From the NCBI RefSeq assembly GCF_002848135.1, contig NZ_PKGB01000004.1, positions 1 through 64,000 on the forward strand: a stretch of 64,000 nt of DNA, written 5' to 3'. The notes beneath the pieces were generated by a model, which made no database searches, was not told the DNA's origin, and saw only the letters and a program-made list of their open reading frames with translations. Source of the DNA: Hydrogenovibrio sp. SC-1 (lineage in GTDB: Bacteria > Pseudomonadota > Gammaproteobacteria > Thiomicrospirales > Thiomicrospiraceae). This document shows positions 1 to 64,000 of this stretch, in pieces (the first letter of the stretch is position 1; each line of letters begins with the position of its first letter). The translations under genes and the position numbers were made by a program.

Positions 1-323
1 CTGGAACCGTGGTGATTGGTCAGCATGTTACGGTAAGTGCAGCGGCAGTGACTCACGGAAATCTAATCGTAAAGGTGACTGAGCGTTCAGCCGTTTCACA
101 ACCTAATCCTATGGCTGGTGGGGATACCGCTTTGACGGAAGAATCCGATATCTCGATTGAAGAAAGCGGCAATGGACGTATGTTTAAGTTCCCGAAAGGG
201 GTGTCTTTAGACGATATTGTTCAGGCCGTGAATAAAGTGGGCGCTGCACCTGGTGACTTAGTGGCCATTCTGGAAGCGCTAAAACGTTCCGGTGCTTTAC
301 GTGCCGATCTAATGGTTATTTAG
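1..323 (+). CDS. flgI: Flagellar P-ring protein FlgI, C-terminal part (5' end outside window)
   Basis: This is the last ~107 residues of FlgI, which forms the P ring around the flagellar rod in the peptidoglycan layer. The reading frame is already open at the window edge (GTVVIGQ onward), so the GTG at position 9 is internal and not a start. The conserved FlgI tail is recognisable: a [20 protein letters not shown]-type strand, a PNP segment, then a short helical end with [28 protein letters not shown]-like sequence and the terminal ALRADLMVI. flgJ follows after 11 bp, so this is the distal part of a flg operon running into the window from the left. No oddities are seen. The identity is secure despite truncation. 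Confidence 0.95.
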
Positions 324-334
324 AGGGCAAGAAG

Positions 335-787
335 ATGTCGAGCCTTGACTTACAAACGCCAAAACTTGAAGCCTATCAACAGATTTATGGTAGTGGTAGT
401 GCCTTTAGTGATTTAAAGAAAACGGCGCGTGAAGATCAGCAAGCGGCTCTGCGTCCGGTTGCTGAGCAATTTGAGGCCATGTTTTTAAATCAAATTTTAA
501 AACAAGCGCGTCAAGTTAAATTTGATGATGGCTTTATGGACGGTGAAGGTACTGAGTTTTATAAAGACTGGTATGACAAACAGTTGTCGCAAGGTTTGTC
601 CACTAAAGGTTCTTTAGGTTTGGCCGATAAAATTGTAGAGCAGCTGTCTCAAAAGTTGCCAACCATGACTGCTGAGCAGTATCATGAACAATTGATGAAT
701 AAAAATAAGCAGCAAACCGAACTTGAAAAACCGCCTGCAAAACAATATACAACAGCAGAGCGTTTAGCTTTAAGAGCAATCCAATAA
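335..787 (+). CDS. flgJ: FlgJ rod-binding protein, single-domain form without muramidase
   Basis: FlgJ caps or scaffolds rod assembly in the periplasm. The 150-residue product holds only the rod-binding domain: the FEAMFLNQILKQAR helix at about residues 47-60, followed by the FMDGEGTEFYKDWYD and STKGSLGLADKIVEQL segments typical of this domain. Two-domain FlgJ proteins of enterobacteria are about 310 residues and carry a C-terminal peptidoglycan hydrolase, which is absent here. The C-terminal ~35 residues are Gln/Lys-rich and look disordered. A purine-rich ribosome site (GGGCAAGAAG) directly precedes the ATG. With no muramidase domain, another enzyme must open the wall for the rod. The transglycosylase encoded three genes downstream is a candidate, by inference. 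Confidence 0.92.
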   Translation: MSSLDLQTPKLEAYQQIYGSGSAFSDLKKTAREDQQAALRPVAEQFEAMFLNQILKQARQVKFDDGFMDGEGTEFYKDWYDKQLSQGLSTKGSLGLADKIVEQLSQKLPTMTAEQYHEQLMNKNKQQTELEKPPAKQYTTAERLALRAIQ

Positions 788-825
788 AATGATTGGAATG
801 ACTGGATCAGAAAAAGGAGCCTGCT

Positions 826-2718
826 ATGGCTGACATGTTAACGATTGGAACCAATGCAACTAACACCTTTAAACGCGCACTCGATGTGACAAGTCATAAC
901 GTCGCTAATATTGGTACAGAAGGTTATAACCGTCAGAGAGCTGAAATTTTAAGTGATGCGCCAGGTAATGCCAGTGTCGGTTTTCATGGAGGCGGCTCAA
1001 GAATTGGTACCGTTCAGAGAATGTATGCTGATTTTATCCAGTCCCAGCTTGTGGATGCTAATAGTCAAAGAAGTCGTTACAGCGAGCAATTGAGTGTGGC
1101 CAAACAGCTGGAAGGGGTGGTTGCAGGTAACGATGCGGGTATTCAAGACTTTATGCAGCGTTTATTTGACTCATTTCACAATTTAGCCAATAATCCGACT
1201 TCTTCAACGGCGCGTCAGCAAGTTATCAGTGAATCAAATAACATGGAAAGCATGCTTTCCAATATGAGTGGCGTACTGAGTGAAACGCAAATTCAAACCA
1301 ATGCCCAGATTGAAAATATTGTGCTGCAAGTTAATGAGCAACTGACGTCGATACAAGCGATAAACCAAGAAGTCGCCAATTCAACAAACTATGGTGGGCA
1401 ACCACCAAATGATTTGTTAGACCAACGAGATGAAGCCATAAAGCAATTTGGTGCTTTAATGGACATAAAAACGTTCAAACAGCCTGATGGCCGAATTGAA
1501 ATTTATACGGCTGATGGGCGATACCCACTATTAAACGATAATGTCAGAACCAACTTGTCAGCATCTTATAGCGATTATAAGAATGAGCAAAAAATGGAGG
1601 TCTATATTGACCTGAGCGGCAATCAAAAAATGATCTCTGACAGTGTTCAGGGAGGACAGTTAGGTGGTTTATTGGACTTCCGTAACAATATGTTAGATAA
1701 ATCTATGAATGAGTTGGGGGTTGCCCTCAACGGCTTAGTCGCATCGGTTAACTGGCAACACTATCAAGGTTTTGACTTGAATGGCGATCCTGGACAGGAT
1801 TTCTATCAGCCCTTAACGGTGAACGCTAATGAACGGCTGACGAATACAGGGGTAGAAGATGGTACCAATATTAAAGTCAGCTTTAATCCGCTTTATAACC
1901 CAAGCACACCTGTACAAGGAACCAATCCACCCTTTGATCCAGCTGCTGTTGCGCCAGCAGCCAATGCGCAGCCTCCGACTTATGGTGATAAGCAAACCAA
2001 TTTTCAAACGGCTATGGCAGAAATTGGGAATTTTAAAGCTCGGGAATATGAACTGACTTTTATAGCGGTAAGTAACAGTTATGAAGTTCGCGATTACAAA
2101 ACGGGTGAAGTGCTTAATGATGCGGCAGGTAACCCAATATCCGTAAGTTTAGGCGCACCCGATAACGGAGTGAAAAATATTGATGGGTTGCAATTTGATT
2201 TTTCTGTAGCACTGGTGCCAGATGATGGTGACCAATTTATCGTTAAACCGCATCAGGAAATATTGAATAATTTTAATACGATTTTGGATGCGCCTGAAAA
2301 GCTAGCGAGTAGAGGGCAATCATCTCAAGATACTAATAATGATGGTGTCTTAACGGATGAAGTCCCAGCCGCCGCTGCGTATGGTGACAATGTGAATATG
2401 GCCAATATCGCTAGCTTGCAGTCAAAGAAAATCTTATACTCCGATCAAAACGGCAATCCGTCGGAAACTATTTTGGGTGGCTATTCAAAAATGGCGACCA
2501 ATGTCGGGATGTATGTAAGTGGTACACAAATTCAATTAACGGCACAAGAAAATGTATTTAATCAGGTTAATGACAGACGAGAAGCTTATTCTGGAGTAAA
2601 CTTAGATGAAGAAGCGGCAAATTTATTAAGATTTCAGCAGGCATATCAAGCGTCTGCTCAGATTATTCAGACATCACAATCTTTATTTCAAAGTTTGTTA
2701 GGTGCCGTTAGGTTATAA
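826..2718 (+). CDS. flgK: Flagellar hook-associated protein 1 FlgK
   Basis: FlgK (630 residues) is the first of two junction proteins joining the hook to the filament. The N-terminus has the conserved axial-protein start with the SHNVANIGTEGYNRQRAE segment near residue 25, and the C-terminus ends with the matching GVNLDEEAANLLRFQQAYQASAQIIQ heptad helix. Both ends form the D0/D1 coiled coil of axial proteins. The middle (about residues 330-520) is the variable exposed domain. Its central Pro/Ala-rich loop around residues 360-390 is probably a surface insertion. A strong ribosome site, AAAAAGGAG, lies before the ATG. The gene sits 38 bp after flgJ and 19 bp before flgL, consistent with one transcript. 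Confidence 0.96.
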   Translation: MADMLTIGTNATNTFKRALDVTSHNVANIGTEGYNRQRAEILSDAPGNASVGFHGGGSRIGTVQRMYADFIQSQLVDANSQRSRYSEQLSVAKQLEGVVAGNDAGIQDFMQRLFDSFHNLANNPTSSTARQQVISESNNMESMLSNMSGVLSETQIQTNAQIENIVLQVNEQLTSIQAINQEVANSTNYGGQPPNDLLDQRDEAIKQFGALMDIKTFKQPDGRIEIYTADGRYPLLNDNVRTNLSASYSDYKNEQKMEVYIDLSGNQKMISDSVQGGQLGGLLDFRNNMLDKSMNELGVALNGLVASVNWQHYQGFDLNGDPGQDFYQPLTVNANERLTNTGVEDGTNIKVSFNPLYNPSTPVQGTNPPFDPAAVAPAANAQPPTYGDKQTNFQTAMAEIGNFKAREYELTFIAVSNSYEVRDYKTGEVLNDAAGNPISVSLGAPDNGVKNIDGLQFDFSVALVPDDGDQFIVKPHQEILNNFNTILDAPEKLASRGQSSQDTNNDGVLTDEVPAAAAYGDNVNMANIASLQSKKILYSDQNGNPSETILGGYSKMATNVGMYVSGTQIQLTAQENVFNQVNDRREAYSGVNLDEEAANLLRFQQAYQASAQIIQTSQSLFQSLLGAVRL

Positions 2719-2737
2719 GGCATAGGGGGTATATATC

Positions 2738-3793
2738 ATGAGAGTTTCTAGTAATCAATCTCAGTTTCAAAGCTTTAGTGCAATCAACAAGCATCAATTA
2801 GCGATTATGGACGTACAGGAAAAGATGTCTACAGGAAAGCGTGTTAACCGTCCTAGTGATGACCCTATCGCAACGAATCAAATTCATTCACTTAATAAGT
2901 CGATTAATACGCTGGCGCAGTATGAAAAAAATGGACAGTTTGCTAAATCCCAGCTGGTTCAAGAAGAAACGGCCATTGCCGGAACCATTGACAGTATTCA
3001 GCGTGCGCGAGAACTTGCAATTCTAATGAAAAACGATACCTATGGTACGAATGATCGAAAAGCAACAGCATTAGAAATCGGTCAGATTATTGAACAAGTT
3101 AAAAATACCATGAATTATACGAATTCTGAAGGTGAGAAACTGTTTGCGGGTAACAGTGTCAATGCAGCGGAGGCCTTTGTTCCTGACCCTAATAACCCTG
3201 GATATTATGCCTATATTGGGAGTAATAACTCTACAGTCGGTGCAGCAACACCTGCAATCGATTCTCAAGCGAACTTTGGTGCACGTTTTGTACAGATTGG
3301 GTTTGACGCTAATAACCAGTTAGATGCTGGGGACTTGGGAGACTCCAGTCGTGTCAGAATTACCGATAACGGAGATAGGGTTTTTCAAGTACCTGGCGCA
3401 ACGACACAGTTTGTTGATGACCCAGCTGGCGCGCCACCCGTCGCACTAACGCCGCAACCAGATGCAAATATCCTCAATATTTTGGTTGAGTTTCAAAAAA
3501 CATTACAAGCGGGTCAAGCACCATCTGATAATTTGGTGACGGATATGGATAAATCACTAACACAGTTATCGGATATTCGTGCTGAAATTGGCGGACGTCA
3601 AAATCGTATTCAGGCGCAATATGATGCAGGACAGACTTTTAAAGTCACCCTTGAGGAACGCAAAATGAATATTGAACAAATGGACTTGGTACAAGGCATT
3701 TCAACTTTAACTCAGCATCAAAATGCCTTGCAGGTTGCTCAGCAAATCTTTTCAAAAGTTCAAAGCAATTCTTTATTTGATTTCATCAGATAA
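2738..3793 (+). CDS. flgL: Flagellar hook-associated protein 3 FlgL
   Basis: FlgL (351 residues) is the second hook-filament junction protein. The N-terminal helix has the flagellin-like pattern (MDVQEKMSTGKRVNRPSDDP near residues 24-43), including the conserved RPSDDP turn. The C-terminus carries the matching ISTLTQHQNALQVAQQIFSKV helix. The central part (about residues 140-240) is the variable domain. It follows flgK by 19 bp. A 9-bp inverted repeat begins 15 bp after the stop, so FlgL is probably the end of the flg transcript, although the T-tract is poor. Flagellin is longer and lacks this C-terminal pattern, so FlgL is the better call. Confidence 0.94.
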   Translation: MRVSSNQSQFQSFSAINKHQLAIMDVQEKMSTGKRVNRPSDDPIATNQIHSLNKSINTLAQYEKNGQFAKSQLVQEETAIAGTIDSIQRARELAILMKNDTYGTNDRKATALEIGQIIEQVKNTMNYTNSEGEKLFAGNSVNAAEAFVPDPNNPGYYAYIGSNNSTVGAATPAIDSQANFGARFVQIGFDANNQLDAGDLGDSSRVRITDNGDRVFQVPGATTQFVDDPAGAPPVALTPQPDANILNILVEFQKTLQAGQAPSDNLVTDMDKSLTQLSDIRAEIGGRQNRIQAQYDAGQTFKVTLEERKMNIEQMDLVQGISTLTQHQNALQVAQQIFSKVQSNSLFDFIR

Positions 3794-3808
3794 GCATGAA
3801 TAGATCGC

Positions 3809-3830
3809 CTTAGAGGCTTTGGCCTCTAAG
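3809..3830 (+). terminator. Hairpin after flgL, weak terminator
   Basis: Perfect 9-bp arms (CTTAGAGGC / GCCTCTAAG) flank a 4-nt loop, 15 bp after the flgL stop. The following sequence is TTGCTTTAG and not a long T-run, so termination may be partial. Read-through into the transglycosylase gene at 3876 is therefore plausible. Confidence 0.5.
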
Positions 3831-3875
3831 TTGCTTTAGTCAAAATATCCCAACCGTTTTTTGACAGGAGTAAGC

Positions 3876-5198
3876 GTGTCTTTATACAAAACAGCTTTTT
3901 ATGTGGTAACGGCTGCATTGATTTTGATGGCGGTGAATAGTGCAGCCATGATGGAGGTGCAGCGCTGGGTAACGCAAATGTCAGCCAACTATTACCAACC
4001 ACAAAGTGCGACAGAAAAACCCAATAGGACGCAATTGCTTCAAGCACCAAGGATGATACAAGCCGGGTCTAGTCGGCAGCTAGGAACCCAACAAAAACAC
4101 AATGAATCTCAGTCGACCAAACAGATTTCTAAGCAGCCATCAACACCGCAAAAAGTTTCAACAGAACGTTTGGACTTGGTCGAACCAGTTGTCAAAACGG
4201 CTGTTTATTTCACTCCTCCATCACATCAAAAAACGGTACCATTAACGTTATCAATTCGTCAGCAACCTGATAAAAAAACACCCACACCTTCTAAAGTTGA
4301 CATCGAAGATAACGATGCTCCTGTGGCTTTGCCTGAATTGGTTTTATATCCAGACGAAATCGTCATCGCATTTCCAAAAAAAATAGCTTCAACTGAAAAT
4401 ATTCAAAAAGTCGTTAGTCGGGTATTATTATCGAATACGCCTCTTGCAGAAGCAGATTTACTAAAAACCCAACCAATTGATTTAAAGCAGCGTCCTTATT
4501 TTTTTCGTCGGGTCTTGGATCAAAATAAAGCGCCTGTTCGTTATCCTCTGCAAGCCTTTAAGTATGCTGATTATTTAATGGAACATCATGTTGAAGAACA
4601 CCAGGATGAAGCTGGCAAGTTTATTACGTTGCATATCCCGCTTGTTGAATATGGCATTACGGGGCCCGCTAAAAATTACCAGGCCTGGGTAGAAAATTAT
4701 GCAAAAGAGTATCAAATTCCACCGTCTTTGGTGTACGCAGTTATGGAAACCGAGAGTGCATTTAATCCCAATGCCGTCAGCCGCTCCAATGCGATTGGTC
4801 TAATGCAGTTAAAAGCGGATGCAGCGGGTAAAGATGTTTATCAGTACGTTGACGCCAAACCTGGCCAACCGAGTTTGTCCGAGTTGTTTGATTCAAAAAG
4901 TAATATTCGTATGGGAACCGCATATCTTGGGCTGCTTACGCACGACTATTTAGCGGATATTAAAGATGATCGAATTAAGCAAATGGTGACCATTTCATCT
5001 TATAACGGTGGCTTAAGCACTGTGCTTGAATTATTTGGCAAAACCCCTAAAACGGCAACGCAACAACTGAACCGAATGAGTCCAAAGCAAGTTTATCGAA
5101 AGTTACGATTTGAGCATCAATCAGATGAGACTCGGCATTATTTAGAAAAAGTGTTAAAGGCGGAAACAAAATATCGTGATTTACTAAAGGCGGCTTAA
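3876..5198 (+). CDS. MltC-like membrane-anchored lytic transglycosylase, candidate flagellar wall-opening enzyme
   Basis: The product cleaves the MurNAc-GlcNAc bond of peptidoglycan in the periplasm. The GTG at 3876 is preferred over the TTG at 3861 because an ACAGGAG ribosome site lies between them. That gives 440 residues: one N-terminal membrane segment (about 5-25), a long low-complexity Gln/Thr/Pro linker (to ~150), an MltC-type N domain (RPYFFRRVLDQ ... ADYLMEHH) and a C-terminal SLT domain. The SLT domain has the catalytic Glu in METES (about E293), the GLMQLKADAAGKDVY and SSYNGG motifs and a final ETRHYLEKV. Unlike E. coli MltC it has no lipobox and is anchored by a helix. Lying after flgJKL, it may supply the activity missing from the short FlgJ. 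It overlaps the convergent exonuclease gene by 15 bp. Confidence 0.85.
   Translation: MSLYKTAFYVVTAALILMAVNSAAMMEVQRWVTQMSANYYQPQSATEKPNRTQLLQAPRMIQAGSSRQLGTQQKHNESQSTKQISKQPSTPQKVSTERLDLVEPVVKTAVYFTPPSHQKTVPLTLSIRQQPDKKTPTPSKVDIEDNDAPVALPELVLYPDEIVIAFPKKIASTENIQKVVSRVLLSNTPLAEADLLKTQPIDLKQRPYFFRRVLDQNKAPVRYPLQAFKYADYLMEHHVEEHQDEAGKFITLHIPLVEYGITGPAKNYQAWVENYAKEYQIPPSLVYAVMETESAFNPNAVSRSNAIGLMQLKADAAGKDVYQYVDAKPGQPSLSELFDSKSNIRMGTAYLGLLTHDYLADIKDDRIKQMVTISSYNGGLSTVLELFGKTPKTATQQLNRMSPKQVYRKLRFEHQSDETRHYLEKVLKAETKYRDLLKAA
4679..4688. repeat. Iterated palindrome CCAGGCCTGG, copy 1
   Basis: Perfect 10-bp palindrome inside the transglycosylase gene, coding for Gln-Ala-Trp. It is preceded by an A-rich tract (AAAAATTA). 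It is one of nine identical copies in this window. Confidence 0.9.
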
Positions 5199-5798
5199 TT
5201 CGTCATTGGTTTGGTTAATGAGCGATTGAATTCGTTGATAGGTCGTTTTCGGGGCTTGTTGATGCAATGCGTTTAAAGACGCAACCAAACTGCGGGTATC
5301 ATCTAATGCATTATGCTCGTGAACCTCTAGAGCCAAATTAAACTGCTGAAAAAGCTCGCCACTGGTGACGCTTGTATTGACGCCAAACGGTTCAAAGACC
5401 TCAATTAGATCATAAGATTGAATCCAGTCAGGACTGAGCCGATTGAGTGTGGCGGTTTCTTGTAAAACATGCAGGTCATTACCCCAACTTGCCATTGCAA
5501 TTTTACCGTTTCGGGTAAAGCTGGCGAGCTGTTGAAAAAAGTCTTTGGGCGTGAGGCCATTATCAACATCCGCTTGTGAAATACCAGTCAGGTCTTGAAT
5601 ATAGTCTGACAGTTTCGGGTTTTTGTTGGGTTTTATAAAATGGTTCAAGTCTGTTTCAACCGATAAACCCTGTTCGGTGATTTGAATGCAAGAAGCCGAA
5701 AATTGAATCAGTTCCCGTGCCTCCCAGGGTAAACCCCAACCTCGGTGCTGAGATCCTTCCCAGGCCGTAAATTCTGTATCGTAAATAATTAATCGCAT
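5184..5798 (-). CDS. DEDDh-family 3'-5' exonuclease (ERI-1/KapD-like)
   Basis: The ~204-residue protein has the RNase T / DNA Q-like exonuclease fold. Motif I is DTEFTAWEGS near the N-terminus and motif III is HNALDDTRSL near the C-terminus, with the expected Asp/Glu metal ligands and the His-Asp pair of the DEDDh subgroup. The ATG at 5798 is chosen because the DTEF motif normally lies within ten residues of the start. An upstream in-frame ATG at 5828 would add ten unsupported residues. A TATAAT hexamer (5808-5813, minus strand) lies just upstream of 5798, which would give a very short or absent leader. The substrate is unknown. Its stop overlaps the end of the convergent transglycosylase gene by 15 bp. 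Confidence 0.82.
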   Translation of the reverse strand: MRLIIYDTEFTAWEGSQHRGWGLPWEARELIQFSASCIQITEQGLSVETDLNHFIKPNKNPKLSDYIQDLTGISQADVDNGLTPKDFFQQLASFTRNGKIAMASWGNDLHVLQETATLNRLSPDWIQSYDLIEVFEPFGVNTSVTSGELFQQFNLALEVHEHNALDDTRSLVASLNALHQQAPKTTYQRIQSLINQTNDELSRL

Positions 5799-6286
5799 AA
5801 TAAGCGTATTATAAAGCTCGGTTTCCATTTAATTTTCAACACTATAACCGATTCAGGCATGGTTTGAGTTAAAAAAGCTGCTTTTTATGGGTTATGAAAT
5901 AACGGTTTTGGCCGATTAAATAAATATAAGTTACGCAGTGTAAAGGCGTTTCAATCAGTGGTATGATTATTCCACAAATTTTTTGCATCAATTTGCGCCA
6001 GTGTTAGTGCATGACTGTGTACTCAATAAGTAATGAGTTTGTACTCATCACCAGTGGAACAGTTTTCTTTATTATGACCGTAAGTTAATGTTTTCTTATG
6101 CAGCGGGTTTTGGTGAGTGTCGTTTGGCTAAGCCAGGATGTTAGATAGCTAATTGGGTTTGAACTCTAGTCAAGAATCAATGTTCTGTGGCAAGGCATGA
6201 ATGAATTTATAGAGATGAAAAAGAATACGTAGAATGTTAGCCAATCTAATAACCATCATCATGCACTTCAAACAAGGAATAACTGG
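5799..6286. other. Non-coding gap upstream of pseC
   Basis: About 490 bp with no convincing gene. It holds a TATAAT box for the leftward exonuclease gene at its left end and a repeat/dyad cluster at 6018-6048. A GCCGATTA element at 5911, facing pseC, resembles a sigma-28 -10 box but lacks a correctly placed -35. The pseC ribosome site (CAAGGAATAA) is at the right end. The promoter for the glycosylation genes probably lies here. Confidence 0.6.
6018..6048. promoter_or_regulatory. Direct repeat plus dyad, operator-like
   Basis: TGTACTCA occurs at 6018-6025 and again at 6040-6047, 22 bp apart, about two helical turns. The second copy is part of the inverted repeat ATGAGT-TTGT-ACTCAT (6033-6048). 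The arrangement suggests a site for a dimeric regulator about 240 bp upstream of pseC. No regulator is identified. Confidence 0.4.
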
Positions 6287-7453
6287 ATGATTCCCTACGG
6301 TAAACAGTTAATCAGTGAAGATGATATTGACGCTGTTAAAGCGGTTTTAAAATCTGACTATTTAACTCAAGGCGAACAGGTGCCAGCGTTTGAGCAGGCG
6401 ATTGCACAAGAGTGTAAAGCACGCTATGCCGTTGCAGTCAATAGTGCGACTTCAGCCTTGCATATTGCTTGTCTTGCCTTAGGTGTTTCGAATGGCGATT
6501 GGGTTTGGACTTCACCGAATACCTTTGTCGCTTCGGCGAATTGTGCACGGTATTGTGGCGCTGAAGTTGATTTTGTTGATATTGATCCGCAAACGTACAA
6601 TATGTCGGTTTCGGCTTTAAAAGAGAAATTGCTTGTCGCAGAGCAACATGGTAAGTTGCCGAAGGTCGTGATCCCCGTCCATTTTGCTGGACAGCCCTGT
6701 GATATGAAAGCAATTTATCAGCTTTCCCAACAATTTGGTTTTGCGATTATCGAAGATGCAGCACATGCCATTGGTGCCCAATATCAAGACCAACCAGTCG
6801 GTAGTTGTCGCTATTCTGATGTTACGGTTTTCAGCTTTCATCCCGTTAAAATTATCACCACCGCAGAAGGCGGTGTAGCGATGACAAATCAACCAGGCCT
6901 GGCAGAAAAAATGAAATTGTTACGCAGCCATGGTGTGACGAGAGAACCCCAATTAATGTATGACTGCCCCAGCGTCGATGCGGAAAGAGGTGCTTGGTTT
7001 TACCAGCAGGTTGATTTAGGGTTTAATTATCGAATGACAGATCTACAAGCAGCTCTAGGCTTGAGCCAGTTAAAGCAATTAGAGGCTTTTGTCGAAAAAC
7101 GTCATCAGTTAGCACAGGTTTACCATCAGAGTTTAAAAAATTTTCCACTTAAGTTGCCTTTTCAGTCAGAGGGAAATCGTTCTTCTTATCACCTATTTCC
7201 AATTCAGTTGGAAACGGAAGTTGTTTCGCGCCAGCAATTTTTTGATCGTCTGAGAGAGAAGGGTTTGGGGGTTAATGTTCACTATATTCCCGTTCATACT
7301 CAGCCCTATTATCAACAACGAGGATTTCGAGTAGGAGATTATCCGGTTGCAGAGGCGTATTATCGTAAAGCGATCAGCATTCCATTGCACCAGGGCATGA
7401 CAATTGCTAATCAGGCGACGGTTATTAAAGCTATCAAAGAGAGTTTAATATGA
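6287..7453 (+). CDS. pseC: UDP-4-amino-4,6-dideoxy-N-acetyl-beta-L-altrosamine transaminase PseC
   Basis: PseC is the PLP-dependent aminotransferase of the second pseudaminic acid step, converting the UDP-4-keto sugar made by PseB to the 4-amino sugar. The 388-residue product has the DegT/DnrJ/EryC1 fold. It starts with MIPYGKQLISEDDIDAV, has EDAAHAIGAQY with the PLP-ring Asp (about D157), and FHPVKIITTAEGG with the Schiff-base lysine (about K188). The length is typical. The ribosome site is AAGGAAT. It overlaps pseF by 4 bp (ATGA), so the two are translationally coupled. No pseB gene is seen beside it, which is unusual because pseB normally precedes pseC. Confidence 0.93.
   Translation: MIPYGKQLISEDDIDAVKAVLKSDYLTQGEQVPAFEQAIAQECKARYAVAVNSATSALHIACLALGVSNGDWVWTSPNTFVASANCARYCGAEVDFVDIDPQTYNMSVSALKEKLLVAEQHGKLPKVVIPVHFAGQPCDMKAIYQLSQQFGFAIIEDAAHAIGAQYQDQPVGSCRYSDVTVFSFHPVKIITTAEGGVAMTNQPGLAEKMKLLRSHGVTREPQLMYDCPSVDAERGAWFYQQVDLGFNYRMTDLQAALGLSQLKQLEAFVEKRHQLAQVYHQSLKNFPLKLPFQSEGNRSSYHLFPIQLETEVVSRQQFFDRLREKGLGVNVHYIPVHTQPYYQQRGFRVGDYPVAEAYYRKAISIPLHQGMTIANQATVIKAIKESLI
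6893..6902. repeat. Iterated palindrome CCAGGCCTGG, copy 2
   Basis: Perfect copy inside pseC, encoding Pro-Gly-Leu. It is in a different codon phase from copy 1, so protein sequence does not explain the recurrence. Confidence 0.9.
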
Positions 7454-8139
7454 AAATTTGTGTTATCCCTGCTCGAGGAGGCAGTAAACGCATCCCACGA
7501 AAAAACATACGTCCTTTTTTAGGAAAACCTGTTATTGCATATCCTATTGAAGCCGCCATTGCTTCTAGCTTATTTGATGCGGTGGTGGTGTCCACTAATG
7601 ATTCGGAAATTGCTGATATTGCTAAACAATATGGTGCGGAGGTGCCGTTTATGCGTCCAGAGGCGCTATCAGATGACCACACGGCTACGGCACCTGTACT
7701 GATTCATGCAATTGAGTGGTATGAAAATAAAGGTTATTCGGTTGAAGAAATGACTTGTCTATATCCGTCAACGCCTTTTATAAATCAAAATTTATTGCAA
7801 GACGGTTATAGACTATGGAAAGACGTTCAGTCGCCTTATTGCTTTGCAGTGAGTGAGTTTCATTCAGCTCCCCAAAGGGCTTTAAAGTTAAGTGATCAAG
7901 GTCGTGCAGTGAGCTTATACCCTGAGTTTCAGCAAACCCGAACTCAAGATCTCCCACCCACTTTTTTTGATGCGGGCATGTTTTATTTCTGCGATGCTCA
8001 AATCTATAAAAGTGGTGTGTCAATACATTCAGATTCTGCCGTACCATTTGTGTTACCAAGACATTTAGCGCATGATATAGATACTCTTGAAGATTGGGAC
8101 TTTGCCGAAAGATTTTATAAATTTTTACATATGAAGTAA
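7450..8139 (+). CDS. pseF: CMP-pseudaminic acid cytidylyltransferase PseF
   Basis: PseF activates pseudaminic acid with CTP to CMP-Pse, the donor for flagellin glycosylation. The 229-residue protein starts with the nucleotide-binding motif IPARGGSKRIPRKNIRPFLGK, characteristic of CMP-nonulosonate synthetases. Later motifs are STNDSEIADIAKQYGAEVPFMRP and a C-terminal DIDTLEDWDFAERFY. The alternative NeuA/LegF is excluded mainly by the company of PseC, PseG and PseI. It overlaps pseC by 4 bp and is followed after 59 bp by a sugar methyltransferase gene. Confidence 0.92.
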   Translation: MKICVIPARGGSKRIPRKNIRPFLGKPVIAYPIEAAIASSLFDAVVVSTNDSEIADIAKQYGAEVPFMRPEALSDDHTATAPVLIHAIEWYENKGYSVEEMTCLYPSTPFINQNLLQDGYRLWKDVQSPYCFAVSEFHSAPQRALKLSDQGRAVSLYPEFQQTRTQDLPPTFFDAGMFYFCDAQIYKSGVSIHSDSAVPFVLPRHLAHDIDTLEDWDFAERFYKFLHMK

Positions 8140-8198
8140 GTTGTCTCCGACTACCTTAACTTACTAATACAAGTAAACTCAAAGGATATTGGAAAAAT

Positions 8199-9257
8199 AT
8201 GATTGCACAAAAATATCAAGCATTATTAGCAGTGATGCAGCAGAATAATGTCTTATATCGTCCCTCGGCATTTTGGGCCGAGGCTTCATTGGAACTGGTT
8301 AAAGAGTTTGAAGCCAATGGCATTGAAAATTTTCGGCGGTTAATGGCGTCACTTTTATTTTTCGTACCGACTTACGGTTTTCCGGGTAATGCCTTATCAG
8401 AGGAAATTGTGCAGCAGCTTGAAACCGCGTTAGAGCAGGTAAATGCTTCTGAAAAACAACAGGAGATTGTGAGTCAGTTCACATCAGGTTATGTGGCGGC
8501 GTTAGCCGATTATCGTGTGTTTATGGCAACGAATGGACCCCGACCATCAATCGAAGGATGTGTGGATCTACGCAGTTTTTCAGAAAGCCAGGTAGGGAAT
8601 CCCGTTGAACAGTTTGAATTTGACAATCATTTCTATAGTCGTTCGGCTTTAAATTATTTGTTAGGACTGTCTTTTTTACAGCAATATGTTCCATTACATA
8701 CGATAAATACGGTACTGGAAATTGGCGGTGGATTCGGTACGTTGGGTGAAATTGTGTTAAAAACTTTCAATAGTGCACAGTATATTGATGTGGATATTCC
8801 ACCAACGTCAATGGTTTCAGAGTATTATTTGCAAAAGGTCTTTGGCGCAGACCAAGTGAGTACCTATGAAGATACAGCCACATTAACCGATATTGCCGTC
8901 AATTCGCTTCAAAAAGCTAGTGTGTTAAATTCCTGGCAAATTGAGCAGTTGTCAGGGGATGTTGATTTATTCGTCAATTTCATTTCATTTCAAGAAATGG
9001 AACCTGAGATTGTTCAGAACTATTTAGCGCATGTCAAACGCTTAAATGCAAAATGGTTGTTATTACGCAATATGCGCGAAGGTAAACAATTACGATCTCA
9101 ACATCGTTTTGGTGTTGAGACACCAATCTTAACGGAAGATTATATCCGTATGGTCGGTGGCTATGAACTAGTCGACAGTAATGTTATGCCATTTGGTTAT
9201 AAAACGGTCGATCATTTTCATTCTGAGATTCTGCTTTTTAAACGGTGTGACGCTTAA
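8199..9257 (+). CDS. Putative sugar O-methyltransferase
   Basis: The 352-residue protein has a central SAM-binding motif VLEIGGGFGTLGEI at about residues 172-185 and an acidic post-motif (IDVDIPPT). This matches the family annotated as putative sugar O-methyltransferases in surface-glycan loci. The N-terminal 150 residues are helical and family-specific, with no membrane segment. It lies between pseF and pseG, so methylation of a Pse derivative or of a glycan on flagellin is a reasonable inference. The exact acceptor cannot be read from sequence. A ribosome site (AAAGGATATTGGA) precedes the ATG. Confidence 0.75.
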   Translation: MIAQKYQALLAVMQQNNVLYRPSAFWAEASLELVKEFEANGIENFRRLMASLLFFVPTYGFPGNALSEEIVQQLETALEQVNASEKQQEIVSQFTSGYVAALADYRVFMATNGPRPSIEGCVDLRSFSESQVGNPVEQFEFDNHFYSRSALNYLLGLSFLQQYVPLHTINTVLEIGGGFGTLGEIVLKTFNSAQYIDVDIPPTSMVSEYYLQKVFGADQVSTYEDTATLTDIAVNSLQKASVLNSWQIEQLSGDVDLFVNFISFQEMEPEIVQNYLAHVKRLNAKWLLLRNMREGKQLRSQHRFGVETPILTEDYIRMVGGYELVDSNVMPFGYKTVDHFHSEILLFKRCDA

Positions 9258-9637
9258 CCTTTAGTATTTTAAAGATTGTTTCAGAGTTTTTTCAACCCTT
9301 TTGCAGAGGGCTGATTGAAGCTATTATCTGGCTTAAGCACTTTTACAGAAAAGAAAACTGGTCCTCTTAGTACACTATCAATCCGTCGAACTCTTAGCTT
9401 TCAATTTTTTTACCAACTTTTATTAATCCTTTGCAAAGGAAGTTACAGAAATTAAAGAATCATTGAGTTCATCAGTGACGTTTAATGAGACTTGTATATA
9501 CAGGCAATGATTATTTACGAATAATTCCGATTATTAAGCATATGATTGAATGCTTCTAACAATAATGTGTAAAACCAAATACAGTTTATTGTTGGATTCC
9601 TTTTTCAAAGCATTTCGTTTTAGAGGCGGCTCTGCTA
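9258..9637. other. AT-rich non-coding gap between methyltransferase gene and small ORF
   Basis: About 380 bp with no gene of note. It contains a weak CCCT/AGGG hairpin near 9297 and a perfect 14-bp palindrome at 9427-9440. It may mark an insertion or deletion scar within the Pse locus, since pseF and pseG are otherwise expected to be close. Confidence 0.5.
9427..9440. promoter_or_regulatory. Perfect 14-bp palindrome
   Basis: TCCTTTGCAAAGGA is fully self-complementary and lies in the gap upstream of pseG. It is operator-like in shape. No known binding protein is assigned. Confidence 0.3.
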
Positions 9638-9727
9638 ATGCTATTTAGTAAAAAAGGTTCAGTTGAAGATTGGAAAAAGCCAAAACTGATGTATAAAATG
9701 CTAAAACAAGAAAGGGATATTGAATGA
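9638..9727 (+). CDS. Candidate 29-residue ORF coupled to pseG
   Basis: A short ORF begins with ATG at 9638 and encodes a basic 29-residue peptide starting MLFSKKGSVEDWKKPKL. Its TGA overlaps the pseG ATG as ATGA, the same coupling geometry seen between pseC and pseF. An AGAGG element lies 11 bp before the start, slightly far for a ribosome site. It could be a genuine leader peptide, a remnant of a longer gene, or chance. pseG also has its own good ribosome site (AAAGGG), so coupling is not required. No homology is recognised. Confidence 0.35.
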   Translation: MLFSKKGSVEDWKKPKLMYKMLKQERDIE

Positions 9728-10875
9728 AAGTCGTGTTCCGAACTGATGCTTCAATTCAAATCGGCACAGGGCATGTTATGCGCTGTATGACTTTGGCCAA
9801 AGCATTGTCTGAAAAGGGAGCAGAAGTTCAGTTTATTTGTCGGAACCATATAGGCAATTTAATCGAAAAAATTCAAAACGAAGGCTTTAAAGTTTATACA
9901 CTAAATACCAGCTATGATGAAGTTCTATGTCATTCCGTGCAAGGCGAGTCAATGAAGTCATTACCGTGTGGAGCAGAACAACTTTGTCATTATTTTCAAA
10001 CCAACGAATCTCCAGTTCCCAAGCTCAGTCACTCTGATTGGCTTGGCGCCACACAACAAGAAGATGCAATAGAGTGTCATTCGATATTACAACAAATACA
10101 TCCAGATTGGTTAGTTGTAGATCATTATTCAATTGATGCATCATGGCAGAAAATCTTAAAGAATTTATATCGAAAACTCATGGTCATTGATGATTTAGGA
10201 GATAGACGACATATTTCTGATTTATTACTGGATCAGAATTATGGTTCAACTGTCGATAAGTACCAAAAGCTTGTGCCCAAAAACTGTAAAATCCTAGCAG
10301 GAGCACAATATGCATTGTTAAGACCAGAGTTTGCAAAGTGGCGACATTTCAGCTTGGAACGTAGAAAAAATAATCAGAAGGTTAAAGGTATTTTAATCAC
10401 GCTAGGAGGAGTCGATTCAGGTAACATTACTGGGCAAGTTCTTCAACAATTGTCTAAAGCAGAGTTGGACTCCGGTATTGAAGTAACAATTGTTATGGGG
10501 TTAACTTCACCTCACTTAAAAGCCATCGAACAACAAGCTGAAAGCCTGAATTTCAAAACCAGTGTTAGAATCAATGTCAACAATATAGCTGAGCTTATGG
10601 CTAATGCAGACTTGGCTATTGGCGCAGCTGGGGCTACAACTTGGGAGCGTTGTTGTCTAGGCGTTCCTACTATTCAATTGGTAATAGCTGAAAATCAGCG
10701 CCAGGTGGCCGAACGTTTGGCGATTGACGGTGTTGTTAAGTCGATTTATCAACCGAAAGAACTGGTTTCGTTGTTATCGACCGCACTGGATTGGATGCCT
10801 TCGTTAGGCCAGATAGCAAGTGGTGTTTGTGATGGACATGGTTGTGATCGCGTGATAAATACAATGTGCTCGTAA
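9724..10875 (+). CDS. pseG: UDP-2,4-diacetamido-2,4,6-trideoxy-beta-L-altropyranose hydrolase PseG
   Basis: PseG removes UDP from the nucleotide sugar in the fourth pseudaminic acid step. The 383-residue protein has the GT-B-like fold. The N-terminal GTGHVMRC motif holds the catalytic His at residue 17. DWLVVDHYSIDASWQ and VIDDLGDR lie mid-protein, and GAAGATTWERCCLGVPTI with a following Q-rich segment forms the UDP site. It is longer than the ~275-residue Campylobacter enzyme, with an extra Cys-containing stretch around residues 58-100 before the WLGATQQEDA segment. There is no fused acetyltransferase (PseH) domain at the C-terminus. The ribosome site AAAGGG and an overlapping small ORF precede it. 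Confidence 0.92.
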   Translation: MKVVFRTDASIQIGTGHVMRCMTLAKALSEKGAEVQFICRNHIGNLIEKIQNEGFKVYTLNTSYDEVLCHSVQGESMKSLPCGAEQLCHYFQTNESPVPKLSHSDWLGATQQEDAIECHSILQQIHPDWLVVDHYSIDASWQKILKNLYRKLMVIDDLGDRRHISDLLLDQNYGSTVDKYQKLVPKNCKILAGAQYALLRPEFAKWRHFSLERRKNNQKVKGILITLGGVDSGNITGQVLQQLSKAELDSGIEVTIVMGLTSPHLKAIEQQAESLNFKTSVRINVNNIAELMANADLAIGAAGATTWERCCLGVPTIQLVIAENQRQVAERLAIDGVVKSIYQPKELVSLLSTALDWMPSLGQIASGVCDGHGCDRVINTMCS

Positions 10876-11232
10876 AATCAAGTATACATCTAAAGTGATT
10901 CAGAGCTTTGAATGAGAGCAGAAACGAATAGCTAATATGATAGTGATTAGTGAATTTACGTAATAAAATGAAGCGCGTTCTGAGTGAGAATTAACGATTT
11001 TCTAACTGATCTAAGGAAATCTTACCTACGAAAATTTTGCACAAGTAAAATTAAATTGTTTATGGGTAAAGGATATAACCTGTATTGAAATTGTGAATGT
11101 TTTTTATTTGTAATCAAGGCTTGTTATTGTGATATGAGAGAATGTAGGCTGATATTTCTTTTTCATTTTTTTAGCGGAATGAAGTGGTACAGAATAATTG
11201 GAAAAGATAAGTAGTTTGCGCTGAATAAAGTA

Positions 11233-11262
11233 TTGTTGGAATGTATTTATGTGTTTTATAAT
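11233..11262 (+). promoter_or_regulatory. Candidate sigma-70 promoter for the methyltransferase-pseI unit
   Basis: A perfect TATAAT (11257-11262) is preceded at 18 bp by TTGTTG (11233-11238), which keeps the TTG of the -35 consensus. Initiation near 11269 would give a leader of about 90 nt containing the dyad at 11309-11328. Confidence 0.4.
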
Positions 11263-11308
11263 CGTAAAAATTGGCAATAAATATTGGGTTATATTCAATC
11301 CAATAGAG

Positions 11309-11328
11309 TATGCAAAATCATTTGCATA
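11309..11328. promoter_or_regulatory. 8-bp inverted repeat in the leader
   Basis: TATGCAAA-ATCA-TTTGCATA is a perfect dyad 32 bp upstream of the ATG at 11361. It could act as an operator or as an RNA hairpin near the ribosome site. Confidence 0.4.
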
Positions 11329-11360
11329 GCGTGCCAAGAATTTGGGAGGGAAGATTAATA

Positions 11361-12104
11361 ATGAGTATTAATGTATTAGGTGGGTCAACGACCGAAGAAA
11401 AAAATAACAAGACGCACTTGGTAAAAACCTTGCGTAGTAGTGCTATTCCAGATAGCGAATTATTAGATAATTTGGGTTTGTTTTTAACTCGCCAGAGTTT
11501 ATCTCGAATTAATTTTATGCAAGAGCTATATTCTAAAATCATACAAACTCACGGTTCAATTATGGAATTCGGTGTACGTTGGGGGCAAAATTTAGCTTTA
11601 TTTTCCGCATTGCGAGGCATTCATGAGCCGTTTAACTATAATCGACAAATTATCGGTTTTGATACCTTTAGTGGTTTTACTTCGGTGGATGAAAAAGATG
11701 GCGAGTCAGTAAAAGCAGGCGATTACGGGGTCAGTGATAATTGGAAACAAACACTCGAGAGTATTCTAACTTTTCATGAGAATAATTCACCGATTGCGCA
11801 CAAAAAGAAAGTCCACCTAGTAGAAGGTGACGCGACTCAAACATTACCTGATTATTTAAATTGTCATCCAGAAACCATTGTTGCTCTAGCATATTTTGAT
11901 TTTGATATATATCAGCCGACTAAAGTTTGTTTAGAGGCTCTATTACCACATTTAACCAAAGGTTCGGTTGTCGCATTCGATGAGTTAAATTGTGCTGAAT
12001 TTCCAGGAGAGACATTAGCAGTTAAAGAAGTCTTGGGGTTGTCTCGTTATGCTATTAAACGCTCGCAACATAGTCCGCTGACATCTTATATTATTATTGA
12101 TTAA
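11361..12104 (+). CDS. TylF/macrocin-type SAM-dependent methyltransferase
   Basis: The 247-residue protein resembles the TylF-type O-methyltransferases. Visible are the IMEFGVRWGQNLALFSAL SAM motif at about residues 68-85, a FDTFSGF segment, VHLVEGDATQTLPDYL, and the metal-site type AYFDFDIYQPTKVCLEALLPHLTKGSVVAFDEL. The ATG at 11361 is chosen because GGGAGGG lies ten bases upstream. An ATG at 11310 would place that ribosome site inside the gene. It starts a run of genes ending with pseI. A role in methylating a glycan is inferred from context. Base composition turns clearly AT-rich from here on. Confidence 0.75.
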   Translation: MSINVLGGSTTEEKNNKTHLVKTLRSSAIPDSELLDNLGLFLTRQSLSRINFMQELYSKIIQTHGSIMEFGVRWGQNLALFSALRGIHEPFNYNRQIIGFDTFSGFTSVDEKDGESVKAGDYGVSDNWKQTLESILTFHENNSPIAHKKKVHLVEGDATQTLPDYLNCHPETIVALAYFDFDIYQPTKVCLEALLPHLTKGSVVAFDELNCAEFPGETLAVKEVLGLSRYAIKRSQHSPLTSYIIID

Positions 12105-12125
12105 TTATTAAAAGAAGGTGTGAAT

Positions 12126-13001
12126 ATGGGTTTGACATACCAAACAGAATTGGGGTTTTATACGCTTTGTGATAAGCCTACGCAAGCAGAGCTAGATGAA
12201 TATTATGCGCAGAAATATTTTCAACAACTGAAAAGTAAAACCTATTCTGCTAGCTATAGCGATCAAGAGTTAAATTTATTTGAACAAAAATTAGAACAGC
12301 GCTATGCAGCCATTTGTGAGAAACGAGATACAAAGACATATGAGCGTTTTCTAGATGTTGGTTGTGGTGAAGGTTTTGCTTTAAATTTTTTTGAACAGCG
12401 CGGATATCAGGTTAAAGGCTTAGATTATAGCAGTGCTGGTATTAAGCAACATCACCCAAAACTACTAGATAAGTTGGTCGAAGGTGATGTTTTTAAGTCA
12501 TTACAAAATGAGCTAGAGTTAAAAAATAAATATGAAATAGTTTGGCTGCAGAATGTCTTGGAACATGTTTTAGAGCCAGTTGATTTGTTAGAGGATTTAA
12601 AGGGATTGCTATCAAAAAATGGCGTATTAGTTATAACTGTACCTAATGACTTCTCAGAGTTACAAACATATGCCTTAAATAATAGTTATGTAGATAGCGA
12701 GTATTGGGTGGCTATACCAGATCATATCAGTTACTTTAATACATTGAATATTAATGAAGTAATTGAAAAAACGGGTTGGAAAATGCTCGATAAACTAGCT
12801 GATTTCCCTATAGATTGGTTCATATTTAATAACCACTCAAATTATATAAAAAATAAATCTGTTGGAAAAGAAGGGCATTTTGCACGTTTAACTATTGAAA
12901 ATTTAATTTCAAAAAACGGCAGTGATAAAGCAAATGCTTTTTATCGAAGTTTAGCTGATTTAGGAATGGGTAGGAATACAACCGTTATTGTAGGTTTGTA
13001 A
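12126..13001 (+). CDS. Class I SAM-dependent methyltransferase
   Basis: The 291-residue protein has motif I FLDVGCGEGFALNFFEQRGY around residues 77-96, an acidic end to strand beta2 (GLDYSS), and WLQNVLEHVLEPVDLLEDL plus LLSKNGVLVITVPNDFSE, the pattern of Methyltransf_11/23 enzymes. It begins with ELGFYTLCDKPTQAELDEYYAQKYF, a segment seen in methyltransferases of surface-sugar loci. The ATG at 12126 has AAGAAGG seven bases upstream. The GTG at 12120 would be too close to it. It lies 21 bp after the TylF-type gene. The substrate is unknown. Confidence 0.75.
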   Translation: MGLTYQTELGFYTLCDKPTQAELDEYYAQKYFQQLKSKTYSASYSDQELNLFEQKLEQRYAAICEKRDTKTYERFLDVGCGEGFALNFFEQRGYQVKGLDYSSAGIKQHHPKLLDKLVEGDVFKSLQNELELKNKYEIVWLQNVLEHVLEPVDLLEDLKGLLSKNGVLVITVPNDFSELQTYALNNSYVDSEYWVAIPDHISYFNTLNINEVIEKTGWKMLDKLADFPIDWFIFNNHSNYIKNKSVGKEGHFARLTIENLISKNGSDKANAFYRSLADLGMGRNTTVIVGL

Positions 13002-13032
13002 TGTTTTATTAATCAATTTTTGAGGGGGCGGT

Positions 13033-13992
13033 GTGTTAAAAAACAGAAATTTATTAATAACTAGTGTCTCCAAAAAGGTTGGATTAGTTAAAGCATTTAT
13101 TAAAGAGGCAAAAAAAGAAAATATAAAAGTTTTTGGGGCAGATGTTACTAAAGATGCTGTTGCCTTGTATTTTTGTGATAACTTTTTTATTTTACCGCAT
13201 AGAAACGATGCTGATTTTTTATGTGATTTAGTTAGAAACTGTAAAAAGAGAAGAATTAAATTTATTTTGCCTACTAGTGATGGTGATTTAATTTTTTTTG
13301 CAAAAAATAGAACGATATTGAGTGAAAATAATATTGAAGTTTTAATGAGTGGAAACACATCCATTAATATTTGCACATCAAAATTAGCTTTTAATCAACA
13401 CTGCAAGCAGAATGGCCTTCCTATACCTTATAGCTATGATAGCTTAAACTTAGTTAAATACCCGGTAATAATAAAAGAAGAGTTTTCTCAAGCTAGTAAG
13501 GGTGTTTATATTGCAGAGAATAAGGATCAAGCCATTGAAATAATTAAAGTCCTACCTGTTGAAAAGTACTTGATTCAGGAATTTGTTTTAGGGCAAGAAT
13601 ATTCAATTGATGCGTTTTTCGATAATGAAGGATGCGTAAAAGCAGTCTTACCAAGAAGTCGGGATTTGGTTGTTGGTGGTGAATCAGTGATTACAACAAG
13701 TGTTGATTTACCAGAACTGGAGATTCTAGTTAAGGATTTAGGTGAAACTTTAAATCTTTTTGGACATATTGTTGTTCAGGCATTTTTCCATGATGGAGTT
13801 GTTAGCCTTGTAGAAGCTAATCTTAGATTTGGTGGTGCATCAGGTCTTGCTTTTGTCACTGGTGTAAATTCTCCGAAGTGGCTAGTAGAATATATGGTCG
13901 GAAAAAAATCATATTCAGTAAGTGATATTAAGTATAACGTTAAAATGTTTAAATATAGTTCTGAATATATTTTAGGGGCTGATATTGATTAA
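13033..13992 (+). CDS. ATP-grasp family ligase in the Pse locus
   Basis: ATP-grasp enzymes join a carboxylate to an amine or thiol through an acyl-phosphate. The 319-residue protein has an N-terminal Rossmann-like preATP-grasp part (LLITSVSKKVGLVKAFIKEA). A central ATP-grasp follows, with YPVIIKEEFSQASKGVYIAEN, the IQEFVLGQEYSIDAFFD strand and the metal-binding VSLVEANLRFGGASGLAF near residues 258-275. It resembles CarB-like members found in polysaccharide clusters. The start is GTG, well placed after TGAGGGGGCG. It is one of the most AT-rich genes in the window: positions 13261-13320 contain 15 G/C of 60. It overlaps the HAD gene by 8 bp. Amide modification of an amino sugar is an inference. 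Confidence 0.75.
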   Translation: MLKNRNLLITSVSKKVGLVKAFIKEAKKENIKVFGADVTKDAVALYFCDNFFILPHRNDADFLCDLVRNCKKRRIKFILPTSDGDLIFFAKNRTILSENNIEVLMSGNTSINICTSKLAFNQHCKQNGLPIPYSYDSLNLVKYPVIIKEEFSQASKGVYIAENKDQAIEIIKVLPVEKYLIQEFVLGQEYSIDAFFDNEGCVKAVLPRSRDLVVGGESVITTSVDLPELEILVKDLGETLNLFGHIVVQAFFHDGVVSLVEANLRFGGASGLAFVTGVNSPKWLVEYMVGKKSYSVSDIKYNVKMFKYSSEYILGADID

Positions 13993-14677
13993 TGCTGTTA
14001 TTTTTGATTTGGATGATACATTATATTTGGAGTCAGAATATGTGTTGAGTGGTTTCAATGCAGTAGCAGAATATTTGTCTGTTAAATACGGAATAAGCAA
14101 ATATGAAATATATATTTTTTTGAAAAATCAATTTTTAACACATGGTAGAGAGAAAATATTCAATTACCTATACCATTATTTACTAGCTAAAATAATACCT
14201 GATAATGAAGCTGGTTTGGTTGAAGAATTGGTAACTGTTTATAGAAATCATGAGCCAACTATAGTTCTGGAAAAAAATATAGTCACAGGTTTGTTGGAGT
14301 TAAGAAATAACTATGACTTAAAGCTAGGTTTGTTGACTGATGGGTTGCCTTTGATGCAAAAAAAGAAGGTATTGGCCTTAGGTATAGAAGATTATTTTGA
14401 TGAAATCGTATATTCATGGGAGATAGGTTGTCCTAAGCCCCATGTGGATGGTATCAATTACCTGCTTGCTAAGCTTGGAACGACGAGTAAAAACACTATT
14501 ATGGTTGGTGACAACCCGAGTCATGATATTGAGCCAGCAGTAACTTTATCTATGCCGAGTATAAGGGTATTGACAGGTAGGTTTAAGTGCGTAGCTTCTA
14601 ATGCTTGTTATGGAGCTGATGTTGAATTAAGTTCAATGAGTCAAGTTTTTATTGAGATTAAAAAATGCTTAAAATAA
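13985..14677 (+). CDS. HAD-superfamily hydrolase
   Basis: The 230-residue protein has all HAD motifs: FDLDDTLY (nucleophile and acid Asp) at residues 8-15, LLTDG in motif II, KPHVDGINYLL with the motif III lysine, and MVGDNPSHDIEPA in motif IV. An alpha-helical cap lies between motifs I and II. The start is TTG at 13985, preceded by AGGGG six bases upstream inside the ATP-grasp gene, with an 8-bp overlap. It overlaps pseI by 13 bp, so the three genes are tightly coupled. Known Pse chemistry needs no phosphatase, so its substrate is open. It may be a partner of the ATP-grasp enzyme. Confidence 0.75.
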   Translation: MINAVIFDLDDTLYLESEYVLSGFNAVAEYLSVKYGISKYEIYIFLKNQFLTHGREKIFNYLYHYLLAKIIPDNEAGLVEELVTVYRNHEPTIVLEKNIVTGLLELRNNYDLKLGLLTDGLPLMQKKKVLALGIEDYFDEIVYSWEIGCPKPHVDGINYLLAKLGTTSKNTIMVGDNPSHDIEPAVTLSMPSIRVLTGRFKCVASNACYGADVELSSMSQVFIEIKKCLK

Positions 14678-15705
14678 ATGATCGTTTGATTAGCAGTACT
14701 AACCCTCCATATGTTATTGCAGAATTATCAGCAAATCATAATGGTAATATTGAGCGAGCTATTGCTATTATTGATGCCGCTAAGCGTAGTGGGGCTGATG
14801 CAGTCAAATTACAAACTTATCGCCCTGATACTATCACTTTGGATAGTAATGCTCCTGAGTTTATTATCGAAGGAGGTCTTTGGGATGGTAAAAGTTTGTA
14901 CGATCTTTATGAATGGGCTCATACACCTTGGGAATGGCATAGGCCTTTATTTGAGTATGCTAGAAAAATTGGTATTACAATTTTTAGTTCTCCTTTTGAT
15001 AATACAGCAGTTGATTTACTTGAGGACTTAAATACACCAGCTTATAAAATCGCAAGTTGCGAAGCCATTGATTTACCATTAATTAAGTATGTGGCTCAAA
15101 CGGGTAAGCCGATGATTATTTCTACCGGCATGGCAAATGCAGAAGAAATTCAAGAAGCTATTGACTCGGCTAGAGAAGGTGGTTGTACTCAATTGGCAAT
15201 TTTACACTGTGTTAGTGGTTACCCCGCACCACCTGAAGATTATAATTTATTAACAATACAAGACATGAAAAATCGTTTCGACTTACCCGTAGGCCTATCT
15301 GATCATACCTTAGATAACACTACAGCAATTACCAGTGTTGCATTAGGTGCCTGTATTATTGAAAAGCACGTTACTCTGGATCGAAATGGCGGAGGTCCAG
15401 ATGATAGCTTTTCACTAGAGGAACCAGAGCTTAATGCTTTATGTACTGATGTTTATACAGCGTGGAAAGCATTAGGACAAGTTGATTATGGGCTAAAATC
15501 TAGCGAGCAAGGAAGTGTTAAGTTTCGTCGTTCCCTATACTTTGTAAATGATATTAAGCCTGGTGAAGTGGTTTGTGCCAAGCATATCAAAAGCATAAGA
15601 CCTGGTTATGGTCTAGCGCCGAAATTTTATGATGATGTGATTGGCAAAGTTGCAAAAATTGAGAGAAAGTCTGGTGACCCAGTAAATATTGAAGCTTTTA
15701 AGTGA
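14665..15705 (+). CDS. pseI: Pseudaminic acid synthase PseI
   Basis: PseI condenses 2,4-diacetamido-2,4,6-trideoxy-L-altrose with phosphoenolpyruvate to give pseudaminic acid. The 346-residue protein has a NeuB-type TIM barrel: VIAELSANHNGNIERA, GADAVKLQTYRPDTITLDS, GGLWDGKSLYDLYEWAHTPWEWH, ISTGMAN, GLSDHT and IIEKHVTLDR. It ends in a C-terminal SAF (antifreeze-like) domain from about residue 285. The LWDGKSLYDLYEWAHTPW stretch is characteristic of PseI rather than sialic or legionaminic acid synthases. It overlaps the HAD gene by 13 bp and ends the AT-rich transcription unit. Confidence 0.93.
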   Translation: MLKINDRLISSTNPPYVIAELSANHNGNIERAIAIIDAAKRSGADAVKLQTYRPDTITLDSNAPEFIIEGGLWDGKSLYDLYEWAHTPWEWHRPLFEYARKIGITIFSSPFDNTAVDLLEDLNTPAYKIASCEAIDLPLIKYVAQTGKPMIISTGMANAEEIQEAIDSAREGGCTQLAILHCVSGYPAPPEDYNLLTIQDMKNRFDLPVGLSDHTLDNTTAITSVALGACIIEKHVTLDRNGGGPDDSFSLEEPELNALCTDVYTAWKALGQVDYGLKSSEQGSVKFRRSLYFVNDIKPGEVVCAKHIKSIRPGYGLAPKFYDDVIGKVAKIERKSGDPVNIEAFK

Positions 15706-16086
15706 TTAGTTTTTGAGAAATATCCTAGATACAAACATTTTCGATATTGCACTTCATGACCGACTGTAATTGCATTAAAAAATTGTTGTACTGTTACATG
15801 AGAGGCGCTTGATAATATTTTGATTTCCCATCCCCATAATTTACCGATACTAGATCGGCTTATGATAGCTACTCTTCTTGATGCCAGTCATTTCGAAAAA
15901 AAATTTAAATAACAATTTCTATGTCGATACTTTCATTATCATTAAAACTTTGGATATTTGGCTAAATTATGATGGGGAATACTAGTATTCGTAACTGAGA
16001 AATAGGTTAATCAGCAGGCAAATAAAAGTGCTCAGTAAAGCTTGATCAGTTTGACGAAATATAAAAAAGATTTAAAGGAATTTGCC
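15706..16086. other. Non-coding gap between pseI and the Maf gene
   Basis: About 380 bp, AT-rich, with no gene seen. The only distinct structure is a 14-bp perfect palindrome at 15977-15990. No good sigma-70, sigma-28 or sigma-54 promoter was found by eye, although the Maf gene probably has its own. Confidence 0.5.
15977..15990. promoter_or_regulatory. Perfect 14-bp palindrome upstream of the Maf gene
   Basis: GAATACTAGTATTC is fully self-complementary and centred about 100 bp before the Maf ATG. It is operator-like, with no assigned regulator. Confidence 0.35.
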
Positions 16087-18576
16087 ATGCAAAAAATGGA
16101 ACATTTGGAGTTAACACAAAATAAATTTGGTGAAAGTTACTTTCCAGAGGTCAATCGACTGTCCTTTGAAAAAAACGCCTCAGATGATGTTTTAACACCT
16201 CATTATGAATCCTTATTAAACGAGGAAGAGGCATTATTTATTGTTGTTGGGTCAGATTCGGGCTTGTTATATCAATATATTCAAGAACATATACGTCACA
16301 AACATAGTCAGTTTGTATTTATTGATTTTGATGAGGTGATTGAGGCGGCCCAGTTGGCAGGTGATGACAAAGAAGTTTGGGAGGGTCAGGTTCGTCTAGT
16401 CAATCAAAACTTTGAGTTTATACGCTTAACCGCCGAATTTAATAGCTATATTATGCGACGTCGGATTCATCTAATTAAGTCCCTCGCTGTGATGGATTCA
16501 GAGCCGAATACGCCTTACGCGGATCTTTGGGAACAGATGGAAGTTAAGTTTGTTAGTTATTTGCGTTCGGAATTTAATGTTCAAAGTAATAAGGTCTTTG
16601 AAGAACAGCGTTTACTCAATGCGGTCGATAACTGGATGCCAGCTGTTGAAATTGAAAAGAGTCTAGAGGGGCGCGAAGCCATTATTTTGGGAGGTGGGCC
16701 GACACTAGATGATGCCATTGATTGGGTGAGAAAAAATCAGGATAAATTGATTGTATTTGCTGCAGCAAGGATTGCAAAACGCCTTGAAAGAGAAGGCATC
16801 TTGGTAGATTTCTTTGTGACAGTTGATCCTTTTCCTTGGAACTTTGATAATTCAAAAGCGGTATTAGGTGCTTCGGACTACAGCATTTTAGCGCATAGCT
16901 TCCATGCCCAGCATCGTTTGTTAAGTCAGTGGAATGGGTTAGCAATTTATATGGGTGAGAAATATGCATGGAGTGATGAGAATGCTAAGACGAACATTGA
17001 CACTCTTGGACCAACGGTGACCAACTCTGCCTTGCATTTAGCCTGTAGCCTGGGGGCAACTCGGGTGTTTTTTTCTGGTGTAGATTTTTGCTATGCAGGC
17101 GGTTTGACGCATGAGTCCAGTAGTGATGAAGCCAAGCATTCCGATACGGTATCTCATTATGGTAAAGCACGCCTATTGGATAATGCGGGTCAATTAACTG
17201 AAACAGGGGATGATTTTTTCTCGGCAAAGCAGGCGATGGAAAATATGATTAGCTATTACTTGTTGCATAAGCCGATCGAGTTTATTAGTTTGGGATTGCA
17301 TTCCGCCAAAATGGACAATGTTGTCTTTATCGACTGTAATGAGGTTGAATTGCATTCAGAGTCCAAACAGGCGTTAATGACCGAAATAAAACTCAATATT
17401 ACGCTGACTTCCCAAGAAAAATTTTCACTGGCTCAAGACACTCAAAAACTGCTGAAAAAGCAACATAACCGTTTTAAAAAATTATATAAGCAGGCTAAAG
17501 AAACGCGTATGTTAGCCAGTAAAATATATGATGCAAAAACAGGTCTGCCAAATGAAAAAAATGCGGTAAAACTTAAAAAATACCGTAAAAAAATTGATTA
17601 TTTAGTTGGCCGAGATGGCGATATGTTAGCCAGTTTTCAATCGGCTTTTTTTGCTGATGTTTTTAAGCCAATTGATGATGAAGGAGCGATGACTGAGGCA
17701 GAAGTGGTGCAACAGCTGGAAGCCTTTTTTGGTGGTGTAGAAAAGGTCAGTGAGCATTTAGTGAGCTTATTAAAGCAAGGATTGGAAAGAGCCGAGCTTC
17801 GTTCAGATGAACTCAATACTCAAAGCTGGCCTTCACAGTGTATTGATCGTTGGCGCAAATGGGATGAATTTGGTCGTGCTCTTCAATGGAAGGCATGGCA
17901 TCCAGTTGAATTACCAGATGCTGAAGAAGCTATTTTGCAAGGTGCGATTCAACAATTCCAATCCGAATATGAAAAAACGGATCATATTTATACTCAGATG
18001 TTACAAAAAAATGTGTCCAATGTATCGGCATTAATGGCACGGGCGAATAATGCATTTGCGCTAAAAAATTGCGAAGAAATTCAAAAATTGATAGAACACG
18101 TTGAAACCCTTGATTCAGCACAAGCGGAACAGAAGGAGAGCTTTTTAACTTTATTAAGAGGAATGGTTGAAGAATTGAATAACGACCCTGTTACTGCATT
18201 TAATCTTTATGAAACCATTTCAGCGCCTGTGTTAAAGCATATGGCATTGAAAAAAATGCTTCCTATTGCTATGGATTTAAAGGATTTTGATGCCGCATTA
18301 ATTGTACTGGAACGTTTATGCGGCATTTCTATTGATTATATGGTGTCCTATGCCGATATGTTGAAATTACTAGGGAATACGGCGGCAGCCATTGAAGTAT
18401 TAAAAATGTACCTAGATAACCAACCTAATCGTTTGTCGGTTAAAAACAAGCTAGCGCAATATTATATTGATGACTCGAATTTTTCTGAAGCTAAGTTGGT
18501 TTTAGAGGGGGTGTTGGCAGAAAATGCCGAAAACCGAACTGCTCAACATTTATTGAACACGATTACTGAGGTTTAA
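16087..18576 (+). CDS. Maf-type flagellin nonulosonic acid glycosyltransferase (DUF115/MptE-like)
   Basis: Motility-associated factor proteins transfer nonulosonic acids to Ser/Thr of flagellin in the cytoplasm. The ATG at 16087 follows AAGGA by seven bases, giving 829 residues. The central MptE-like domain starts at AIILGGGPTLDDA near residue 199 and runs through FFVTVDPFPWNF to LGPTVTNSALHLACSLGATRVFFSGVDFCY near residue 335. This is the family signature and resembles a sialyltransferase-like nucleotide pocket. A helical linker and TPR-like repeats fill the last ~200 residues. The next gene starts at the base after its stop. With PseC, F, G and I upstream, CMP-Pse is the likely donor. Confidence 0.88.
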   Translation: MQKMEHLELTQNKFGESYFPEVNRLSFEKNASDDVLTPHYESLLNEEEALFIVVGSDSGLLYQYIQEHIRHKHSQFVFIDFDEVIEAAQLAGDDKEVWEGQVRLVNQNFEFIRLTAEFNSYIMRRRIHLIKSLAVMDSEPNTPYADLWEQMEVKFVSYLRSEFNVQSNKVFEEQRLLNAVDNWMPAVEIEKSLEGREAIILGGGPTLDDAIDWVRKNQDKLIVFAAARIAKRLEREGILVDFFVTVDPFPWNFDNSKAVLGASDYSILAHSFHAQHRLLSQWNGLAIYMGEKYAWSDENAKTNIDTLGPTVTNSALHLACSLGATRVFFSGVDFCYAGGLTHESSSDEAKHSDTVSHYGKARLLDNAGQLTETGDDFFSAKQAMENMISYYLLHKPIEFISLGLHSAKMDNVVFIDCNEVELHSESKQALMTEIKLNITLTSQEKFSLAQDTQKLLKKQHNRFKKLYKQAKETRMLASKIYDAKTGLPNEKNAVKLKKYRKKIDYLVGRDGDMLASFQSAFFADVFKPIDDEGAMTEAEVVQQLEAFFGGVEKVSEHLVSLLKQGLERAELRSDELNTQSWPSQCIDRWRKWDEFGRALQWKAWHPVELPDAEEAILQGAIQQFQSEYEKTDHIYTQMLQKNVSNVSALMARANNAFALKNCEEIQKLIEHVETLDSAQAEQKESFLTLLRGMVEELNNDPVTAFNLYETISAPVLKHMALKKMLPIAMDLKDFDAALIVLERLCGISIDYMVSYADMLKLLGNTAAAIEVLKMYLDNQPNRLSVKNKLAQYYIDDSNFSEAKLVLEGVLAENAENRTAQHLLNTITEV

Positions 18577-19509
18577 ATGACTATTGGTTTAAAACTTGAA
18601 TCTGTTGATTGTGTGTGGGACAAGGGTGCTCATAATGCGTTCACAGATCTAATTTTGTTTGATGGATACTGGTACTGCGCCTTTAGACAAGCACAACACC
18701 ATATGTCATTGGATGGTCAGATTGTAATTCTATGCCGTCAAAATGACCAGGCCTGGGTAAAATCTGCAGAAATAAGTTGGGCAGGAGGAGATTTACGTGA
18801 TCCTAAGTTTGTGGTCACACCACAAGGGCAATTAGTGCTGATGGCCGGTGTCCGATGGGCTGTGCCAACCTCTCCAAGTTCAGTGCTTTGTTCAGTGACC
18901 TGGCAGCTTAAAAAGGGCGCCGTATCGGATCCTTTTGTCACTGATCAAGATGAAGGTACTTGGCGTTGGAGTGGCAGTGCTAATCCAAACCATATTTTTA
19001 GTATTGGTTATGCGGGTAAAGATATGGATGGGTGTTTGTATCTTTCAGAAGACGGAAAATATTGGCAGCCCCATCTCAAACCGTTCTTTCCAAATCCTGA
19101 TTGTTTTAGTAATGAAGCGTCTTTAGTTTTTGCGCCGGATGCGACTGGCTACTGTTTACTGAGACGGGATGGTGAAGAGTGTCCAGGCCTGTTCGGTCAA
19201 GCCAAACCGCCTTACCAAGTTTGGCAATGGCAACCTTTATCGGTGAGAATTGGTGGGCCGAAACTAATTCAATTAAGCTCCGGAGAGTTGATTGCGGCTT
19301 TTCGTGTATTTGAGGAAAAACAACCGAAGGTGATGATTTATGAAATCGAAACCGAATCGGCACGACTTAACCATTTAATCACCTTGCCATCGGAAGGCGA
19401 TTGTAGCTACCCAGGCCTGGTTGAAAAAGATGAACACCTCTGGGTCAGTTATTATTCTTCTCATGAAGGCAAGGCTGCGATTTACTTAGCAAAATTGTCG
19501 AGAACTTGA
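18577..19509 (+). CDS. Sialidase-like beta-propeller protein coupled to the Maf gene
   Basis: The 310-residue product has no signal peptide or membrane segment. Repeated beta-strand blocks with aromatic cores give the look of a sialidase/BNR-type propeller. Examples are DLILFDGYWYCAFRQ, GDLRDPKFVVTPQGQLVLMAGV, YLSEDGKYWQPHLKPF (an Asp-box variant) and GELIAAFRVFEE. The DLRDPKF and FSNEASLVF elements recall the catalytic blade order of exo-sialidase folds, but catalysis is unproven. Its ATG directly follows the Maf stop, with GAGG inside the Maf end as ribosome site. That makes a function on glycosylated flagellin or on free nonulosonic acid plausible. It also ends convergently 33 bp from the EAL/HDOD gene. 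It holds two palindrome copies and one 9/10 variant. Confidence 0.6.
   Translation: MTIGLKLESVDCVWDKGAHNAFTDLILFDGYWYCAFRQAQHHMSLDGQIVILCRQNDQAWVKSAEISWAGGDLRDPKFVVTPQGQLVLMAGVRWAVPTSPSSVLCSVTWQLKKGAVSDPFVTDQDEGTWRWSGSANPNHIFSIGYAGKDMDGCLYLSEDGKYWQPHLKPFFPNPDCFSNEASLVFAPDATGYCLLRRDGEECPGLFGQAKPPYQVWQWQPLSVRIGGPKLIQLSSGELIAAFRVFEEKQPKVMIYEIETESARLNHLITLPSEGDCSYPGLVEKDEHLWVSYYSSHEGKAAIYLAKLSRT
18747..18756. repeat. Iterated palindrome CCAGGCCTGG, copy 3
   Basis: Perfect copy within the extended match AAATGACCAGGCCTGG, shared with copies at 27701 and 58755. It encodes Gln-Ala-Trp in the propeller gene. Confidence 0.9.
19411..19420. repeat. Iterated palindrome CCAGGCCTGG, copy 4
   Basis: Perfect copy in the propeller gene, encoding Pro-Gly-Leu. 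A 9/10 variant ending in T lies at 19183-19192 in the same gene. An A-tract (GAAAAAG) follows, which on the other strand is a T-tract before the core. Confidence 0.9.
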
Positions 19510-19541
19510 CCGAATTATCGCCAATGATTTTATTTGATGGT

Positions 19542-20765
19542 TTAGGCCGCAGCTAAGCTTTGTAATGTTTGATTAGCCCAACCATTGGCATTCATATAAT
19601 CGGTTGAAATAACCATGATATCAGCCCCTTCAAAACCAGATAAAATCATGTGGGTATTGCCTTGTTCCAAGGCTCGAGCAATCAACAAAGCTTGCCCCAT
19701 GACGCCTTTCTGATCAGTTAATGCTTCTTTGATTCTATCCGTCAGAGGCAGTTGATCGACAATATCAGCCATCGGCGTTTTTAAAAAGGCATTTAGGGTC
19801 GAAAACAGTCCAACCATAAAGAAACGTTCTTTAAGCACGCCTTGACCAATGCTAGTCGCGAGGGATTCTAAAAACTTAGCACGAACCAAAGCGGTCACTA
19901 GGAGTTCGGTTGGCACTTCATCCACTTCTGACAGCATGAGCATATTCACCCAAAACTTAAGTCGTTTCAGTCCCATGAAATTAACAGCTTGTTTTAAGCT
20001 ATCAATTACTTGAGGCAAATTATTTTGAGGATGATTGATCGCCGAAAGTAATTTATGGGTGAGACCGACATCACTACCAATGGTTTTCGCTAATACGTCA
20101 AATTCAATATCAGGGTCATTGACTTCGGCTAGCAATTTAAGCATTGCCAGCTTATTACCAGCTACTTCTTTTTGGGATGAGAGTATGGGGTTGGTGAAAA
20201 AATAGCCTTGGAAGTACTGAGCGCCTTTGTCTTTTAATACACTGTAGGTTTCTTCCGTATCTACGCCTGTCACGATGACTTTGAGATTTTGCTGGTGCAG
20301 CTTGTCAAACAGTTCGTCCAAGGATTGATCGCTGATATCCATGACTTTGAATTTCACCAACTTGGCAATCGATAACAGCTTGTCATGTTCGGTGCTGGGT
20401 TGATAATCCTGCAGTGCGATTTGCACACCTTGTTGCACCATCTCTTTGATCGCCATTAACGCCGTTTTATCTTTCAAGATGCTAATGTCAACTTCGACAA
20501 TCAGTTTTGATAAGGGTTCTATTGGTGGTAATAATGCCAGTTTCAGTAGTGGAATAGGGACTTGGTAAAAAACCGGTTTGTTGGCCGTAAGGACTTCAAA
20601 TCCAATATTTTGTTGGATCTGTTGCCATTGATCTTGAATGGCACTTTCCCATTGTTCCGTTGACAGCGTCTTACCTGGGAGGGCTTCAACCTTAAGTTGG
20701 TATGCATAGAGGCTTTTTGTTGCATCCAGTACAGGCTGTTTATTGATAAGCAGAGGTAGTGACAT
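19542..20765 (-). CDS. EAL-like/HDOD signalling protein with degenerate EAL
   Basis: The 407-residue protein has an N-terminal EAL-like half and a C-terminal HDOD domain, the YuxH-type arrangement. The start (LLINKQPVLDATKSLYAYQL) and the end of the EAL fold (VTGVDTEETYSVLKDKGAQYFQGYFFTNP) are clear. The EAL signature and most metal ligands are missing, so c-di-GMP hydrolysis is unlikely and a binding or scaffold role is more plausible. The HDOD part begins near residue 205 (AMLKLLAEVND) and lacks HD catalytic residues. It converges on the propeller gene with 32 bp between stops. HDOD proteins often act in motility and chemotaxis signalling. Confidence 0.82.
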   Translation of the reverse strand: MSLPLLINKQPVLDATKSLYAYQLKVEALPGKTLSTEQWESAIQDQWQQIQQNIGFEVLTANKPVFYQVPIPLLKLALLPPIEPLSKLIVEVDISILKDKTALMAIKEMVQQGVQIALQDYQPSTEHDKLLSIAKLVKFKVMDISDQSLDELFDKLHQQNLKVIVTGVDTEETYSVLKDKGAQYFQGYFFTNPILSSQKEVAGNKLAMLKLLAEVNDPDIEFDVLAKTIGSDVGLTHKLLSAINHPQNNLPQVIDSLKQAVNFMGLKRLKFWVNMLMLSEVDEVPTELLVTALVRAKFLESLATSIGQGVLKERFFMVGLFSTLNAFLKTPMADIVDQLPLTDRIKEALTDQKGVMGQALLIARALEQGNTHMILSGFEGADIMVISTDYMNANGWANQTLQSLAAA

Positions 20766-20956
20766 GGCGTTTATTCCTATTAAAGCGTTTCAGAGTACAA
20801 AAGCATGACAACCCTTGCAGTATTTGCTATTTTTTATGGTTGTCATGAACCACACAGTATTATCTTTTATTGCATTATAGGGTAAAAAATGCATTGAGAG
20901 TAGTCTTCATCTAACCGATGCTAATCAGTAATTTTTATCAATATGAATAGTTTTTT

Positions 20957-22681
20957 TTAAAGTCCTAATTTGTCCAGCAAAAATGGGATAAGCTCGGCTT
21001 CGGCAATGTCTTGTGAATCACTGTCACGACGATGTTTATACTCAATTTCACCTTTATCCAAACCGCGTTCACCAATGACAATCCGGTGCGGAATCCCGAT
21101 TAACTCCATATCGTTAAACATCACGCCAGGACGCTCTTTACGATCGTCTAACAGAACATCAACTCCTTTTGACTTTAAATCCTTGTACAAGGCTAAAGTC
21201 GCTGCTTCAACGCGAGGGGATTTATGCATTTGCATCGGCACAATACAGACCTGGAAAGGGGCGATGGCTTCAGGCCAAATAATGCCTTTTTCATCATGGT
21301 TCTGCTCGATGGCAGCAGCCACCACACGAGTAACGCCGATGCCATAGCAGCCCATTTCTAAAATTTGCGCACGGCTGTTTTCGTTTAAAACGTTTGCGTT
21401 TAAGGCTTTTGAATATTTATTGCCAAGCTGGAAAATATGGCCAACTTCAATGCCGCGGCGAATTTCAAGAGTGCCTTTCCCACAAGGACTTGGATCACCT
21501 TTAACTACGTTACGAAGATCTGCAACTTCTGTGATATGCGCATCGCGTTCCCAGTTAGCCCCTTGATAATGAAAGCCATCCTTATTGGCACCACAAATAA
21601 AGTCCGTTAGGTGTGCTGCAGAACGATCTACTATCACAGGGATATTTTTTTCAACTAAGTCAATAGGGCCAATTGAACCTGTATGGCAGCCTAATGTATC
21701 CATGATTTCGGCATCGGTTGCCATTTCGAGTGGAGACGCAATCTGAGGCAGTTTCTCAGCTTTAATTTCGTTTAACTGGTGATCACCACGAAGCACCAAG
21801 GCAATAATGGGTGCCTCAGGCTGAGCGCCTTTGACAATCAGCGTCTTTGCCACTTGAGTTGGCGAAACGCTTAAAAATTGACACACTTCATCAATGCTAT
21901 GTTGATTCGGGGTCGCAATTTCGGTTAAGTCTTGACTGGCCTTCGCGCGGGGAGCACTCGGTGCCATGGCTTCCGCTAATTCGACATTGGCGGCATAATC
22001 CGATTCGGTTGAGAAAGCTATATCATCCTCACCAGAATCCGCCAGCACGTGAAATTCATGAGACCCCTCTCCGCCAATTGAACCGGTATCGGCCTGAACG
22101 GCTCTAAAATTCAAACCAATACGGCTGAAAATGCGGTGATAAGTCTCAAACATTACATCATAGGTTTGTTGCAAACTGTCCGTATCCATATGGAATGAAT
22201 AGGCATCTTTCATAATAAATTCTCGAGAGCGCATCACGCCGAAACGCGGGCGAATTTCATCACGGAATTTGGTTTGAATTTGATAAAAATTCGCAGGGAG
22301 CTGTTTATAACTGCGAATTTCTTTACGAACTAAGTCGGTAATGATTTCTTCGTGGGTCGGGCCTAACGCAAAGTCCCGTTGATGCCGATCTTTAAAACGC
22401 AATAATTCAGGGCCATAATCGTCTGCTCGCCCCGATTCATCCCACAACTCCATCGGTTGAACCACTGGCATCAAACACTCTTGTGCGCCTGCAGCATCCA
22501 TTTCTTCACGAATAATGGCTTCAACTTTACGTAAAACCTTGACGCCTAAGGGCAACCAGTTATAAAGCCCACCAGCCAGCGGGCGAATAATGCCCGCTCT
22601 CAACATCAATTGGTGACTAATGACAACCGCATCAGCAGGGGTTTCACGAGTGGTAGCAAGCAGTAAGGAAGAGGTTTTCAT
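20957..22681 (-). CDS. proS: Prolyl-tRNA synthetase
   Basis: ProS charges tRNA-Pro with proline. The 574-residue protein is the bacterial long type. Class II motif 1 sits in the [26 protein letters not shown] start. Motif 2 is [26 protein letters not shown], followed by an inserted editing (INS) domain at about residues 220-400. Motif 3 is [13 protein letters not shown], with an anticodon-binding C-terminus. The ATG at 22681 is chosen because the product then starts [18 protein letters not shown], as in the family. An upstream in-frame ATG at 22717 would add 12 residues. It stands alone, with no obvious terminator seen after its stop. Confidence 0.95.
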
Positions 22682-22775
22682 AGCAAACAGGTGGCCTTTC
22701 AAAAAATGAGAATTCAAAAGACGCTATTTTAGCATGAAATTTCCTTCAGGTTTGCGGATGGCTGTAATGTCTTAA

Positions 22776-23321
22776 TTAATCAACCAGCCAGTGCCCGACA
22801 TAGGAGAAGATGCCAATCATAATGCCTGTGACAAACTGAGCATGGACGAGATAGGAAAACTGTTTTAATTGGCGGGGAGAAAAGCGCCAGCGTAAGAAAA
22901 ACCCAAAAAGTCCTTGCCAAATTAATAATCCCAAAACGACTTGAAATAATAGTATTTCGAGATGCCAACCCACCAAGGCAATATGTAACAAGATGACAGC
23001 TAAGGTTGCGATGCCAACATAAGCATGGGTTTTGTTTAATGGAATCAGCACCGTGCGAATAAGCGAGTTGGAGAGGTCGTTAATAGAGCCTGGAATCAGT
23101 CTTTGGGCAAAGCTACCTTTTGCGGACATGAGTTTTAATAGGGTTCGAGCATAAATAAACACTAATAACCAAAGCGCCACTTCTCCTATTTCTTCACCGA
23201 CTTCATTTAAAAAAGTTTCAGGATGATCAGGGTGTGAATATCCTTGCATTGTCCAATAATAGCCAATGGCAATTAAAAAGGTGATAAAGGTGTAAACGAC
23301 AAGTTTATGAAGCGATGACAT
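22776..23321 (-). CDS. Five-helix membrane protein, possible b-haem protein
   Basis: This 181-residue protein was not recognised. It has about five hydrophobic helices (residues ~8-25, 47-66, 97-118, 121-143 and 154-176). His residues lie in or at the ends of helices (THAY, LLHIALVGWH, YLVHAQF, YVGHW), a spacing that could ligate b-type haem as in cytochrome b561 or ferric-reductase-like proteins. That is an inference from pattern only. Its start overlaps the end of the haem-sensing GGDEF/EAL gene by 17 bp, so the two are co-translated and probably act together. A signal-output or haem-reducing partner is possible. Confidence 0.6.
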   Translation of the reverse strand: MSSLHKLVVYTFITFLIAIGYYWTMQGYSHPDHPETFLNEVGEEIGEVALWLLVFIYARTLLKLMSAKGSFAQRLIPGSINDLSNSLIRTVLIPLNKTHAYVGIATLAVILLHIALVGWHLEILLFQVVLGLLIWQGLFGFFLRWRFSPRQLKQFSYLVHAQFVTGIMIGIFSYVGHWLVD

Positions 23322-25758
23322 GGGTATTCTTTAATTGCGCTTCAAATTCTATCTGAGGTTGCGGTTTACCAAAATAATAACCTTGGTAGTTTTGGCAGCC
23401 CATTCGAGCCAAAGTTTGTTGGTGTTCACTGGTTTCAACCCCTTCGGCAATAACACTCAAATTTAAACTATCGGATAAGGCAATAATGGTTTGGGCAATG
23501 GCCTTATCATTTTCATCAACCAGTAGGTCACGAATAAACCCTTGATCGATTTTTAGTTGATCTAACGGAAGTCGTTTTAAATAGGTCAACGAAGAATAAC
23601 CCGTGCCGAAATCATCTAACGAGAAGCTAACGCCTTTGGCTTTTAAAGCGGTCATTTTGCTAATGGCCTCATCTACCGATGAAAGAAACAGGCTTTCGGT
23701 TAACTCCAGTTTTAAGTGGTGGCTGAATTCAGGTTCAAGTAACTCGCTTACTTGAGACTCGAACTCAGCAAGGTGGAATTGTTTTGCGCTGACATTGACG
23801 GCAAGCGTTAAGTGATTTAAATCAGGATTACTTGACCATTGTTTTAGAATGTCACAAGCTTGGGTGAGTACCCAATGACCAATAGGAACAATCAGCCCCG
23901 TTTCTTCAGCTAAAGGGATAAAGCTGATAGGGGAGATTAGACCCTTTTCGGGGTGTCGCCAACGAATAAGTGCTTCCGCGCCAATAATTTTTGCTTGTGA
24001 ATTCACTTGCGGTTGTAAGAACAGTTCAAATTCTTGGCGATTAATGGCTTGTCTTAAAGCGCTTTCAAGCTCGGTTCGGGCACTTAGCAAACTTTGCATT
24101 TCCGGATCAAAGAAACGTAGGTTATTTCGTCCATTCTCTTTGGCTTGATACATGGCTAGTTCGGCATGTTTAAAGACTTCTTCTTGAGTGTTTGGACCGC
24201 CATTAAACAAGGTGATCCCTAAACTACAACTGGTTTGGTATTCATGTTCGCCAATATAAAAGGCTTGCTGAATCAAGCGGAGTAGCTTTCGCCCAAACTT
24301 TTCGGCGAGTTCCAGTGCGGAAGCTTGGGTATGATTGAGCATCGATATTAAGACGACAAATTCATCTCCACCAAATCGGCCTAAGGTGGCATCTTCTGGC
24401 AAAATAGTATGAATACGTTCCGCAAGTAGCTTTAATAAAGCATCGCCCACTTCATAGCCTTGGGTGTCGTTGAGTTGTTTGAAATTATCTAAATCAATTA
24501 AAATTAACGCGCCAATAGTTCCTTGGGATTTGCAGCTATCGATCGCATTGGTCAATTGCGTTTGCATCAGTCGCCGGTTAGGTAGTTGAGTTAACACATC
24601 ATATTGTGCTAAATATTCGGCTTCAGATTTGGCTTCTTTGAACTCAGTAATGTCCAGACAATGACCAATAAATCCTGAAAACTGGCCGCTACTATCATAG
24701 TGTGGACTGGCTTCTTCCAATATTGAGCGTATTTGTCCATCATGGCGCTTCATGCGATAAACCAAACTAAACTTTTCGTGTTTGCTATAGGCTTGGGAAA
24801 GGGTTTGCTGGTAAAAACTTCGATCTTCGTTGTCGATATTTGAGGGTTTGTCTTGGGCAAGGGCTTGTTCAAGCGATAGGTCAACAAATTCTAACCAAGG
24901 CTGGTTAAAGAAGGTGTAGCGCCTTGAAGCATCTGCTAACCAAATCATGACTTGACCGTTATTGGTAACAGACCGATAGAGCGCTTCATTTTCTAATAAA
25001 GCTTTTTCTTGCCGGTCATGTTCAGATTTGAGCTTCGATTCTCTACGCCAACCAAAAGTAAGCCCCATGACACCGATAATCCATACTGCAAGATGAGACA
25101 GTTGCATTTCAAATTTACGCTGGGTTTCTCGCTCTAAAAAAGGAGCCATTGGCACAAAAGTACTGATGCCACCACGGATTTGCCCCACTTGATAACCTTG
25201 GTGAGCATGGCACTTCATACAGGTCTTTTCAACCATTAGTGGCCGAATCAAGCGCATATACGGTTGACCCTGTATTAAGCTAATTTCTTGAATGGGTTCT
25301 GCATTTTGTTCAAATTGTTTTAGAGCCGTGATTTCCCAGGCATCAGCTTTATTGTGTGGGTTTAACAAATTTAAACTGGTGAGGTGGGTTTTAATGCCAT
25401 ATTCATCGCCAAATTGCGATTGCATATCTCTTAACATATAGGCAGGGTTGACTAGGGTTAATTTTTTACCACTGGTGGTAACCACATCCCGTTCAGGGAT
25501 ATCAAGGTAGGGGTTGGGTGGGGTCTTATCTGTCGGTGGGACATAGACGCCGCCGTGAGATGCCCCCCATTTTCTAAAGCTAACGTCCTTATTGACCGTC
25601 GCTAGAGCTGCAGAGCTAGCAGCTTGCCAAGTAGCATGCTCTAAACCATGGAGATTATAAAACCAAGACCCTAGAATCAGACCGCTCCAAAGCGCCACAA
25701 TGAGGCTATATTTTTTGACTAAGGATCTAGGCAAGCGACCTTCAATTTGCCAGTGCAT
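23305..25758 (-). CDS. Haem-sensing GGDEF/EAL protein (Tll0287-like, PAS, GGDEF, EAL)
   Basis: This membrane protein makes and/or breaks c-di-GMP in response to a haem-bound signal. The ATG at 25758 has AAAGGA six bases upstream, giving 817 residues. In order: a membrane helix (~17-36); a periplasmic DUF3365/Tll0287-like domain with one c-type haem site CMKCH near residues 180-184; a second helix (~220-237); a PAS domain with its PAC tail (~260-385); GGDEF with the intact motif RFGGDEF; and EAL with intact EALIRWRHPEKG and DDFGTGYSSLTYLKRLP. Both catalytic motifs look intact. It is co-transcribed with the five-helix membrane protein downstream. The ligand may be redox state, NO or CO; it cannot be read here. 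Confidence 0.88.
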   Translation of the reverse strand: MHWQIEGRLPRSLVKKYSLIVALWSGLILGSWFYNLHGLEHATWQAASSAALATVNKDVSFRKWGASHGGVYVPPTDKTPPNPYLDIPERDVVTTSGKKLTLVNPAYMLRDMQSQFGDEYGIKTHLTSLNLLNPHNKADAWEITALKQFEQNAEPIQEISLIQGQPYMRLIRPLMVEKTCMKCHAHQGYQVGQIRGGISTFVPMAPFLERETQRKFEMQLSHLAVWIIGVMGLTFGWRRESKLKSEHDRQEKALLENEALYRSVTNNGQVMIWLADASRRYTFFNQPWLEFVDLSLEQALAQDKPSNIDNEDRSFYQQTLSQAYSKHEKFSLVYRMKRHDGQIRSILEEASPHYDSSGQFSGFIGHCLDITEFKEAKSEAEYLAQYDVLTQLPNRRLMQTQLTNAIDSCKSQGTIGALILIDLDNFKQLNDTQGYEVGDALLKLLAERIHTILPEDATLGRFGGDEFVVLISMLNHTQASALELAEKFGRKLLRLIQQAFYIGEHEYQTSCSLGITLFNGGPNTQEEVFKHAELAMYQAKENGRNNLRFFDPEMQSLLSARTELESALRQAINRQEFELFLQPQVNSQAKIIGAEALIRWRHPEKGLISPISFIPLAEETGLIVPIGHWVLTQACDILKQWSSNPDLNHLTLAVNVSAKQFHLAEFESQVSELLEPEFSHHLKLELTESLFLSSVDEAISKMTALKAKGVSFSLDDFGTGYSSLTYLKRLPLDQLKIDQGFIRDLLVDENDKAIAQTIIALSDSLNLSVIAEGVETSEHQQTLARMGCQNYQGYYFGKPQPQIEFEAQLKNTHVIAS

Positions 25759-25835
25759 ACCAATTCCTTTCAAGCGCTGCTCTGTTGGCAGTTGCATTGA
25801 TAATATCTAACATTGATATGGGGTATCGGTAAGGG

Positions 25836-26027
25836 CTACTGATACTTTTCTTTGCACTTTTCAATGGCTTGCCAGTAGGCCGCATTATTATTGGTAGGCT
25901 TATCACTGTTGTCCCAAAGGGCGCTGGCTTTCTCTTTACAGTCTCTGAATTCGGAATTTACACAGCCTGAAAGCCACAGAAAACTACTGAGTAGGGCGAA
26001 TAACCCCAATTTGCTTAAACTTTTCAT
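25836..26027 (-). CDS. Small lipoprotein
   Basis: A 63-residue product with a lipoprotein signal peptide: basic MKSLSKLG, a hydrophobic core and the lipobox LSGC at about residues 19-22. The mature part is only ~42 residues, Asn/Lys-rich, with two further Cys that could form a disulfide. No family is recognised. It precedes the GGDEF/EAL gene on the same strand with a 77-bp gap, so co-transcription is possible. Confidence 0.6.
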   Translation of the reverse strand: MKSLSKLGLFALLSSFLWLSGCVNSEFRDCKEKASALWDNSDKPTNNNAAYWQAIEKCKEKYQ

Positions 26028-26263
26028 AAAACCTCACTGTCAATTGCGGGCGCTAAAAATAAAAGGCATCCTTTGCAAATGTCAGAGTGCTGTCGGGCGT
26101 TATGGAATTGAATTTTCTATAGCCTGACTTTTTTAAGTGCAAGTTTAGCAAATTCTCATAAAAAGCAAAGCATTTATCTCATCATAACTTCCAGAATGCT
26201 TGTGATTCAGATGACATCGCTTCATAATGACCGGGGTTTTCAGCTATTTGTTCAGGAGTCGTC

Positions 26264-27622
26264 ATGCATCAAGCACAGTCAGAATCACTAGATTGGACAC
26301 AACGCTATACTGATTTTTTATCAAATCAACCTTCACGTGAGCCGAGGATCGTTTATCAACGAGATCGTGCAAGAGTTATTCACTCGGCTTCTTTTCGACG
26401 ATTGCAAGCAAAAACGCAAATTTTTGGATTGAACGAGTCGGATTTTTATCGCACCCGTTTAACCCACTCTATGGAAGTCGCACAGATTGGTTCTGGGTTG
26501 GTTGAACAATTGATTACGGTTGGACAGGGGAAAGCCTATTTGGATTGGCTCCCGTCATTCTATTTGATTGAAGCGATTTGTTTGGCGCATGATTTAGGCC
26601 ATCCACCTTATGGCCATGGCGGCGAGGTTGCACTCAATTATATGATGCGAAATCATGGCGGCTTTGAAGGTAATGCACAAACATTACGGATTTTGGTGCG
26701 GTTAGGAGAATATACACCCAAAAATGGTATTGATCTATCACGACGCGCCACTTTAGGCGTCTTAAAATATCCTGCAATTTATGATGATGTGGTCTCTCAT
26801 AACATCGAATATCAACCATACTTGGCAACTCCTGATGCATTCGATTTTAAAACCCTAGATATGAGTCGTTGGCATCCACCCAAAGCCAGTGTCTACCAGG
26901 AAGAAAAAGCACAGTTTGATTGGGTGTTAGCTATATTTTCTGAAGCCGATAGAAAGCGCTTTACCCAACTACAAGCACCGAAAAGTGGCTTTCCAAAAAC
27001 GCAATATAAAGCGCTTGATACCACCTTGATGGAATTGGCCGATGATATTGCCTATGGCATTCACGATTTAGAGGATGCGGTGGCAATGGGGATGGTGTCG
27101 AGAGATTTATGGCAAACCGAAGTGATGGAGCAACCTGAGTTTAAAACCTATGCGCTTTGGGATGAGACGATGACGCAACGCTTGTTTAGTGATCGCTCTA
27201 AAGACCGTAAACACGCCATTAGCAAGATGGTCGGTATTATGGTCGAAAGCATTTATATGGATGAAAACAGCGCATTTGAACATCCTTTGTTGCGTTATCA
27301 GGCGCGGTTGGGGAAGGCAGAAATGGCCGTTTTGGAGTTGCTAAAACGTTTCGTTTATCAACATGTGATTACCCTGCCAGAAGTGAAAGGAATGGAATAT
27401 AAAGGGCAATTGATTGTATTGGATTTGTTTAAATCCCTAAGAGCCAATCCGCAAGCTTTATTGCCGAGAAATACTTTTGAGCGGTTTGATAAAGCAGAAT
27501 CGGAAAGAGCGCAACATCGTATTTTATCCGATTATATTGCAGGCATGACCAATACCTATGCCTCACGATTGTATGAAAAGTTTTTTACTGCGTCTCAAGG
27601 TTCGATTTTTGATCGTATTTGA
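26264..27622 (+). CDS. dgt: Deoxyguanosinetriphosphate triphosphohydrolase (dGTPase), HD family
   Basis: Dgt hydrolyses dGTP to deoxyguanosine and triphosphate, trimming dNTP pools. The 452-residue protein has RDRARVIHSASFRRLQAKTQIF, the RTRLTHSMEVAQIG segment with the first metal-ligand His, and LAHDLGHPPYGHGGE, the HD motif. A later DDIAYGIHDLEDAV supplies the final Asp. Length is normal for the gammaproteobacterial type. CAGGAG precedes the ATG. Its 3' end overlaps the convergent queG gene by 28 bp. Confidence 0.92.
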   Translation: MHQAQSESLDWTQRYTDFLSNQPSREPRIVYQRDRARVIHSASFRRLQAKTQIFGLNESDFYRTRLTHSMEVAQIGSGLVEQLITVGQGKAYLDWLPSFYLIEAICLAHDLGHPPYGHGGEVALNYMMRNHGGFEGNAQTLRILVRLGEYTPKNGIDLSRRATLGVLKYPAIYDDVVSHNIEYQPYLATPDAFDFKTLDMSRWHPPKASVYQEEKAQFDWVLAIFSEADRKRFTQLQAPKSGFPKTQYKALDTTLMELADDIAYGIHDLEDAVAMGMVSRDLWQTEVMEQPEFKTYALWDETMTQRLFSDRSKDRKHAISKMVGIMVESIYMDENSAFEHPLLRYQARLGKAEMAVLELLKRFVYQHVITLPEVKGMEYKGQLIVLDLFKSLRANPQALLPRNTFERFDKAESERAQHRILSDYIAGMTNTYASRLYEKFFTASQGSIFDRI

Positions 27623-28812
27623 TGGATTGGAATGGCTTTAAGTGATTTGGGTAAATAGTATTTAGCCGCTACAGCAGGGCGATTAGGCGTGCTAAAATGA
27701 CCAGGCCTGGTGGTTTTGGGTGGTTTTTTTTGTTTTTGCTTTTGGACGTTTAGTGCCCACAGTCGATGGATGTTGACCAGGTCGCTATCGGTTTGTAATT
27801 CGGAAAGAGCCGAGATGTTTTCGGCACGATACTCATCATTGCCAATTGCAATACATAAATTCCTAAGCCATTTTAAATAGCCGATGCGCCGGATAGGGGA
27901 CCCCGCCATTTCGGTTAAAAATTGCGCTTCGTCCCATTGGAGTAACGTCAGCAAGTCAATTTCGTCAAGGGGCGCTTTGGCTTTAAAGGCAGATTCCTGA
28001 GTGGATTCGGTAAAACGATTCCAAGGGCAGACTAACTGACAATCATCGCAGCCATAAATTCGATTACCAATCAACGGACGCAGAGCTTCTTCAATCACAC
28101 CATCATATTCAATGGTTAAATAAGAAATACATCGTCGCGCATCAACCACCGCATTATCGACAATGGCTTGGGTTGGACATTCGTCCATACAAGCGGTACA
28201 GGGACCACAGCCTTGACGCGTGAAAGGAGGGTCAGCAGGTAGCGATAAGTTGGTGTAGAGTTCGCCTAAAAAAAACCAAGAGCCCGCACGAGGATGGATT
28301 AACAGACTGTTTTTGCCAATAAACCCCAGCCCGGCTTTTTCAGCAACAGGTCTTTCAAGTACGGGAGCCGAATCGCTAAAGGCACGATAATGAAAAGGTG
28401 ACGTTGCTAATGGTGAGATTTCTTCAACGGCGGTTTCAATTTTTTGTGCCAGTTGTGCCAACCGTTTGCGCATTAGCTTATGATAGTCTTTGTGTAATGC
28501 ATAACGCGAAATATAGGCTTTGTCAGGCGATTGTAATTGTGAAACGGCAGAATGTGCGTCGCCATCAAAATAATTCATGCGAACTGAAATTAAACTAAGC
28601 GTACCGGGTTCTAGTTGTTCTGGACGACTTCGCTTACGCCCGTGTTTCGCCATATAATCCATTTCACCGTGGTATTGATGAGATAGCCAATCTTCAAACA
28701 GAGGCTCATAATGCGATAAGTCAATGTCGGAAATGCCAATATCTGCAAACCCGAGTGAGCGTCCCCATTGTTTGATTTGTTGTGTCAGCTGGTATAAAAC
28801 CGCTTCATCCAC
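27595..28812 (-). CDS. queG: Epoxyqueuosine reductase QueG
   Basis: QueG reduces epoxyqueuosine to queuosine in tRNA using cobalamin and two [4Fe-4S] clusters. Both cluster motifs are present: CGPCTACMDECP and CDDCQLVCPWN. The N-terminal IKQWGRSLGFADIGI and YHGEMDYMAKHG segments are family-typical. The GTG at 28812 is preferred because AGGAG lies nine bases upstream and the product then aligns with the usual start; the ATG at 28869 would add 19 residues. The C-terminus is Lys/Pro-rich (KQKQKKPPKTTRPGHF) and partly encoded by a CCAGGCCTGG copy. It is divergent from tsaE, the arrangement also found in enterobacteria. Confidence 0.92.
   Translation of the reverse strand: MDEAVLYQLTQQIKQWGRSLGFADIGISDIDLSHYEPLFEDWLSHQYHGEMDYMAKHGRKRSRPEQLEPGTLSLISVRMNYFDGDAHSAVSQLQSPDKAYISRYALHKDYHKLMRKRLAQLAQKIETAVEEISPLATSPFHYRAFSDSAPVLERPVAEKAGLGFIGKNSLLIHPRAGSWFFLGELYTNLSLPADPPFTRQGCGPCTACMDECPTQAIVDNAVVDARRCISYLTIEYDGVIEEALRPLIGNRIYGCDDCQLVCPWNRFTESTQESAFKAKAPLDEIDLLTLLQWDEAQFLTEMAGSPIRRIGYLKWLRNLCIAIGNDEYRAENISALSELQTDSDLVNIHRLWALNVQKQKQKKPPKTTRPGHFSTPNRPAVAAKYYLPKSLKAIPIHQIRSKIEP
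27701..27710. repeat. Iterated palindrome CCAGGCCTGG, copy 5
   Basis: Perfect copy in the queG 3' region, with the AAAATGA flank shared by copies 3 and 8. On the plus strand it is followed by G/T-rich DNA ending in T8, so it could also serve as a terminator for dgt. Confidence 0.9.
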
Positions 28813-28932
28813 TAAAATAGCTCCTAATATTGTGCTGGAAATGGTTGTGATCGTTGAAAGGCTGTTCAACTTTAATTGCTCGTCATCATACCAAATCCGC
28901 TGGATTGTCGTTAAAGGATTCTAAAAACTGTT

Positions 28933-29460
28933 ATGACCTTGAATACCGCTTTGCAAATAGACCTGCTTGAAGAAGCCGATACGACCGCGGTAGCTCAGCA
29001 GTTTGCTTTGCAACTAGTTGAAGAACCGATGATGGCGCAAGGTATGATGGTCTATTTAGAAGGGGATCTTGGCGCAGGTAAATCCTTTTTTTGTCGCGCA
29101 TTGATTCAAACCCTTTTACCGGGACAACGGGTGAAAAGTCCAACCTACACCTTGTTGGAAAGTTACGAAACATCGGTTGCAACGCTACTGCACTTTGACT
29201 TATACCGTTTATGTGATGCGGAAGAACTCGAGTTTTTGGGAGTTCGAGACTTGTTAACACCGCCTTATTTAGCGTTAGTGGAATGGCCATCTAAGGGGGA
29301 AGGGTATCTGGAAAAGGCAGATGTTTTATTGCAGTTTAAAGTTGACGCGCATGGTCGAAAATTGTCGATTAGCGCGCAAAATATGCGTGCTCAGTACTTT
29401 GTCAATAAATTGACGAAGAAAATTGGCATGGAACTTGATAATAAGGCTAGCAAACAATAA
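28933..29460 (+). CDS. tsaE: tRNA threonylcarbamoyladenosine biosynthesis ATPase TsaE
   Basis: TsaE is the ATPase that works with TsaB and TsaD in making t6A at tRNA position 37. The 175-residue protein has the Walker A motif LEGDLGAGKSFFCRAL at about residues 43-58, followed by VKSPTYTLLESY and the FDLYRL and LVEWPSKG segments. It is slightly longer than the common ~150 residues because of a basic C-terminal tail. It is 18 bp before amiB, in the conserved tsaE-amiB-mutL order. Confidence 0.94.
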   Translation: MTLNTALQIDLLEEADTTAVAQQFALQLVEEPMMAQGMMVYLEGDLGAGKSFFCRALIQTLLPGQRVKSPTYTLLESYETSVATLLHFDLYRLCDAEELEFLGVRDLLTPPYLALVEWPSKGEGYLEKADVLLQFKVDAHGRKLSISAQNMRAQYFVNKLTKKIGMELDNKASKQ

Positions 29461-29478
29461 AACCCTTAGAGGTGTGCA

Positions 29479-30960
29479 ATGACTAGAAAACAAAATATCT
29501 CATTATTTCAGCCAGCGTCAATCATTTTATTCGGTATGCTATTGAGTTTGTTAGCGACCAGCGCGTGGTCTAAAATGTCCTTAGAAAAGATGCGCTTGGG
29601 TCAAGGTAAGGAAAAGACCCGAGTCGTGTTTGAAGTCAAAGATAATCACCGATTTGAAATTTCAACCCTTAAAAATCCTGCCAGAATTGTGGTGGATTTT
29701 TATCAAGCAGACAATAAACTCACTTTTTCAAAAATGAAGTTTTTGGATGCACGTTTGAAACAGGCTAGAGTCAAAAACCAATCTAATCGAGTGCGCGTGG
29801 TGCTGGATCTACGCAAAGATTTTGAGTGGGGGTATTTTACGCTTGCCAAAAACAAATCAGGGAACGAGCGTGTTGTGGTGGATATCAAAAATGTTCCATC
29901 AAAACCCAAAACCGTTGTTCAGGCGAAAAATACCACGAAGACCATTACGGTTGCTTCTCAGAACCCCAGTGCAAAAGGCCAAGTTGCACTGAAAACATCG
30001 ACTAAATCAACATCAAATGATATTTCAAAGCATTCAAGCACTCAGGCAATGATGGATAAAAGCAGTGCGGTTTTTGATTACAAGAATCATGATTTAATCG
30101 TGGCGATTGATGCAGGTCATGGTGGAAAGGATACTGGCGCCATTGGTTATGGTGGACTTTATGAAAAAGACGTTATCTTAAACTTGGCTTTTAAGTTGAA
30201 AAAACAGATTGATGCCCAGCCTGGAATGCGTGCTGTATTAACGCGAGATGAAGATGTGTTTATTCCATTGCATAAACGTGTTAGAAAAGCCCGTGAGCAG
30301 GATGCTGATATTTTCTTGTCATTACATGCCGATGCGTTTCATGATAAGCGTGCACGCGGTGGCTCTGTCTATATTTTATCAACCACCGGTGCCAGCAGTG
30401 TGATGGCTCGCATTCTTGCACAATCAGAAAATGCGTCTTTACAAGATGTGAAATTGAAGGGGCGGGATGCTGATGTGGCCTTTGTGTTATCAGATTTAAC
30501 GCGTTCAGCTAATATTCGTGCCAGTAAAAAGTTGGCTAAGTCTGTATTAGGTGAAATGGGTCAGGCGGTTTATTTACATAAAAAATCTGTGCAATCTGCT
30601 GACTTCGCAGTACTCAAGTCAATCGATATGCCATCTTTATTAATTGAAACGGCTTTTATTTCAAATCCGAGCGAGGCGAAAAAACTGAAATCGGCATCTT
30701 TCCAAACGCAAATGGCGAAATCCATTGTTCGAGGGTTAGGTCAGTTTGTGAAACAAAATGGCAACCAACCACGTTGGGGAGAGCAGCTTTATGTTCATTA
30801 TCGCGTGCAAAGTGGCGATACCTTGTCAGAAATCGCAGCCAACTATAATCTTTCAACCTATCAGTTGAAAAAAATTAACCGCCTACGCGAGGCCAATAAT
30901 TTGAAAGTTGGCCAAAAAATACGCATTCCATTATCGGAAGATATTGTTGCCAGCTTGTAA
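29479..30960 (+). CDS. amiB: N-acetylmuramoyl-L-alanine amidase AmiB/AmiC type, AMIN-Amidase_3-LysM
   Basis: This periplasmic zinc amidase splits septal peptidoglycan during cell separation. The 493-residue protein has a signal sequence (~17-33, ending near AWS), an AMIN domain (~35-135), a low-complexity linker and an Amidase_3 domain. Zinc-ligand motifs are IDAGHGGKDTGAIG and LSLHADAF, with the catalytic Glu in IETAFISNPSEA. A single C-terminal LysM repeat (HYRVQSGDTLSEIAANYNLS) binds peptidoglycan. The AMIN plus LysM arrangement and neighbours tsaE and mutL favour AmiB. Confidence 0.92.
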   Translation: MTRKQNISLFQPASIILFGMLLSLLATSAWSKMSLEKMRLGQGKEKTRVVFEVKDNHRFEISTLKNPARIVVDFYQADNKLTFSKMKFLDARLKQARVKNQSNRVRVVLDLRKDFEWGYFTLAKNKSGNERVVVDIKNVPSKPKTVVQAKNTTKTITVASQNPSAKGQVALKTSTKSTSNDISKHSSTQAMMDKSSAVFDYKNHDLIVAIDAGHGGKDTGAIGYGGLYEKDVILNLAFKLKKQIDAQPGMRAVLTRDEDVFIPLHKRVRKAREQDADIFLSLHADAFHDKRARGGSVYILSTTGASSVMARILAQSENASLQDVKLKGRDADVAFVLSDLTRSANIRASKKLAKSVLGEMGQAVYLHKKSVQSADFAVLKSIDMPSLLIETAFISNPSEAKKLKSASFQTQMAKSIVRGLGQFVKQNGNQPRWGEQLYVHYRVQSGDTLSEIAANYNLSTYQLKKINRLREANNLKVGQKIRIPLSEDIVASL

Positions 30961-31082
30961 GGTATAAATGGGTACGTTATTCATCTGTATTGATATGGGT
31001 GACATGAGGTGCTCATCATCTTAAAAAACTCGTGGCACAAAACGTTATAATGACGCCATCTTAATTATCTAAAGAAAATGCT

Positions 31083-32954
31083 GTGCCGACTTCCGAACCT
31101 TCTTCTCAAATAGACGCTTTCTCTAAACCTTCAAATATGGCAACTGATATTGCCTTGTTGCCATCGCATCTAGCCGACCAAATTGCTGCTGGAGAAGTGG
31201 TGGAAAGACCCGCTTCCGTTGTCAAAGAATTATTAGAAAATGCGCTAGATTCTGGCGCAACCCAGATAGAAATTACGATTGAAGAAGGGGGTGAAAAGTT
31301 AATTCGCGTGGTCGATAATGGGCGGGGCATTCGTTCAGAGCAGCTATTATTAGCTGTGAGCCGACATGCGACCAGTAAGATTCAGACAGTCGAAGATTTG
31401 GCTGCCGTTACTTCATTAGGGTTTCGTGGAGAAGCTTTGGCCAGTATCGCATCGGTATCACGATTTACTTTGATCAGTCAGTATTTTGATGAGACGCATG
31501 CATGGCAAATTCGCGGAGAGGGCGAAGGTGCCTGGCAGGAACCGAAGCCAGTAGCGCACCCGAAAGGAACATTGGTCGAAGTTAAGGATCTCTTCTTTAA
31601 TACCCCTGCGCGAAAGAAATTTTTAAAAAGCGCGCGTGCCGAGTTTATGCAGATTGATCAGTTGGTTAAGCGTGCGATGCTTAGTCGTTTTGATGTTGGC
31701 TTTAAATTGGTCCATAACCAGAAAGTGGTTCGTCAAGTTCAGATCTCGGATACTGAAGCGGCAACTCGATTGCGTTTGCAGCAATTGTTGGGTGAGTCAT
31801 TTGTTGACCAAAGTTTGGCATTAACGTTTGATGCACAGGATATCCGTTTAACGGGTTGGGCGGCTCAGGCAACTTTTAACCGTAGCCAAACGGATATGCA
31901 GTTTTTATTTGTCAATGGGCGGATCGTTCGGGATCGACAACTCTCCTATGCGGTGAAACAAGCCTATGCCGATGTGTTATATCATGGCCGTCATCCAGCC
32001 TACTGTCTGTTTCTAGAAATTCCCCCTGCTTTAGTGGATGTAAATGTCCATCCCGCAAAATATGAAGTACGCTTTGCCAATGGACGATGGGTTTATGATT
32101 TTCTACGACGCTCAGTACGGGAGGCGGTGACGCAACCCCTGGGACGTATGCCTTCGGCGACCAATATTGACAGTCCCGATGAAGTCCCCAAAAATCAACC
32201 GGATCATTTTCAAGCAGCTATGCAATTTCAACAGCAGTCGCCAGAAACGGTTGAGCCAATTCCCAGTGTTGAATCGTTGTTTGGTCATGAACTGTCAGAC
32301 CCACAGCGTCTAGCAGAACCTTCTCAAACCTATCCGGTGGGGAAGGATCAAAAAACTGAAGATGGTGGTGCCCCGCCGTTGGGTTATGCTAAGGCTCAAA
32401 TTAAAGGGGTCTTTATTTTGGCCGAAAACGACGCTGGCTTGGTACTTGTTGATATGCATGCCGCTCACGAGCGCATTGTTTACGAGCGCTTAAAACAACA
32501 GTGGTACCAAGACCGTCTGATTTGTCAGCCGCTATTAGTGCCAATGGTGGTGCCGTTAACTGCCTCAGAAATATCCATCTGGCAAATGCATCAACCTGAG
32601 TTTGAAAAACTGGGGTTTGAAGCGGAATCGTTTGGACCAGAACAGTTAAAATTAACGACCGTTCCCAGTTTATTGGTTAAGTCTAATGTGGTTCAACTAT
32701 TTCACGATATGTTGGCGGACTTTGCGGTTATGGGGCGGTCACAGAGAGTTGAAGAGCATCTAAATGCTCTTTTAAGTACCATGGCCTGCCATGGTTCGGT
32801 TAGAGCGAATCGTCAACTCACTTTGGCTGAAATGAATGCGTTATTGCGCGATATGGAAGCCACCGACAGTTCTGCACAGTGTAATCATGGGCGTCCGACT
32901 TGGATTCAGTTATCTATGGGGCAACTGGATAGTTTATTTATGAGGGGACAGTAG
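31083..32954 (+). CDS. mutL: DNA mismatch repair protein MutL
   Basis: MutL links MutS mismatch recognition to strand incision. The 623-residue protein has a GHKL ATPase: DQIAAGEVVERPASVVKELLENALDSGA, DNGRGI, ATSKI and GFRGEALASI, followed by a dimerisation C-terminus (QIKGVFILAENDAGLVLVDMHAAHERI). The GTG at 31083 is taken as the start, but an ATG at 31137 (MATDIALLPSHLADQ) aligns better with the usual first residues and cannot be ruled out. A TATAAT at 31046-31051 upstream lacks a good -35. It continues directly into miaA. Confidence 0.95.
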   Translation: MPTSEPSSQIDAFSKPSNMATDIALLPSHLADQIAAGEVVERPASVVKELLENALDSGATQIEITIEEGGEKLIRVVDNGRGIRSEQLLLAVSRHATSKIQTVEDLAAVTSLGFRGEALASIASVSRFTLISQYFDETHAWQIRGEGEGAWQEPKPVAHPKGTLVEVKDLFFNTPARKKFLKSARAEFMQIDQLVKRAMLSRFDVGFKLVHNQKVVRQVQISDTEAATRLRLQQLLGESFVDQSLALTFDAQDIRLTGWAAQATFNRSQTDMQFLFVNGRIVRDRQLSYAVKQAYADVLYHGRHPAYCLFLEIPPALVDVNVHPAKYEVRFANGRWVYDFLRRSVREAVTQPLGRMPSATNIDSPDEVPKNQPDHFQAAMQFQQQSPETVEPIPSVESLFGHELSDPQRLAEPSQTYPVGKDQKTEDGGAPPLGYAKAQIKGVFILAENDAGLVLVDMHAAHERIVYERLKQQWYQDRLICQPLLVPMVVPLTASEISIWQMHQPEFEKLGFEAESFGPEQLKLTTVPSLLVKSNVVQLFHDMLADFAVMGRSQRVEEHLNALLSTMACHGSVRANRQLTLAEMNALLRDMEATDSSAQCNHGRPTWIQLSMGQLDSLFMRGQ

Positions 32955-33935
32955 GTGTTAAGCACGCTAGCAGTAGAGAAACTCATTGAGAATAAAATCT
33001 GTTTGGCGATTATGGGGCCAACCGCTTCAGGCAAGAGTGGATTATCTATGGCGCTCGCGCAGCAGTTCCCGATTGAAGTGATTAGTGTTGATTCCGCATT
33101 GATATATCGGGGGATGGACATTGGCACGGCGAAACCGACAGTAGATGAGCTAAAAGCGGTACCTCATCATTTGATTGATATTTTGGAACCGACAGAGCAG
33201 TATTCAGCCGCTGATTTTATTGAGGATGTGACTCGATTGGTGGCCGAAATTTTTCAACGAGGTCGGTTGCCCGTCTTGGTTGGCGGTACTATGATGTACT
33301 TTAATGCCTTGCAGCAAGGCATCGCGCAATTGCCATCCGCCAACCCTGAGATTCGGCAAAAAATCTACCAGGCCTGGCAGCAAAACCCACAAGCGGTACA
33401 TGAAAAATTACAAGCCATAGACCCGGTTGCCGCAAATCGAATTCATGCCAACGATTCTCAAAGATTGGTTCGGGCATTAGAAGTGTATGAGTTAACGGGG
33501 CAATCGTTAACCGAAGCGCAAAAAGCAGGGAAACAAACCATGCTTGAAGCTTTCCAGTTAGCGAAGGTGGCGTTACTTCCTGAAGATCGCAAGCAATTAC
33601 ACGCTAAAATCGCTCAACGGTTTCAGCAAATTTTGGCAGATGGATTTTTAAAAGAGGCCGAACGGGTGTTTTCTGATCCGGGTATGCATGCGGATTTACC
33701 CGCTGTTCGTAGTGTCGGCTATCGTCAAGCCTGGTTATTTTTTGAGCAGGTATATGACTATGACACCTTTGTTGAAAAGAGTGTCGTGGCGACCCGCCAA
33801 TTGGCAAAACGCCAAATGACTTGGCTTCGTAAAGAAAGTGATTTACTGACATTGGATCCTTTTCAATTGTCTATAGAACAGCAAGTTGAAACTGTTATTG
33901 AGTATTTGCAAACGTTCTGCGGAACGCCAAGCTGA
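32955..33935 (+). CDS. miaA: tRNA dimethylallyltransferase MiaA
   Basis: MiaA puts a dimethylallyl group on A37 of tRNAs reading codons starting with U. The 326-residue protein has the P-loop GPTASGKSGLSMAL, SVDSALIYRGMDIGTAKPT, PHHLIDILEPTEQYSAADF and VGGTMMYFNALQQG. It starts with GTG in the base after the mutL stop, with AGGGGACA as ribosome site inside mutL. One CCAGGCCTGG copy lies in the gene. Confidence 0.95.
   Translation: MLSTLAVEKLIENKICLAIMGPTASGKSGLSMALAQQFPIEVISVDSALIYRGMDIGTAKPTVDELKAVPHHLIDILEPTEQYSAADFIEDVTRLVAEIFQRGRLPVLVGGTMMYFNALQQGIAQLPSANPEIRQKIYQAWQQNPQAVHEKLQAIDPVAANRIHANDSQRLVRALEVYELTGQSLTEAQKAGKQTMLEAFQLAKVALLPEDRKQLHAKIAQRFQQILADGFLKEAERVFSDPGMHADLPAVRSVGYRQAWLFFEQVYDYDTFVEKSVVATRQLAKRQMTWLRKESDLLTLDPFQLSIEQQVETVIEYLQTFCGTPS
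33368..33377. repeat. Iterated palindrome CCAGGCCTGG, copy 6
   Basis: Perfect copy in miaA, encoding Gln-Ala-Trp, preceded by an A-tract (CAAAAAATCTA). Confidence 0.9.
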
Positions 33936-33977
33936 ATGACAGGTTTCTCCATTATGAATTAGCGCTTTGTCATTCAG
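33932..33977. repeat. 10-bp inverted repeat at the miaA 3' end
   Basis: CTGAATGACA (33932-33941, containing the miaA stop) is repeated inverted at 33968-33977, with 26 bp between. The RNA could form a stem with a large loop. No T-tract follows, so a processing or stability element is as likely as a terminator. Confidence 0.4.
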
Positions 33978-34113
33978 TGGTCAATGGGATTAGATGCAGC
34001 CGTCAACGGGTATCGGTTTTAAAAAAATATGATATGAATAGTCATTATGGTATGATTTATAGGTTTTAAAAGCAGACTAGACAAGAGATCCATCTGTCAG
34101 TATTGTTCATAAC

Positions 34114-34136
34114 AAAAAAAGCTGAAGCATCAGCTT
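34114..34136 (-). terminator. Leftward-facing intrinsic terminator upstream of hfq
   Basis: Read on the minus strand, a 7-bp stem (AAGCTGA / TCAGCTT) with a 4-nt loop is followed by a run of T. This is the form of a rho-independent terminator, but no leftward gene lies to its right. On the plus strand the same stem would lie in the hfq leader, 34 bp before the ATG. Confidence 0.5.
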
Positions 34137-34170
34137 AAATAAATGTAAATGATTTTTTAGGGGATAAACA

Positions 34171-34440
34171 ATGGATAATAAAAAGCCAGCAAAGGCGTTA
34201 CCGATACAAGATCCGTATTTGAATGCATTGCGGAAAGAACGCATCAATGTCGCGATTTATTTGGTGAATGGGGTTAAGTTACAAGGTCGAGTCGATTCTT
34301 TTGATCAATTTGTGGTTTTATTGCGAAGCAATGTGACGCAAATGGTTTATAAACATGCGATTTCAACTATTGTTCCAGCCAGAGACCCAAAAGCCTATGA
34401 GTTTGAAACAGCTCATGCAGATACTCATGCTGCTGGATAA
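34171..34440 (+). CDS. hfq: RNA chaperone Hfq
   Basis: Hfq is the hexameric Sm-like protein that pairs small RNAs with mRNAs. The 89-residue product has the Sm1 motif ([25 protein letters not shown]) and the Sm2 segment [15 protein letters not shown], including the YKHA signature. The [10 protein letters not shown] start is typical. The C-terminal tail is short (~22 residues, DTHAAG end). The gene order miaA-hfq-hflX is conserved. A hairpin lies in its leader and another in the hfq-hflX gap. Confidence 0.96.
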
Positions 34441-34461
34441 TCCATTTTTCATCTCATAATT

Positions 34462-34491
34462 GTTACTGTTCACTTAAGGGTGAACGGTAAC
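34462..34491 (+). terminator. Long hairpin between hfq and hflX
   Basis: GTTACTGTTCAC pairs with GTGAACGGTAAC (12 bp including one T-G pair) around a 6-nt loop, 21 bp after the hfq stop. No T-run follows, so it may stabilise or define the hfq mRNA end rather than stop transcription outright. Confidence 0.5.
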
Positions 34492-34563
34492 GACCCTTCA
34501 CAATATCAAGTCATTACTTTCTATCCCACCGTTTGTCATTAAGGTCTTTTAATAAACGAATTT

Positions 34564-35913
34564 ATGGAATTATTTGGAAAACTCGAACAAAAGTTGCTCG
34601 AAAGGGCTGTGCTGGTTCATGTGGATTTTTATCATTCAGCCGATCAAGAAGTGTTAGCCGAATTCTATGAATTAGTTGATTCTGCTGGCGCCGAAGTCTT
34701 GGAACTGATCACCACTAAACGGGATACGCCCGATGCAAAATTTTTTGTAGGGAAAGGCAAGGCAGAAGAAATTAAAGAAGCGGTCATGACCCATGAAGCC
34801 GATGTCGTGATTGTTAATCATGCCTTAAGTCCAGCTCAAGAGCGGAATTTAAGTCAGCTCTTGGACTGCCAGGTGTTGGATCGTGTCGGATTGATTTTGG
34901 ATATTTTTGCGCAAAGAGCGCGATCTCATGAGGGTAAGTTACAGGTTGAACTGGCACAGTTACGTCGAATGTCAACGCGCTTGGTCAAAGGTTGGACGCA
35001 TTTGGATCGCCAAGGAGGGATTGGCGCAAGAGGCCCTGGTGAAACACAGTTAGAGACCGATAGACGTTTGGTACAAGGGAAAATAAAACAGCTTGAAGCC
35101 AGAATTGAAAAGGTACGTAAACAGCGGAGTTTAGGTCGACGTTCTCGGCAAAAGTCGGATTATCCAACGGTGACCATTATTGGCTATACCAATGCCGGAA
35201 AGTCTACTTTATTTAATCTGCTGACACAGGCCAGTGTTTATGCGGAAGATCGCTTGTTCGCAACCTTGGATTCAACGCTTAGAAAAGTTCATTTGCCAGG
35301 TGCCGGCCCCATTATTTTGGCCGATACAGTCGGATTCATTCGTCATATTCCCCATGATTTGGTTGCGGCCTTTCGGTCAACTTTAGAAGAAACCCGGGAA
35401 GCAGACTTACTGATTCATCTAGTGGATGCAGCAGACCCACATCGCATTGAAAAAATGGCGGATGTCGCAGAAGTCATTAAAGAAGTGGGTGCTGATGATG
35501 TCCCGCAGCTAGAGGTGTTTAATAAGATTGATTTATTAACAGAAGGTCAAGTTGAACCTCATCTAGAGTTGAATGAATTGGGTTTGCCGGAAAGGGTTTG
35601 GTTGTCAGCTAAAGCTGAGCAAGGAATCCCTTTTCTATTAGAAGGTATTGCCGCGCATTTTAGAGGGCGTTTTATTACCGCAAAGCTGACTTTATCTATG
35701 CAGGCTGGAAAGCGACGATCGCAACTCTATCACTTAGGCACCATTCTAGAAGAAGGCTTTGATGAGCAGGGGAATAGTGAATTTAAAATGTGCTTAACAG
35801 AAAAGGAATGGCATCAAGTGAGGCAATGGCAAGATGTGTTGAGCTATGAAGAACTGGAACTGGATGAGCATAATCCGATACAAATTGAAGAAACCTGTGT
35901 TTCGGGTGATTAA
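34564..35913 (+). CDS. hflX: Ribosome-associated GTPase HflX
   Basis: HflX splits stalled ribosomes under stress. The 449-residue protein has the HflX N-terminal domain (KRDTPDAKFFVGKGKAEEIK), the RRMSTRLVKGWTHLDRQGGIGARGPGETQLETDRR linker, and a GTPase domain with G1 GYTNAGKST near residue 205, G3 DTVGFI and G4 NKID. Its C-terminal tail extends ~30 acidic residues. It follows hfq and precedes hflK, as in E. coli. Confidence 0.95.
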   Translation: MELFGKLEQKLLERAVLVHVDFYHSADQEVLAEFYELVDSAGAEVLELITTKRDTPDAKFFVGKGKAEEIKEAVMTHEADVVIVNHALSPAQERNLSQLLDCQVLDRVGLILDIFAQRARSHEGKLQVELAQLRRMSTRLVKGWTHLDRQGGIGARGPGETQLETDRRLVQGKIKQLEARIEKVRKQRSLGRRSRQKSDYPTVTIIGYTNAGKSTLFNLLTQASVYAEDRLFATLDSTLRKVHLPGAGPIILADTVGFIRHIPHDLVAAFRSTLEETREADLLIHLVDAADPHRIEKMADVAEVIKEVGADDVPQLEVFNKIDLLTEGQVEPHLELNELGLPERVWLSAKAEQGIPFLLEGIAAHFRGRFITAKLTLSMQAGKRRSQLYHLGTILEEGFDEQGNSEFKMCLTEKEWHQVRQWQDVLSYEELELDEHNPIQIEETCVSGD

Positions 35914-35977
35914 AAGATGACTTTTAACACGATAAAATTTAAAATGTTGTATTCGTTTTTAACCTTTGGAGAAAATA

Positions 35978-37195
35978 ATGGCGTGGAATGAGCCGGGCAA
36001 ACCAGGACAAGACCCGTGGGGCAATTCAGGCGGTAACAATCGTCCGAATGGTTCTAAAAATCCCAATGGATCGAACCAGGATCCAGATTTAAATGAACTC
36101 CTAAAAAAGGCACAAGATTTTTTAGGGGGCGGCAATAATCAATTTGGGGGCGGAAAAGGTACTTGGATTGGCGTCGTTGTTTTAGCCATTATTTGGTTGC
36201 TCAGTGGTATTTATACAGTCGACTCTCCAGAAAGAGGGGTGGTAAAACGCTTTGGTGCCTATTCCGAAGAAACTAAAGCCGGGTTACACTGGCACTTGCC
36301 TTGGCCAATCGAAACCGTCACCATTGTTAATGTGGACAGAATTCGAACGGCTGAGATTGGTTATCGATCTGATTCCCAAAATCGAAGTGGTAGCGTTTTA
36401 TCAGAATCGTTAATGCTTTCTAAAGATGAAAATATTGTCGATATTCGGATAGCGGTTCAATACAAGGTTTCAGACGCGAAAAAATATCTTTATGATGTTG
36501 CTGAGCCAGATATGACCTTGAGAAGCCTAACTGAAAGTGCATTAAGAGAAGTTGTCGGACGCAATAAAATGGACTTTGTGCTAACGGAAGGTCGTGATGA
36601 GGTCGTTTCTAAGGTTCAAAATATTACCCAAAAAAACCTAGAACGGTATAACACTGGATTAATGATTACGTCCTTAAACTTGCAGGATGCACAACCACCT
36701 GAACAAGTTCAAGGTGCTTTCTCTGATGTTGTAAAAGCACGAGAAGATCGAGTCCGTTTGATTAGTGAAGCAGAGGCGTATGCGAATGATATCTTGCCTA
36801 AAGCAAGGGGGATGGCAGCTCGTCAAATTGAAGAAGCACGTGCATATCGGGATCAGGTTATTGCGAGAGCAACAGGTCAAGCCAGCCGTTTTGAAAGTGT
36901 GATGACAGAGTACCAAAAAGCACCCGTAGTGACTCGTGAACGTCTATATCTTGACACTATGACTCGAGTACTGGGCGCAACGTCAAAAGTATTTGTGGGA
37001 TCTGAAAGTGGGACGAATTTGCTTTACTTACCTTTGGATAAGATGATGTCGAACCAACAAGCTTCTGTTCCGTTTAGTTCTGCGGATCAATCTGCGGTGA
37101 AGCCCTCGCCAAATAGTGCTGGAAACATACCTAGTTCTTCCTCTGGCAAAGGAACAAATATTCGTGATCTATTAAGAACAAGGGAGCTTCGTTAA
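35978..37195 (+). CDS. hflK: HflK subunit of the FtsH-modulating HflKC complex
   Basis: HflK and HflC form the membrane cage around the FtsH protease. The 405-residue protein has a Gly/Asn/Pro-rich cytoplasmic start, one membrane helix (~65-83) and a band-7/SPFH domain (PERGVVKRFGAYSEETKAGLHWHLPWPIE), followed by a long helix. The ATG at 35978 has TTTGGAG seven bases upstream; a TTG at 35966 is rejected. hflC begins 1 bp after its stop. Confidence 0.94.
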   Translation: MAWNEPGKPGQDPWGNSGGNNRPNGSKNPNGSNQDPDLNELLKKAQDFLGGGNNQFGGGKGTWIGVVVLAIIWLLSGIYTVDSPERGVVKRFGAYSEETKAGLHWHLPWPIETVTIVNVDRIRTAEIGYRSDSQNRSGSVLSESLMLSKDENIVDIRIAVQYKVSDAKKYLYDVAEPDMTLRSLTESALREVVGRNKMDFVLTEGRDEVVSKVQNITQKNLERYNTGLMITSLNLQDAQPPEQVQGAFSDVVKAREDRVRLISEAEAYANDILPKARGMAARQIEEARAYRDQVIARATGQASRFESVMTEYQKAPVVTRERLYLDTMTRVLGATSKVFVGSESGTNLLYLPLDKMMSNQQASVPFSSADQSAVKPSPNSAGNIPSSSSGKGTNIRDLLRTRELR

Positions 37196-37196
37196 A

Positions 37197-38054
37197 ATGA
37201 AAACCGTATTTTCAATATTAGTTGCCGCGCTCCTATTTGTGGGTGGGAATGCTATTTTCACCATTCAACAGGGTGAAACCGGCGTGGTTTTTCGCTTTGG
37301 TGAAATTGTGAAAACCGATTTAGAACCAGGCTTGCACTTTAAAATGCCTTTTGTGAACAATGTGCGTAAATTTGATGCGCGTTTGCAAACGTTGGATTCC
37401 AGTGCAGAACGTTATTTAACCAGTGAAAAGAAAAACCTGTTGGTTGATTCTTTTGTTGAATGGAAGATTAGCGATACCAAGAAGTTTTATACTTCAATGA
37501 ATGGGGATATTCGCTTGGCCAATATGCGTTTAGCGCAAATTATGAAAGACAGTTTGAGATCTGAGGTTGGGAATCGAACGGTTCAAGAAGTGATTTCACA
37601 GGATCGTAATGTCATTGTTGATAAAATTATTGAACAAACGCGTGTTTCTGTATCTGATTTTGGGATTGATGTGATTGACGTAAAGGTGAAACGGGTTGAT
37701 TTGCCGCAAAATGTTAGTGAATCGGTTTATCAAAGAATGGAAGCAGAGCGAAACCGAGTGGCTAAAGACTTGCGTTCGCAAGGGGCGGAAGCAGCTGAAA
37801 GAATTCGAGCGGATGCGGACCGTCAGAGAACGGTGATTATTGCCGATGCGTATCGAGATGCTGAAATTATTCGCGGGGAAGGGGATGCTCAGTCTGCTGA
37901 AATCTATGCGAATGCCTATTCAAAGGATTCGGACTTTTATTCTTTTTATCAAAGTTTAAATGCGTATCAGGAATCGTTTAACAATAAATCTGACATGATG
38001 ATTGTTGATCCAAAATCTGATTTCTTTAAGTTTTTTAATCAGAAAAATAAGTAA
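37197..38054 (+). CDS. hflC: HflC subunit of the FtsH-modulating HflKC complex
   Basis: The 285-residue protein has an N-terminal membrane helix (~4-22) and an SPFH domain: QQGETGVVFRFGEIVKTDLEPGLHFKMPFV, then the ERNRVAKDLRSQGAEAAERIRADADRQRTVI helix. A C-terminal YSFYQSLNAYQESF segment is typical of HflC. It follows hflK by 1 bp and ends before a good terminator at 38080. Confidence 0.94.
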   Translation: MKTVFSILVAALLFVGGNAIFTIQQGETGVVFRFGEIVKTDLEPGLHFKMPFVNNVRKFDARLQTLDSSAERYLTSEKKNLLVDSFVEWKISDTKKFYTSMNGDIRLANMRLAQIMKDSLRSEVGNRTVQEVISQDRNVIVDKIIEQTRVSVSDFGIDVIDVKVKRVDLPQNVSESVYQRMEAERNRVAKDLRSQGAEAAERIRADADRQRTVIIADAYRDAEIIRGEGDAQSAEIYANAYSKDSDFYSFYQSLNAYQESFNNKSDMMIVDPKSDFFKFFNQKNK

Positions 38055-38079
38055 AGTTTGTTTTTAACAATTCTGTATT

Positions 38080-38104
38080 AAAGGTGGTGATAACCACCTT
38101 TTTT
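38080..38104 (+). terminator. Intrinsic terminator after hflC
   Basis: AAGGTGGT / ACCACCTT form an 8-bp stem with a GATA loop, followed by T6. It probably ends the hfq-hflXKC transcript and separates it from the DUF2065-hisZ-purA genes. Confidence 0.8.
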
Positions 38105-38133
38105 ATGTCAACTTCATTTACTCGGAGGCCAAA

Positions 38134-38319
38134 ATGGTTGAGACCTTAATCAGTGCATTAGCCTTGGTCTTCGTAATCGAAGGCCTTTTGCCGTTTGCTT
38201 TTCCAGCAGTGTGGCGAAGAGGCATGATGGAATTGGCGAAAATGAATGATGGAAAAATACGAGTGATGGGGTTGTTTAGCATTGCCATCGGAATGATTTT
38301 ATTAATGATGTTCAAGTAA
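38134..38319 (+). CDS. DUF2065 (YjeT-like) small membrane protein
   Basis: The 61-residue protein has two membrane helices (~4-24 and ~43-60), with the WRRGMMELAKM loop typical of the YjeT family between them. In E. coli yjeT also sits between hflC and purA, and context supports the call strongly. An ACTCGGAGG ribosome site precedes the ATG. The function is unknown. hisZ follows after 10 bp. Confidence 0.85.
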   Translation: MVETLISALALVFVIEGLLPFAFPAVWRRGMMELAKMNDGKIRVMGLFSIAIGMILLMMFK

Positions 38320-38329
38320 GAAGCGTTTT

Positions 38330-39511
38330 ATGCAACAAAATATTTGGTTTACCCCTGACGGTATTGAAGACTTATTGCCTGATGCGGCTAAAAAATTAGA
38401 GTTTTATCGTCGTCAATTGCTCGATCAATTTGAACTCGCGGGCTATGATTTGGTGTTACCGCCTTTAGCAGAATTCACGGATTCTTTGCTGACTGGAAAA
38501 GGGCAACATCTCGCCGTTGACACTTGCCGTTTTACCGATCAAGAAAGTGGGAAAATGATGGGTGTACGTGCGGATATGACCCCGCAAGTAGCGCGAATTG
38601 CCATAAATCGTTTAAAACAAAGTGGCATAGTACGCCTATGTTATGTGGGCGAGGTTCTTAAGACTCGTAACAATAAAGCGAAAGGTTCTAGAAGTCCAAT
38701 TGAGATAGGAGCGGAACTCTTTGGTCATTCTGGCGTTGAAAGCGATATTGAAGTGATTGAGTTGATGTTGGCTTCGTTACGTAGCATTGGTTTAAGTGAA
38801 TTAACCCTAAGTCTAGGGCATGTGGCAATTGTCGATGAGCTGATGCGTTTAGCGGATTTATCTAAAACGCAGCAGCAATTATTGGTCGATATTTTATTGC
38901 GAAAGTCGCTTCCTGAATATCAAGCGTTTATTGGTAGTTTAAGTGTTTCGGCGGAGCTTGAGCCCTTCTTTGATGTTTTGCCATCAATGTGTGGTGATGC
39001 TAAGACCGTCATTGAACAAATGCAAAGCATGAAAGTGCTTTCAGAAAAAATGAAAACACACTTATGTTATCTGGAAGACGTTTTGCAGTGGTTTGGTGAG
39101 TTTACGGGTTTAACCATTCATGTTGATTTAGCGGATTTACGAGGGTATCAATATCATACTGGTATGATTTTTAGTTGTTATGCTTCTGGTCGTAAACTCT
39201 ATCAACTTGCTCGTGGTGGTCGTTACGATGGTATAGGGTCGGAGTTTGGAACGGCGCAGCTCGCCACCGGATTTAGCCTAGACCTGAGAGGGACACTGGA
39301 TTTGTTGGCGCTTCCAGAAGCGCAAGCAAAGCGTGTGGTGTTTGCTCCGAATCAATATGATCAAGCATTGAATGACATCATTGAATCGTTGAAACAGCAG
39401 AACTGTGTGGTCAAACGCATGTATCAGTTTGAAGACTGTCCAGAAGGTGGTGAGTATTTAACATTGAATAATGGTCAGTGGATTCTACAGACGAAGAATT
39501 CCGCTGCATAA
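38330..39511 (+). CDS. hisZ: ATP phosphoribosyltransferase regulatory subunit HisZ
   Basis: HisZ is a histidyl-tRNA-synthetase-like protein that partners the short HisG in the first step of histidine biosynthesis. The 393-residue protein starts with WFTPDGIEDLLPDAAKKLEFYRRQLLDQFELAGYDLVLPPLAEF and has MGVRADMTPQVARIA and YYHTGMIFSCYA-like catalytic-fold segments (here YQYHTGMIFSCYASGRKLYQLARGGRYD). It lacks the anticodon-binding domain of a real HisRS. Placement before purA is common in gammaproteobacteria outside the enterics. Confidence 0.92.
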   Translation: MQQNIWFTPDGIEDLLPDAAKKLEFYRRQLLDQFELAGYDLVLPPLAEFTDSLLTGKGQHLAVDTCRFTDQESGKMMGVRADMTPQVARIAINRLKQSGIVRLCYVGEVLKTRNNKAKGSRSPIEIGAELFGHSGVESDIEVIELMLASLRSIGLSELTLSLGHVAIVDELMRLADLSKTQQQLLVDILLRKSLPEYQAFIGSLSVSAELEPFFDVLPSMCGDAKTVIEQMQSMKVLSEKMKTHLCYLEDVLQWFGEFTGLTIHVDLADLRGYQYHTGMIFSCYASGRKLYQLARGGRYDGIGSEFGTAQLATGFSLDLRGTLDLLALPEAQAKRVVFAPNQYDQALNDIIESLKQQNCVVKRMYQFEDCPEGGEYLTLNNGQWILQTKNSAA

Positions 39512-39591
39512 GCGAGTATGAGTGTGGGGCGGCAAAGCCCTTCTTCAGATAAACAGAATTTTAAAGCCCCTTTAAATAAGCATAAGAATAA

Positions 39592-40923
<1,332 letters not shown>

Positions 40924-40944
40924 GCAAGTCTATTAAGCAATCGA

Positions 40945-40970
40945 AAAAGCAGCCAGGCTTGGCTGCTTTT
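40945..40970. terminator. Bidirectional terminator between purA and the cheY-like gene
   Basis: AAAAGCAGCCA / TGGCTGCTTTT form an 11-bp stem with loop GGCT, with A- and T-tracts on either side. It lies between two convergent genes and can serve both. The top of the stem reads CCAGGCTTGG, a 9/10 match to the iterated palindrome. Confidence 0.85.
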
Positions 40971-40972
40971 CC

Positions 40973-41329
40973 TTAAACAAGCTTTCGAATAATACCCGGT
41001 AATTTGTCGGGATCAAATGGCTTGACAATCCATCCGGTTGCACCAAATAACTTTCCTTGTGCTTTCATCTCCGCGCTAGCTTCAGTCGTCATCATCAAAA
41101 TTGGTGTGAATTTATAACATTCTAAGGCTCGAGCATTTTTCAAAAAGGTTAAGCCATCCATAACCGGCATATTAATATCCGAGATAATCAGGTCAAACTG
41201 CGTACTGTTGATTCGATCGAGTGCATCTTGTCCATTTTCAGCAAGGGTCAAATCGAAATCTTTTCCAAGAACCATGGTCACCAGCTTGCGCATTGATGAG
41301 GCATCGTCAATATAGAGTACTTTTTTCAT
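40973..41329 (-). CDS. CheY-like single-domain response regulator
   Basis: The 118-residue receiver domain has the acidic pair at D8/D9 (YIDDASSMRK), phospho-acceptor D51 (LIISDINMP), the MMTTEAS switch region and K103 (GWIVKPFDP). There is no output domain, as in CheY. It stands alone, divergent from ppiD, so its kinase is not in the window. A chemotaxis role is likely, given CheV and many flagellar genes nearby, but this is inference. Confidence 0.85.
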   Translation of the reverse strand: MKKVLYIDDASSMRKLVTMVLGKDFDLTLAENGQDALDRINSTQFDLIISDINMPVMDGLTFLKNARALECYKFTPILMMTTEASAEMKAQGKLFGATGWIVKPFDPDKLPGIIRKLV

Positions 41330-41406
41330 TCAATTTGTCTCGTTACGGTATTCGATAAACTTTAGCATAGAATAATGGTTATATCCGCATAAATATCAAA
41401 AATTAT

Positions 41407-41435
41407 CTGAAAGCACTGACAGAGATTGATACAAT
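41407..41435 (+). promoter_or_regulatory. Candidate sigma-70 promoter for ppiD
   Basis: CTGAAA (41407-41412; four of six consensus bases) and TACAAT (41430-41435; five of six) are separated by 17 bp. They lie 32 bp before the ppiD start. Confidence 0.45.
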
Positions 41436-41466
41436 AAATCCTTTATTTTTTATGGGTTAGAAACTG

Positions 41467-43377
41467 ATGTTACAAAGTATTAGAGACCATGCTCAGGGCT
41501 GGATTGCTTGGGTGATTGTAAGTTTGATTATTTTAACGTTTGCCTTATTTGGTATTGATCAATATGCACAGGGCGATAAAATCGTTGTGGTGGCAGAGGT
41601 CAATGGTGAAGAAGTGACGGCAAATGAGTTTTTATCCCTATATGATCGTCAGAAAAATCGTCTTAAGAATCAATTTGGGGACATGTATGATCAGGTGGTT
41701 GATGATGCAGAACTCCGTGATCAGGTGATGGATGCTTTGGTTGAATCTGAAGTGATTCAACAATGGGCATCAGATCACAATATGCGAGTTTCTGATGCGC
41801 AAGTCTTTGCCATGATTGAATCTGCTCCGGTCTTTCAAAAAGATGGTCAGTTTGACAAACAACTCTATCAAGATATTTTGATGCGTAATGGTTTGAACAT
41901 CGCTCGGTTTGAGTATGAGCAGCGTCGATTTATGGTCGAAACACAAAATCGTCAATTAACTATGGCATCTGCGATTGCAACGGATCAACAAGTCAAAAAT
42001 CTTGCGGCATTGCAATTTCAGCAACGCCAGGTAAATACGCTTCGAATTGATCAGCGTCCATTTATGGAGCAGGCAGTCCCGACAGCTGCTGAAATTGAAA
42101 ATTATTATCAAGCAAATCAGGATCAGTATCGGGTTCCGGAAAAGGTCAGTATTCAGTATGTTTTGCTGTCACAGGCTGATTTGGCGGAGAAAGTTGAGGT
42201 GAACGACCAACAACGCAAAGCTTTTTATGACAATAATAAGGATCAATTTGTTCAGCCGAAACAACGACAAGCTAGTCATATTTTGATTCAGATTAATGAA
42301 ACCACCTCTGAAGCAGAAGCGAAGAAGCAGATTACCGATATTGCTTCAAAAATTGAAGCGGGAGAGGACTTTGAAGCTTTAGCAAAGGCGCATTCTCAAG
42401 ATCCCGGTTCTGCGAATATTGGTGGTGATTTAGGTATGTTTCAACAGGGTATGATGGTGCCTGAATTTGACAAAACCGTCTTTTCAATGCAACCTGGTGA
42501 AGTGAGTGAACCAATCAAAACCGATTTTGGCTACCACCTAATCAAACTGACTCAGATTCAACCCAAACAAACCCCTGAATATGATGCCGTCAAAGCGGAT
42601 GTAGAAGCTCAGTTACGTCGCCAGTTAGCTGAGAAGACTTATTTTGAAAAGCTTGAACAATTGAGTACTGTAGCTTATGAGCAAGCTGATGCGATTGAGC
42701 CTGCCGCTGATGTAACCGGTTTAAAGGTAAAAACTTCTGAGTTATTTAGTCAGCAAGGTGGAACGGATGAAGTCACTTCCAATCCGAAGGTGATTACGGC
42801 CGCTTTTTCAGAAGAGGTGAAGCAGTCTAAATTAAACAGTGCAACGATTGAATTATCGCCGACAGAATCGGTGGTGATTCGAGTTAAAGAAGTCGTTCCT
42901 GCGCAGCAGCAGTCATTAGATGACGTGAGTGCTAGTATTGAAAGTGACTTGAAGCGTCAAGCCGGTATTCAGGCTTCTGCTCAAAAGGCGGCAGAGTTAC
43001 AAGCTCAATTGCAATTGGGTAAGGTCAAAATGGCAGAGTTGGAAGAGGAGGGCGTTGAGTTTGCTCAACTGGGTTGGTTGTCTCGTGAGAATCAATCGGT
43101 ATTGCCTCAGGTAACGGCAGCTATTTTTAAAGCCCCTAAGCCGCAGGGACAACCGATTTATACCACCTTTGCTATGCCTACTGGCGATTCGATGGTGCTT
43201 GAAGTGATGGATGTTAAAGAGGGGGAGCTGCCGAAGCAAGCCGCTTCCCTTTCTCAATTGAAGTCAGCTTTAGTTGAGGTATCGAGTGTCGCAGAGGCCG
43301 ATGCTCGGGTAAAAGCAATGGTGGCTTCTGCAGAAGTGGTCATTCGTGATAATTATAAGACGATCAATCTAAGATAA
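41467..43377 (+). CDS. ppiD: Periplasmic folding chaperone PpiD (SurA_N / PPIC type)
   Basis: PpiD is an inner-membrane-anchored periplasmic chaperone for newly exported proteins. The 636-residue protein has a short cytoplasmic start (MLQSIRDHAQG), one membrane helix (~13-34), a SurA-like N domain, and a parvulin domain (QASHILIQINETTSEAEAKKQI ... GGDLGMFQQGMMVPEFDKTVF) near residues 265-360. A long C-terminal part follows with a second, degenerate parvulin-like region. It ends before two hairpins. Confidence 0.93.
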   Translation: MLQSIRDHAQGWIAWVIVSLIILTFALFGIDQYAQGDKIVVVAEVNGEEVTANEFLSLYDRQKNRLKNQFGDMYDQVVDDAELRDQVMDALVESEVIQQWASDHNMRVSDAQVFAMIESAPVFQKDGQFDKQLYQDILMRNGLNIARFEYEQRRFMVETQNRQLTMASAIATDQQVKNLAALQFQQRQVNTLRIDQRPFMEQAVPTAAEIENYYQANQDQYRVPEKVSIQYVLLSQADLAEKVEVNDQQRKAFYDNNKDQFVQPKQRQASHILIQINETTSEAEAKKQITDIASKIEAGEDFEALAKAHSQDPGSANIGGDLGMFQQGMMVPEFDKTVFSMQPGEVSEPIKTDFGYHLIKLTQIQPKQTPEYDAVKADVEAQLRRQLAEKTYFEKLEQLSTVAYEQADAIEPAADVTGLKVKTSELFSQQGGTDEVTSNPKVITAAFSEEVKQSKLNSATIELSPTESVVIRVKEVVPAQQQSLDDVSASIESDLKRQAGIQASAQKAAELQAQLQLGKVKMAELEEEGVEFAQLGWLSRENQSVLPQVTAAIFKAPKPQGQPIYTTFAMPTGDSMVLEVMDVKEGELPKQAASLSQLKSALVEVSSVAEADARVKAMVASAEVVIRDNYKTINLR

Positions 43378-43392
43378 GTTTTGATTTTTGAT

Positions 43393-43409
43393 GGGCACTT
43401 AGAGTGCCC
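43393..43409 (+). terminator. Short hairpin after ppiD
   Basis: GGGCACT / AGTGCCC, a 7-bp perfect stem with a 3-nt loop, lies 15 bp after the ppiD stop. It has no T-run, and a stronger terminator follows at 43432. Confidence 0.5.
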
Positions 43410-43431
43410 TATATGAAATCTTCAGTATCTA

Positions 43432-43464
43432 TGCCCAAGCCCACCAGGCCTGGGCATTTTTTTT
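43432..43464 (+). terminator. Intrinsic terminator built on a CCAGGCCTGG copy
   Basis: TGCCCA pairs with TGGGCA and an inner GCC with GGC around a 5-nt loop, followed by T8. The right half of the stem is the iterated palindrome at 43444-43453. It ends ppiD transcription, just before the stop of the convergent kinase-Rieske gene. Confidence 0.8.
43444..43453. repeat. Iterated palindrome CCAGGCCTGG, copy 7
   Basis: Perfect copy inside the ppiD terminator. On the minus strand it reads AAAATGC followed by the core, close to the AAAATGA flank of three other copies. Confidence 0.9.
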
Positions 43465-44668
43465 ACTCTGCGAGGTAAATATCCCCTTTAGCGTCAACTT
43501 TGATGGCAATCGGTGTTAATTCATCATTTAGGCAAGGCCCCTCAACGCATATCCCTTCTTCTATCGTAAAATAAGCATCGTGTACAGAGCACTTCATGGT
43601 TTTATCAAAAGGGTTGATGTCAATCTTATAAGCCTCATCAAGTGGCACGTCTTGATGTGGGCAGTTATTCGCATAGGCCTTAACGGAATCTTGATATTGA
43701 ACTAAAATAATTGAGTGGGTCAAAGCTTCGCAAGGAACAACAAGCGCTTTAGCATTATTCACTTGTTTGAGATTGGCAAGAGGTCTTTTTGAAGGCGGTG
43801 TTGATAATAAATTATCAAACCCTTGTTGTTGGCACTTGCGTGCCGCTAATGCACTGGCAGAGCGAACGGCTTCATCTAATGGTTGTCGTCGAATCAGCGC
43901 ATCAATGAGTCCGGCATTAAATGTATCTCCAGCCCCTAAGGTATCAATTGTGTGTTCTAACTGAAGGGCTGGTTGATGTTGGATTTTTCCATCGGCTGCT
44001 CGAAACCAAGCGCCTTCTGTGCCCCAAGTACAGATTAATTGGCTGTTTGGTGCCAGTGTCTGTACATGTTTCAATAAGGACTCAGCCGTTTCATAACCTG
44101 TCTGTTGAGCATAATGATGAGAAAAAATCAGGACATTCGCTAACGGAAACAAGGCTTCAATCCCTTCACGTGCCTTTTCAACTTCAATGGAAATTGGTTG
44201 ATGGGTCAAAAAAGTACGTGCGATATTGAGCATGCCTGATAGATTTTCAATATTTCGTCCTTCAAAGTGAAGCCAATCATATTGTTCAATTTCAACTTTT
44301 GCAAAATAATCAAAACTCAGTTCTTCTAACGATCGAAAATGGGTAATGGTACGACTTCCCGTTTGATTGCTCTGCAATACATAAGAGGTCGGGGTTTGGC
44401 CTTTAATAAAACGTTGAATGTGCTGAGCATCAATTTTTCTCTGTTTGAGACCCTCAACCAATTGTTTTGCCGCTGTATCTGCAGCAAGACTCGCCATAAT
44501 ACTGCTTTCATGTCCTAGTTGTTGCAATACGTAAAGGCTATTGCAAACATTGCCACCCACCTCATATCGCCTAGATTCCGCTCGCATCTCTTCATCTTCT
44601 AACGGGTAATGTGCGGTTTGTAAGATAATGTCTAATACGACATTGCCGATGCCAAGAATTTTTGCCAT
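43463..44668 (-). CDS. PfkB-family sugar kinase fused to a Rieske [2Fe-2S] domain
   Basis: One continuous frame encodes two unrelated domains. Residues 1-~295 are a ribokinase/ketohexokinase-like PfkB kinase: MAKILGIGNVVLD, YEVGGNVCNSLYVLQQLG, WLHFEGRN, and the catalytic DTLGAGDTFNAGL with the base Asp. Residues ~310-401 are a NirD-like Rieske domain with CPH and, 21 residues on, CSVH, the four cluster ligands, then FTIEEGICVEGPC. The ATG at 44668 has AGGAT six bases upstream. The ATG at 44734 would add 22 unsupported residues. There is no signal peptide, so both domains are cytoplasmic. The substrate is unknown. A redox-gated kinase is a possible reading. Confidence 0.82.
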   Translation of the reverse strand: MAKILGIGNVVLDIILQTAHYPLEDEEMRAESRRYEVGGNVCNSLYVLQQLGHESSIMASLAADTAAKQLVEGLKQRKIDAQHIQRFIKGQTPTSYVLQSNQTGSRTITHFRSLEELSFDYFAKVEIEQYDWLHFEGRNIENLSGMLNIARTFLTHQPISIEVEKAREGIEALFPLANVLIFSHHYAQQTGYETAESLLKHVQTLAPNSQLICTWGTEGAWFRAADGKIQHQPALQLEHTIDTLGAGDTFNAGLIDALIRRQPLDEAVRSASALAARKCQQQGFDNLLSTPPSKRPLANLKQVNNAKALVVPCEALTHSIILVQYQDSVKAYANNCPHQDVPLDEAYKIDINPFDKTMKCSVHDAYFTIEEGICVEGPCLNDELTPIAIKVDAKGDIYLAE

Positions 44669-44961
44669 ATAGAATCCTGTGTTTAATTTAGCAGTGGGAG
44701 TGTTGTTACTGAGTTTAATGCTTTCACCCAACAAATAGCTTTAATTTTATCATAAAGTGCATTTGGATCTGCCTTGCAAACCACTCATCTTGTTTTGAGT
44801 GTTTTTGATGAGCCAATTGATATTTTTTGGGTCAAAATGGTAAATAGAATAAGTTGAATTCACGCAAATGGATATTAATTGTATCGGTTCAGTGGGTCAG
44901 GGAAAGTGTGATTAAAAAACTACTTTTGACTGGAAAATCATAGAAAATTGCGATGGATAGG

Positions 44962-44977
44962 GCATTTCAAGAAATGC
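44962..44977. promoter_or_regulatory. Dyad GCATTTC-AA-GAAATGC
   Basis: Perfect 7-bp arms with a 2-bp spacer, operator-like, in the gap between the kinase-Rieske gene and fnr. An A-tract follows on the right. Confidence 0.4.
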
Positions 44978-45076
44978 AACAAAAAAAGTGAATAATTTTA
45001 AAAAAGATTTGGCACCCCTAAAGTCTGGGTTAGTTTTTTAACTTTATAATCTAGATTCATAATATTGTATAAGGTG

Positions 45077-45091
45077 TTGATATTGTATCAA
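45077..45091. promoter_or_regulatory. Dyad TTGAT-N5-ATCAA
   Basis: The arms match an FNR/CRP-family half-site exactly, but the spacer is 5 bp where the FNR box has 4. It lies 279 bp before fnr. It could be a site for a relative of FNR or coincidence. Confidence 0.35.
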
Positions 45092-45104
45092 TAATGTTAA
45101 TTGC

Positions 45105-45120
45105 TGTACCATTTTGTACA
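45105..45120. promoter_or_regulatory. Dyad TGTAC-N6-GTACA
   Basis: Perfect 5-bp arms with a 6-bp spacer, 14 bp to the right of the TTGAT dyad. No regulator is assigned. Confidence 0.35.
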
Positions 45121-45141
45121 TCTGGTGTTTTTGATTTTATA

Positions 45142-45162
45142 ATCCACAGAAGCTGTGGATAA
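45142..45162. promoter_or_regulatory. Inverted repeat containing a perfect DnaA box
   Basis: ATCCACAG-AAG-CTGTGGAT is a perfect 8-bp dyad. Its right arm extends to TGTGGATAA (45154-45162), the reverse complement of the DnaA-box consensus TTATCCACA. The left arm with flank reads TAATCCACA, one mismatch from the box. This suggests DnaA binding near fnr, or a chance hairpin. Confidence 0.45.
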
Positions 45163-45369
45163 CTTTGTGAGCAGTTTTGTTAGTTGAGGGGTAAATCCTT
45201 TAAAAGTGGTGGACTTTTTTAGAATGATTAAAAATTAAGCACCGGCAGAATGTGACAGTTGGTTTAAATATTTTCGATGCTTTTTGGAATAAATTCGTGC
45301 ATTCTAGTTTCGGTTGAAAATTTTTTGTTAAAATGCATCGAATTTAGCTAAAAATTGATTTTGTAAATT

Positions 45370-46110
45370 ATGACTGAAAAATATTCAAGCTTTCAAGCCA
45401 GTTGTGCAAATTGTGGCCTTAAAGGGATTTGTTTTGCACAAGGGTTGCATGATTCTGAAATGCAGGTGTTAGATGAGCTTGTTGATCGTACTCCTTGTAC
45501 ATTAAAGGGAGAATTATTATATTCAGCAGGAGATCCGTTCACTAAACTGTATGCTATTCGTGCAGGGGGTGTTAAAGTTTTTTCATGCTCAGACACGGGT
45601 GAAGAAATTATTCATGGATTCTACCTTCCTGGCGATATCATTGGTTTGGAATCAATGGCGTTTGAGCATCATCAGTATAGTGCGGTTGCACTAGATACAA
45701 CTTCAGTGTGTGGACTGCCTTATCAGCGTTTGGCGGCATTGGGGGCGAAAATTTCAAACTTGAATATTCAGCTTTTTAATTTAATGAGTTACGAAATTGT
45801 ATCCAGCCGGCAACACGCTAGGCTTTTGACTCAAAAATCGGCAGAACAGCGACTGGCTGAATTTCTATGGAATATGTCTCAAAAATTTCAGTCTAGAGGG
45901 TATGAGCATTTGCAATTTAGGTTAAATGTCCTTCACCGAGAAGTCGCCAGCTTTCTGAATTTAACACCAGAAACCATTTCACGTATTTTAGGAAAATTTC
46001 ACCAAGCGCAGATATTAACTTGGAAGAGAAAAGAAGTGACTATTCATCAAGAGCGGCTATTGAAAGCTTGTGCCACTGGCCAAGAAACGCAAGCGTGCTC
46101 TGGACATTAG
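45370..46110 (+). CDS. fnr: FNR-type oxygen-sensing transcription regulator
   Basis: FNR switches gene expression to low-oxygen life when its [4Fe-4S] cluster is intact. The 246-residue protein has the N-terminal cysteines C12, C15 and C21 (CANCGLKGIC) and the fourth ligand near C114 (SVCGLPY), matching the FNR ligand set. The cAMP-binding-like fold follows (YSAGDPFTKLYAIRAGGVKVF, GFYLPGDIIGLE). The C-terminal helix-turn-helix NLTPETISRILGKF has the Glu, Ser and Arg that read TTGAT half-sites. It stands alone between the long regulatory gap and pal. Confidence 0.93.
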   Translation: MTEKYSSFQASCANCGLKGICFAQGLHDSEMQVLDELVDRTPCTLKGELLYSAGDPFTKLYAIRAGGVKVFSCSDTGEEIIHGFYLPGDIIGLESMAFEHHQYSAVALDTTSVCGLPYQRLAALGAKISNLNIQLFNLMSYEIVSSRQHARLLTQKSAEQRLAEFLWNMSQKFQSRGYEHLQFRLNVLHREVASFLNLTPETISRILGKFHQAQILTWKRKEVTIHQERLLKACATGQETQACSGH

Positions 46111-46232
46111 CACTTAAATCGCCTGTAAAAAGGTCGTAAAAATATTCTTTAGTTAAAGCTTTCAATATTGGTAGATTTCTTTTAGAATTAAGAACATTAA
46201 ATTAATTTATATAAAATCAAGAGGATTCATCT

Positions 46233-46790
46233 ATGTCGTTATCTGGTCTTAAGCAGCTATTTTTGGTTGGTATTTTAGGAGTCTCTTTAGTTGGGTGTAG
46301 TTCTACTCCCACAAATGATGAGACAGCATCAAATACATCGGCTGCACAGGCTAAGGCAGATGCTGAAGCAGCTGCACAAGCTAAGGCAGATGCTGAAGCA
46401 GCTGCGGCTGCTGCTGTTCCAACTAATGCAGCAGGCATGACGGCAGATGAACTTTTTGCAGCTTTACAAGGTAAAGTGGTTAACTTTGAATTTGACCGTT
46501 CTGAAGTGCGTTCTGAATTTTATGATGTCATTAAACTCAATGCTGATTATATGGCCTTAAACAGTGCAGCCAATATTACGATTGAAGGACATTGTGATGA
46601 GCGTGGAACAAGAGAGTACAACTTAGCTTTGGGTGAGCGTAGAGCCAATGCCGTCAAAAATGCATTGATTGCAGAAGGCGTCAGCCCAAGTCGAATCAAT
46701 GTCATTTCTTACGGTGAAGAGCGTCCGGTTGATGCTGCTCACAATGAAACTGCATGGTCAAAAAACCGTCGCGCGGAATTTAATTATTAA
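46233..46790 (+). CDS. pal: Peptidoglycan-associated lipoprotein Pal
   Basis: Pal is the outer-membrane lipoprotein of the Tol-Pal system. The 185-residue protein has a lipoprotein signal with the lipobox LVGC (~19-22), an Ala-rich linker with two AQAKADAEAA repeats, and an OmpA-like C-terminal domain: FEFDRSEVRSEF, IEGHCDERGTREYNLALGERRANAVKNAL, ISYGEERP and KNRRAEF. Length and order are normal. It is not beside tolB or other tol genes, which is unusual. A strong terminator follows. Confidence 0.93.
   Translation: MSLSGLKQLFLVGILGVSLVGCSSTPTNDETASNTSAAQAKADAEAAAQAKADAEAAAAAAVPTNAAGMTADELFAALQGKVVNFEFDRSEVRSEFYDVIKLNADYMALNSAANITIEGHCDERGTREYNLALGERRANAVKNALIAEGVSPSRINVISYGEERPVDAAHNETAWSKNRRAEFNY
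46341..46400 (+). repeat. Two 30-bp tandem repeats in the Pal linker
   Basis: Units 46341-46370 and 46371-46400 differ at one base (CACAGG versus CACAAG) and encode AAQAKADAEA twice. Near-identity at third codon positions points to recent duplication by slippage. Copy number may vary between strains. Confidence 0.85.
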
Positions 46791-46810
46791 TTATTGATTC
46801 GTACTGTTAA

Positions 46811-46850
46811 AAAAAGCCTTTCTGCTTCGGGTAGAAAGGCTTTTTTTTTA
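46811..46850 (+). terminator. Intrinsic terminator after pal
   Basis: AAAAAGCCTTTCT pairs with AGAAAGGCTTTTT (13 bp) around a 9-nt loop containing TTCGG, followed by more T. It lies 20 bp after the pal stop and could work in both directions. Confidence 0.88.
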
Positions 46851-46937
46851 TCTCAAGCTTAGTTAATCCGTTTGGTAAAAGACCACCAAACTTAGGATAC
46901 TGTGAACAACCTACTGTTTAGAATTGGAATGGACTGC

Positions 46938-49583
46938 ATGACAATCACCACTCAACCAATGGAAAAGTTTTTAAAGGACTACCAACCGCCAGCTTTCTCA
47001 ATTGATGCCATTGACTTAACATTCGAATTGCAACCGGAAAGAACTCGTGTCGTTAACCGAATGCAGATTACCCCAATCGGTTCGGAAACGAAATTGGTTT
47101 TAGATGGTGAACACCTTCAACTGATCTTAATTTCACTCAATGGGAAGTCATTAGCATCGGGTGAGTATCAGTTGACAGCAACGACCTTAATGTTAAAGGT
47201 ACCGTGTGTTGCATTTGAATTAGAGGTGGTAACTGAAATAAATCCGCAAAGTAATACGCGATTGGAAGGGTTATATCGCAGTAGTGGGAACTATTGCACT
47301 CAATGTGAAGCAGAAGGGTTTAGGTCCATCACATATTTCTTAGACAGACCCGATGTATTAAGTCTGTTTACTACTAAAGTTATCGCCAGTAAGTCAGAGG
47401 TGCCAATTCTATTATCGAATGGTAATTTAATTGAGTCTGGTGATTATGATGCTGATAACCACTATGCCATTTGGCAGGATCCTTATAAAAAGCCTTCCTA
47501 TTTGTTTGCATTAGTCGCTGGTACCTTGGATAAGATTGAAGATCGGTATTTAACTGCGGATGGACGATCGGTCTGCTTAGAGATATATGTCGAGCCTCAC
47601 AACTTAGATAAGTGCTCGCATGCTATGACGTCGCTTAAAAAAGCCATGCGTTGGGATGAAGAACGTTTTGGCCTTAGTTATGACTTAGACCGCTATATGG
47701 TTGTTGCCGTTGATGACTTCAATATGGGGGCAATGGAAAACAAAGGGTTAAATATTTTTAACTCTAAGTTTGTTTTGGCAAATTCTAATACAGCAACAGA
47801 TCATGACTACGAAGGAATTGAAGCGGTTATTGGTCATGAGTATTTTCACAACTGGACCGGTAATCGTGTAACTTGTCGGGACTGGTTTCAATTAACTCTC
47901 AAGGAAGGGTTGACGGTCTTTAGAGATCAAGAGTTTAGTGCTGATATGCTGTCACCAGCCGTAAAGCGTATTGAAGATGTGCGACAACTACGAAGTTACC
48001 AGTTTCCAGAAGATACGGGACCTATGGCACACCCGATACAGCCACAGTCCTATATCGAAATGAATAATTTTTATACCTTGACTGTCTATGAAAAAGGGGC
48101 AGAAATTGTTCGTTTGTACCATACGTTACTTGGAGAGTCTGGGTTTCAAAAGGGTATGGATGTTTATATTGATCGTTTTGATGGTCAAGCCGTTACCATA
48201 GAAGATTTTAGGCATGCGATGGAAGAAGCCAATCAACAAGATTTATCTCAATTGCAGAATTGGTATGTTCAAGCTGGCACCCCTTGTTTAAAAGTACGTT
48301 CAGAGTTCGATGAGGCTTCTTGTCGGTTCCGTCTCCACTTTTCTCAGATGCTACATAATCAACAAACGCATTTACCATTCTTGATTCCTGTTTTGATCCG
48401 TTTTATGGATGAGTGTGGCCAGGATTTGCCTGTTGAGTTAGACATCGCGTCAGATCATTTATTTCTAACTGAAAAAGGTTGGTTGTTAAAAGTGACTGAA
48501 CTAAACCAATCGTTCGACTTTGTTGGCCTATCACAAGAACCGATTGTTTCCTTGTTACGCCATTTTTCAGCACCCGTTCAATTAGATTTTCCACAATCTG
48601 CCGAGTCAACGATTGCATTAGCAAGTTTTGATAATGATCCATTTGTGCGGTGGGAGTCGATCCAAACGTTGGCAATGGCTAATTTGAAATATTGTATTGA
48701 GTGTTATGAAGAAAATCGGTCAATGGTATTTACGACCGCTTATCAAACGGCTTTTTTACAGGTGATTCAAGATGCATCAATGGATAAGGCGTTAAAGTCA
48801 TTGGCATTGGCTTTGCCTGAATTAAGTTATCTTGCAGAACAATATACTTGTAAAAACATTGATGCGATATTGGCGGCACATAATTTCTTGAAAGTCGCCA
48901 TTGCCGATGCCTTTGAAGTGGAATTAAAGCAACTCTATTTTCAGCTACAAGATCAGCAAGCGCCTGATTACCAGTATTCTGCAACAGAAATTGCAAACCG
49001 AAAACTAAAAAATATTTGTTTAAAATATCTATTGCACCACTCTCATAACCTAGATATTGCGGTTGAACAATATCAAAAAGGTCATAATATGACAGATGTT
49101 CTAGCCGCATTAGACGCAATGAATTGGCATACTTCTGGGGCTAGAAATGCATGTTTGGAAGATTTTTATCATCATTGGCACGAGGATCAGTTGGTTTTAG
49201 ATAAATGGTTTGCACTGCATGCGAGTGCACCGATTGAAAACAGTCTTGAAGTCGTTAAGAAATTGATTCAGGAACCCAAATTTAGTTATAAAAATCCAAA
49301 CCGGGTTCGAAGTGTACTGGGCGTTTTTGGACGACAAAATTGGGTTGGTTTTCATCATGCATCTGGTGAAGGTTATATTTTTTATGCTGAACAAGTTCTG
49401 GTTGTGGATGCAATCAATCCTCAGATTGCAGCAAGACTTGTCGGTGCTTTTTCAGCATGGCGAAGCTTAGCAGAACCTCGGAAGACTCAAATGAATCAGG
49501 CATTGCATCACATTTTAGATACCCCTGATTTATCTAAAGACGTCTATGAAATTGTGTCAAAAACACTTGGCAGGTCTGTATGA
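46938..49583 (+). CDS. pepN: Aminopeptidase N (M1 family)
   Basis: PepN is a cytoplasmic zinc aminopeptidase. The 881-residue protein has GAMENKGLNIF and the zinc motif HEYFHNWTGNRVTCRDWFQLTLKEGLTVFRD (HExxH plus the downstream Glu), then YEKGAEIVRLYHTLLG. The long helical C-terminus is typical. The ATG at 46938 has GGAATGGA just upstream; a GTG at 46902 and another ATG at 46959 are alternatives. It is preceded by the pal terminator, so it has its own promoter. Confidence 0.93.
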   Translation: MTITTQPMEKFLKDYQPPAFSIDAIDLTFELQPERTRVVNRMQITPIGSETKLVLDGEHLQLILISLNGKSLASGEYQLTATTLMLKVPCVAFELEVVTEINPQSNTRLEGLYRSSGNYCTQCEAEGFRSITYFLDRPDVLSLFTTKVIASKSEVPILLSNGNLIESGDYDADNHYAIWQDPYKKPSYLFALVAGTLDKIEDRYLTADGRSVCLEIYVEPHNLDKCSHAMTSLKKAMRWDEERFGLSYDLDRYMVVAVDDFNMGAMENKGLNIFNSKFVLANSNTATDHDYEGIEAVIGHEYFHNWTGNRVTCRDWFQLTLKEGLTVFRDQEFSADMLSPAVKRIEDVRQLRSYQFPEDTGPMAHPIQPQSYIEMNNFYTLTVYEKGAEIVRLYHTLLGESGFQKGMDVYIDRFDGQAVTIEDFRHAMEEANQQDLSQLQNWYVQAGTPCLKVRSEFDEASCRFRLHFSQMLHNQQTHLPFLIPVLIRFMDECGQDLPVELDIASDHLFLTEKGWLLKVTELNQSFDFVGLSQEPIVSLLRHFSAPVQLDFPQSAESTIALASFDNDPFVRWESIQTLAMANLKYCIECYEENRSMVFTTAYQTAFLQVIQDASMDKALKSLALALPELSYLAEQYTCKNIDAILAAHNFLKVAIADAFEVELKQLYFQLQDQQAPDYQYSATEIANRKLKNICLKYLLHHSHNLDIAVEQYQKGHNMTDVLAALDAMNWHTSGARNACLEDFYHHWHEDQLVLDKWFALHASAPIENSLEVVKKLIQEPKFSYKNPNRVRSVLGVFGRQNWVGFHHASGEGYIFYAEQVLVVDAINPQIAARLVGAFSAWRSLAEPRKTQMNQALHHILDTPDLSKDVYEIVSKTLGRSV

Positions 49584-49654
49584 TTCGATCAAGGTTAGAG
49601 AGGGCGCTGAATGTTATGCCACTATTTTACTAAATGCGTACAAGATAAATCATA

Positions 49655-51052
49655 ATGAACCCCGTCGTTAGTTTTATTGCTAATTCCTTAATCTTGGTTC
49701 TATTGGCAATTATTGCCAGACCCGCAATAGCTGTTACAGCTCAAAGTATAGCGGTCGATTCGGAGAAGGGTCCGGATTTTGATCAGCAGATACAGCTTAT
49801 TGATGCAGAAATATGGTTATTAAAGGCAGAACTGGCTCAAAAAAATGGGGATGTCGTTCGTGTCAAACATTATTTAGAAAAGATAGACGTTTTATTTAGC
49901 TCTAATCGTCTTCCAAATCAATTTATCTCTAGAATTGAGCAGTTAAAGCACTATTTGACTTTGATAGATCAGGCTTCCCCATCAGGTCCCAAAAACATCC
50001 CTTACCGGTTTGCCCCCCACCGTATGTTGGCTTTGCTGCCGATGACAGGCCTTTTCGCACAAGCTGGTCAGGAAATTTATCAGGCAATGGTGACTGAATT
50101 TCAGTTAATTGCTCCACAGTATTCAATAGAAGTACTGGATACCAATATTTATGACTCAATGCAGGCTGTCTGGGAGTGGGTAGAATTATATCAACCATCG
50201 TTTATTTTTGGACCCTTACAAAAAGACAATGTTCATCAATTAGCCAGCTTAAAAATTGACATTCCGGTACTGGCGTTTAATGAGGCAGCCTTTTCAAAGC
50301 CTTATGTTAAGTTTTTGACACCACATTCTTCACTGAGTCTGGTTCAAAAAATGGTGTCTTTAATGGGAAATGGCGTCTACCGACGCGTTATGGTGCTAAC
50401 GGATGATTCGACCCGTTCGAAAACGATGTACCAACAGCTCCTTCAGACATGGGCGGCAGAACAATCACTAGAGGATGAAGTGGTTGCTCAAATTTTTCAT
50501 CAGCAGTCAGTTTCATCTCATGTTGATAAAGCAATGGAGAAAGTCGTGCAGGGTGACCAGTCTGAAATAAGACGCAATTGGTTACAGAAAATACTTCAAA
50601 CCTCTGTTCATTATGTCCCTAGGACACGGGGCGATATTGATATGATTATCAGTTTCTTACCTTATGATTCAGCTATGCAGGTAACGCCATTACTCGCTTA
50701 TTATCAGCTGAATCACGTTCCTCACTATTGGGTTCCATCCAAACTTCCAGCAACAGGTGAATTAATTCGCAGTTTACCTTTTTGGCAGGGAACCAGTGCT
50801 ATCTTTCCTTCCTACTATACTAAGTTCCTAAATACAAAAAATGATGACAAGGATTATTTAAATAATCAAGTTGGCATTTTTCCTGCTTTAGGATCTTCAG
50901 CAATAAAAGCCGTTACTCGGTTATCTTTAGAACAACCCAATGCGATTCAAACAGAGCTTGGCATTTTAAGTTTGGATGCAATGGGTAGGCTTCACCTGTC
51001 TCCCGACTTGGTCTGGATTGATAAGGGTGGTTTTGAAAAGCTGGATTATTGA
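49655..51052 (+). CDS. LpoA/LppC-like periplasmic protein (penicillin-binding protein activator family)
   Basis: The 465-residue protein has a cleavable signal peptide (core ~8-22, possible cleavage after ARPAIA), a helical N part, and a periplasmic-binding-protein-like half starting LALLPMTGLFAQAGQEIYQAMV. The YVPRTRGDIDMIISFLPYDSAMQVTPLLAYYQLNHVPHYWVPS stretch matches the LpoA C-domain, which stimulates PBP1A. Unlike E. coli LpoA it has no lipobox, and it is shorter. It follows pepN by 71 bp. The function is inferred from family. Confidence 0.7.
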   Translation: MNPVVSFIANSLILVLLAIIARPAIAVTAQSIAVDSEKGPDFDQQIQLIDAEIWLLKAELAQKNGDVVRVKHYLEKIDVLFSSNRLPNQFISRIEQLKHYLTLIDQASPSGPKNIPYRFAPHRMLALLPMTGLFAQAGQEIYQAMVTEFQLIAPQYSIEVLDTNIYDSMQAVWEWVELYQPSFIFGPLQKDNVHQLASLKIDIPVLAFNEAAFSKPYVKFLTPHSSLSLVQKMVSLMGNGVYRRVMVLTDDSTRSKTMYQQLLQTWAAEQSLEDEVVAQIFHQQSVSSHVDKAMEKVVQGDQSEIRRNWLQKILQTSVHYVPRTRGDIDMIISFLPYDSAMQVTPLLAYYQLNHVPHYWVPSKLPATGELIRSLPFWQGTSAIFPSYYTKFLNTKNDDKDYLNNQVGIFPALGSSAIKAVTRLSLEQPNAIQTELGILSLDAMGRLHLSPDLVWIDKGGFEKLDY

Positions 51053-51164
51053 TTTATATCACTAACTAGCTCTATCCGTGTAATGATTCGTTTAAATAGA
51101 AATACATCAAGATGTCATGTTTTGCTTTGTATTTAATTAAGAATTCTGTTTGAGGAGTGTGAGC

Positions 51165-52394
51165 GTGGCTGAACCAGGCAGCACAATTGACCCGAATGAT
51201 CTAGACAGTATTGATGCTTTACTTGACGAAGCTGAGTTAGAAGCAGCAGAAGAAGAGGAGCCGACTGTTGAAGAACTGTCTGAGTCAAATACAGAGAGTA
51301 TGGTCGATGCACCGGATAATGACTCGAAAAATAATGATGAAGAGTTGGATACGATTCCGGAAACACCGCCCGCTGAGGAACCTGAAGAAGAGGTTGACGA
51401 AGACGCTTCTGATGACGTCGCTGATGCAAAGGACGATAGTGAATCAGTTGAAGATGATCTGAATAACTTAGATGAGGATTTTGGTGTAGAGGATCCGGCT
51501 GAAAAAGAAAGTGACTCTAATCAAAAAATTGAAGAAGAGGTTTCTATTAGTGAGCCAGAACCCAAGGCTAATTTCGATGAAGAACCCATTGAAAGGGGTT
51601 TAAATAAGCCTGAAAAACCAGACGTGACCGAAGATCTTGCAGAAAGAATTTTACAGAAACGTGCATCAGTACAAAAAAAAGAACCCAGTAATTTAACGGT
51701 GGCAGAAATGGATTCAATTAAGAAACTTATCATTATATTTAGTTCAACCATTATCGTTCTCGTGGTCACTGCCATAGGAATTGGTTTGTGGGGTGCTTTA
51801 TCTTCGAGTAGTAGCCTTGATGATGAAACGATGACCTTAATAAAAGATACCCATGAAGGGGCAATGCAAAGCATGGTTAAGTCAGCCTCTACGGAAGAAG
51901 TTGTCAAGCAAGTGGGCAAAAAACTGGATGCACTCAGTTTTCAACTGGAACAGTTGAACTCAGATTTGGTACAGGTAAAAGAAGCCGTAACTGTTGCGCC
52001 ATCAAGTGCTAAAGACTCAGTTGCCGTGCTAAATTTAGAAAATGAGCAGGCAGCTCCTAAAAGTCAAGCCCCGGCTTCGACTAATGCACCAGTGGTTATG
52101 GATGCAGGTATGGGCAAAAAAATTGATAAAGTGAATGCACAAGTGGTCGTTACACAACGCAGACTTGCTGAAGTCAATAATCGTGTCAAACAACTTCAAT
52201 CGCAATATAAGACCTTTATAAAGGGATTAAAAGAACTCGAAAAGGCTCAATTGACAGGGCAAGCCAATATTAATGATTTATTAGAAGCAACAAAAGCGCA
52301 AGTTAAAGCCGAAAAGTTGAAACAACAGGCAATGGAAAAGTCCCGCTATGAGTATAGCGCACCAAATAGCCCATTTTTTGACTATGTTCGTTAG
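51165..52394 (+). CDS. Acidic cytoplasmic / transmembrane / periplasmic coiled-coil protein of the flagellar H-ring cluster
   Basis: This 409-residue protein was not recognised. Residues 1-~175 are extremely Asp/Glu-rich and likely disordered, starting with a DSIDALLDEAELE segment that resembles the short acidic DIDALL motif of FliM. A single membrane helix lies at about 185-210 (LIIIFSSTIIVLVVTAIGIGL). The periplasmic C-terminus has long heptad helices (KKLDALSFQLEQLNSDLVQVKEAV and later). The GTG at 51165 follows AGGAG by seven bases. The next three genes encode envelope proteins, one FlgP-like, so it may connect the cytoplasmic and outer parts of the flagellar motor. That is inference. Confidence 0.65.
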   Translation: MAEPGSTIDPNDLDSIDALLDEAELEAAEEEEPTVEELSESNTESMVDAPDNDSKNNDEELDTIPETPPAEEPEEEVDEDASDDVADAKDDSESVEDDLNNLDEDFGVEDPAEKESDSNQKIEEEVSISEPEPKANFDEEPIERGLNKPEKPDVTEDLAERILQKRASVQKKEPSNLTVAEMDSIKKLIIIFSSTIIVLVVTAIGIGLWGALSSSSSLDDETMTLIKDTHEGAMQSMVKSASTEEVVKQVGKKLDALSFQLEQLNSDLVQVKEAVTVAPSSAKDSVAVLNLENEQAAPKSQAPASTNAPVVMDAGMGKKIDKVNAQVVVTQRRLAEVNNRVKQLQSQYKTFIKGLKELEKAQLTGQANINDLLEATKAQVKAEKLKQQAMEKSRYEYSAPNSPFFDYVR

Positions 52395-52431
52395 TGATGC
52401 CGCTTAAGACTTGTGAGTTTAGGGAGTCACT

Positions 52432-52683
52432 ATGAATACGAGCAAGTGGATTTTAATCATAGGAGTTTGGTTGTTGGTCTCTAGTTGTTCGACTCAGTTT
52501 CAAAGACCTGATTATTACGCCGCCGAAAAACTAAGTGTAACGGATTATCAGGTCGGTGAAACCTATGATGTTGATGATCTGCGGTGTAGTGATAGTGGGG
52601 GGGGCTGCATTGAGGATAACAGAAATTTACCTGAAGGTTGGGTGGCACATCGTGCCTATAAGAAAGCATATTATTTTGAGTAA
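52432..52683 (+). CDS. Small lipoprotein of the H-ring cluster
   Basis: The 83-residue product has a signal peptide with the lipobox VSSC at about residues 16-19 and a ~64-residue mature part with two Cys (DDLRCSDSGGGCIED) that may form a disulfide. The family is not recognised. It lies 37 bp after the acidic membrane protein gene and 15 bp before the flgP-like gene, so a joint envelope role is likely. FlgO of Vibrio sits in the comparable place but is larger. Confidence 0.65.
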   Translation: MNTSKWILIIGVWLLVSSCSTQFQRPDYYAAEKLSVTDYQVGETYDVDDLRCSDSGGGCIEDNRNLPEGWVAHRAYKKAYYFE

Positions 52684-52698
52684 AATGGAGAAATGGTC

Positions 52699-53268
52699 AT
52701 GAAAAAACCAATGATATTAATGAGTGCATTGTCTAGCGCAATGTTTTTATCGGCTTGTACAGTTACACCTGCTGGCCCACAAAATTATCAACCACCAGTA
52801 CAGACCCCGGAAAAAGTCACAAAAGTGGTACCGATGCCGGTTAAGAAAGAAGCGCCAAAACCTGAGTTGATTAAGATTTCAGGTGTCGGCTATGGCGCAG
52901 AAAGCACCTTCGAAGGTTATACGCCAGGTCAAAGACGTTTAATGGCTATTCGATCAGCAAAATTGGATGCCTACCGTTCTTTGGCAGAGCAATTATATGG
53001 GATTAAAATTGACAGTAATACCTCTGTAGCAACGCTCACAGCACAAAATGATAGCTTTCGTGCTCGAGTTAATGCATTGGTTAGAGGCGCACGAATTGTC
53101 AGTATTACGCCTATGTCAGATAACAACTATGAAACCGTTCTAGAAGTGTATGTTGATAAAAGTTTCTTTGATAATGCCTTTGTTTATACCCATCAAGAAG
53201 CTAAAACAACGATGACAACTGATGACTTATGCCAATCTCTGAATTGCACCGGAGCAAGTGACCGTTAA
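52699..53268 (+). CDS. FlgP-like LPP20 outer-membrane lipoprotein
   Basis: The 189-residue lipoprotein has the lipobox LSAC at about residue 18. A Pro/Lys linker follows, then the LPP20 fold (ISGVGYGAESTFEGYTPGQRRLMAIRSAKLDAYRSLAEQLYGIKID ... ARIVSITPMSDNNYETVLEVYVDKSF). In Vibrio and Campylobacter FlgP builds the outer basal disk or H-ring around the flagellar motor. The second ATG (52699) is chosen because GGAG lies eight bases upstream. The neighbours and the flgT gene 4 kb away support a flagellar role. Confidence 0.78.
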   Translation: MKKPMILMSALSSAMFLSACTVTPAGPQNYQPPVQTPEKVTKVVPMPVKKEAPKPELIKISGVGYGAESTFEGYTPGQRRLMAIRSAKLDAYRSLAEQLYGIKIDSNTSVATLTAQNDSFRARVNALVRGARIVSITPMSDNNYETVLEVYVDKSFFDNAFVYTHQEAKTTMTTDDLCQSLNCTGASDR

Positions 53269-53308
53269 TTCTGGCTCTCGATAAATGAGAGGCTATGAGG
53301 AGAATAGG

Positions 53309-53611
53309 ATGATAAAAATTGCCAACATTATTAGTGTAAGCTTGCTTGTTGCTTTTGCCTTACAATCAACTGCAGATGCCGCCAGTATCAGTACACGCGT
53401 GCGGATATTGGAAGGAAAGGTTTATAAGCAAAGTAAGTTACTAGAGCAGCAATCGAGTCAAACTCAATCCTATTCAAAGGAACTCAAAAGAGGTCTTCAA
53501 GAGCTTGAAATACTTAAACGTGAAGTGAAGGGGCTTAAACAAAAAGAGCAGAAGACGACTAAAAAGAAGAAGCTTGATCCTCAAGTGTCAAAGCCGTATT
53601 CATTTCCATGA
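53309..53611 (+). CDS. Secreted coiled-coil protein of the H-ring cluster
   Basis: The ~100-residue protein has a signal peptide (~5-22, end ADA) and a heptad coiled coil (STRVRILEGKVYKQSKLLEQQ ... LQELEILKREVKGLKQKEQ), ending in a Lys-rich tail. The ATG at 53309 has GAGGAG six bases upstream. The family is not recognised. It is the last gene of the cluster before a bidirectional terminator. Confidence 0.65.
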   Translation: MIKIANIISVSLLVAFALQSTADAASISTRVRILEGKVYKQSKLLEQQSSQTQSYSKELKRGLQELEILKREVKGLKQKEQKTTKKKKLDPQVSKPYSFP

Positions 53612-53634
53612 TTGTTTTTAGACTTACTCAAAAT

Positions 53635-53662
53635 AAAAAACCGGCTTTTGCCGGTTTTTTTT
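53635..53662. terminator. Bidirectional terminator between convergent genes
   Basis: AAAAAACCGGC / GCCGGTTTTTT form an 11-bp stem with a T4 loop, with A- and T-tracts on either side. It serves the coiled-coil gene on the left and the PilZ gene on the right. Confidence 0.88.
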
Positions 53663-53690
53663 AACGATTCAATGAGGATCTAATGAGGAT

Positions 53691-54275
53691 TTAATGACTG
53701 GATTTATTTTGTTGTCTTGCCATTTCAATTTCTTTATTTTGAATAAAGTAGACTAGTTTTCGTCTATCCTCTTCAGAAAGGTTTTCATACTCTAATGCAA
53801 CAGTCGTTTCATTTGAGTCATCTTCGCTGCTAAAAATTTTAACGATCTTACACCGAACGAGAATTGGCGAGTCATTCGACATTAGCTGAAAAAACAAATC
53901 GACCTTATCTTTTGGGTTGATATCTGCTTTGCGAATGTTAATGGCAATCCCGCCAGCACTAATATTGACCATTTGTTGTGGCATGGCATGCCCCAGTTGC
54001 TTTTTATCGATAGTCTGGAGAACAAAGTTCAATTTACTATTCAGTGTTGTGAGTGCATTGGCAAGAACGACACTTTTTTGGCCGATCTGAACAATATAGT
54101 CGTGGAGTTGCTCGTCCAGTTGACTTAAGTTTTCCATAAAATATTGTTCGATATAGGTGGAATCTGGTGTTAAAGGTAATGGTGTATCTTCAATTTTATC
54201 TTCAGGAATGATGCGATAGCTACATGGCAGCATTACATCGATTCTAAAAAAAGAGCGACCCTTTTCTAAATACAT
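53691..54275 (-). CDS. PilZ-domain c-di-GMP-binding protein
   Basis: The 194-residue protein has the PilZ halves split by a helical insertion. An arginine-bearing FFRIDVMLPCSYR lies near the N-terminus, and MVNISAGGIAINIR further on supplies the (D/N)xSxxG motif. The middle ~80 residues (YIEQYFMENLSQLDEQLHDYI) look helical. The ATG at 54275 follows AGAGAG by eight bases; an ATG at 54305 is possible. It lies next to flgN, so a c-di-GMP motility effector (YcgR-like) is a fair inference. Confidence 0.75.
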   Translation of the reverse strand: MYLEKGRSFFRIDVMLPCSYRIIPEDKIEDTPLPLTPDSTYIEQYFMENLSQLDEQLHDYIVQIGQKSVVLANALTTLNSKLNFVLQTIDKKQLGHAMPQQMVNISAGGIAINIRKADINPKDKVDLFFQLMSNDSPILVRCKIVKIFSSEDDSNETTVALEYENLSEEDRRKLVYFIQNKEIEMARQQNKSSH

Positions 54276-54568
54276 TTTATTTCTCTCTTTAGTGAAAATA
54301 GCCAAACACGCTGGCAGTTATTGCCGTGTGAGTCACTACCTCCTTCAATTAAAACGAGGCATTTCTTCCGACAAAGTATAGATCAGATTTTAGACCTGTG
54401 ATTTGTCTGCAAAGGCATCAATTGCAACAAGCAATGGCTTTCCGGTTTTTTCAAATGGTGTAAATAGGCTAATAGTAAACCATCTCACCAAGGTAAACAA
54501 TAGACTGGCTACATTTGACACAACATAGGGTAAAGCAGGAATTGCGCCATTTAGAAGGCGGTTTGAGT

Positions 54569-55057
54569 TTAAGCTTTTCCCAAAGGCTGAGTCGTCGACT
54601 TTCCTAGCGTTGCTTTGCCAGATGCGCTGTAGGTTTGGTTGCTTTTACTTTGGCCTTTTAACAAACCTAATACAGATTCATTCATGTTGCTTAAAGCATG
54701 AACGGCGACACCATTCGCTGTATTTTTTTGGTAACAATTGGTCGCAAGCATGTTCGCATCTTCAAGCTGTTGGATGATAGGCTTTGGTAAGGATTGAACC
54801 GATTCCATCAGGAGTAACTCTTTGAGTGAAAGTGGTTCGTTTGCGTTTGGAGATAAAGAGTTCGAAAGTTTTTGAAATTGGTTGGAGACTTCTTCTGATA
54901 CCGATTCCTTCTTTTCGAGTAGTGCAAGTAATGAATCGGGGTCAACTTTATGCAGATGAATGGCTTCTTGATCAAGAATGGTTTCAAACAGAGTTAAATT
55001 TTCCAGCAGTAAATCTAGTTGATGGGAAATGTCTTTTGGATTTACAGCTGGTATCAT
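54569..55057 (-). CDS. flgN: FlgN-type flagellar export chaperone
   Basis: FlgN holds FlgK and FlgL before export. The 162-residue helical protein has ILDQEAIHLHKVDPDSLLALLEKKESVSEEVSNQF, the core of the FlgN family, and a short disordered end. It lies 20 bp after flgM in the flgA-flgM-flgN order common in proteobacteria. Sequence identity within the family is low, so the call leans on context. Confidence 0.85.
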   Translation of the reverse strand: MIPAVNPKDISHQLDLLLENLTLFETILDQEAIHLHKVDPDSLLALLEKKESVSEEVSNQFQKLSNSLSPNANEPLSLKELLLMESVQSLPKPIIQQLEDANMLATNCYQKNTANGVAVHALSNMNESVLGLLKGQSKSNQTYSASGKATLGKSTTQPLGKA

Positions 55058-55077
55058 AACATTACACTTTTTTTGTA

Positions 55078-55386
55078 TTAGCGAGTAGCGAAAAGCACCT
55101 CAGTTTGAATCAGCTTATTTGCAACGCTCTGGGCATCAACTTGATAAGAGCCATCTTGTATCGCTGCTTTCAGTGCGTTGATTTTTTCTTGGTTGTCAAC
55201 CGTACTACTGGCTGCTTTCTCTTCCAAGTTTTTCACCTGAGACGAAACGCTGGTCAAAGTTACTTGATCAGTTGTTGTGTCCGAAGCTTTACTATTGTTC
55301 GCCGCATTCGGGTTTTTAGCAGTCGTTTGGCTAGACTCGTTTAACCGACTATTTACCAAACCTGAATTTAAATTTTTAATATCCAT
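55078..55386 (-). CDS. flgM: Anti-sigma-28 factor FlgM
   Basis: FlgM binds FliA (sigma-28) until the hook is finished and is then exported. The ~102-residue protein has an unstructured start (IKNLNSGLVNSRLNESS) and the C-terminal sigma-binding helices (VDNQEKINALKAAIQDGSYQVDAQSVANKLIQTEVLF). The ATG at 55386 follows GGGGAAT; an ATG at 55401 would add five residues. A sigma-28-type promoter lies 64 bp upstream, so FliA probably controls its own inhibitor. Confidence 0.9.
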   Translation of the reverse strand: MDIKNLNSGLVNSRLNESSQTTAKNPNAANNSKASDTTTDQVTLTSVSSQVKNLEEKAASSTVDNQEKINALKAAIQDGSYQVDAQSVANKLIQTEVLFATR

Positions 55387-55449
55387 GACGACATTCCCCA
55401 ATAATCATTTACAGTATTCTAGCAATTAAATGTGCTTTTTATAATATAT

Positions 55450-55475
55450 ATAACGGCTGTTTTTAGAAAACTTTA
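55450..55475 (-). promoter_or_regulatory. flgM: Sigma-28 (FliA) type promoter of flgM
   Basis: On the minus strand TAAAGTTT is followed by GCCGTTAT, close to the enteric FliA consensus TAAA-N15-GCCGATAA. The spacer between TAAA and GCCG is 14 bp, one less than usual. Initiation would fall near 55443, about 57 bp before the flgM ATG. Confidence 0.65.
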
Positions 55476-55501
55476 GTATATTTTAGCTTTTTTTATTTGC
55501 T

Positions 55502-56227
55502 CTAATAGACCGATACGGTATTCGGAGCAATAACTATGCCTTTTATCTCTTTTTCAGAAGAATCATTTTTTACCGTAATTTGTTGATTTAGCGTTCCGCT
55601 TTCTAATGCCGTACCAACAGAGCGGACTTGAATGCTACCAATTTGTGACACAATTTTAACGCGATTCCCTTTAAAGACCAGGTAAGGGGGTTGTAACTGT
55701 TGGACGCTTAGCTGTGAGTTAGCAGCGATACCCCGTTTAGCGCGCATTCCGATCGCACTGTCAAGTTGGACCAATGTCCCTTTACGAATTTTGCGATAAG
55801 GCAAATAGACCAGTTCAACATCTTCACTTTTTATAACGGCCTGTTTGAGGATTACTTTAGTGGTGATAACGGCGGGCAAGTCACCATCGACAACCGCCGT
55901 AATATAAACCTTCCATGAAGGGGTGCTGCAAGCGGCTTCGAATGTCATTCGGCCAAAAAACTTATCTGGCGCTCTATCTTCAAGTGAAACGGGGTGCTCA
56001 CATTGAGGGAGTTGCAAGCGCTCACTTAATTTCCGCACTTCAATTTTAGGGTTAAATACTTTTTGGTCGGTTTTTTGCTTTATTAGCTCAAGAGTCTGCT
56101 GATAAATTTTTTCCATTGGCTGTAAAGCGCTGGTGGCGGGTTGGGCAGCAGTTTTTTGAGCAAAAATAGTCAGCAAAAAAATAAAGATAACCTTGTTGTG
56201 AAAGTGAACGGCTTTTTTAAAGTGCAT
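55502..56227 (-). CDS. flgA: Flagellar P-ring assembly chaperone FlgA
   Basis: FlgA guides FlgI into the P ring in the periplasm. The 241-residue protein has a signal peptide (~10-30, end AAAQP-like), a SAF-type domain (VILKQAVIKSEDVELVYLPYRKIRKGTLVQLDSAIGMRAKRGIAANSQL) and the ending GSIQVRSVGTALESGTLNQQITVKNDSSEKEIKGIV, diagnostic of FlgA. The ATG at 56227 has AAAAAGGAAACC before it; an ATG at 56263 is rejected. It is divergent from cheV. Confidence 0.92.
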   Translation of the reverse strand: MHFKKAVHFHNKVIFIFLLTIFAQKTAAQPATSALQPMEKIYQQTLELIKQKTDQKVFNPKIEVRKLSERLQLPQCEHPVSLEDRAPDKFFGRMTFEAACSTPSWKVYITAVVDGDLPAVITTKVILKQAVIKSEDVELVYLPYRKIRKGTLVQLDSAIGMRAKRGIAANSQLSVQQLQPPYLVFKGNRVKIVSQIGSIQVRSVGTALESGTLNQQITVKNDSSEKEIKGIVIAPNTVSVY

Positions 56228-56375
56228 GGTTTCCTTTTTATTTCGGTTGGTTTTTGCTTGCATTCGTGTTTTCAGTTATATTAACTGATATTGTTTTTTT
56301 TATCATGTGTTGGCTTCAGTTTCTGAGCCAAACACCGATTTTGAACCCATTGAAAAAGGGTGAGGGTGGCTATTC

Positions 56376-57350
56376 ATGTCAAGTTTTTTAAAAGGGGTTG
56401 ATCAACGTACTTCATTAGCGGGTATGAATCGCATGGAGTTATTGTTGTTTAAAATTCATGGAGACCAATTATTTGGAATCAATGTTTTTAAAGTTCGAGA
56501 GGTCATTCGCACGCCTTTTATTTCGCCTGTGCCAAAATCAGACTCTCGTATTGTAGGGGTGTCAGATATTCGTGGCCATACCATGCCGATGATTGATTTA
56601 GCTAAATCACTGGGGTTGCCGCCAGTACCGCATGAAAAATACCGAGATTCTTTAACGATTGTGACCGAATTTAACAGTTCTGTTCAGGGGTTTTTGGTTG
56701 AAGATGTAGATCGAATTGTTCACCTAAGATGGGAAGATATACTCCCCCCACCAGATACGCTAATGAACGTTAATTACCTCACCGGTATTACTCGAGCACA
56801 AAACCAAATTGTTGAAATTGTGGACGTTGAAAAAGTATTGGCAGAAGTCTCCGGGATGCAGGAAGAGATGTCTGATGAGTTCTTAAACCAAAATCAATCC
56901 AAAACACAAGGGCATGATTTCTTTGTGCTGGCGGCAGATGATTCAGTGGTCGCTCGTAATCAATTAAAAACCACCCTGGAAAAACTCGGCATTACCAATA
57001 AAATTGTGACCAATGGCAAGTTAGCATTGGAGTTTTTGAAAAAATGGGCAGATGATGCCGATAAAGAAATCAGTCCACCTGTATCAGATCGGGTATTAAT
57101 GGTGATTTCGGATATTGAAATGCCTGAAATGGATGGGTACACACTCACCACCAATATTCGTAAAGATCCTCGCTTAAGTGATCTGTATGTTATTTTAAGC
57201 TCATCGCTTAGCGGAGGGTTTAATGACTCTTTAACTGAAAAAGTGGGTGCGAATAAATTTATGTCGAAATGGCACCCAGAAGAGTTAGCTCAAGCTATTG
57301 TCGATCGTATTGATGAGGTCACACATGAACGGATACAACAAGCCTCTTAA
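56376..57350 (+). CDS. cheV: Chemotaxis coupling protein CheV (CheW-REC)
   Basis: CheV couples receptors to CheA and is itself phosphorylated. The 324-residue protein has a CheW domain (ELLLFKIHGDQLFGINVFKVREVI ... VGVSDIRGHTMPMIDLAKSLG) and a C-terminal receiver domain (LAADDSVVARNQLKTTLEKLG, VISDIEMPEMDGYTLT with the acceptor Asp, and a late FMSKWHP lysine). The divergent flgA neighbour is the standard gammaproteobacterial arrangement; cheR and flgB, which often follow, are absent here. Confidence 0.94.
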   Translation: MSSFLKGVDQRTSLAGMNRMELLLFKIHGDQLFGINVFKVREVIRTPFISPVPKSDSRIVGVSDIRGHTMPMIDLAKSLGLPPVPHEKYRDSLTIVTEFNSSVQGFLVEDVDRIVHLRWEDILPPPDTLMNVNYLTGITRAQNQIVEIVDVEKVLAEVSGMQEEMSDEFLNQNQSKTQGHDFFVLAADDSVVARNQLKTTLEKLGITNKIVTNGKLALEFLKKWADDADKEISPPVSDRVLMVISDIEMPEMDGYTLTTNIRKDPRLSDLYVILSSSLSGGFNDSLTEKVGANKFMSKWHPEELAQAIVDRIDEVTHERIQQAS

Positions 57351-57452
57351 TTGCAATAAGGTAACCAGTTTCTATTGCGTAATTTGGCAAATAAAAGAAA
57401 TGAGACGTCAGGCTGTTTCAATAATTGAGTACTGACATAGGAACAAGTAAAT

Positions 57453-58727
57453 ATGAATCGAGTGGGTCATAATCGACTGGTTTTATTGGGGCTAAGTTTG
57501 ATTTGTTGGTTTGGAAACGTCCAGGCGCAAACGGCACCCAATAGGTGTGTTGTGGTAACGGGTACGGCTTCTTTAGATGGCGTTACTGAAGAGTTCGCAA
57601 GACAAATGGCGATTCGTAATGGCCTCAAACTCGCGAGTATGCAGAACAACCTGAGTATTTCATCTGATCAAGTGGTGACAAACTATACGTTACATAAGGA
57701 CATGACTCATTTTACCAGTCAAAGCAAGGTCTCTAACTTTGCGATTGTTGAAGAAGGGGTAAAATCGCCGGAATTCGATGACTTATTTGACAAAACGGGT
57801 CAGAAAATTGAAGATCCCTCTGCTTTAAGAAAACTGAAAACTTATCAAGTTAAGCTGGAAGTCTGCTTAACGGAAAATCCTCAAGCCTGTAATAGTGTTC
57901 CTGGTAATCATTTACAACCCAAATTGGCTATTGCGAGACCCGTGATTTCGGATAGCTATCAAGCACGTGATATTTCGAACTTATTAATTGGTTATCAGTC
58001 GGAATTAGAACGCCGGTTGCAAAAAGAAGGCTATCAGAACCTGGTCGCGATCGAAGAAGCTTCGGTGGTGGATACGCGTCAGCCGATTGCGCCTAATTTA
58101 TCGCCTGAAGTGTTAGAGCCGATTCGAGAAACCACTGGCGCAGAATATGTCTTGCTAACGGTTATTCGTTCTGTTTCTGCACACAATGAAGACTCTGCCG
58201 CTTGGAATAAAATTAAGCGTTTTTATAATCATGAAATAGAACCAAATGCTCGCTATTTGGAAATTGAGTTTTTCGTTGTTGATTTAATTCACTATGAAGT
58301 GATCTCTCAATATCGAGAAGGGTTTGATGTTAAAGGGGATGTTAAGGTGGGTCGAGAAAGGCCCTTTGGCACCAGCGCTTTTTTTGCGACAGATACGGGA
58401 ATGGTATTTGATGCGATTTTGCGACAGCAGACTCAGGCCGTGTTCAAGCGTTTAAAATGCCAGCCCGTTGAGACCCAAATTATTGATGTGAGAGATGGCG
58501 AATACATTCTCTATTTGAGCAGAGCATCGGGCGCGCGCGTTGGGGATGAGTTTGCCGTTTATCATCGCCAAGGGCGTCCCGTCCGTTACCAAGGTGTTTT
58601 ACTCGGTGCAGACTCAATGCCGAGTGGATTCTTAAAAGTTACTCGGATTCACGCTAAGTTTGCGGTTGCTGAAGTTCTGGCAAAGCAGGGCTTAATGGAA
58701 GTGGGCGATTCAGTTAAATCTTGGTAA
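57453..58727 (+). CDS. flgT: Flagellar H-ring protein FlgT
   Basis: FlgT forms the H ring that surrounds the LP rings and supports the motor in Vibrio and relatives. The 424-residue protein has a signal peptide (~8-25, end VQAQ), an N domain with VVVTGTASLDGVTEEFARQMAIRNGLKLASMQNNLSISSDQ, a middle domain (~150-330) and a C domain (DGEYILYLSRASGARVGDEFAVYHRQGRPVRYQGVLLG). The domain order and the lone placement beside cheV match FlgT. Confidence 0.88.
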   Translation: MNRVGHNRLVLLGLSLICWFGNVQAQTAPNRCVVVTGTASLDGVTEEFARQMAIRNGLKLASMQNNLSISSDQVVTNYTLHKDMTHFTSQSKVSNFAIVEEGVKSPEFDDLFDKTGQKIEDPSALRKLKTYQVKLEVCLTENPQACNSVPGNHLQPKLAIARPVISDSYQARDISNLLIGYQSELERRLQKEGYQNLVAIEEASVVDTRQPIAPNLSPEVLEPIRETTGAEYVLLTVIRSVSAHNEDSAAWNKIKRFYNHEIEPNARYLEIEFFVVDLIHYEVISQYREGFDVKGDVKVGRERPFGTSAFFATDTGMVFDAILRQQTQAVFKRLKCQPVETQIIDVRDGEYILYLSRASGARVGDEFAVYHRQGRPVRYQGVLLGADSMPSGFLKVTRIHAKFAVAEVLAKQGLMEVGDSVKSW

Positions 58728-58754
58728 ATTCAAGTCCACCTTTTCAAAAAATGA

Positions 58755-58764
58755 CCAGGCCTGG
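58755..58764. repeat. Iterated palindrome CCAGGCCTGG, copy 8
   Basis: Perfect copy in the 46-bp gap between the convergent flgT and nth genes, within the extended AAATGACCAGGCCTGG match. On the minus strand CATTTTTT follows, so it may also help end nth transcription. Confidence 0.9.
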
Positions 58765-58773
58765 TTAAAAAGG

Positions 58774-59406
58774 TTATTCGGTTTTTTCTGAGTATTCACA
58801 TAAATCGTATATACAGCAGGCTCCGCAACGGGGTTTGCGAGCGGTACAGGTGTAACGACCATGTAAAATCAATAAATGATGTGCCGGAATCAGGTAGCGT
58901 TTAGGAACCGTTTTCACCAACTTCTTTTCCACTTCCAGTACGGTTTTGCCTTTTGCTAAGTGGGTTCGATTTGCAACCCGAAAAATATGTGTATCGACGG
59001 CAATTGTGGGTTGACCAAAAGCCGTATTTAAGACGACATTGGCGGTTTTCCTGCCAACCCCTGGTAACGCTTCCAGTTCTGCACGTGTCTCAGGAACTTG
59101 GCTGTTATGACGTTCGATTAATAGTTGACACGTTTTAATAATATTAGTGGCTTTGGTATTAAATAGCCCAATGGTTTTGATATAGCTTTTTAATTGTTCT
59201 TCGCCTAAAGCCAAAATGGCTTCAGGGGTATTGGCCACAGGGAAGAGTTTTGCGGTGGCCAAATTAACCCCTTTGTCCGTCGCTTGAGCTGATAAAACCA
59301 CCGCAATCAATAGTTCAAAAGTCGATTGATAGTTTAATTCGGTTTCGGCAACCGGAATCGCTTCCGATAACCGTTCAAAAATTTCCAGTCTTTTTTGTTT
59401 ATTCAT
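58774..59406 (-). CDS. nth: Endonuclease III (Nth)
   Basis: Nth removes oxidised pyrimidines and nicks abasic sites. The 210-residue protein has the helix-hairpin-helix LPGVGRKTANVVL with the catalytic Lys at 120, the catalytic Asp at 138 (VDTH), and a C-terminal [4Fe-4S] motif with four Cys (C-x6-C-x2-C-x5-C type: CTARKPRCGACCIYDLC). It follows rsxE by 8 bp, as in E. coli rsxABCDGE-nth. Confidence 0.96.
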   Translation of the reverse strand: MNKQKRLEIFERLSEAIPVAETELNYQSTFELLIAVVLSAQATDKGVNLATAKLFPVANTPEAILALGEEQLKSYIKTIGLFNTKATNIIKTCQLLIERHNSQVPETRAELEALPGVGRKTANVVLNTAFGQPTIAVDTHIFRVANRTHLAKGKTVLEVEKKLVKTVPKRYLIPAHHLLILHGRYTCTARKPRCGACCIYDLCEYSEKTE

Positions 59407-59414
59407 GGTGTTAA

Positions 59415-60164
59415 TTAAGGGGACGATGTTGATTTAATTTCAGCAGAAACTTCTGTAATGTTGGGGAGTTGTTTATTCAGCTCAGATTGGCGTTGCTCAA
59501 AGGTATTTTTGAGTGCGACCAACAGTCCTAAGCCAATAAAGGCACCAGGCGGTAAAATTGCCATCAAAATCGGGTGGTAATCATCCGGTAAACTCATTTT
59601 TAATGAACGAGCCGTTTCACCAAATAATAAATCCATTTGGGCGAATAGTGTGCCGTTGCCAATGAGTTCACGAAAACTGCCTAAAACCACTAAAACGATG
59701 GTAAACCCTAAGCCAATAAAAAATGCATCCACTAAAGATTTATCAATGGAATTCTTAGAAGCAAAAGCTTCTGCCCGACCTAGAATTGCACAGTTGGTAA
59801 CAATTAATGGGATGAAAATGCCGAGAATGCCATGTAATGTGTGTAAATAAGCTTCCATCCATAAATCAATGGCGGTGACCGCCGAGGCAATAATGGCAAT
59901 AAATACCGGAATTCGAATTTCAGCCGCCACATGATTGCGCACCAGTGATACCAGAAAGTTTGACGTTAATAATACCGCCATGGTTGCCAACCCCAGCCCT
60001 AAACCATTAACAGTGTTATTCGTCACCGCAAGTAATGGACAGAGCCCAAGCAATGCAACCAATGCTTGGTTGTTGTCCCAAATACCATTTTTAGCAATTT
60101 GCTGGTACTGATTAAGTTTATTAGACAAGCTAAAACGGTCATTCTGGTGGTTGGGCTGACTCAT
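59415..60164 (-). CDS. rsxE: Rsx/Rnf complex subunit RsxE
   Basis: RsxE is a membrane subunit of the Rsx/Rnf electron-transport complex, which moves electrons between NADH and ferredoxin or reduces SoxR. The 249-residue protein has six or so helices and the family segments NQALVALLGLCPLLAVTNNTVNGLGLGLA and IVTNCAILGRAEAFASKN, with a conserved Cys. The ATG at 60164 has AAGGAG nine bases upstream. It overlaps rsxG by 26 bp. Confidence 0.94.
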   Translation of the reverse strand: MSQPNHQNDRFSLSNKLNQYQQIAKNGIWDNNQALVALLGLCPLLAVTNNTVNGLGLGLATMAVLLTSNFLVSLVRNHVAAEIRIPVFIAIIASAVTAIDLWMEAYLHTLHGILGIFIPLIVTNCAILGRAEAFASKNSIDKSLVDAFFIGLGFTIVLVVLGSFRELIGNGTLFAQMDLLFGETARSLKMSLPDDYHPILMAILPPGAFIGLGLLVALKNTFEQRQSELNKQLPNITEVSAEIKSTSSP

Positions 60165-60819
60165 ATAGTCGATCTCCTTGTTGTTGAACAAAGTGGAGTG
60201 CATTTTTGACAGCTTTGACAATCGCTCTTGGCGTGATGGTGGCCCCGGTAAATTGATCAAAATGGCCACCATCTTTTTTAACGAGCCAATAATACTGCTG
60301 GTCTGGGCGCAACTTTTCACCATTAAATCCTAGTACCCAGTCCGTTTTACGAATGTCTACTTTATCTCCTAATCCAGGGGTTTCACGATGTTTCAATACC
60401 CGAACACCGGCAAGCGTGCCATCTTGATATATTCCGGTAATGATATGAATTTTGCCACTATAACCCTCGGTTGCAATCACTTTCATAATAACCGCCACCG
60501 GCTTTTGATTCAGTCTAGCGCGGTAAATGGTCACCGGTTCATCCGTACCTAAGTGCTCTGAATCAGTCACTGAAATGGTATCGGTAAAGAGGTCATTGTT
60601 ATATTGAGTCTTAGGTAGAATTTGGTCAATAGTTTTTAAGAGCACTTGTTTTTCCGCTTTTTTAATCGGTTCAGCGGTAATGTATTGCGTCATTAATAAA
60701 AAACTAATGCCTGCCAAGGTAAATAGCGCTAGGTAAAAAGCAGATTGCAACATCTTTTGACGTAAAAGATCACCAGGCCTGGTGTTTTTTGACTGGGTTT
60801 CGGCGTTATGTTGATCCAT
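60139..60819 (-). CDS. rsxG: Rsx/Rnf complex subunit RsxG, covalent FMN
   Basis: RsxG is the FMN-binding periplasmic subunit of the Rsx/Rnf complex. The 226-residue protein has one N-terminal membrane helix (~25-45), VTEGYSGKIHIITG-like strands and the flavinylation motif FTGATITPRAIVKAV, with FMN attached to the Thr. The ATG at 60819 lies 2 bp after the rsxD stop. An upstream ATG at 60930 would run deep into rsxD. A CCAGGCCTGG copy encodes Arg-Pro-Gly at its start. Confidence 0.92.
   Translation of the reverse strand: MDQHNAETQSKNTRPGDLLRQKMLQSAFYLALFTLAGISFLLMTQYITAEPIKKAEKQVLLKTIDQILPKTQYNNDLFTDTISVTDSEHLGTDEPVTIYRARLNQKPVAVIMKVIATEGYSGKIHIITGIYQDGTLAGVRVLKHRETPGLGDKVDIRKTDWVLGFNGEKLRPDQQYYWLVKKDGGHFDQFTGATITPRAIVKAVKNALHFVQQQGDRLYESAQPPE
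60773..60782. repeat. Iterated palindrome CCAGGCCTGG, copy 9
   Basis: Perfect copy, extending to the 14-bp palindrome CACCAGGCCTGGTG, inside rsxG. On the plus strand T6 follows, giving a terminator-like look although no rightward gene ends here. Confidence 0.9.
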
Positions 60820-60821
60820 AG

Positions 60822-61850
60822 TTATTTCCGATAGCCAACCACTCTGGGCTGGGTATATTGGTCGATAAAGGGCACAAACATATTCATAATGAGTACGGCA
60901 AAGGCAATGCCTTCCGGAAAGCCTCCCCAATTACGGATAACGTAGACCAGCACTGCAATGCCAGAGGCATAGATAAAACGTCCCAACGGCGTTGTACTGG
61001 AGGTCACTGGGTCGGTGATAATGAAAAAAGCCGCTAACATTAATCCACCAGTGAGTAAATGAAATCGAACCGGTGCATAGTTTTCTGGGTCGAACCAATT
61101 AAATGTCGCAGATAAAATAATCATGGTAATGAGAAAGCCCGCAGGGTATTGCCAACGAATACTTCGGCTCATTAACATCCAAATACCGCCAATAAAGAAA
61201 GCAATATTGACGGCCGCCCAACCATAGGGAATTCTAAATCGATTGAAGCTTTCACCTTCCAAAGTGACCGGTACAGGGACGCCAGTCGATAATGCGGTTT
61301 TGACTTCATCTAATGGGGTTGCACCCGTGATTTGGTCTAGTGGGATGGTATGAATATGCCCCGTAAAAATTAAATTGAAGGAATCCATAAAAGATAAAAA
61401 ATGCCCTGAAACCTGAGTTGGCAATGTCCATTGCGTCATTTCATACGGGAATGAAATTAATAAAAATGCAAAGCCTAGCATCGCCGGATTAAAAGGGTTG
61501 TAGCCCAGTCCACCATAAAGATGCTTGCCAAAAATAATGGCAAAAGTAATCCCTGTGACAATTATCCACCAAGGTGCCTCTGGCGGAATACAAAACACCA
61601 GTCCTGTGACGGTAATAAGGCCACTAAAATCGGTTAAGTAAGGCCAAACAGGACGGCTCCGAAGCTTTAACATAAGGGTCTCAACCGCAATCAAAGTGAA
61701 CATCGCCAAAGTCCATTGAATCGTAATGCCAAATCCAAAGAAATAAATGTGGGTAAAGAGCGCAGGCAATGCAGCTAACTGCACATTTAGCATCACTTTG
61801 CGGACACTATTATTGTTATGGGTAAAGGGTGAAGAAATGGGAGCCATCAT
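60822..61850 (-). CDS. rsxD: Rsx/Rnf complex subunit RsxD, covalent FMN
   Basis: RsxD is a membrane subunit with a second covalent FMN. The 342-residue protein has about nine helices (first at ~20-38), the ITGATPLDEVKTAL segment with the flavinylation Thr, FGKHLYGGLGYNPFNPAMLGFAFLLISFP, and FFIITDPVTSSTTPLGRFIYASGIAVLVYVIR. Two adjacent ATGs (61850 and 61847) follow AGGA; the first is used. It lies 51 bp after rsxC. Confidence 0.94.
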   Translation of the reverse strand: MMAPISSPFTHNNNSVRKVMLNVQLAALPALFTHIYFFGFGITIQWTLAMFTLIAVETLMLKLRSRPVWPYLTDFSGLITVTGLVFCIPPEAPWWIIVTGITFAIIFGKHLYGGLGYNPFNPAMLGFAFLLISFPYEMTQWTLPTQVSGHFLSFMDSFNLIFTGHIHTIPLDQITGATPLDEVKTALSTGVPVPVTLEGESFNRFRIPYGWAAVNIAFFIGGIWMLMSRSIRWQYPAGFLITMIILSATFNWFDPENYAPVRFHLLTGGLMLAAFFIITDPVTSSTTPLGRFIYASGIAVLVYVIRNWGGFPEGIAFAVLIMNMFVPFIDQYTQPRVVGYRK

Positions 61851-61901
61851 TGGTGAATTCCTAATAATAGAGCACAAGTCATCCCGGTCTGATGCGATTG
61901 G

Positions 61902-63806
61902 TTAGGTATCATCATTCGACTCCTGTTTTTCAGTTGTCTTCTTAGCTCTTTTCTTTGCAGCGGCTACTGCTGCTGCACGTTTTGCCGCGGCTTGAGCCGA
62001 TTTAGAATCTTTTGGAGCTGCTTTATCGGTTGAATCCTCAGCAGTTTTGGCTTGATTGCGTCTTTGGCGAGCGGCTTCCATTGCTTTTTGTCGAGCATCA
62101 GGCTGTTTATCAGAAGGGGCTTTTGACTCCGTTCCGGTCGAAGGTTTTGCCTTCTGGGTTCGTTTTTTAGCAGCCGCAATGGCTTTGTCTCTTGCTGATA
62201 AGACTGGTTGGCCTTCGGTAGTGGCTGACGGTTTTTTCGCTTTTAAAGCTGCCGCCTTTGCCGCAGCGGCGGCTGCAGCAGAGCTTTTAGCTTGTGGTTT
62301 TTGTGCAGTTTTTTGTTTAACAGCTGCTTTTTTAGCCTTGATTCTTGCCTCCCGTTCGGCTTTTTCTCGTGCAATCCGGTCTAGTTTAAATTCATGGCGT
62401 TTTTGTGCCAATTCCGCCATCGCTTCTTTTTGTCGGATGTCTTTAATGGTTGATTTTGCATGACGATAATATTGAACGAGTGGAATATGACTAGGGCAGA
62501 CAAAACTACAGCAACCACATTCAATACAATCGAAAACTTTTAATTTTTCTACCTGGTCGAATTCATGGTTACGGCTATGCCAGTAGAGTTGTTGCGGTAA
62601 TAAATTAATCGGACAAGCATCCATACACTCACCACAGCGTATACAGGGCATGACTGTTTCGACAGGTTTAGGCGGATTTGCCAGTACACAATTGGTGGTT
62701 TTAATGATGGGGACATTATTATGGTGTAATGCTGTCCCCATCAAAGGTCCGCCTTGAACGAGTGGGTAGTCAATGGGCTGTTTCGGTTTAGCCATTTCTG
62801 CTAACTCGAGGAAAGAGGTTCCCAGCAGGGCTTCGGCATTAAAAGGTTCTTCGAGCCCTAAGCCTGAAATCGTGACAAACCGAGAAATTAAAGGGTTGCC
62901 GAAAGTGACGGCATGATAAATTGCTCTAAGTGTTGCAACGTTCATCATTAACACGCCAACATCAATGGCATGATGTTCACTTGGCACTTCAATGCCCAAT
63001 AATTCTTGAATTAACTGGGTCTGCCCACCCATTGGATAGACCGTCATCACCGGGTGGACTTGAATTTCTGTGTCTGCACAAGCCTTGCTAAAAGATTGGA
63101 TGGCTTTTTGTTTATTGTCTTCAATGCCGCAGATGATTTGTTCAACTCCCAAGGCATGGCCCACAATTTGGGCACCTTTCACGATTTCATCAGCATGGGT
63201 TTGCATCAGCATATCATCACAGGTGATGAAGGGTTCGCATTCTGCACCATTGACTAACAGGGCTTTTACGGTATTACGTTTTTCCGGCAGTTTTGCAAAA
63301 GTGGGAAAACCGGCGCCACCCATTCCAACAATGCCCGCCTGATGAACGATTTCTTTGAGTGCAACCGGAGAATCAGGGTGGGCACCATCAACCGCTAGCA
63401 CATTTTCAATTGACTCATCTAAGCCATCTGTTTCAATAATAATCGACAGTTTTTTAAGTCCTGATGGGTGAGGCTTGTATCTCGGTTCTATGGCGACAAC
63501 GGTTCCCGATGTAGGTGCATGAATCGGCGCTGATAAACCTTTTTCAGTGTCTGCAATGCATTGGTTTTTTAAAACTCGGTCACCGACCTTCACTTTGGCC
63601 TCAGTCCGAATGCCAAGATGTTGACGTAATGGCAGTACCAGTGTTTTAGGGATAATGCCTCTCTTAAGCGGGTGCGATAAAGAGAGCTCTTTATGATATT
63701 GCGGGAAGATTCCACCGTGAAATTGATATAGGTTTCGTTTCGCCATCGGGTAGAGGCGTGAAACCCATTTTATAAATGCTACCTTCAGGGATGACAGCAC
63801 TTGCAT
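61902..63806 (-). CDS. rsxC: Rsx/Rnf complex subunit RsxC with Ala/Lys-rich C-terminal extension
   Basis: RsxC is the peripheral NADH- and FMN-binding subunit. The 634-residue protein has the Complex I 51-kDa-like fold (KAGIVGMGGAGFPTFAKLP-type loop, NGAECEPFITCDDMLM) and two [4Fe-4S] motifs, CIRCGECMDACP and CIECGCCSFVCP. A ~160-residue Ala/Lys-rich tail of imperfect AAKKRAKK-like repeats, common in gammaproteobacterial RsxC, follows. The ATG at 63806 has GGGAG eight bases upstream and overlaps the rsxB stop (TAATG). Confidence 0.95.
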   Translation of the reverse strand: MQVLSSLKVAFIKWVSRLYPMAKRNLYQFHGGIFPQYHKELSLSHPLKRGIIPKTLVLPLRQHLGIRTEAKVKVGDRVLKNQCIADTEKGLSAPIHAPTSGTVVAIEPRYKPHPSGLKKLSIIIETDGLDESIENVLAVDGAHPDSPVALKEIVHQAGIVGMGGAGFPTFAKLPEKRNTVKALLVNGAECEPFITCDDMLMQTHADEIVKGAQIVGHALGVEQIICGIEDNKQKAIQSFSKACADTEIQVHPVMTVYPMGGQTQLIQELLGIEVPSEHHAIDVGVLMMNVATLRAIYHAVTFGNPLISRFVTISGLGLEEPFNAEALLGTSFLELAEMAKPKQPIDYPLVQGGPLMGTALHHNNVPIIKTTNCVLANPPKPVETVMPCIRCGECMDACPINLLPQQLYWHSRNHEFDQVEKLKVFDCIECGCCSFVCPSHIPLVQYYRHAKSTIKDIRQKEAMAELAQKRHEFKLDRIAREKAEREARIKAKKAAVKQKTAQKPQAKSSAAAAAAAKAAALKAKKPSATTEGQPVLSARDKAIAAAKKRTQKAKPSTGTESKAPSDKQPDARQKAMEAARQRRNQAKTAEDSTDKAAPKDSKSAQAAAKRAAAVAAAKKRAKKTTEKQESNDDT

Positions 63807-64000
63807 TAGCTTTCTCCCTTGGTTGATTTATTGAGCAAAAGGTGCGCATTTTCAGTTGAATCATAACGATTTAATCGGCCCCGAGTCTGTTGTGATGGCT
63901 CTGGCCAAGACCAATTATGTAAGGTAACCGGCTCGGCAACCATTTCAACGCAATCGACAGGGCAGACCGGCACACAAAGTTCACAGCCTGTGCATTCCTG
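63806..64000 (-). CDS. rsxB: Rsx/Rnf complex subunit RsxB, C-terminal part (cut by the window edge)
   Basis: Sixty-four residues of the end of RsxB are visible. They start [21 protein letters not shown], a ferredoxin-type [4Fe-4S] motif (CxxCxxCxxxCP), and end in a polar tail, TKGES. RsxB carries several clusters and shuttles electrons at the cytoplasmic face. The stop TAA shares its last base with the rsxC ATG, so the two are coupled. The rest of the gene, and rsxA before it, would lie to the right of the window. Confidence 0.92.

Follow-up and report, generated by a model that had tools for sequence, protein, structure and literature searches.

Ketohexokinase (KHK, EC 2.7.1.3), described in animals as the forms KHK-A and KHK-C, is a sugar kinase of the PfkB fold. 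The substrate contacts of the KHK-A fructose pocket have been mapped by crystallography (PMC2651755). Crystallography and mutation together place D15, N42, N45, E139, R141, K174 and D258 in this pocket (PMC2651755, PMC11332825), and alanine at D15, N42 or N45 leaves the enzyme inactive (PMC11332825). Other PfkB sugar kinases, such as the sulfofructose kinase YihV of E. coli, have the same fold.

The soluble ferredoxins of aromatic-ring oxygenases (carbazole dioxygenase ferredoxin, BphA3, HcaC) have a single Rieske domain that carries its ligands in CxH...CxxH boxes. In Rieske proteins of the bc1 type, a Ser and a Tyr after the second box raise the potential; low-potential ferredoxins have Ala and Phe at those positions. 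A related Rieske fold is found in NirD, the small subunit of assimilatory nitrite reductase, which in E. coli is an accessory subunit without its cluster.

Both families belong to the textbooks; a sugar kinase joined to a Rieske cluster is described nowhere in the literature that we searched. Among the open-access papers searched, none pairs a PfkB kinase, a ketohexokinase or a sugar kinase with a Rieske protein (an absence that is not proof), and those on ketohexokinase in Gammaproteobacteria or the Calvin cycle, or on the host genera and Rieske proteins, gave nothing on the pairing. An earlier note on this DNA, which knew of no described pathway for such a fusion, agrees with this. The kinase-Rieske enzyme of CO2-fixing sulfur bacteria presented here is apparently undescribed.

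The window, a stretch of 64,000 nucleotides from Hydrogenovibrio sp. SC-1, carries the fusion gene as one uninterrupted frame, as had been noted, and we place this frame on the minus strand: 401 residues without a stop, from MAKILGIGN to DIYLAE. On the plus strand the translation of the same interval is riddled with stops, which rules that reading out. In alignments, homologues from the order begin at this same Met. Missing from the earlier note are the strand, the presence of the fusion throughout the order, its occurrence as a gene pair elsewhere and the link with RuBisCO. Modelled whole with AlphaFold, as a monomer, the protein reaches a mean pLDDT of 94.8 and a pTM of 0.77, with a dip in confidence at residues 281-300. 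Features of the locus are collected in Table 1.

Table 1. Coordinates in the window of the fusion gene, its domains and key residues, and adjoining features. Identities are mean pairwise values within the order.
Feature	Position	Strand	Evidence or remark
Kinase-Rieske fusion gene, 401 aa	43463..44668	-	ATG start at 44668; stop codon 43465-43463
KHK-type PfkB kinase domain, residues 1-287 (predicted)	43808..44668	-	Pfam, human KHK match, Foldseek; 61% identity
D13 (human KHK D15), substrate contact	44630..44632	-	invariant, 80/80
N40 and N43 (human KHK N42 and N45), substrate contacts	44540..44551	-	80/80 and 79/80
GAGD motif with catalytic base D248 (human KHK D258)	43925..43936	-	80/80
Linker, variable, residues 288-305	43754..43807	-	39% identity
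Rieske [2Fe-2S] domain, residues 306-401	43466..43753	-	Pfam; domain model; 65% identity
Rieske ligand box 1, C336-P-H338	43655..43663	-	44/44 fused proteins
Rieske ligand box 2, C360-S-V-H363, then A365 and F367	43580..43591	-	44/44 fused proteins; A and F columns invariant in subfamily
Extra cysteine pair C374-x4-C379 (GxCxxGPC)	43532..43549	-	44/44 fused proteins; also invariant in aligned separate Rieske genes
Terminator-like hairpin and T run	43439..43455	+	between convergent ppiD-like gene and fusion gene
CRP/FNR-type regulator, N-terminal Cys cluster	45370..46110	+	divergent neighbour of fusion gene

The gene is solitary: a ppiD-like gene converges on it, and the CRP/FNR-type gene is transcribed divergently. 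Two terminator-like hairpins were found where about 1.8 are expected in shuffles; the one between the convergent genes is suitably positioned. The CRP/FNR-type gene neighbours the fusion in most of the examined genomes from the order and is at most its putative regulator. FNR control was dropped as an explanation, the intergenic region upstream of the fusion holding no FNR-like box at up to one mismatch. Within the order, the flanks of the fusion are ppiD or rlmB-rnr, the CRP/FNR-type gene and pal; these are housekeeping neighbours and thus uninformative on its function. Elsewhere, at 6287-19509, the window holds a flagellin-glycosylation or nonulosonate-type island with aminotransferase, cytidylyltransferase, PseG-like and NeuB/PseI-like genes, in which an ATP-grasp gene (13033-13992) overlaps a HAD phosphatase gene (13985-14677) and a MptE-like/MAF-type protein is encoded at 16042-18576. 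On the minus strand at 23305-25797, a Tll0287-like sensor domain is followed by PAS, GGDEF and EAL domains; a small ferric-reductase-like membrane protein (22776-23321, minus strand) adjoins this gene.

The evidence from sequence and modelling that the kinase half is a ketohexokinase-type PfkB kinase, as the earlier note had read it, is strong. Pfam PfkB matches residues 1-287 with an E-value of 4.9e-36 (125 bits against a curated cut-off of 25.8), and the GAGD motif and catalytic Asp of the PfkB/ribokinase superfamily are in place. Human ketohexokinase is the closest solved structure by sequence (E 3.2e-53) and also the top PDB match of the AlphaFold model in Foldseek (E 5e-34, TM 0.92 of target). 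A profile of the kinase family matches animal KHK at E 1e-93; YihV, the next best family both for this profile and by structure, is matched at 5e-33 and is about 25% identical. The predicted kinase resembles KHK in fold, length and all tested pocket and catalytic residues; it differs in being bacterial, about 36% identical by structural alignment and fused to, or gene-paired with, a Rieske protein. D13, N40, N43, R106, E136, R138, K165 and D248, equivalent to D15, N42, N45, R108, E139, R141, K174 and D258 of human KHK, are invariant or present in 79 of 80 aligned kinases, the sole substitution being one at the N45 position. Since these residues are conserved and mapped in KHK-A, an ATP-dependent ketose-1-kinase is the best prediction of the activity, with a preferred ketose that is not readable from sequence. 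A specificity for phosphorylated sugars, as in PFK, had been considered for the invariant R112 and H110 and was set aside, since both positions are occupied by identical residues in animal KHK-A.

The C-terminal half belongs to a separate subfamily of soluble Rieske ferredoxins, marked by an additional CxxxxC pair, and is its only member found in the genome of the window. Pfam Rieske matches residues 298-381 above its curated cut-off (E 3.3e-9), and both boxes lie in a Rieske fold by model and alignment, the cluster itself being predicted. Modelled alone, the domain reaches a pLDDT of 94.3 and a pTM of 0.87. Its six Cys/His positions are invariant in 44/44 fused proteins; the four ligands are likewise unchanged in all aligned separate Rieske genes. 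The four intact ligands reported earlier are thus located, together with the 21-residue span between H338 and C360, which recurs in the subfamily among relatives and so is no oddity of the fusion. The label NirD-like, also given then, holds only loosely. The fold is related, and 11/20 aligned domains match the NirD model weakly; the domain of the window gives no match to that model at E 0.001, retains all cluster ligands, has a kinase for partner and adjoins no nitrite reductase gene. Its nearest structures are the soluble ferredoxins of aromatic-ring oxygenases, from which it differs in its kinase link, its 21-residue spacing and its extra invariant cysteines. By analogy, the Ala and Phe in place of the bc1-type Ser and Tyr suggest a low potential. 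As the KHK pocket residues and the Rieske ligands are practically invariant, both halves appear to be kept functional.

The fusion is present in 63/63 genomes of the host's order and is a single open frame in 61 of them. The other two have one break each, at differing sites: near residues 365-375 in G021 and near residues 75-80 in G035. Such a distribution rules out chance or a sequencing error joining two frames, the latter named in the earlier note as grounds for refutation. Within the order, the Rieske domain matches the kinase in degree of conservation (65% and 61% identity), which the linker (39%) does not. The closest named records come from a Hydrogenovibrio sp. MAG and a Piscirickettsiaceae MAG.

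We then consider a class-wide sample of 369 gammaproteobacterial genomes, in which the kinase was called at E <=1e-20. It occurs in 102 genomes, a Rieske gene of the subfamily (profile A1) in 143, and both together in 60; at threshold, 42 of the kinase-bearing genomes contain no subfamily Rieske gene, and in 83 genomes that gene occurs but the kinase does not. Linked Rieske genes were scored by profile search, which found cases that a motif-and-distance rule had missed. Among 98 kinase genomes outside the order, the Rieske gene lies directly downstream on the same strand in 30 and directly upstream in 1; 5 more, from 3 families, have further kinase-Rieske fusions, and in 62 the kinase has no linked Rieske gene. 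Half of the downstream pairs (15/30) show an exact 4-base overlap of the kinase stop with the likely Rieske start, which suggests translational coupling; most of the rest are separated by distances between -14 and +5. A phylum-wide sample added one kinase genome only, also of the same class, and plasmid and phage collections gave distant kinase matches, none over 80% of the query.

Mapped onto a tree built from 118 kinases, the fused state requires 4 changes, and branches with good support force at least 2 of these: fusion or its reverse has thus happened more than once. The Rieske-domain tree (113 columns) is poorly resolved, with linked and unlinked copies intermixed. Separate genes in relatives had been named in the earlier note as grounds for refuting the fusion. 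They do occur, in 31 genomes, but as tight, often overlapping pairs beside further fusions, and so strengthen the functional link. The overlapping pairs and the repeated change of state are classic gene-fusion evidence that the kinase and the Rieske protein act together. Neither depends fully on the other, as the genomes with one and not the other attest, and the 83 genomes without a kinase imply other partners or functions for the Rieske gene.

The kinase is strongly associated with RuBisCO. The RuBisCO large subunit, defined by a strict set (E <1e-40) of PF00016, a family that may take in RuBisCO-like proteins, occurs in 94/102 genomes with the kinase and in 82/267 without it (odds ratio 26); 8 kinase genomes have none. 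Across the sample's 182 family codes, the figures are 52/55 kinase families and 34/127 others. For the Rieske gene alone the association is far weaker (odds ratio 2.3). Common descent is only partly corrected for in these statistics.

The explanation that we favour, tentatively and short of calling it probable, is a ketose-1-kinase of Calvin-cycle gammaproteobacteria with a dedicated Rieske partner that couples the kinase to redox state. The KHK-type kinase would work in central carbon metabolism, where free ketoses (fructose, xylulose, ribulose, sedoheptulose) may arise by unwanted dephosphorylation of cycle intermediates. It would recapture them, at the expense of ATP, as ketose-1-phosphates, which an aldolase could return to the triose pool. 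The Rieske domain would be a low-potential [2Fe-2S] regulatory subunit that senses redox state and ties kinase activity to it. That the pairing links sugar phosphorylation to the cellular redox state in some manner is probable. The narrower proposal, that a Rieske [2Fe-2S] switch, fused to or gene-paired with a close KHK relative, matches the salvage of stray ketoses in these bacteria to the reductant supplied, is decidedly unlikely in so specific a form. The favoured explanation has to contend with the many kinases that have no adjoining Rieske gene, or no subfamily Rieske gene at all, and are therefore independent of one.

Among alternatives to redox regulation, the main rival is electron transfer to a partner. 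The Rieske domain would then be an ordinary ferredoxin feeding a reductase or oxygenase that acts on the same sugar or its product, with the kinase fused for channelling between consecutive steps. The nearness in structure to oxygenase ferredoxins, the Ala and Phe shared with low-potential ferredoxins and the many Rieske genes without a kinase, as might be expected of a free electron carrier, are all consistent with it. Yet Rieske oxygenase and ferredoxin reductase genes are absent from the neighbourhood in the window and do not recur beside the pair or the lone Rieske gene. The neighbours of 40 lone Rieske genes revealed no consistent enzyme partner, a reductase-like cluster being near a few only. 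We regard this rival as rather unlikely, if worth keeping in view.

The domain could instead stabilise or localise the kinase, its redox chemistry unused, in the way that NirD serves nitrite reductase. Precedent exists in accessory Rieske-fold subunits that have no cluster, and many kinases (62/98) have no adjoining Rieske gene. A purely structural domain would, however, tend to lose its ligands, and here the four ligands and the extra Cys pair are invariant in fused proteins and aligned separate partners alike; this makes the proposal improbable.

A larger regulatory unit, comprising the kinase, the Rieske protein and a large third protein, is more improbable again. This protein, of about 1,300-1,700 residues where complete, has cNMP-binding, rhodanese, coiled-coil and C-terminal FGE-sulfatase regions; we found no description of it. 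It stands upstream of the kinase, mostly directly, at 19/98 loci, and more often at linked (14/36) than at unlinked ones (5/62). It also lies directly 5' of the lone Rieske gene in several kinase-free genomes. Examples of either arrangement are L066, L104, L108, L116, L150 and L168, among others. Common neighbours may, however, come partly from shared ancestry, and the genome of the window has no such protein, only a single rhodanese-only match, so it is accessory rather than required. Kinases unlinked to a Rieske gene often have a small membrane protein with a zinc ribbon on their upstream side and a protein with pentapeptide repeats on the downstream side (L074, L085, L086, L087, L089, L106 and others).

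Least probable is a fructokinase of sucrose turnover, serving an osmolyte or storage sugar: sucrose-synthase/SPS-family genes are indeed commoner with the kinase (60/102 against 32/267 genomes), but the RuBisCO link persists outside their carriers (38/42 against 55/235), the fusion is kept in all order genomes although 15/40 have no SPS-family gene at E 1e-5, and a sucrose cluster at another place in the window's genome (L002, contig C33; sucrose-phosphatase-like and amylosucrase-like genes, an SPS-family match nearby) includes its own PfkB fructokinase, a separate gene free of a Rieske domain that matches the fusion kinase weakly (E 3.5e-9). The fusion kinase, which is not sited with sps/spp genes, is thus no sucrose fructokinase in this order.

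Given that the pair persists as overlapping genes or was fused anew elsewhere, we predict a step linking ketose phosphorylation to redox state, testable directly in culturable autotrophs. Through its link with RuBisCO the kinase becomes a candidate for a missing component of Calvin-cycle metabolism in bacteria, and the same association indicates in which bacteria close relatives of animal ketohexokinase are to be found. A redox-gated kinase, if true, would be an iron-sulfur counterpart to the control that thioredoxin exerts over the plant Calvin cycle.
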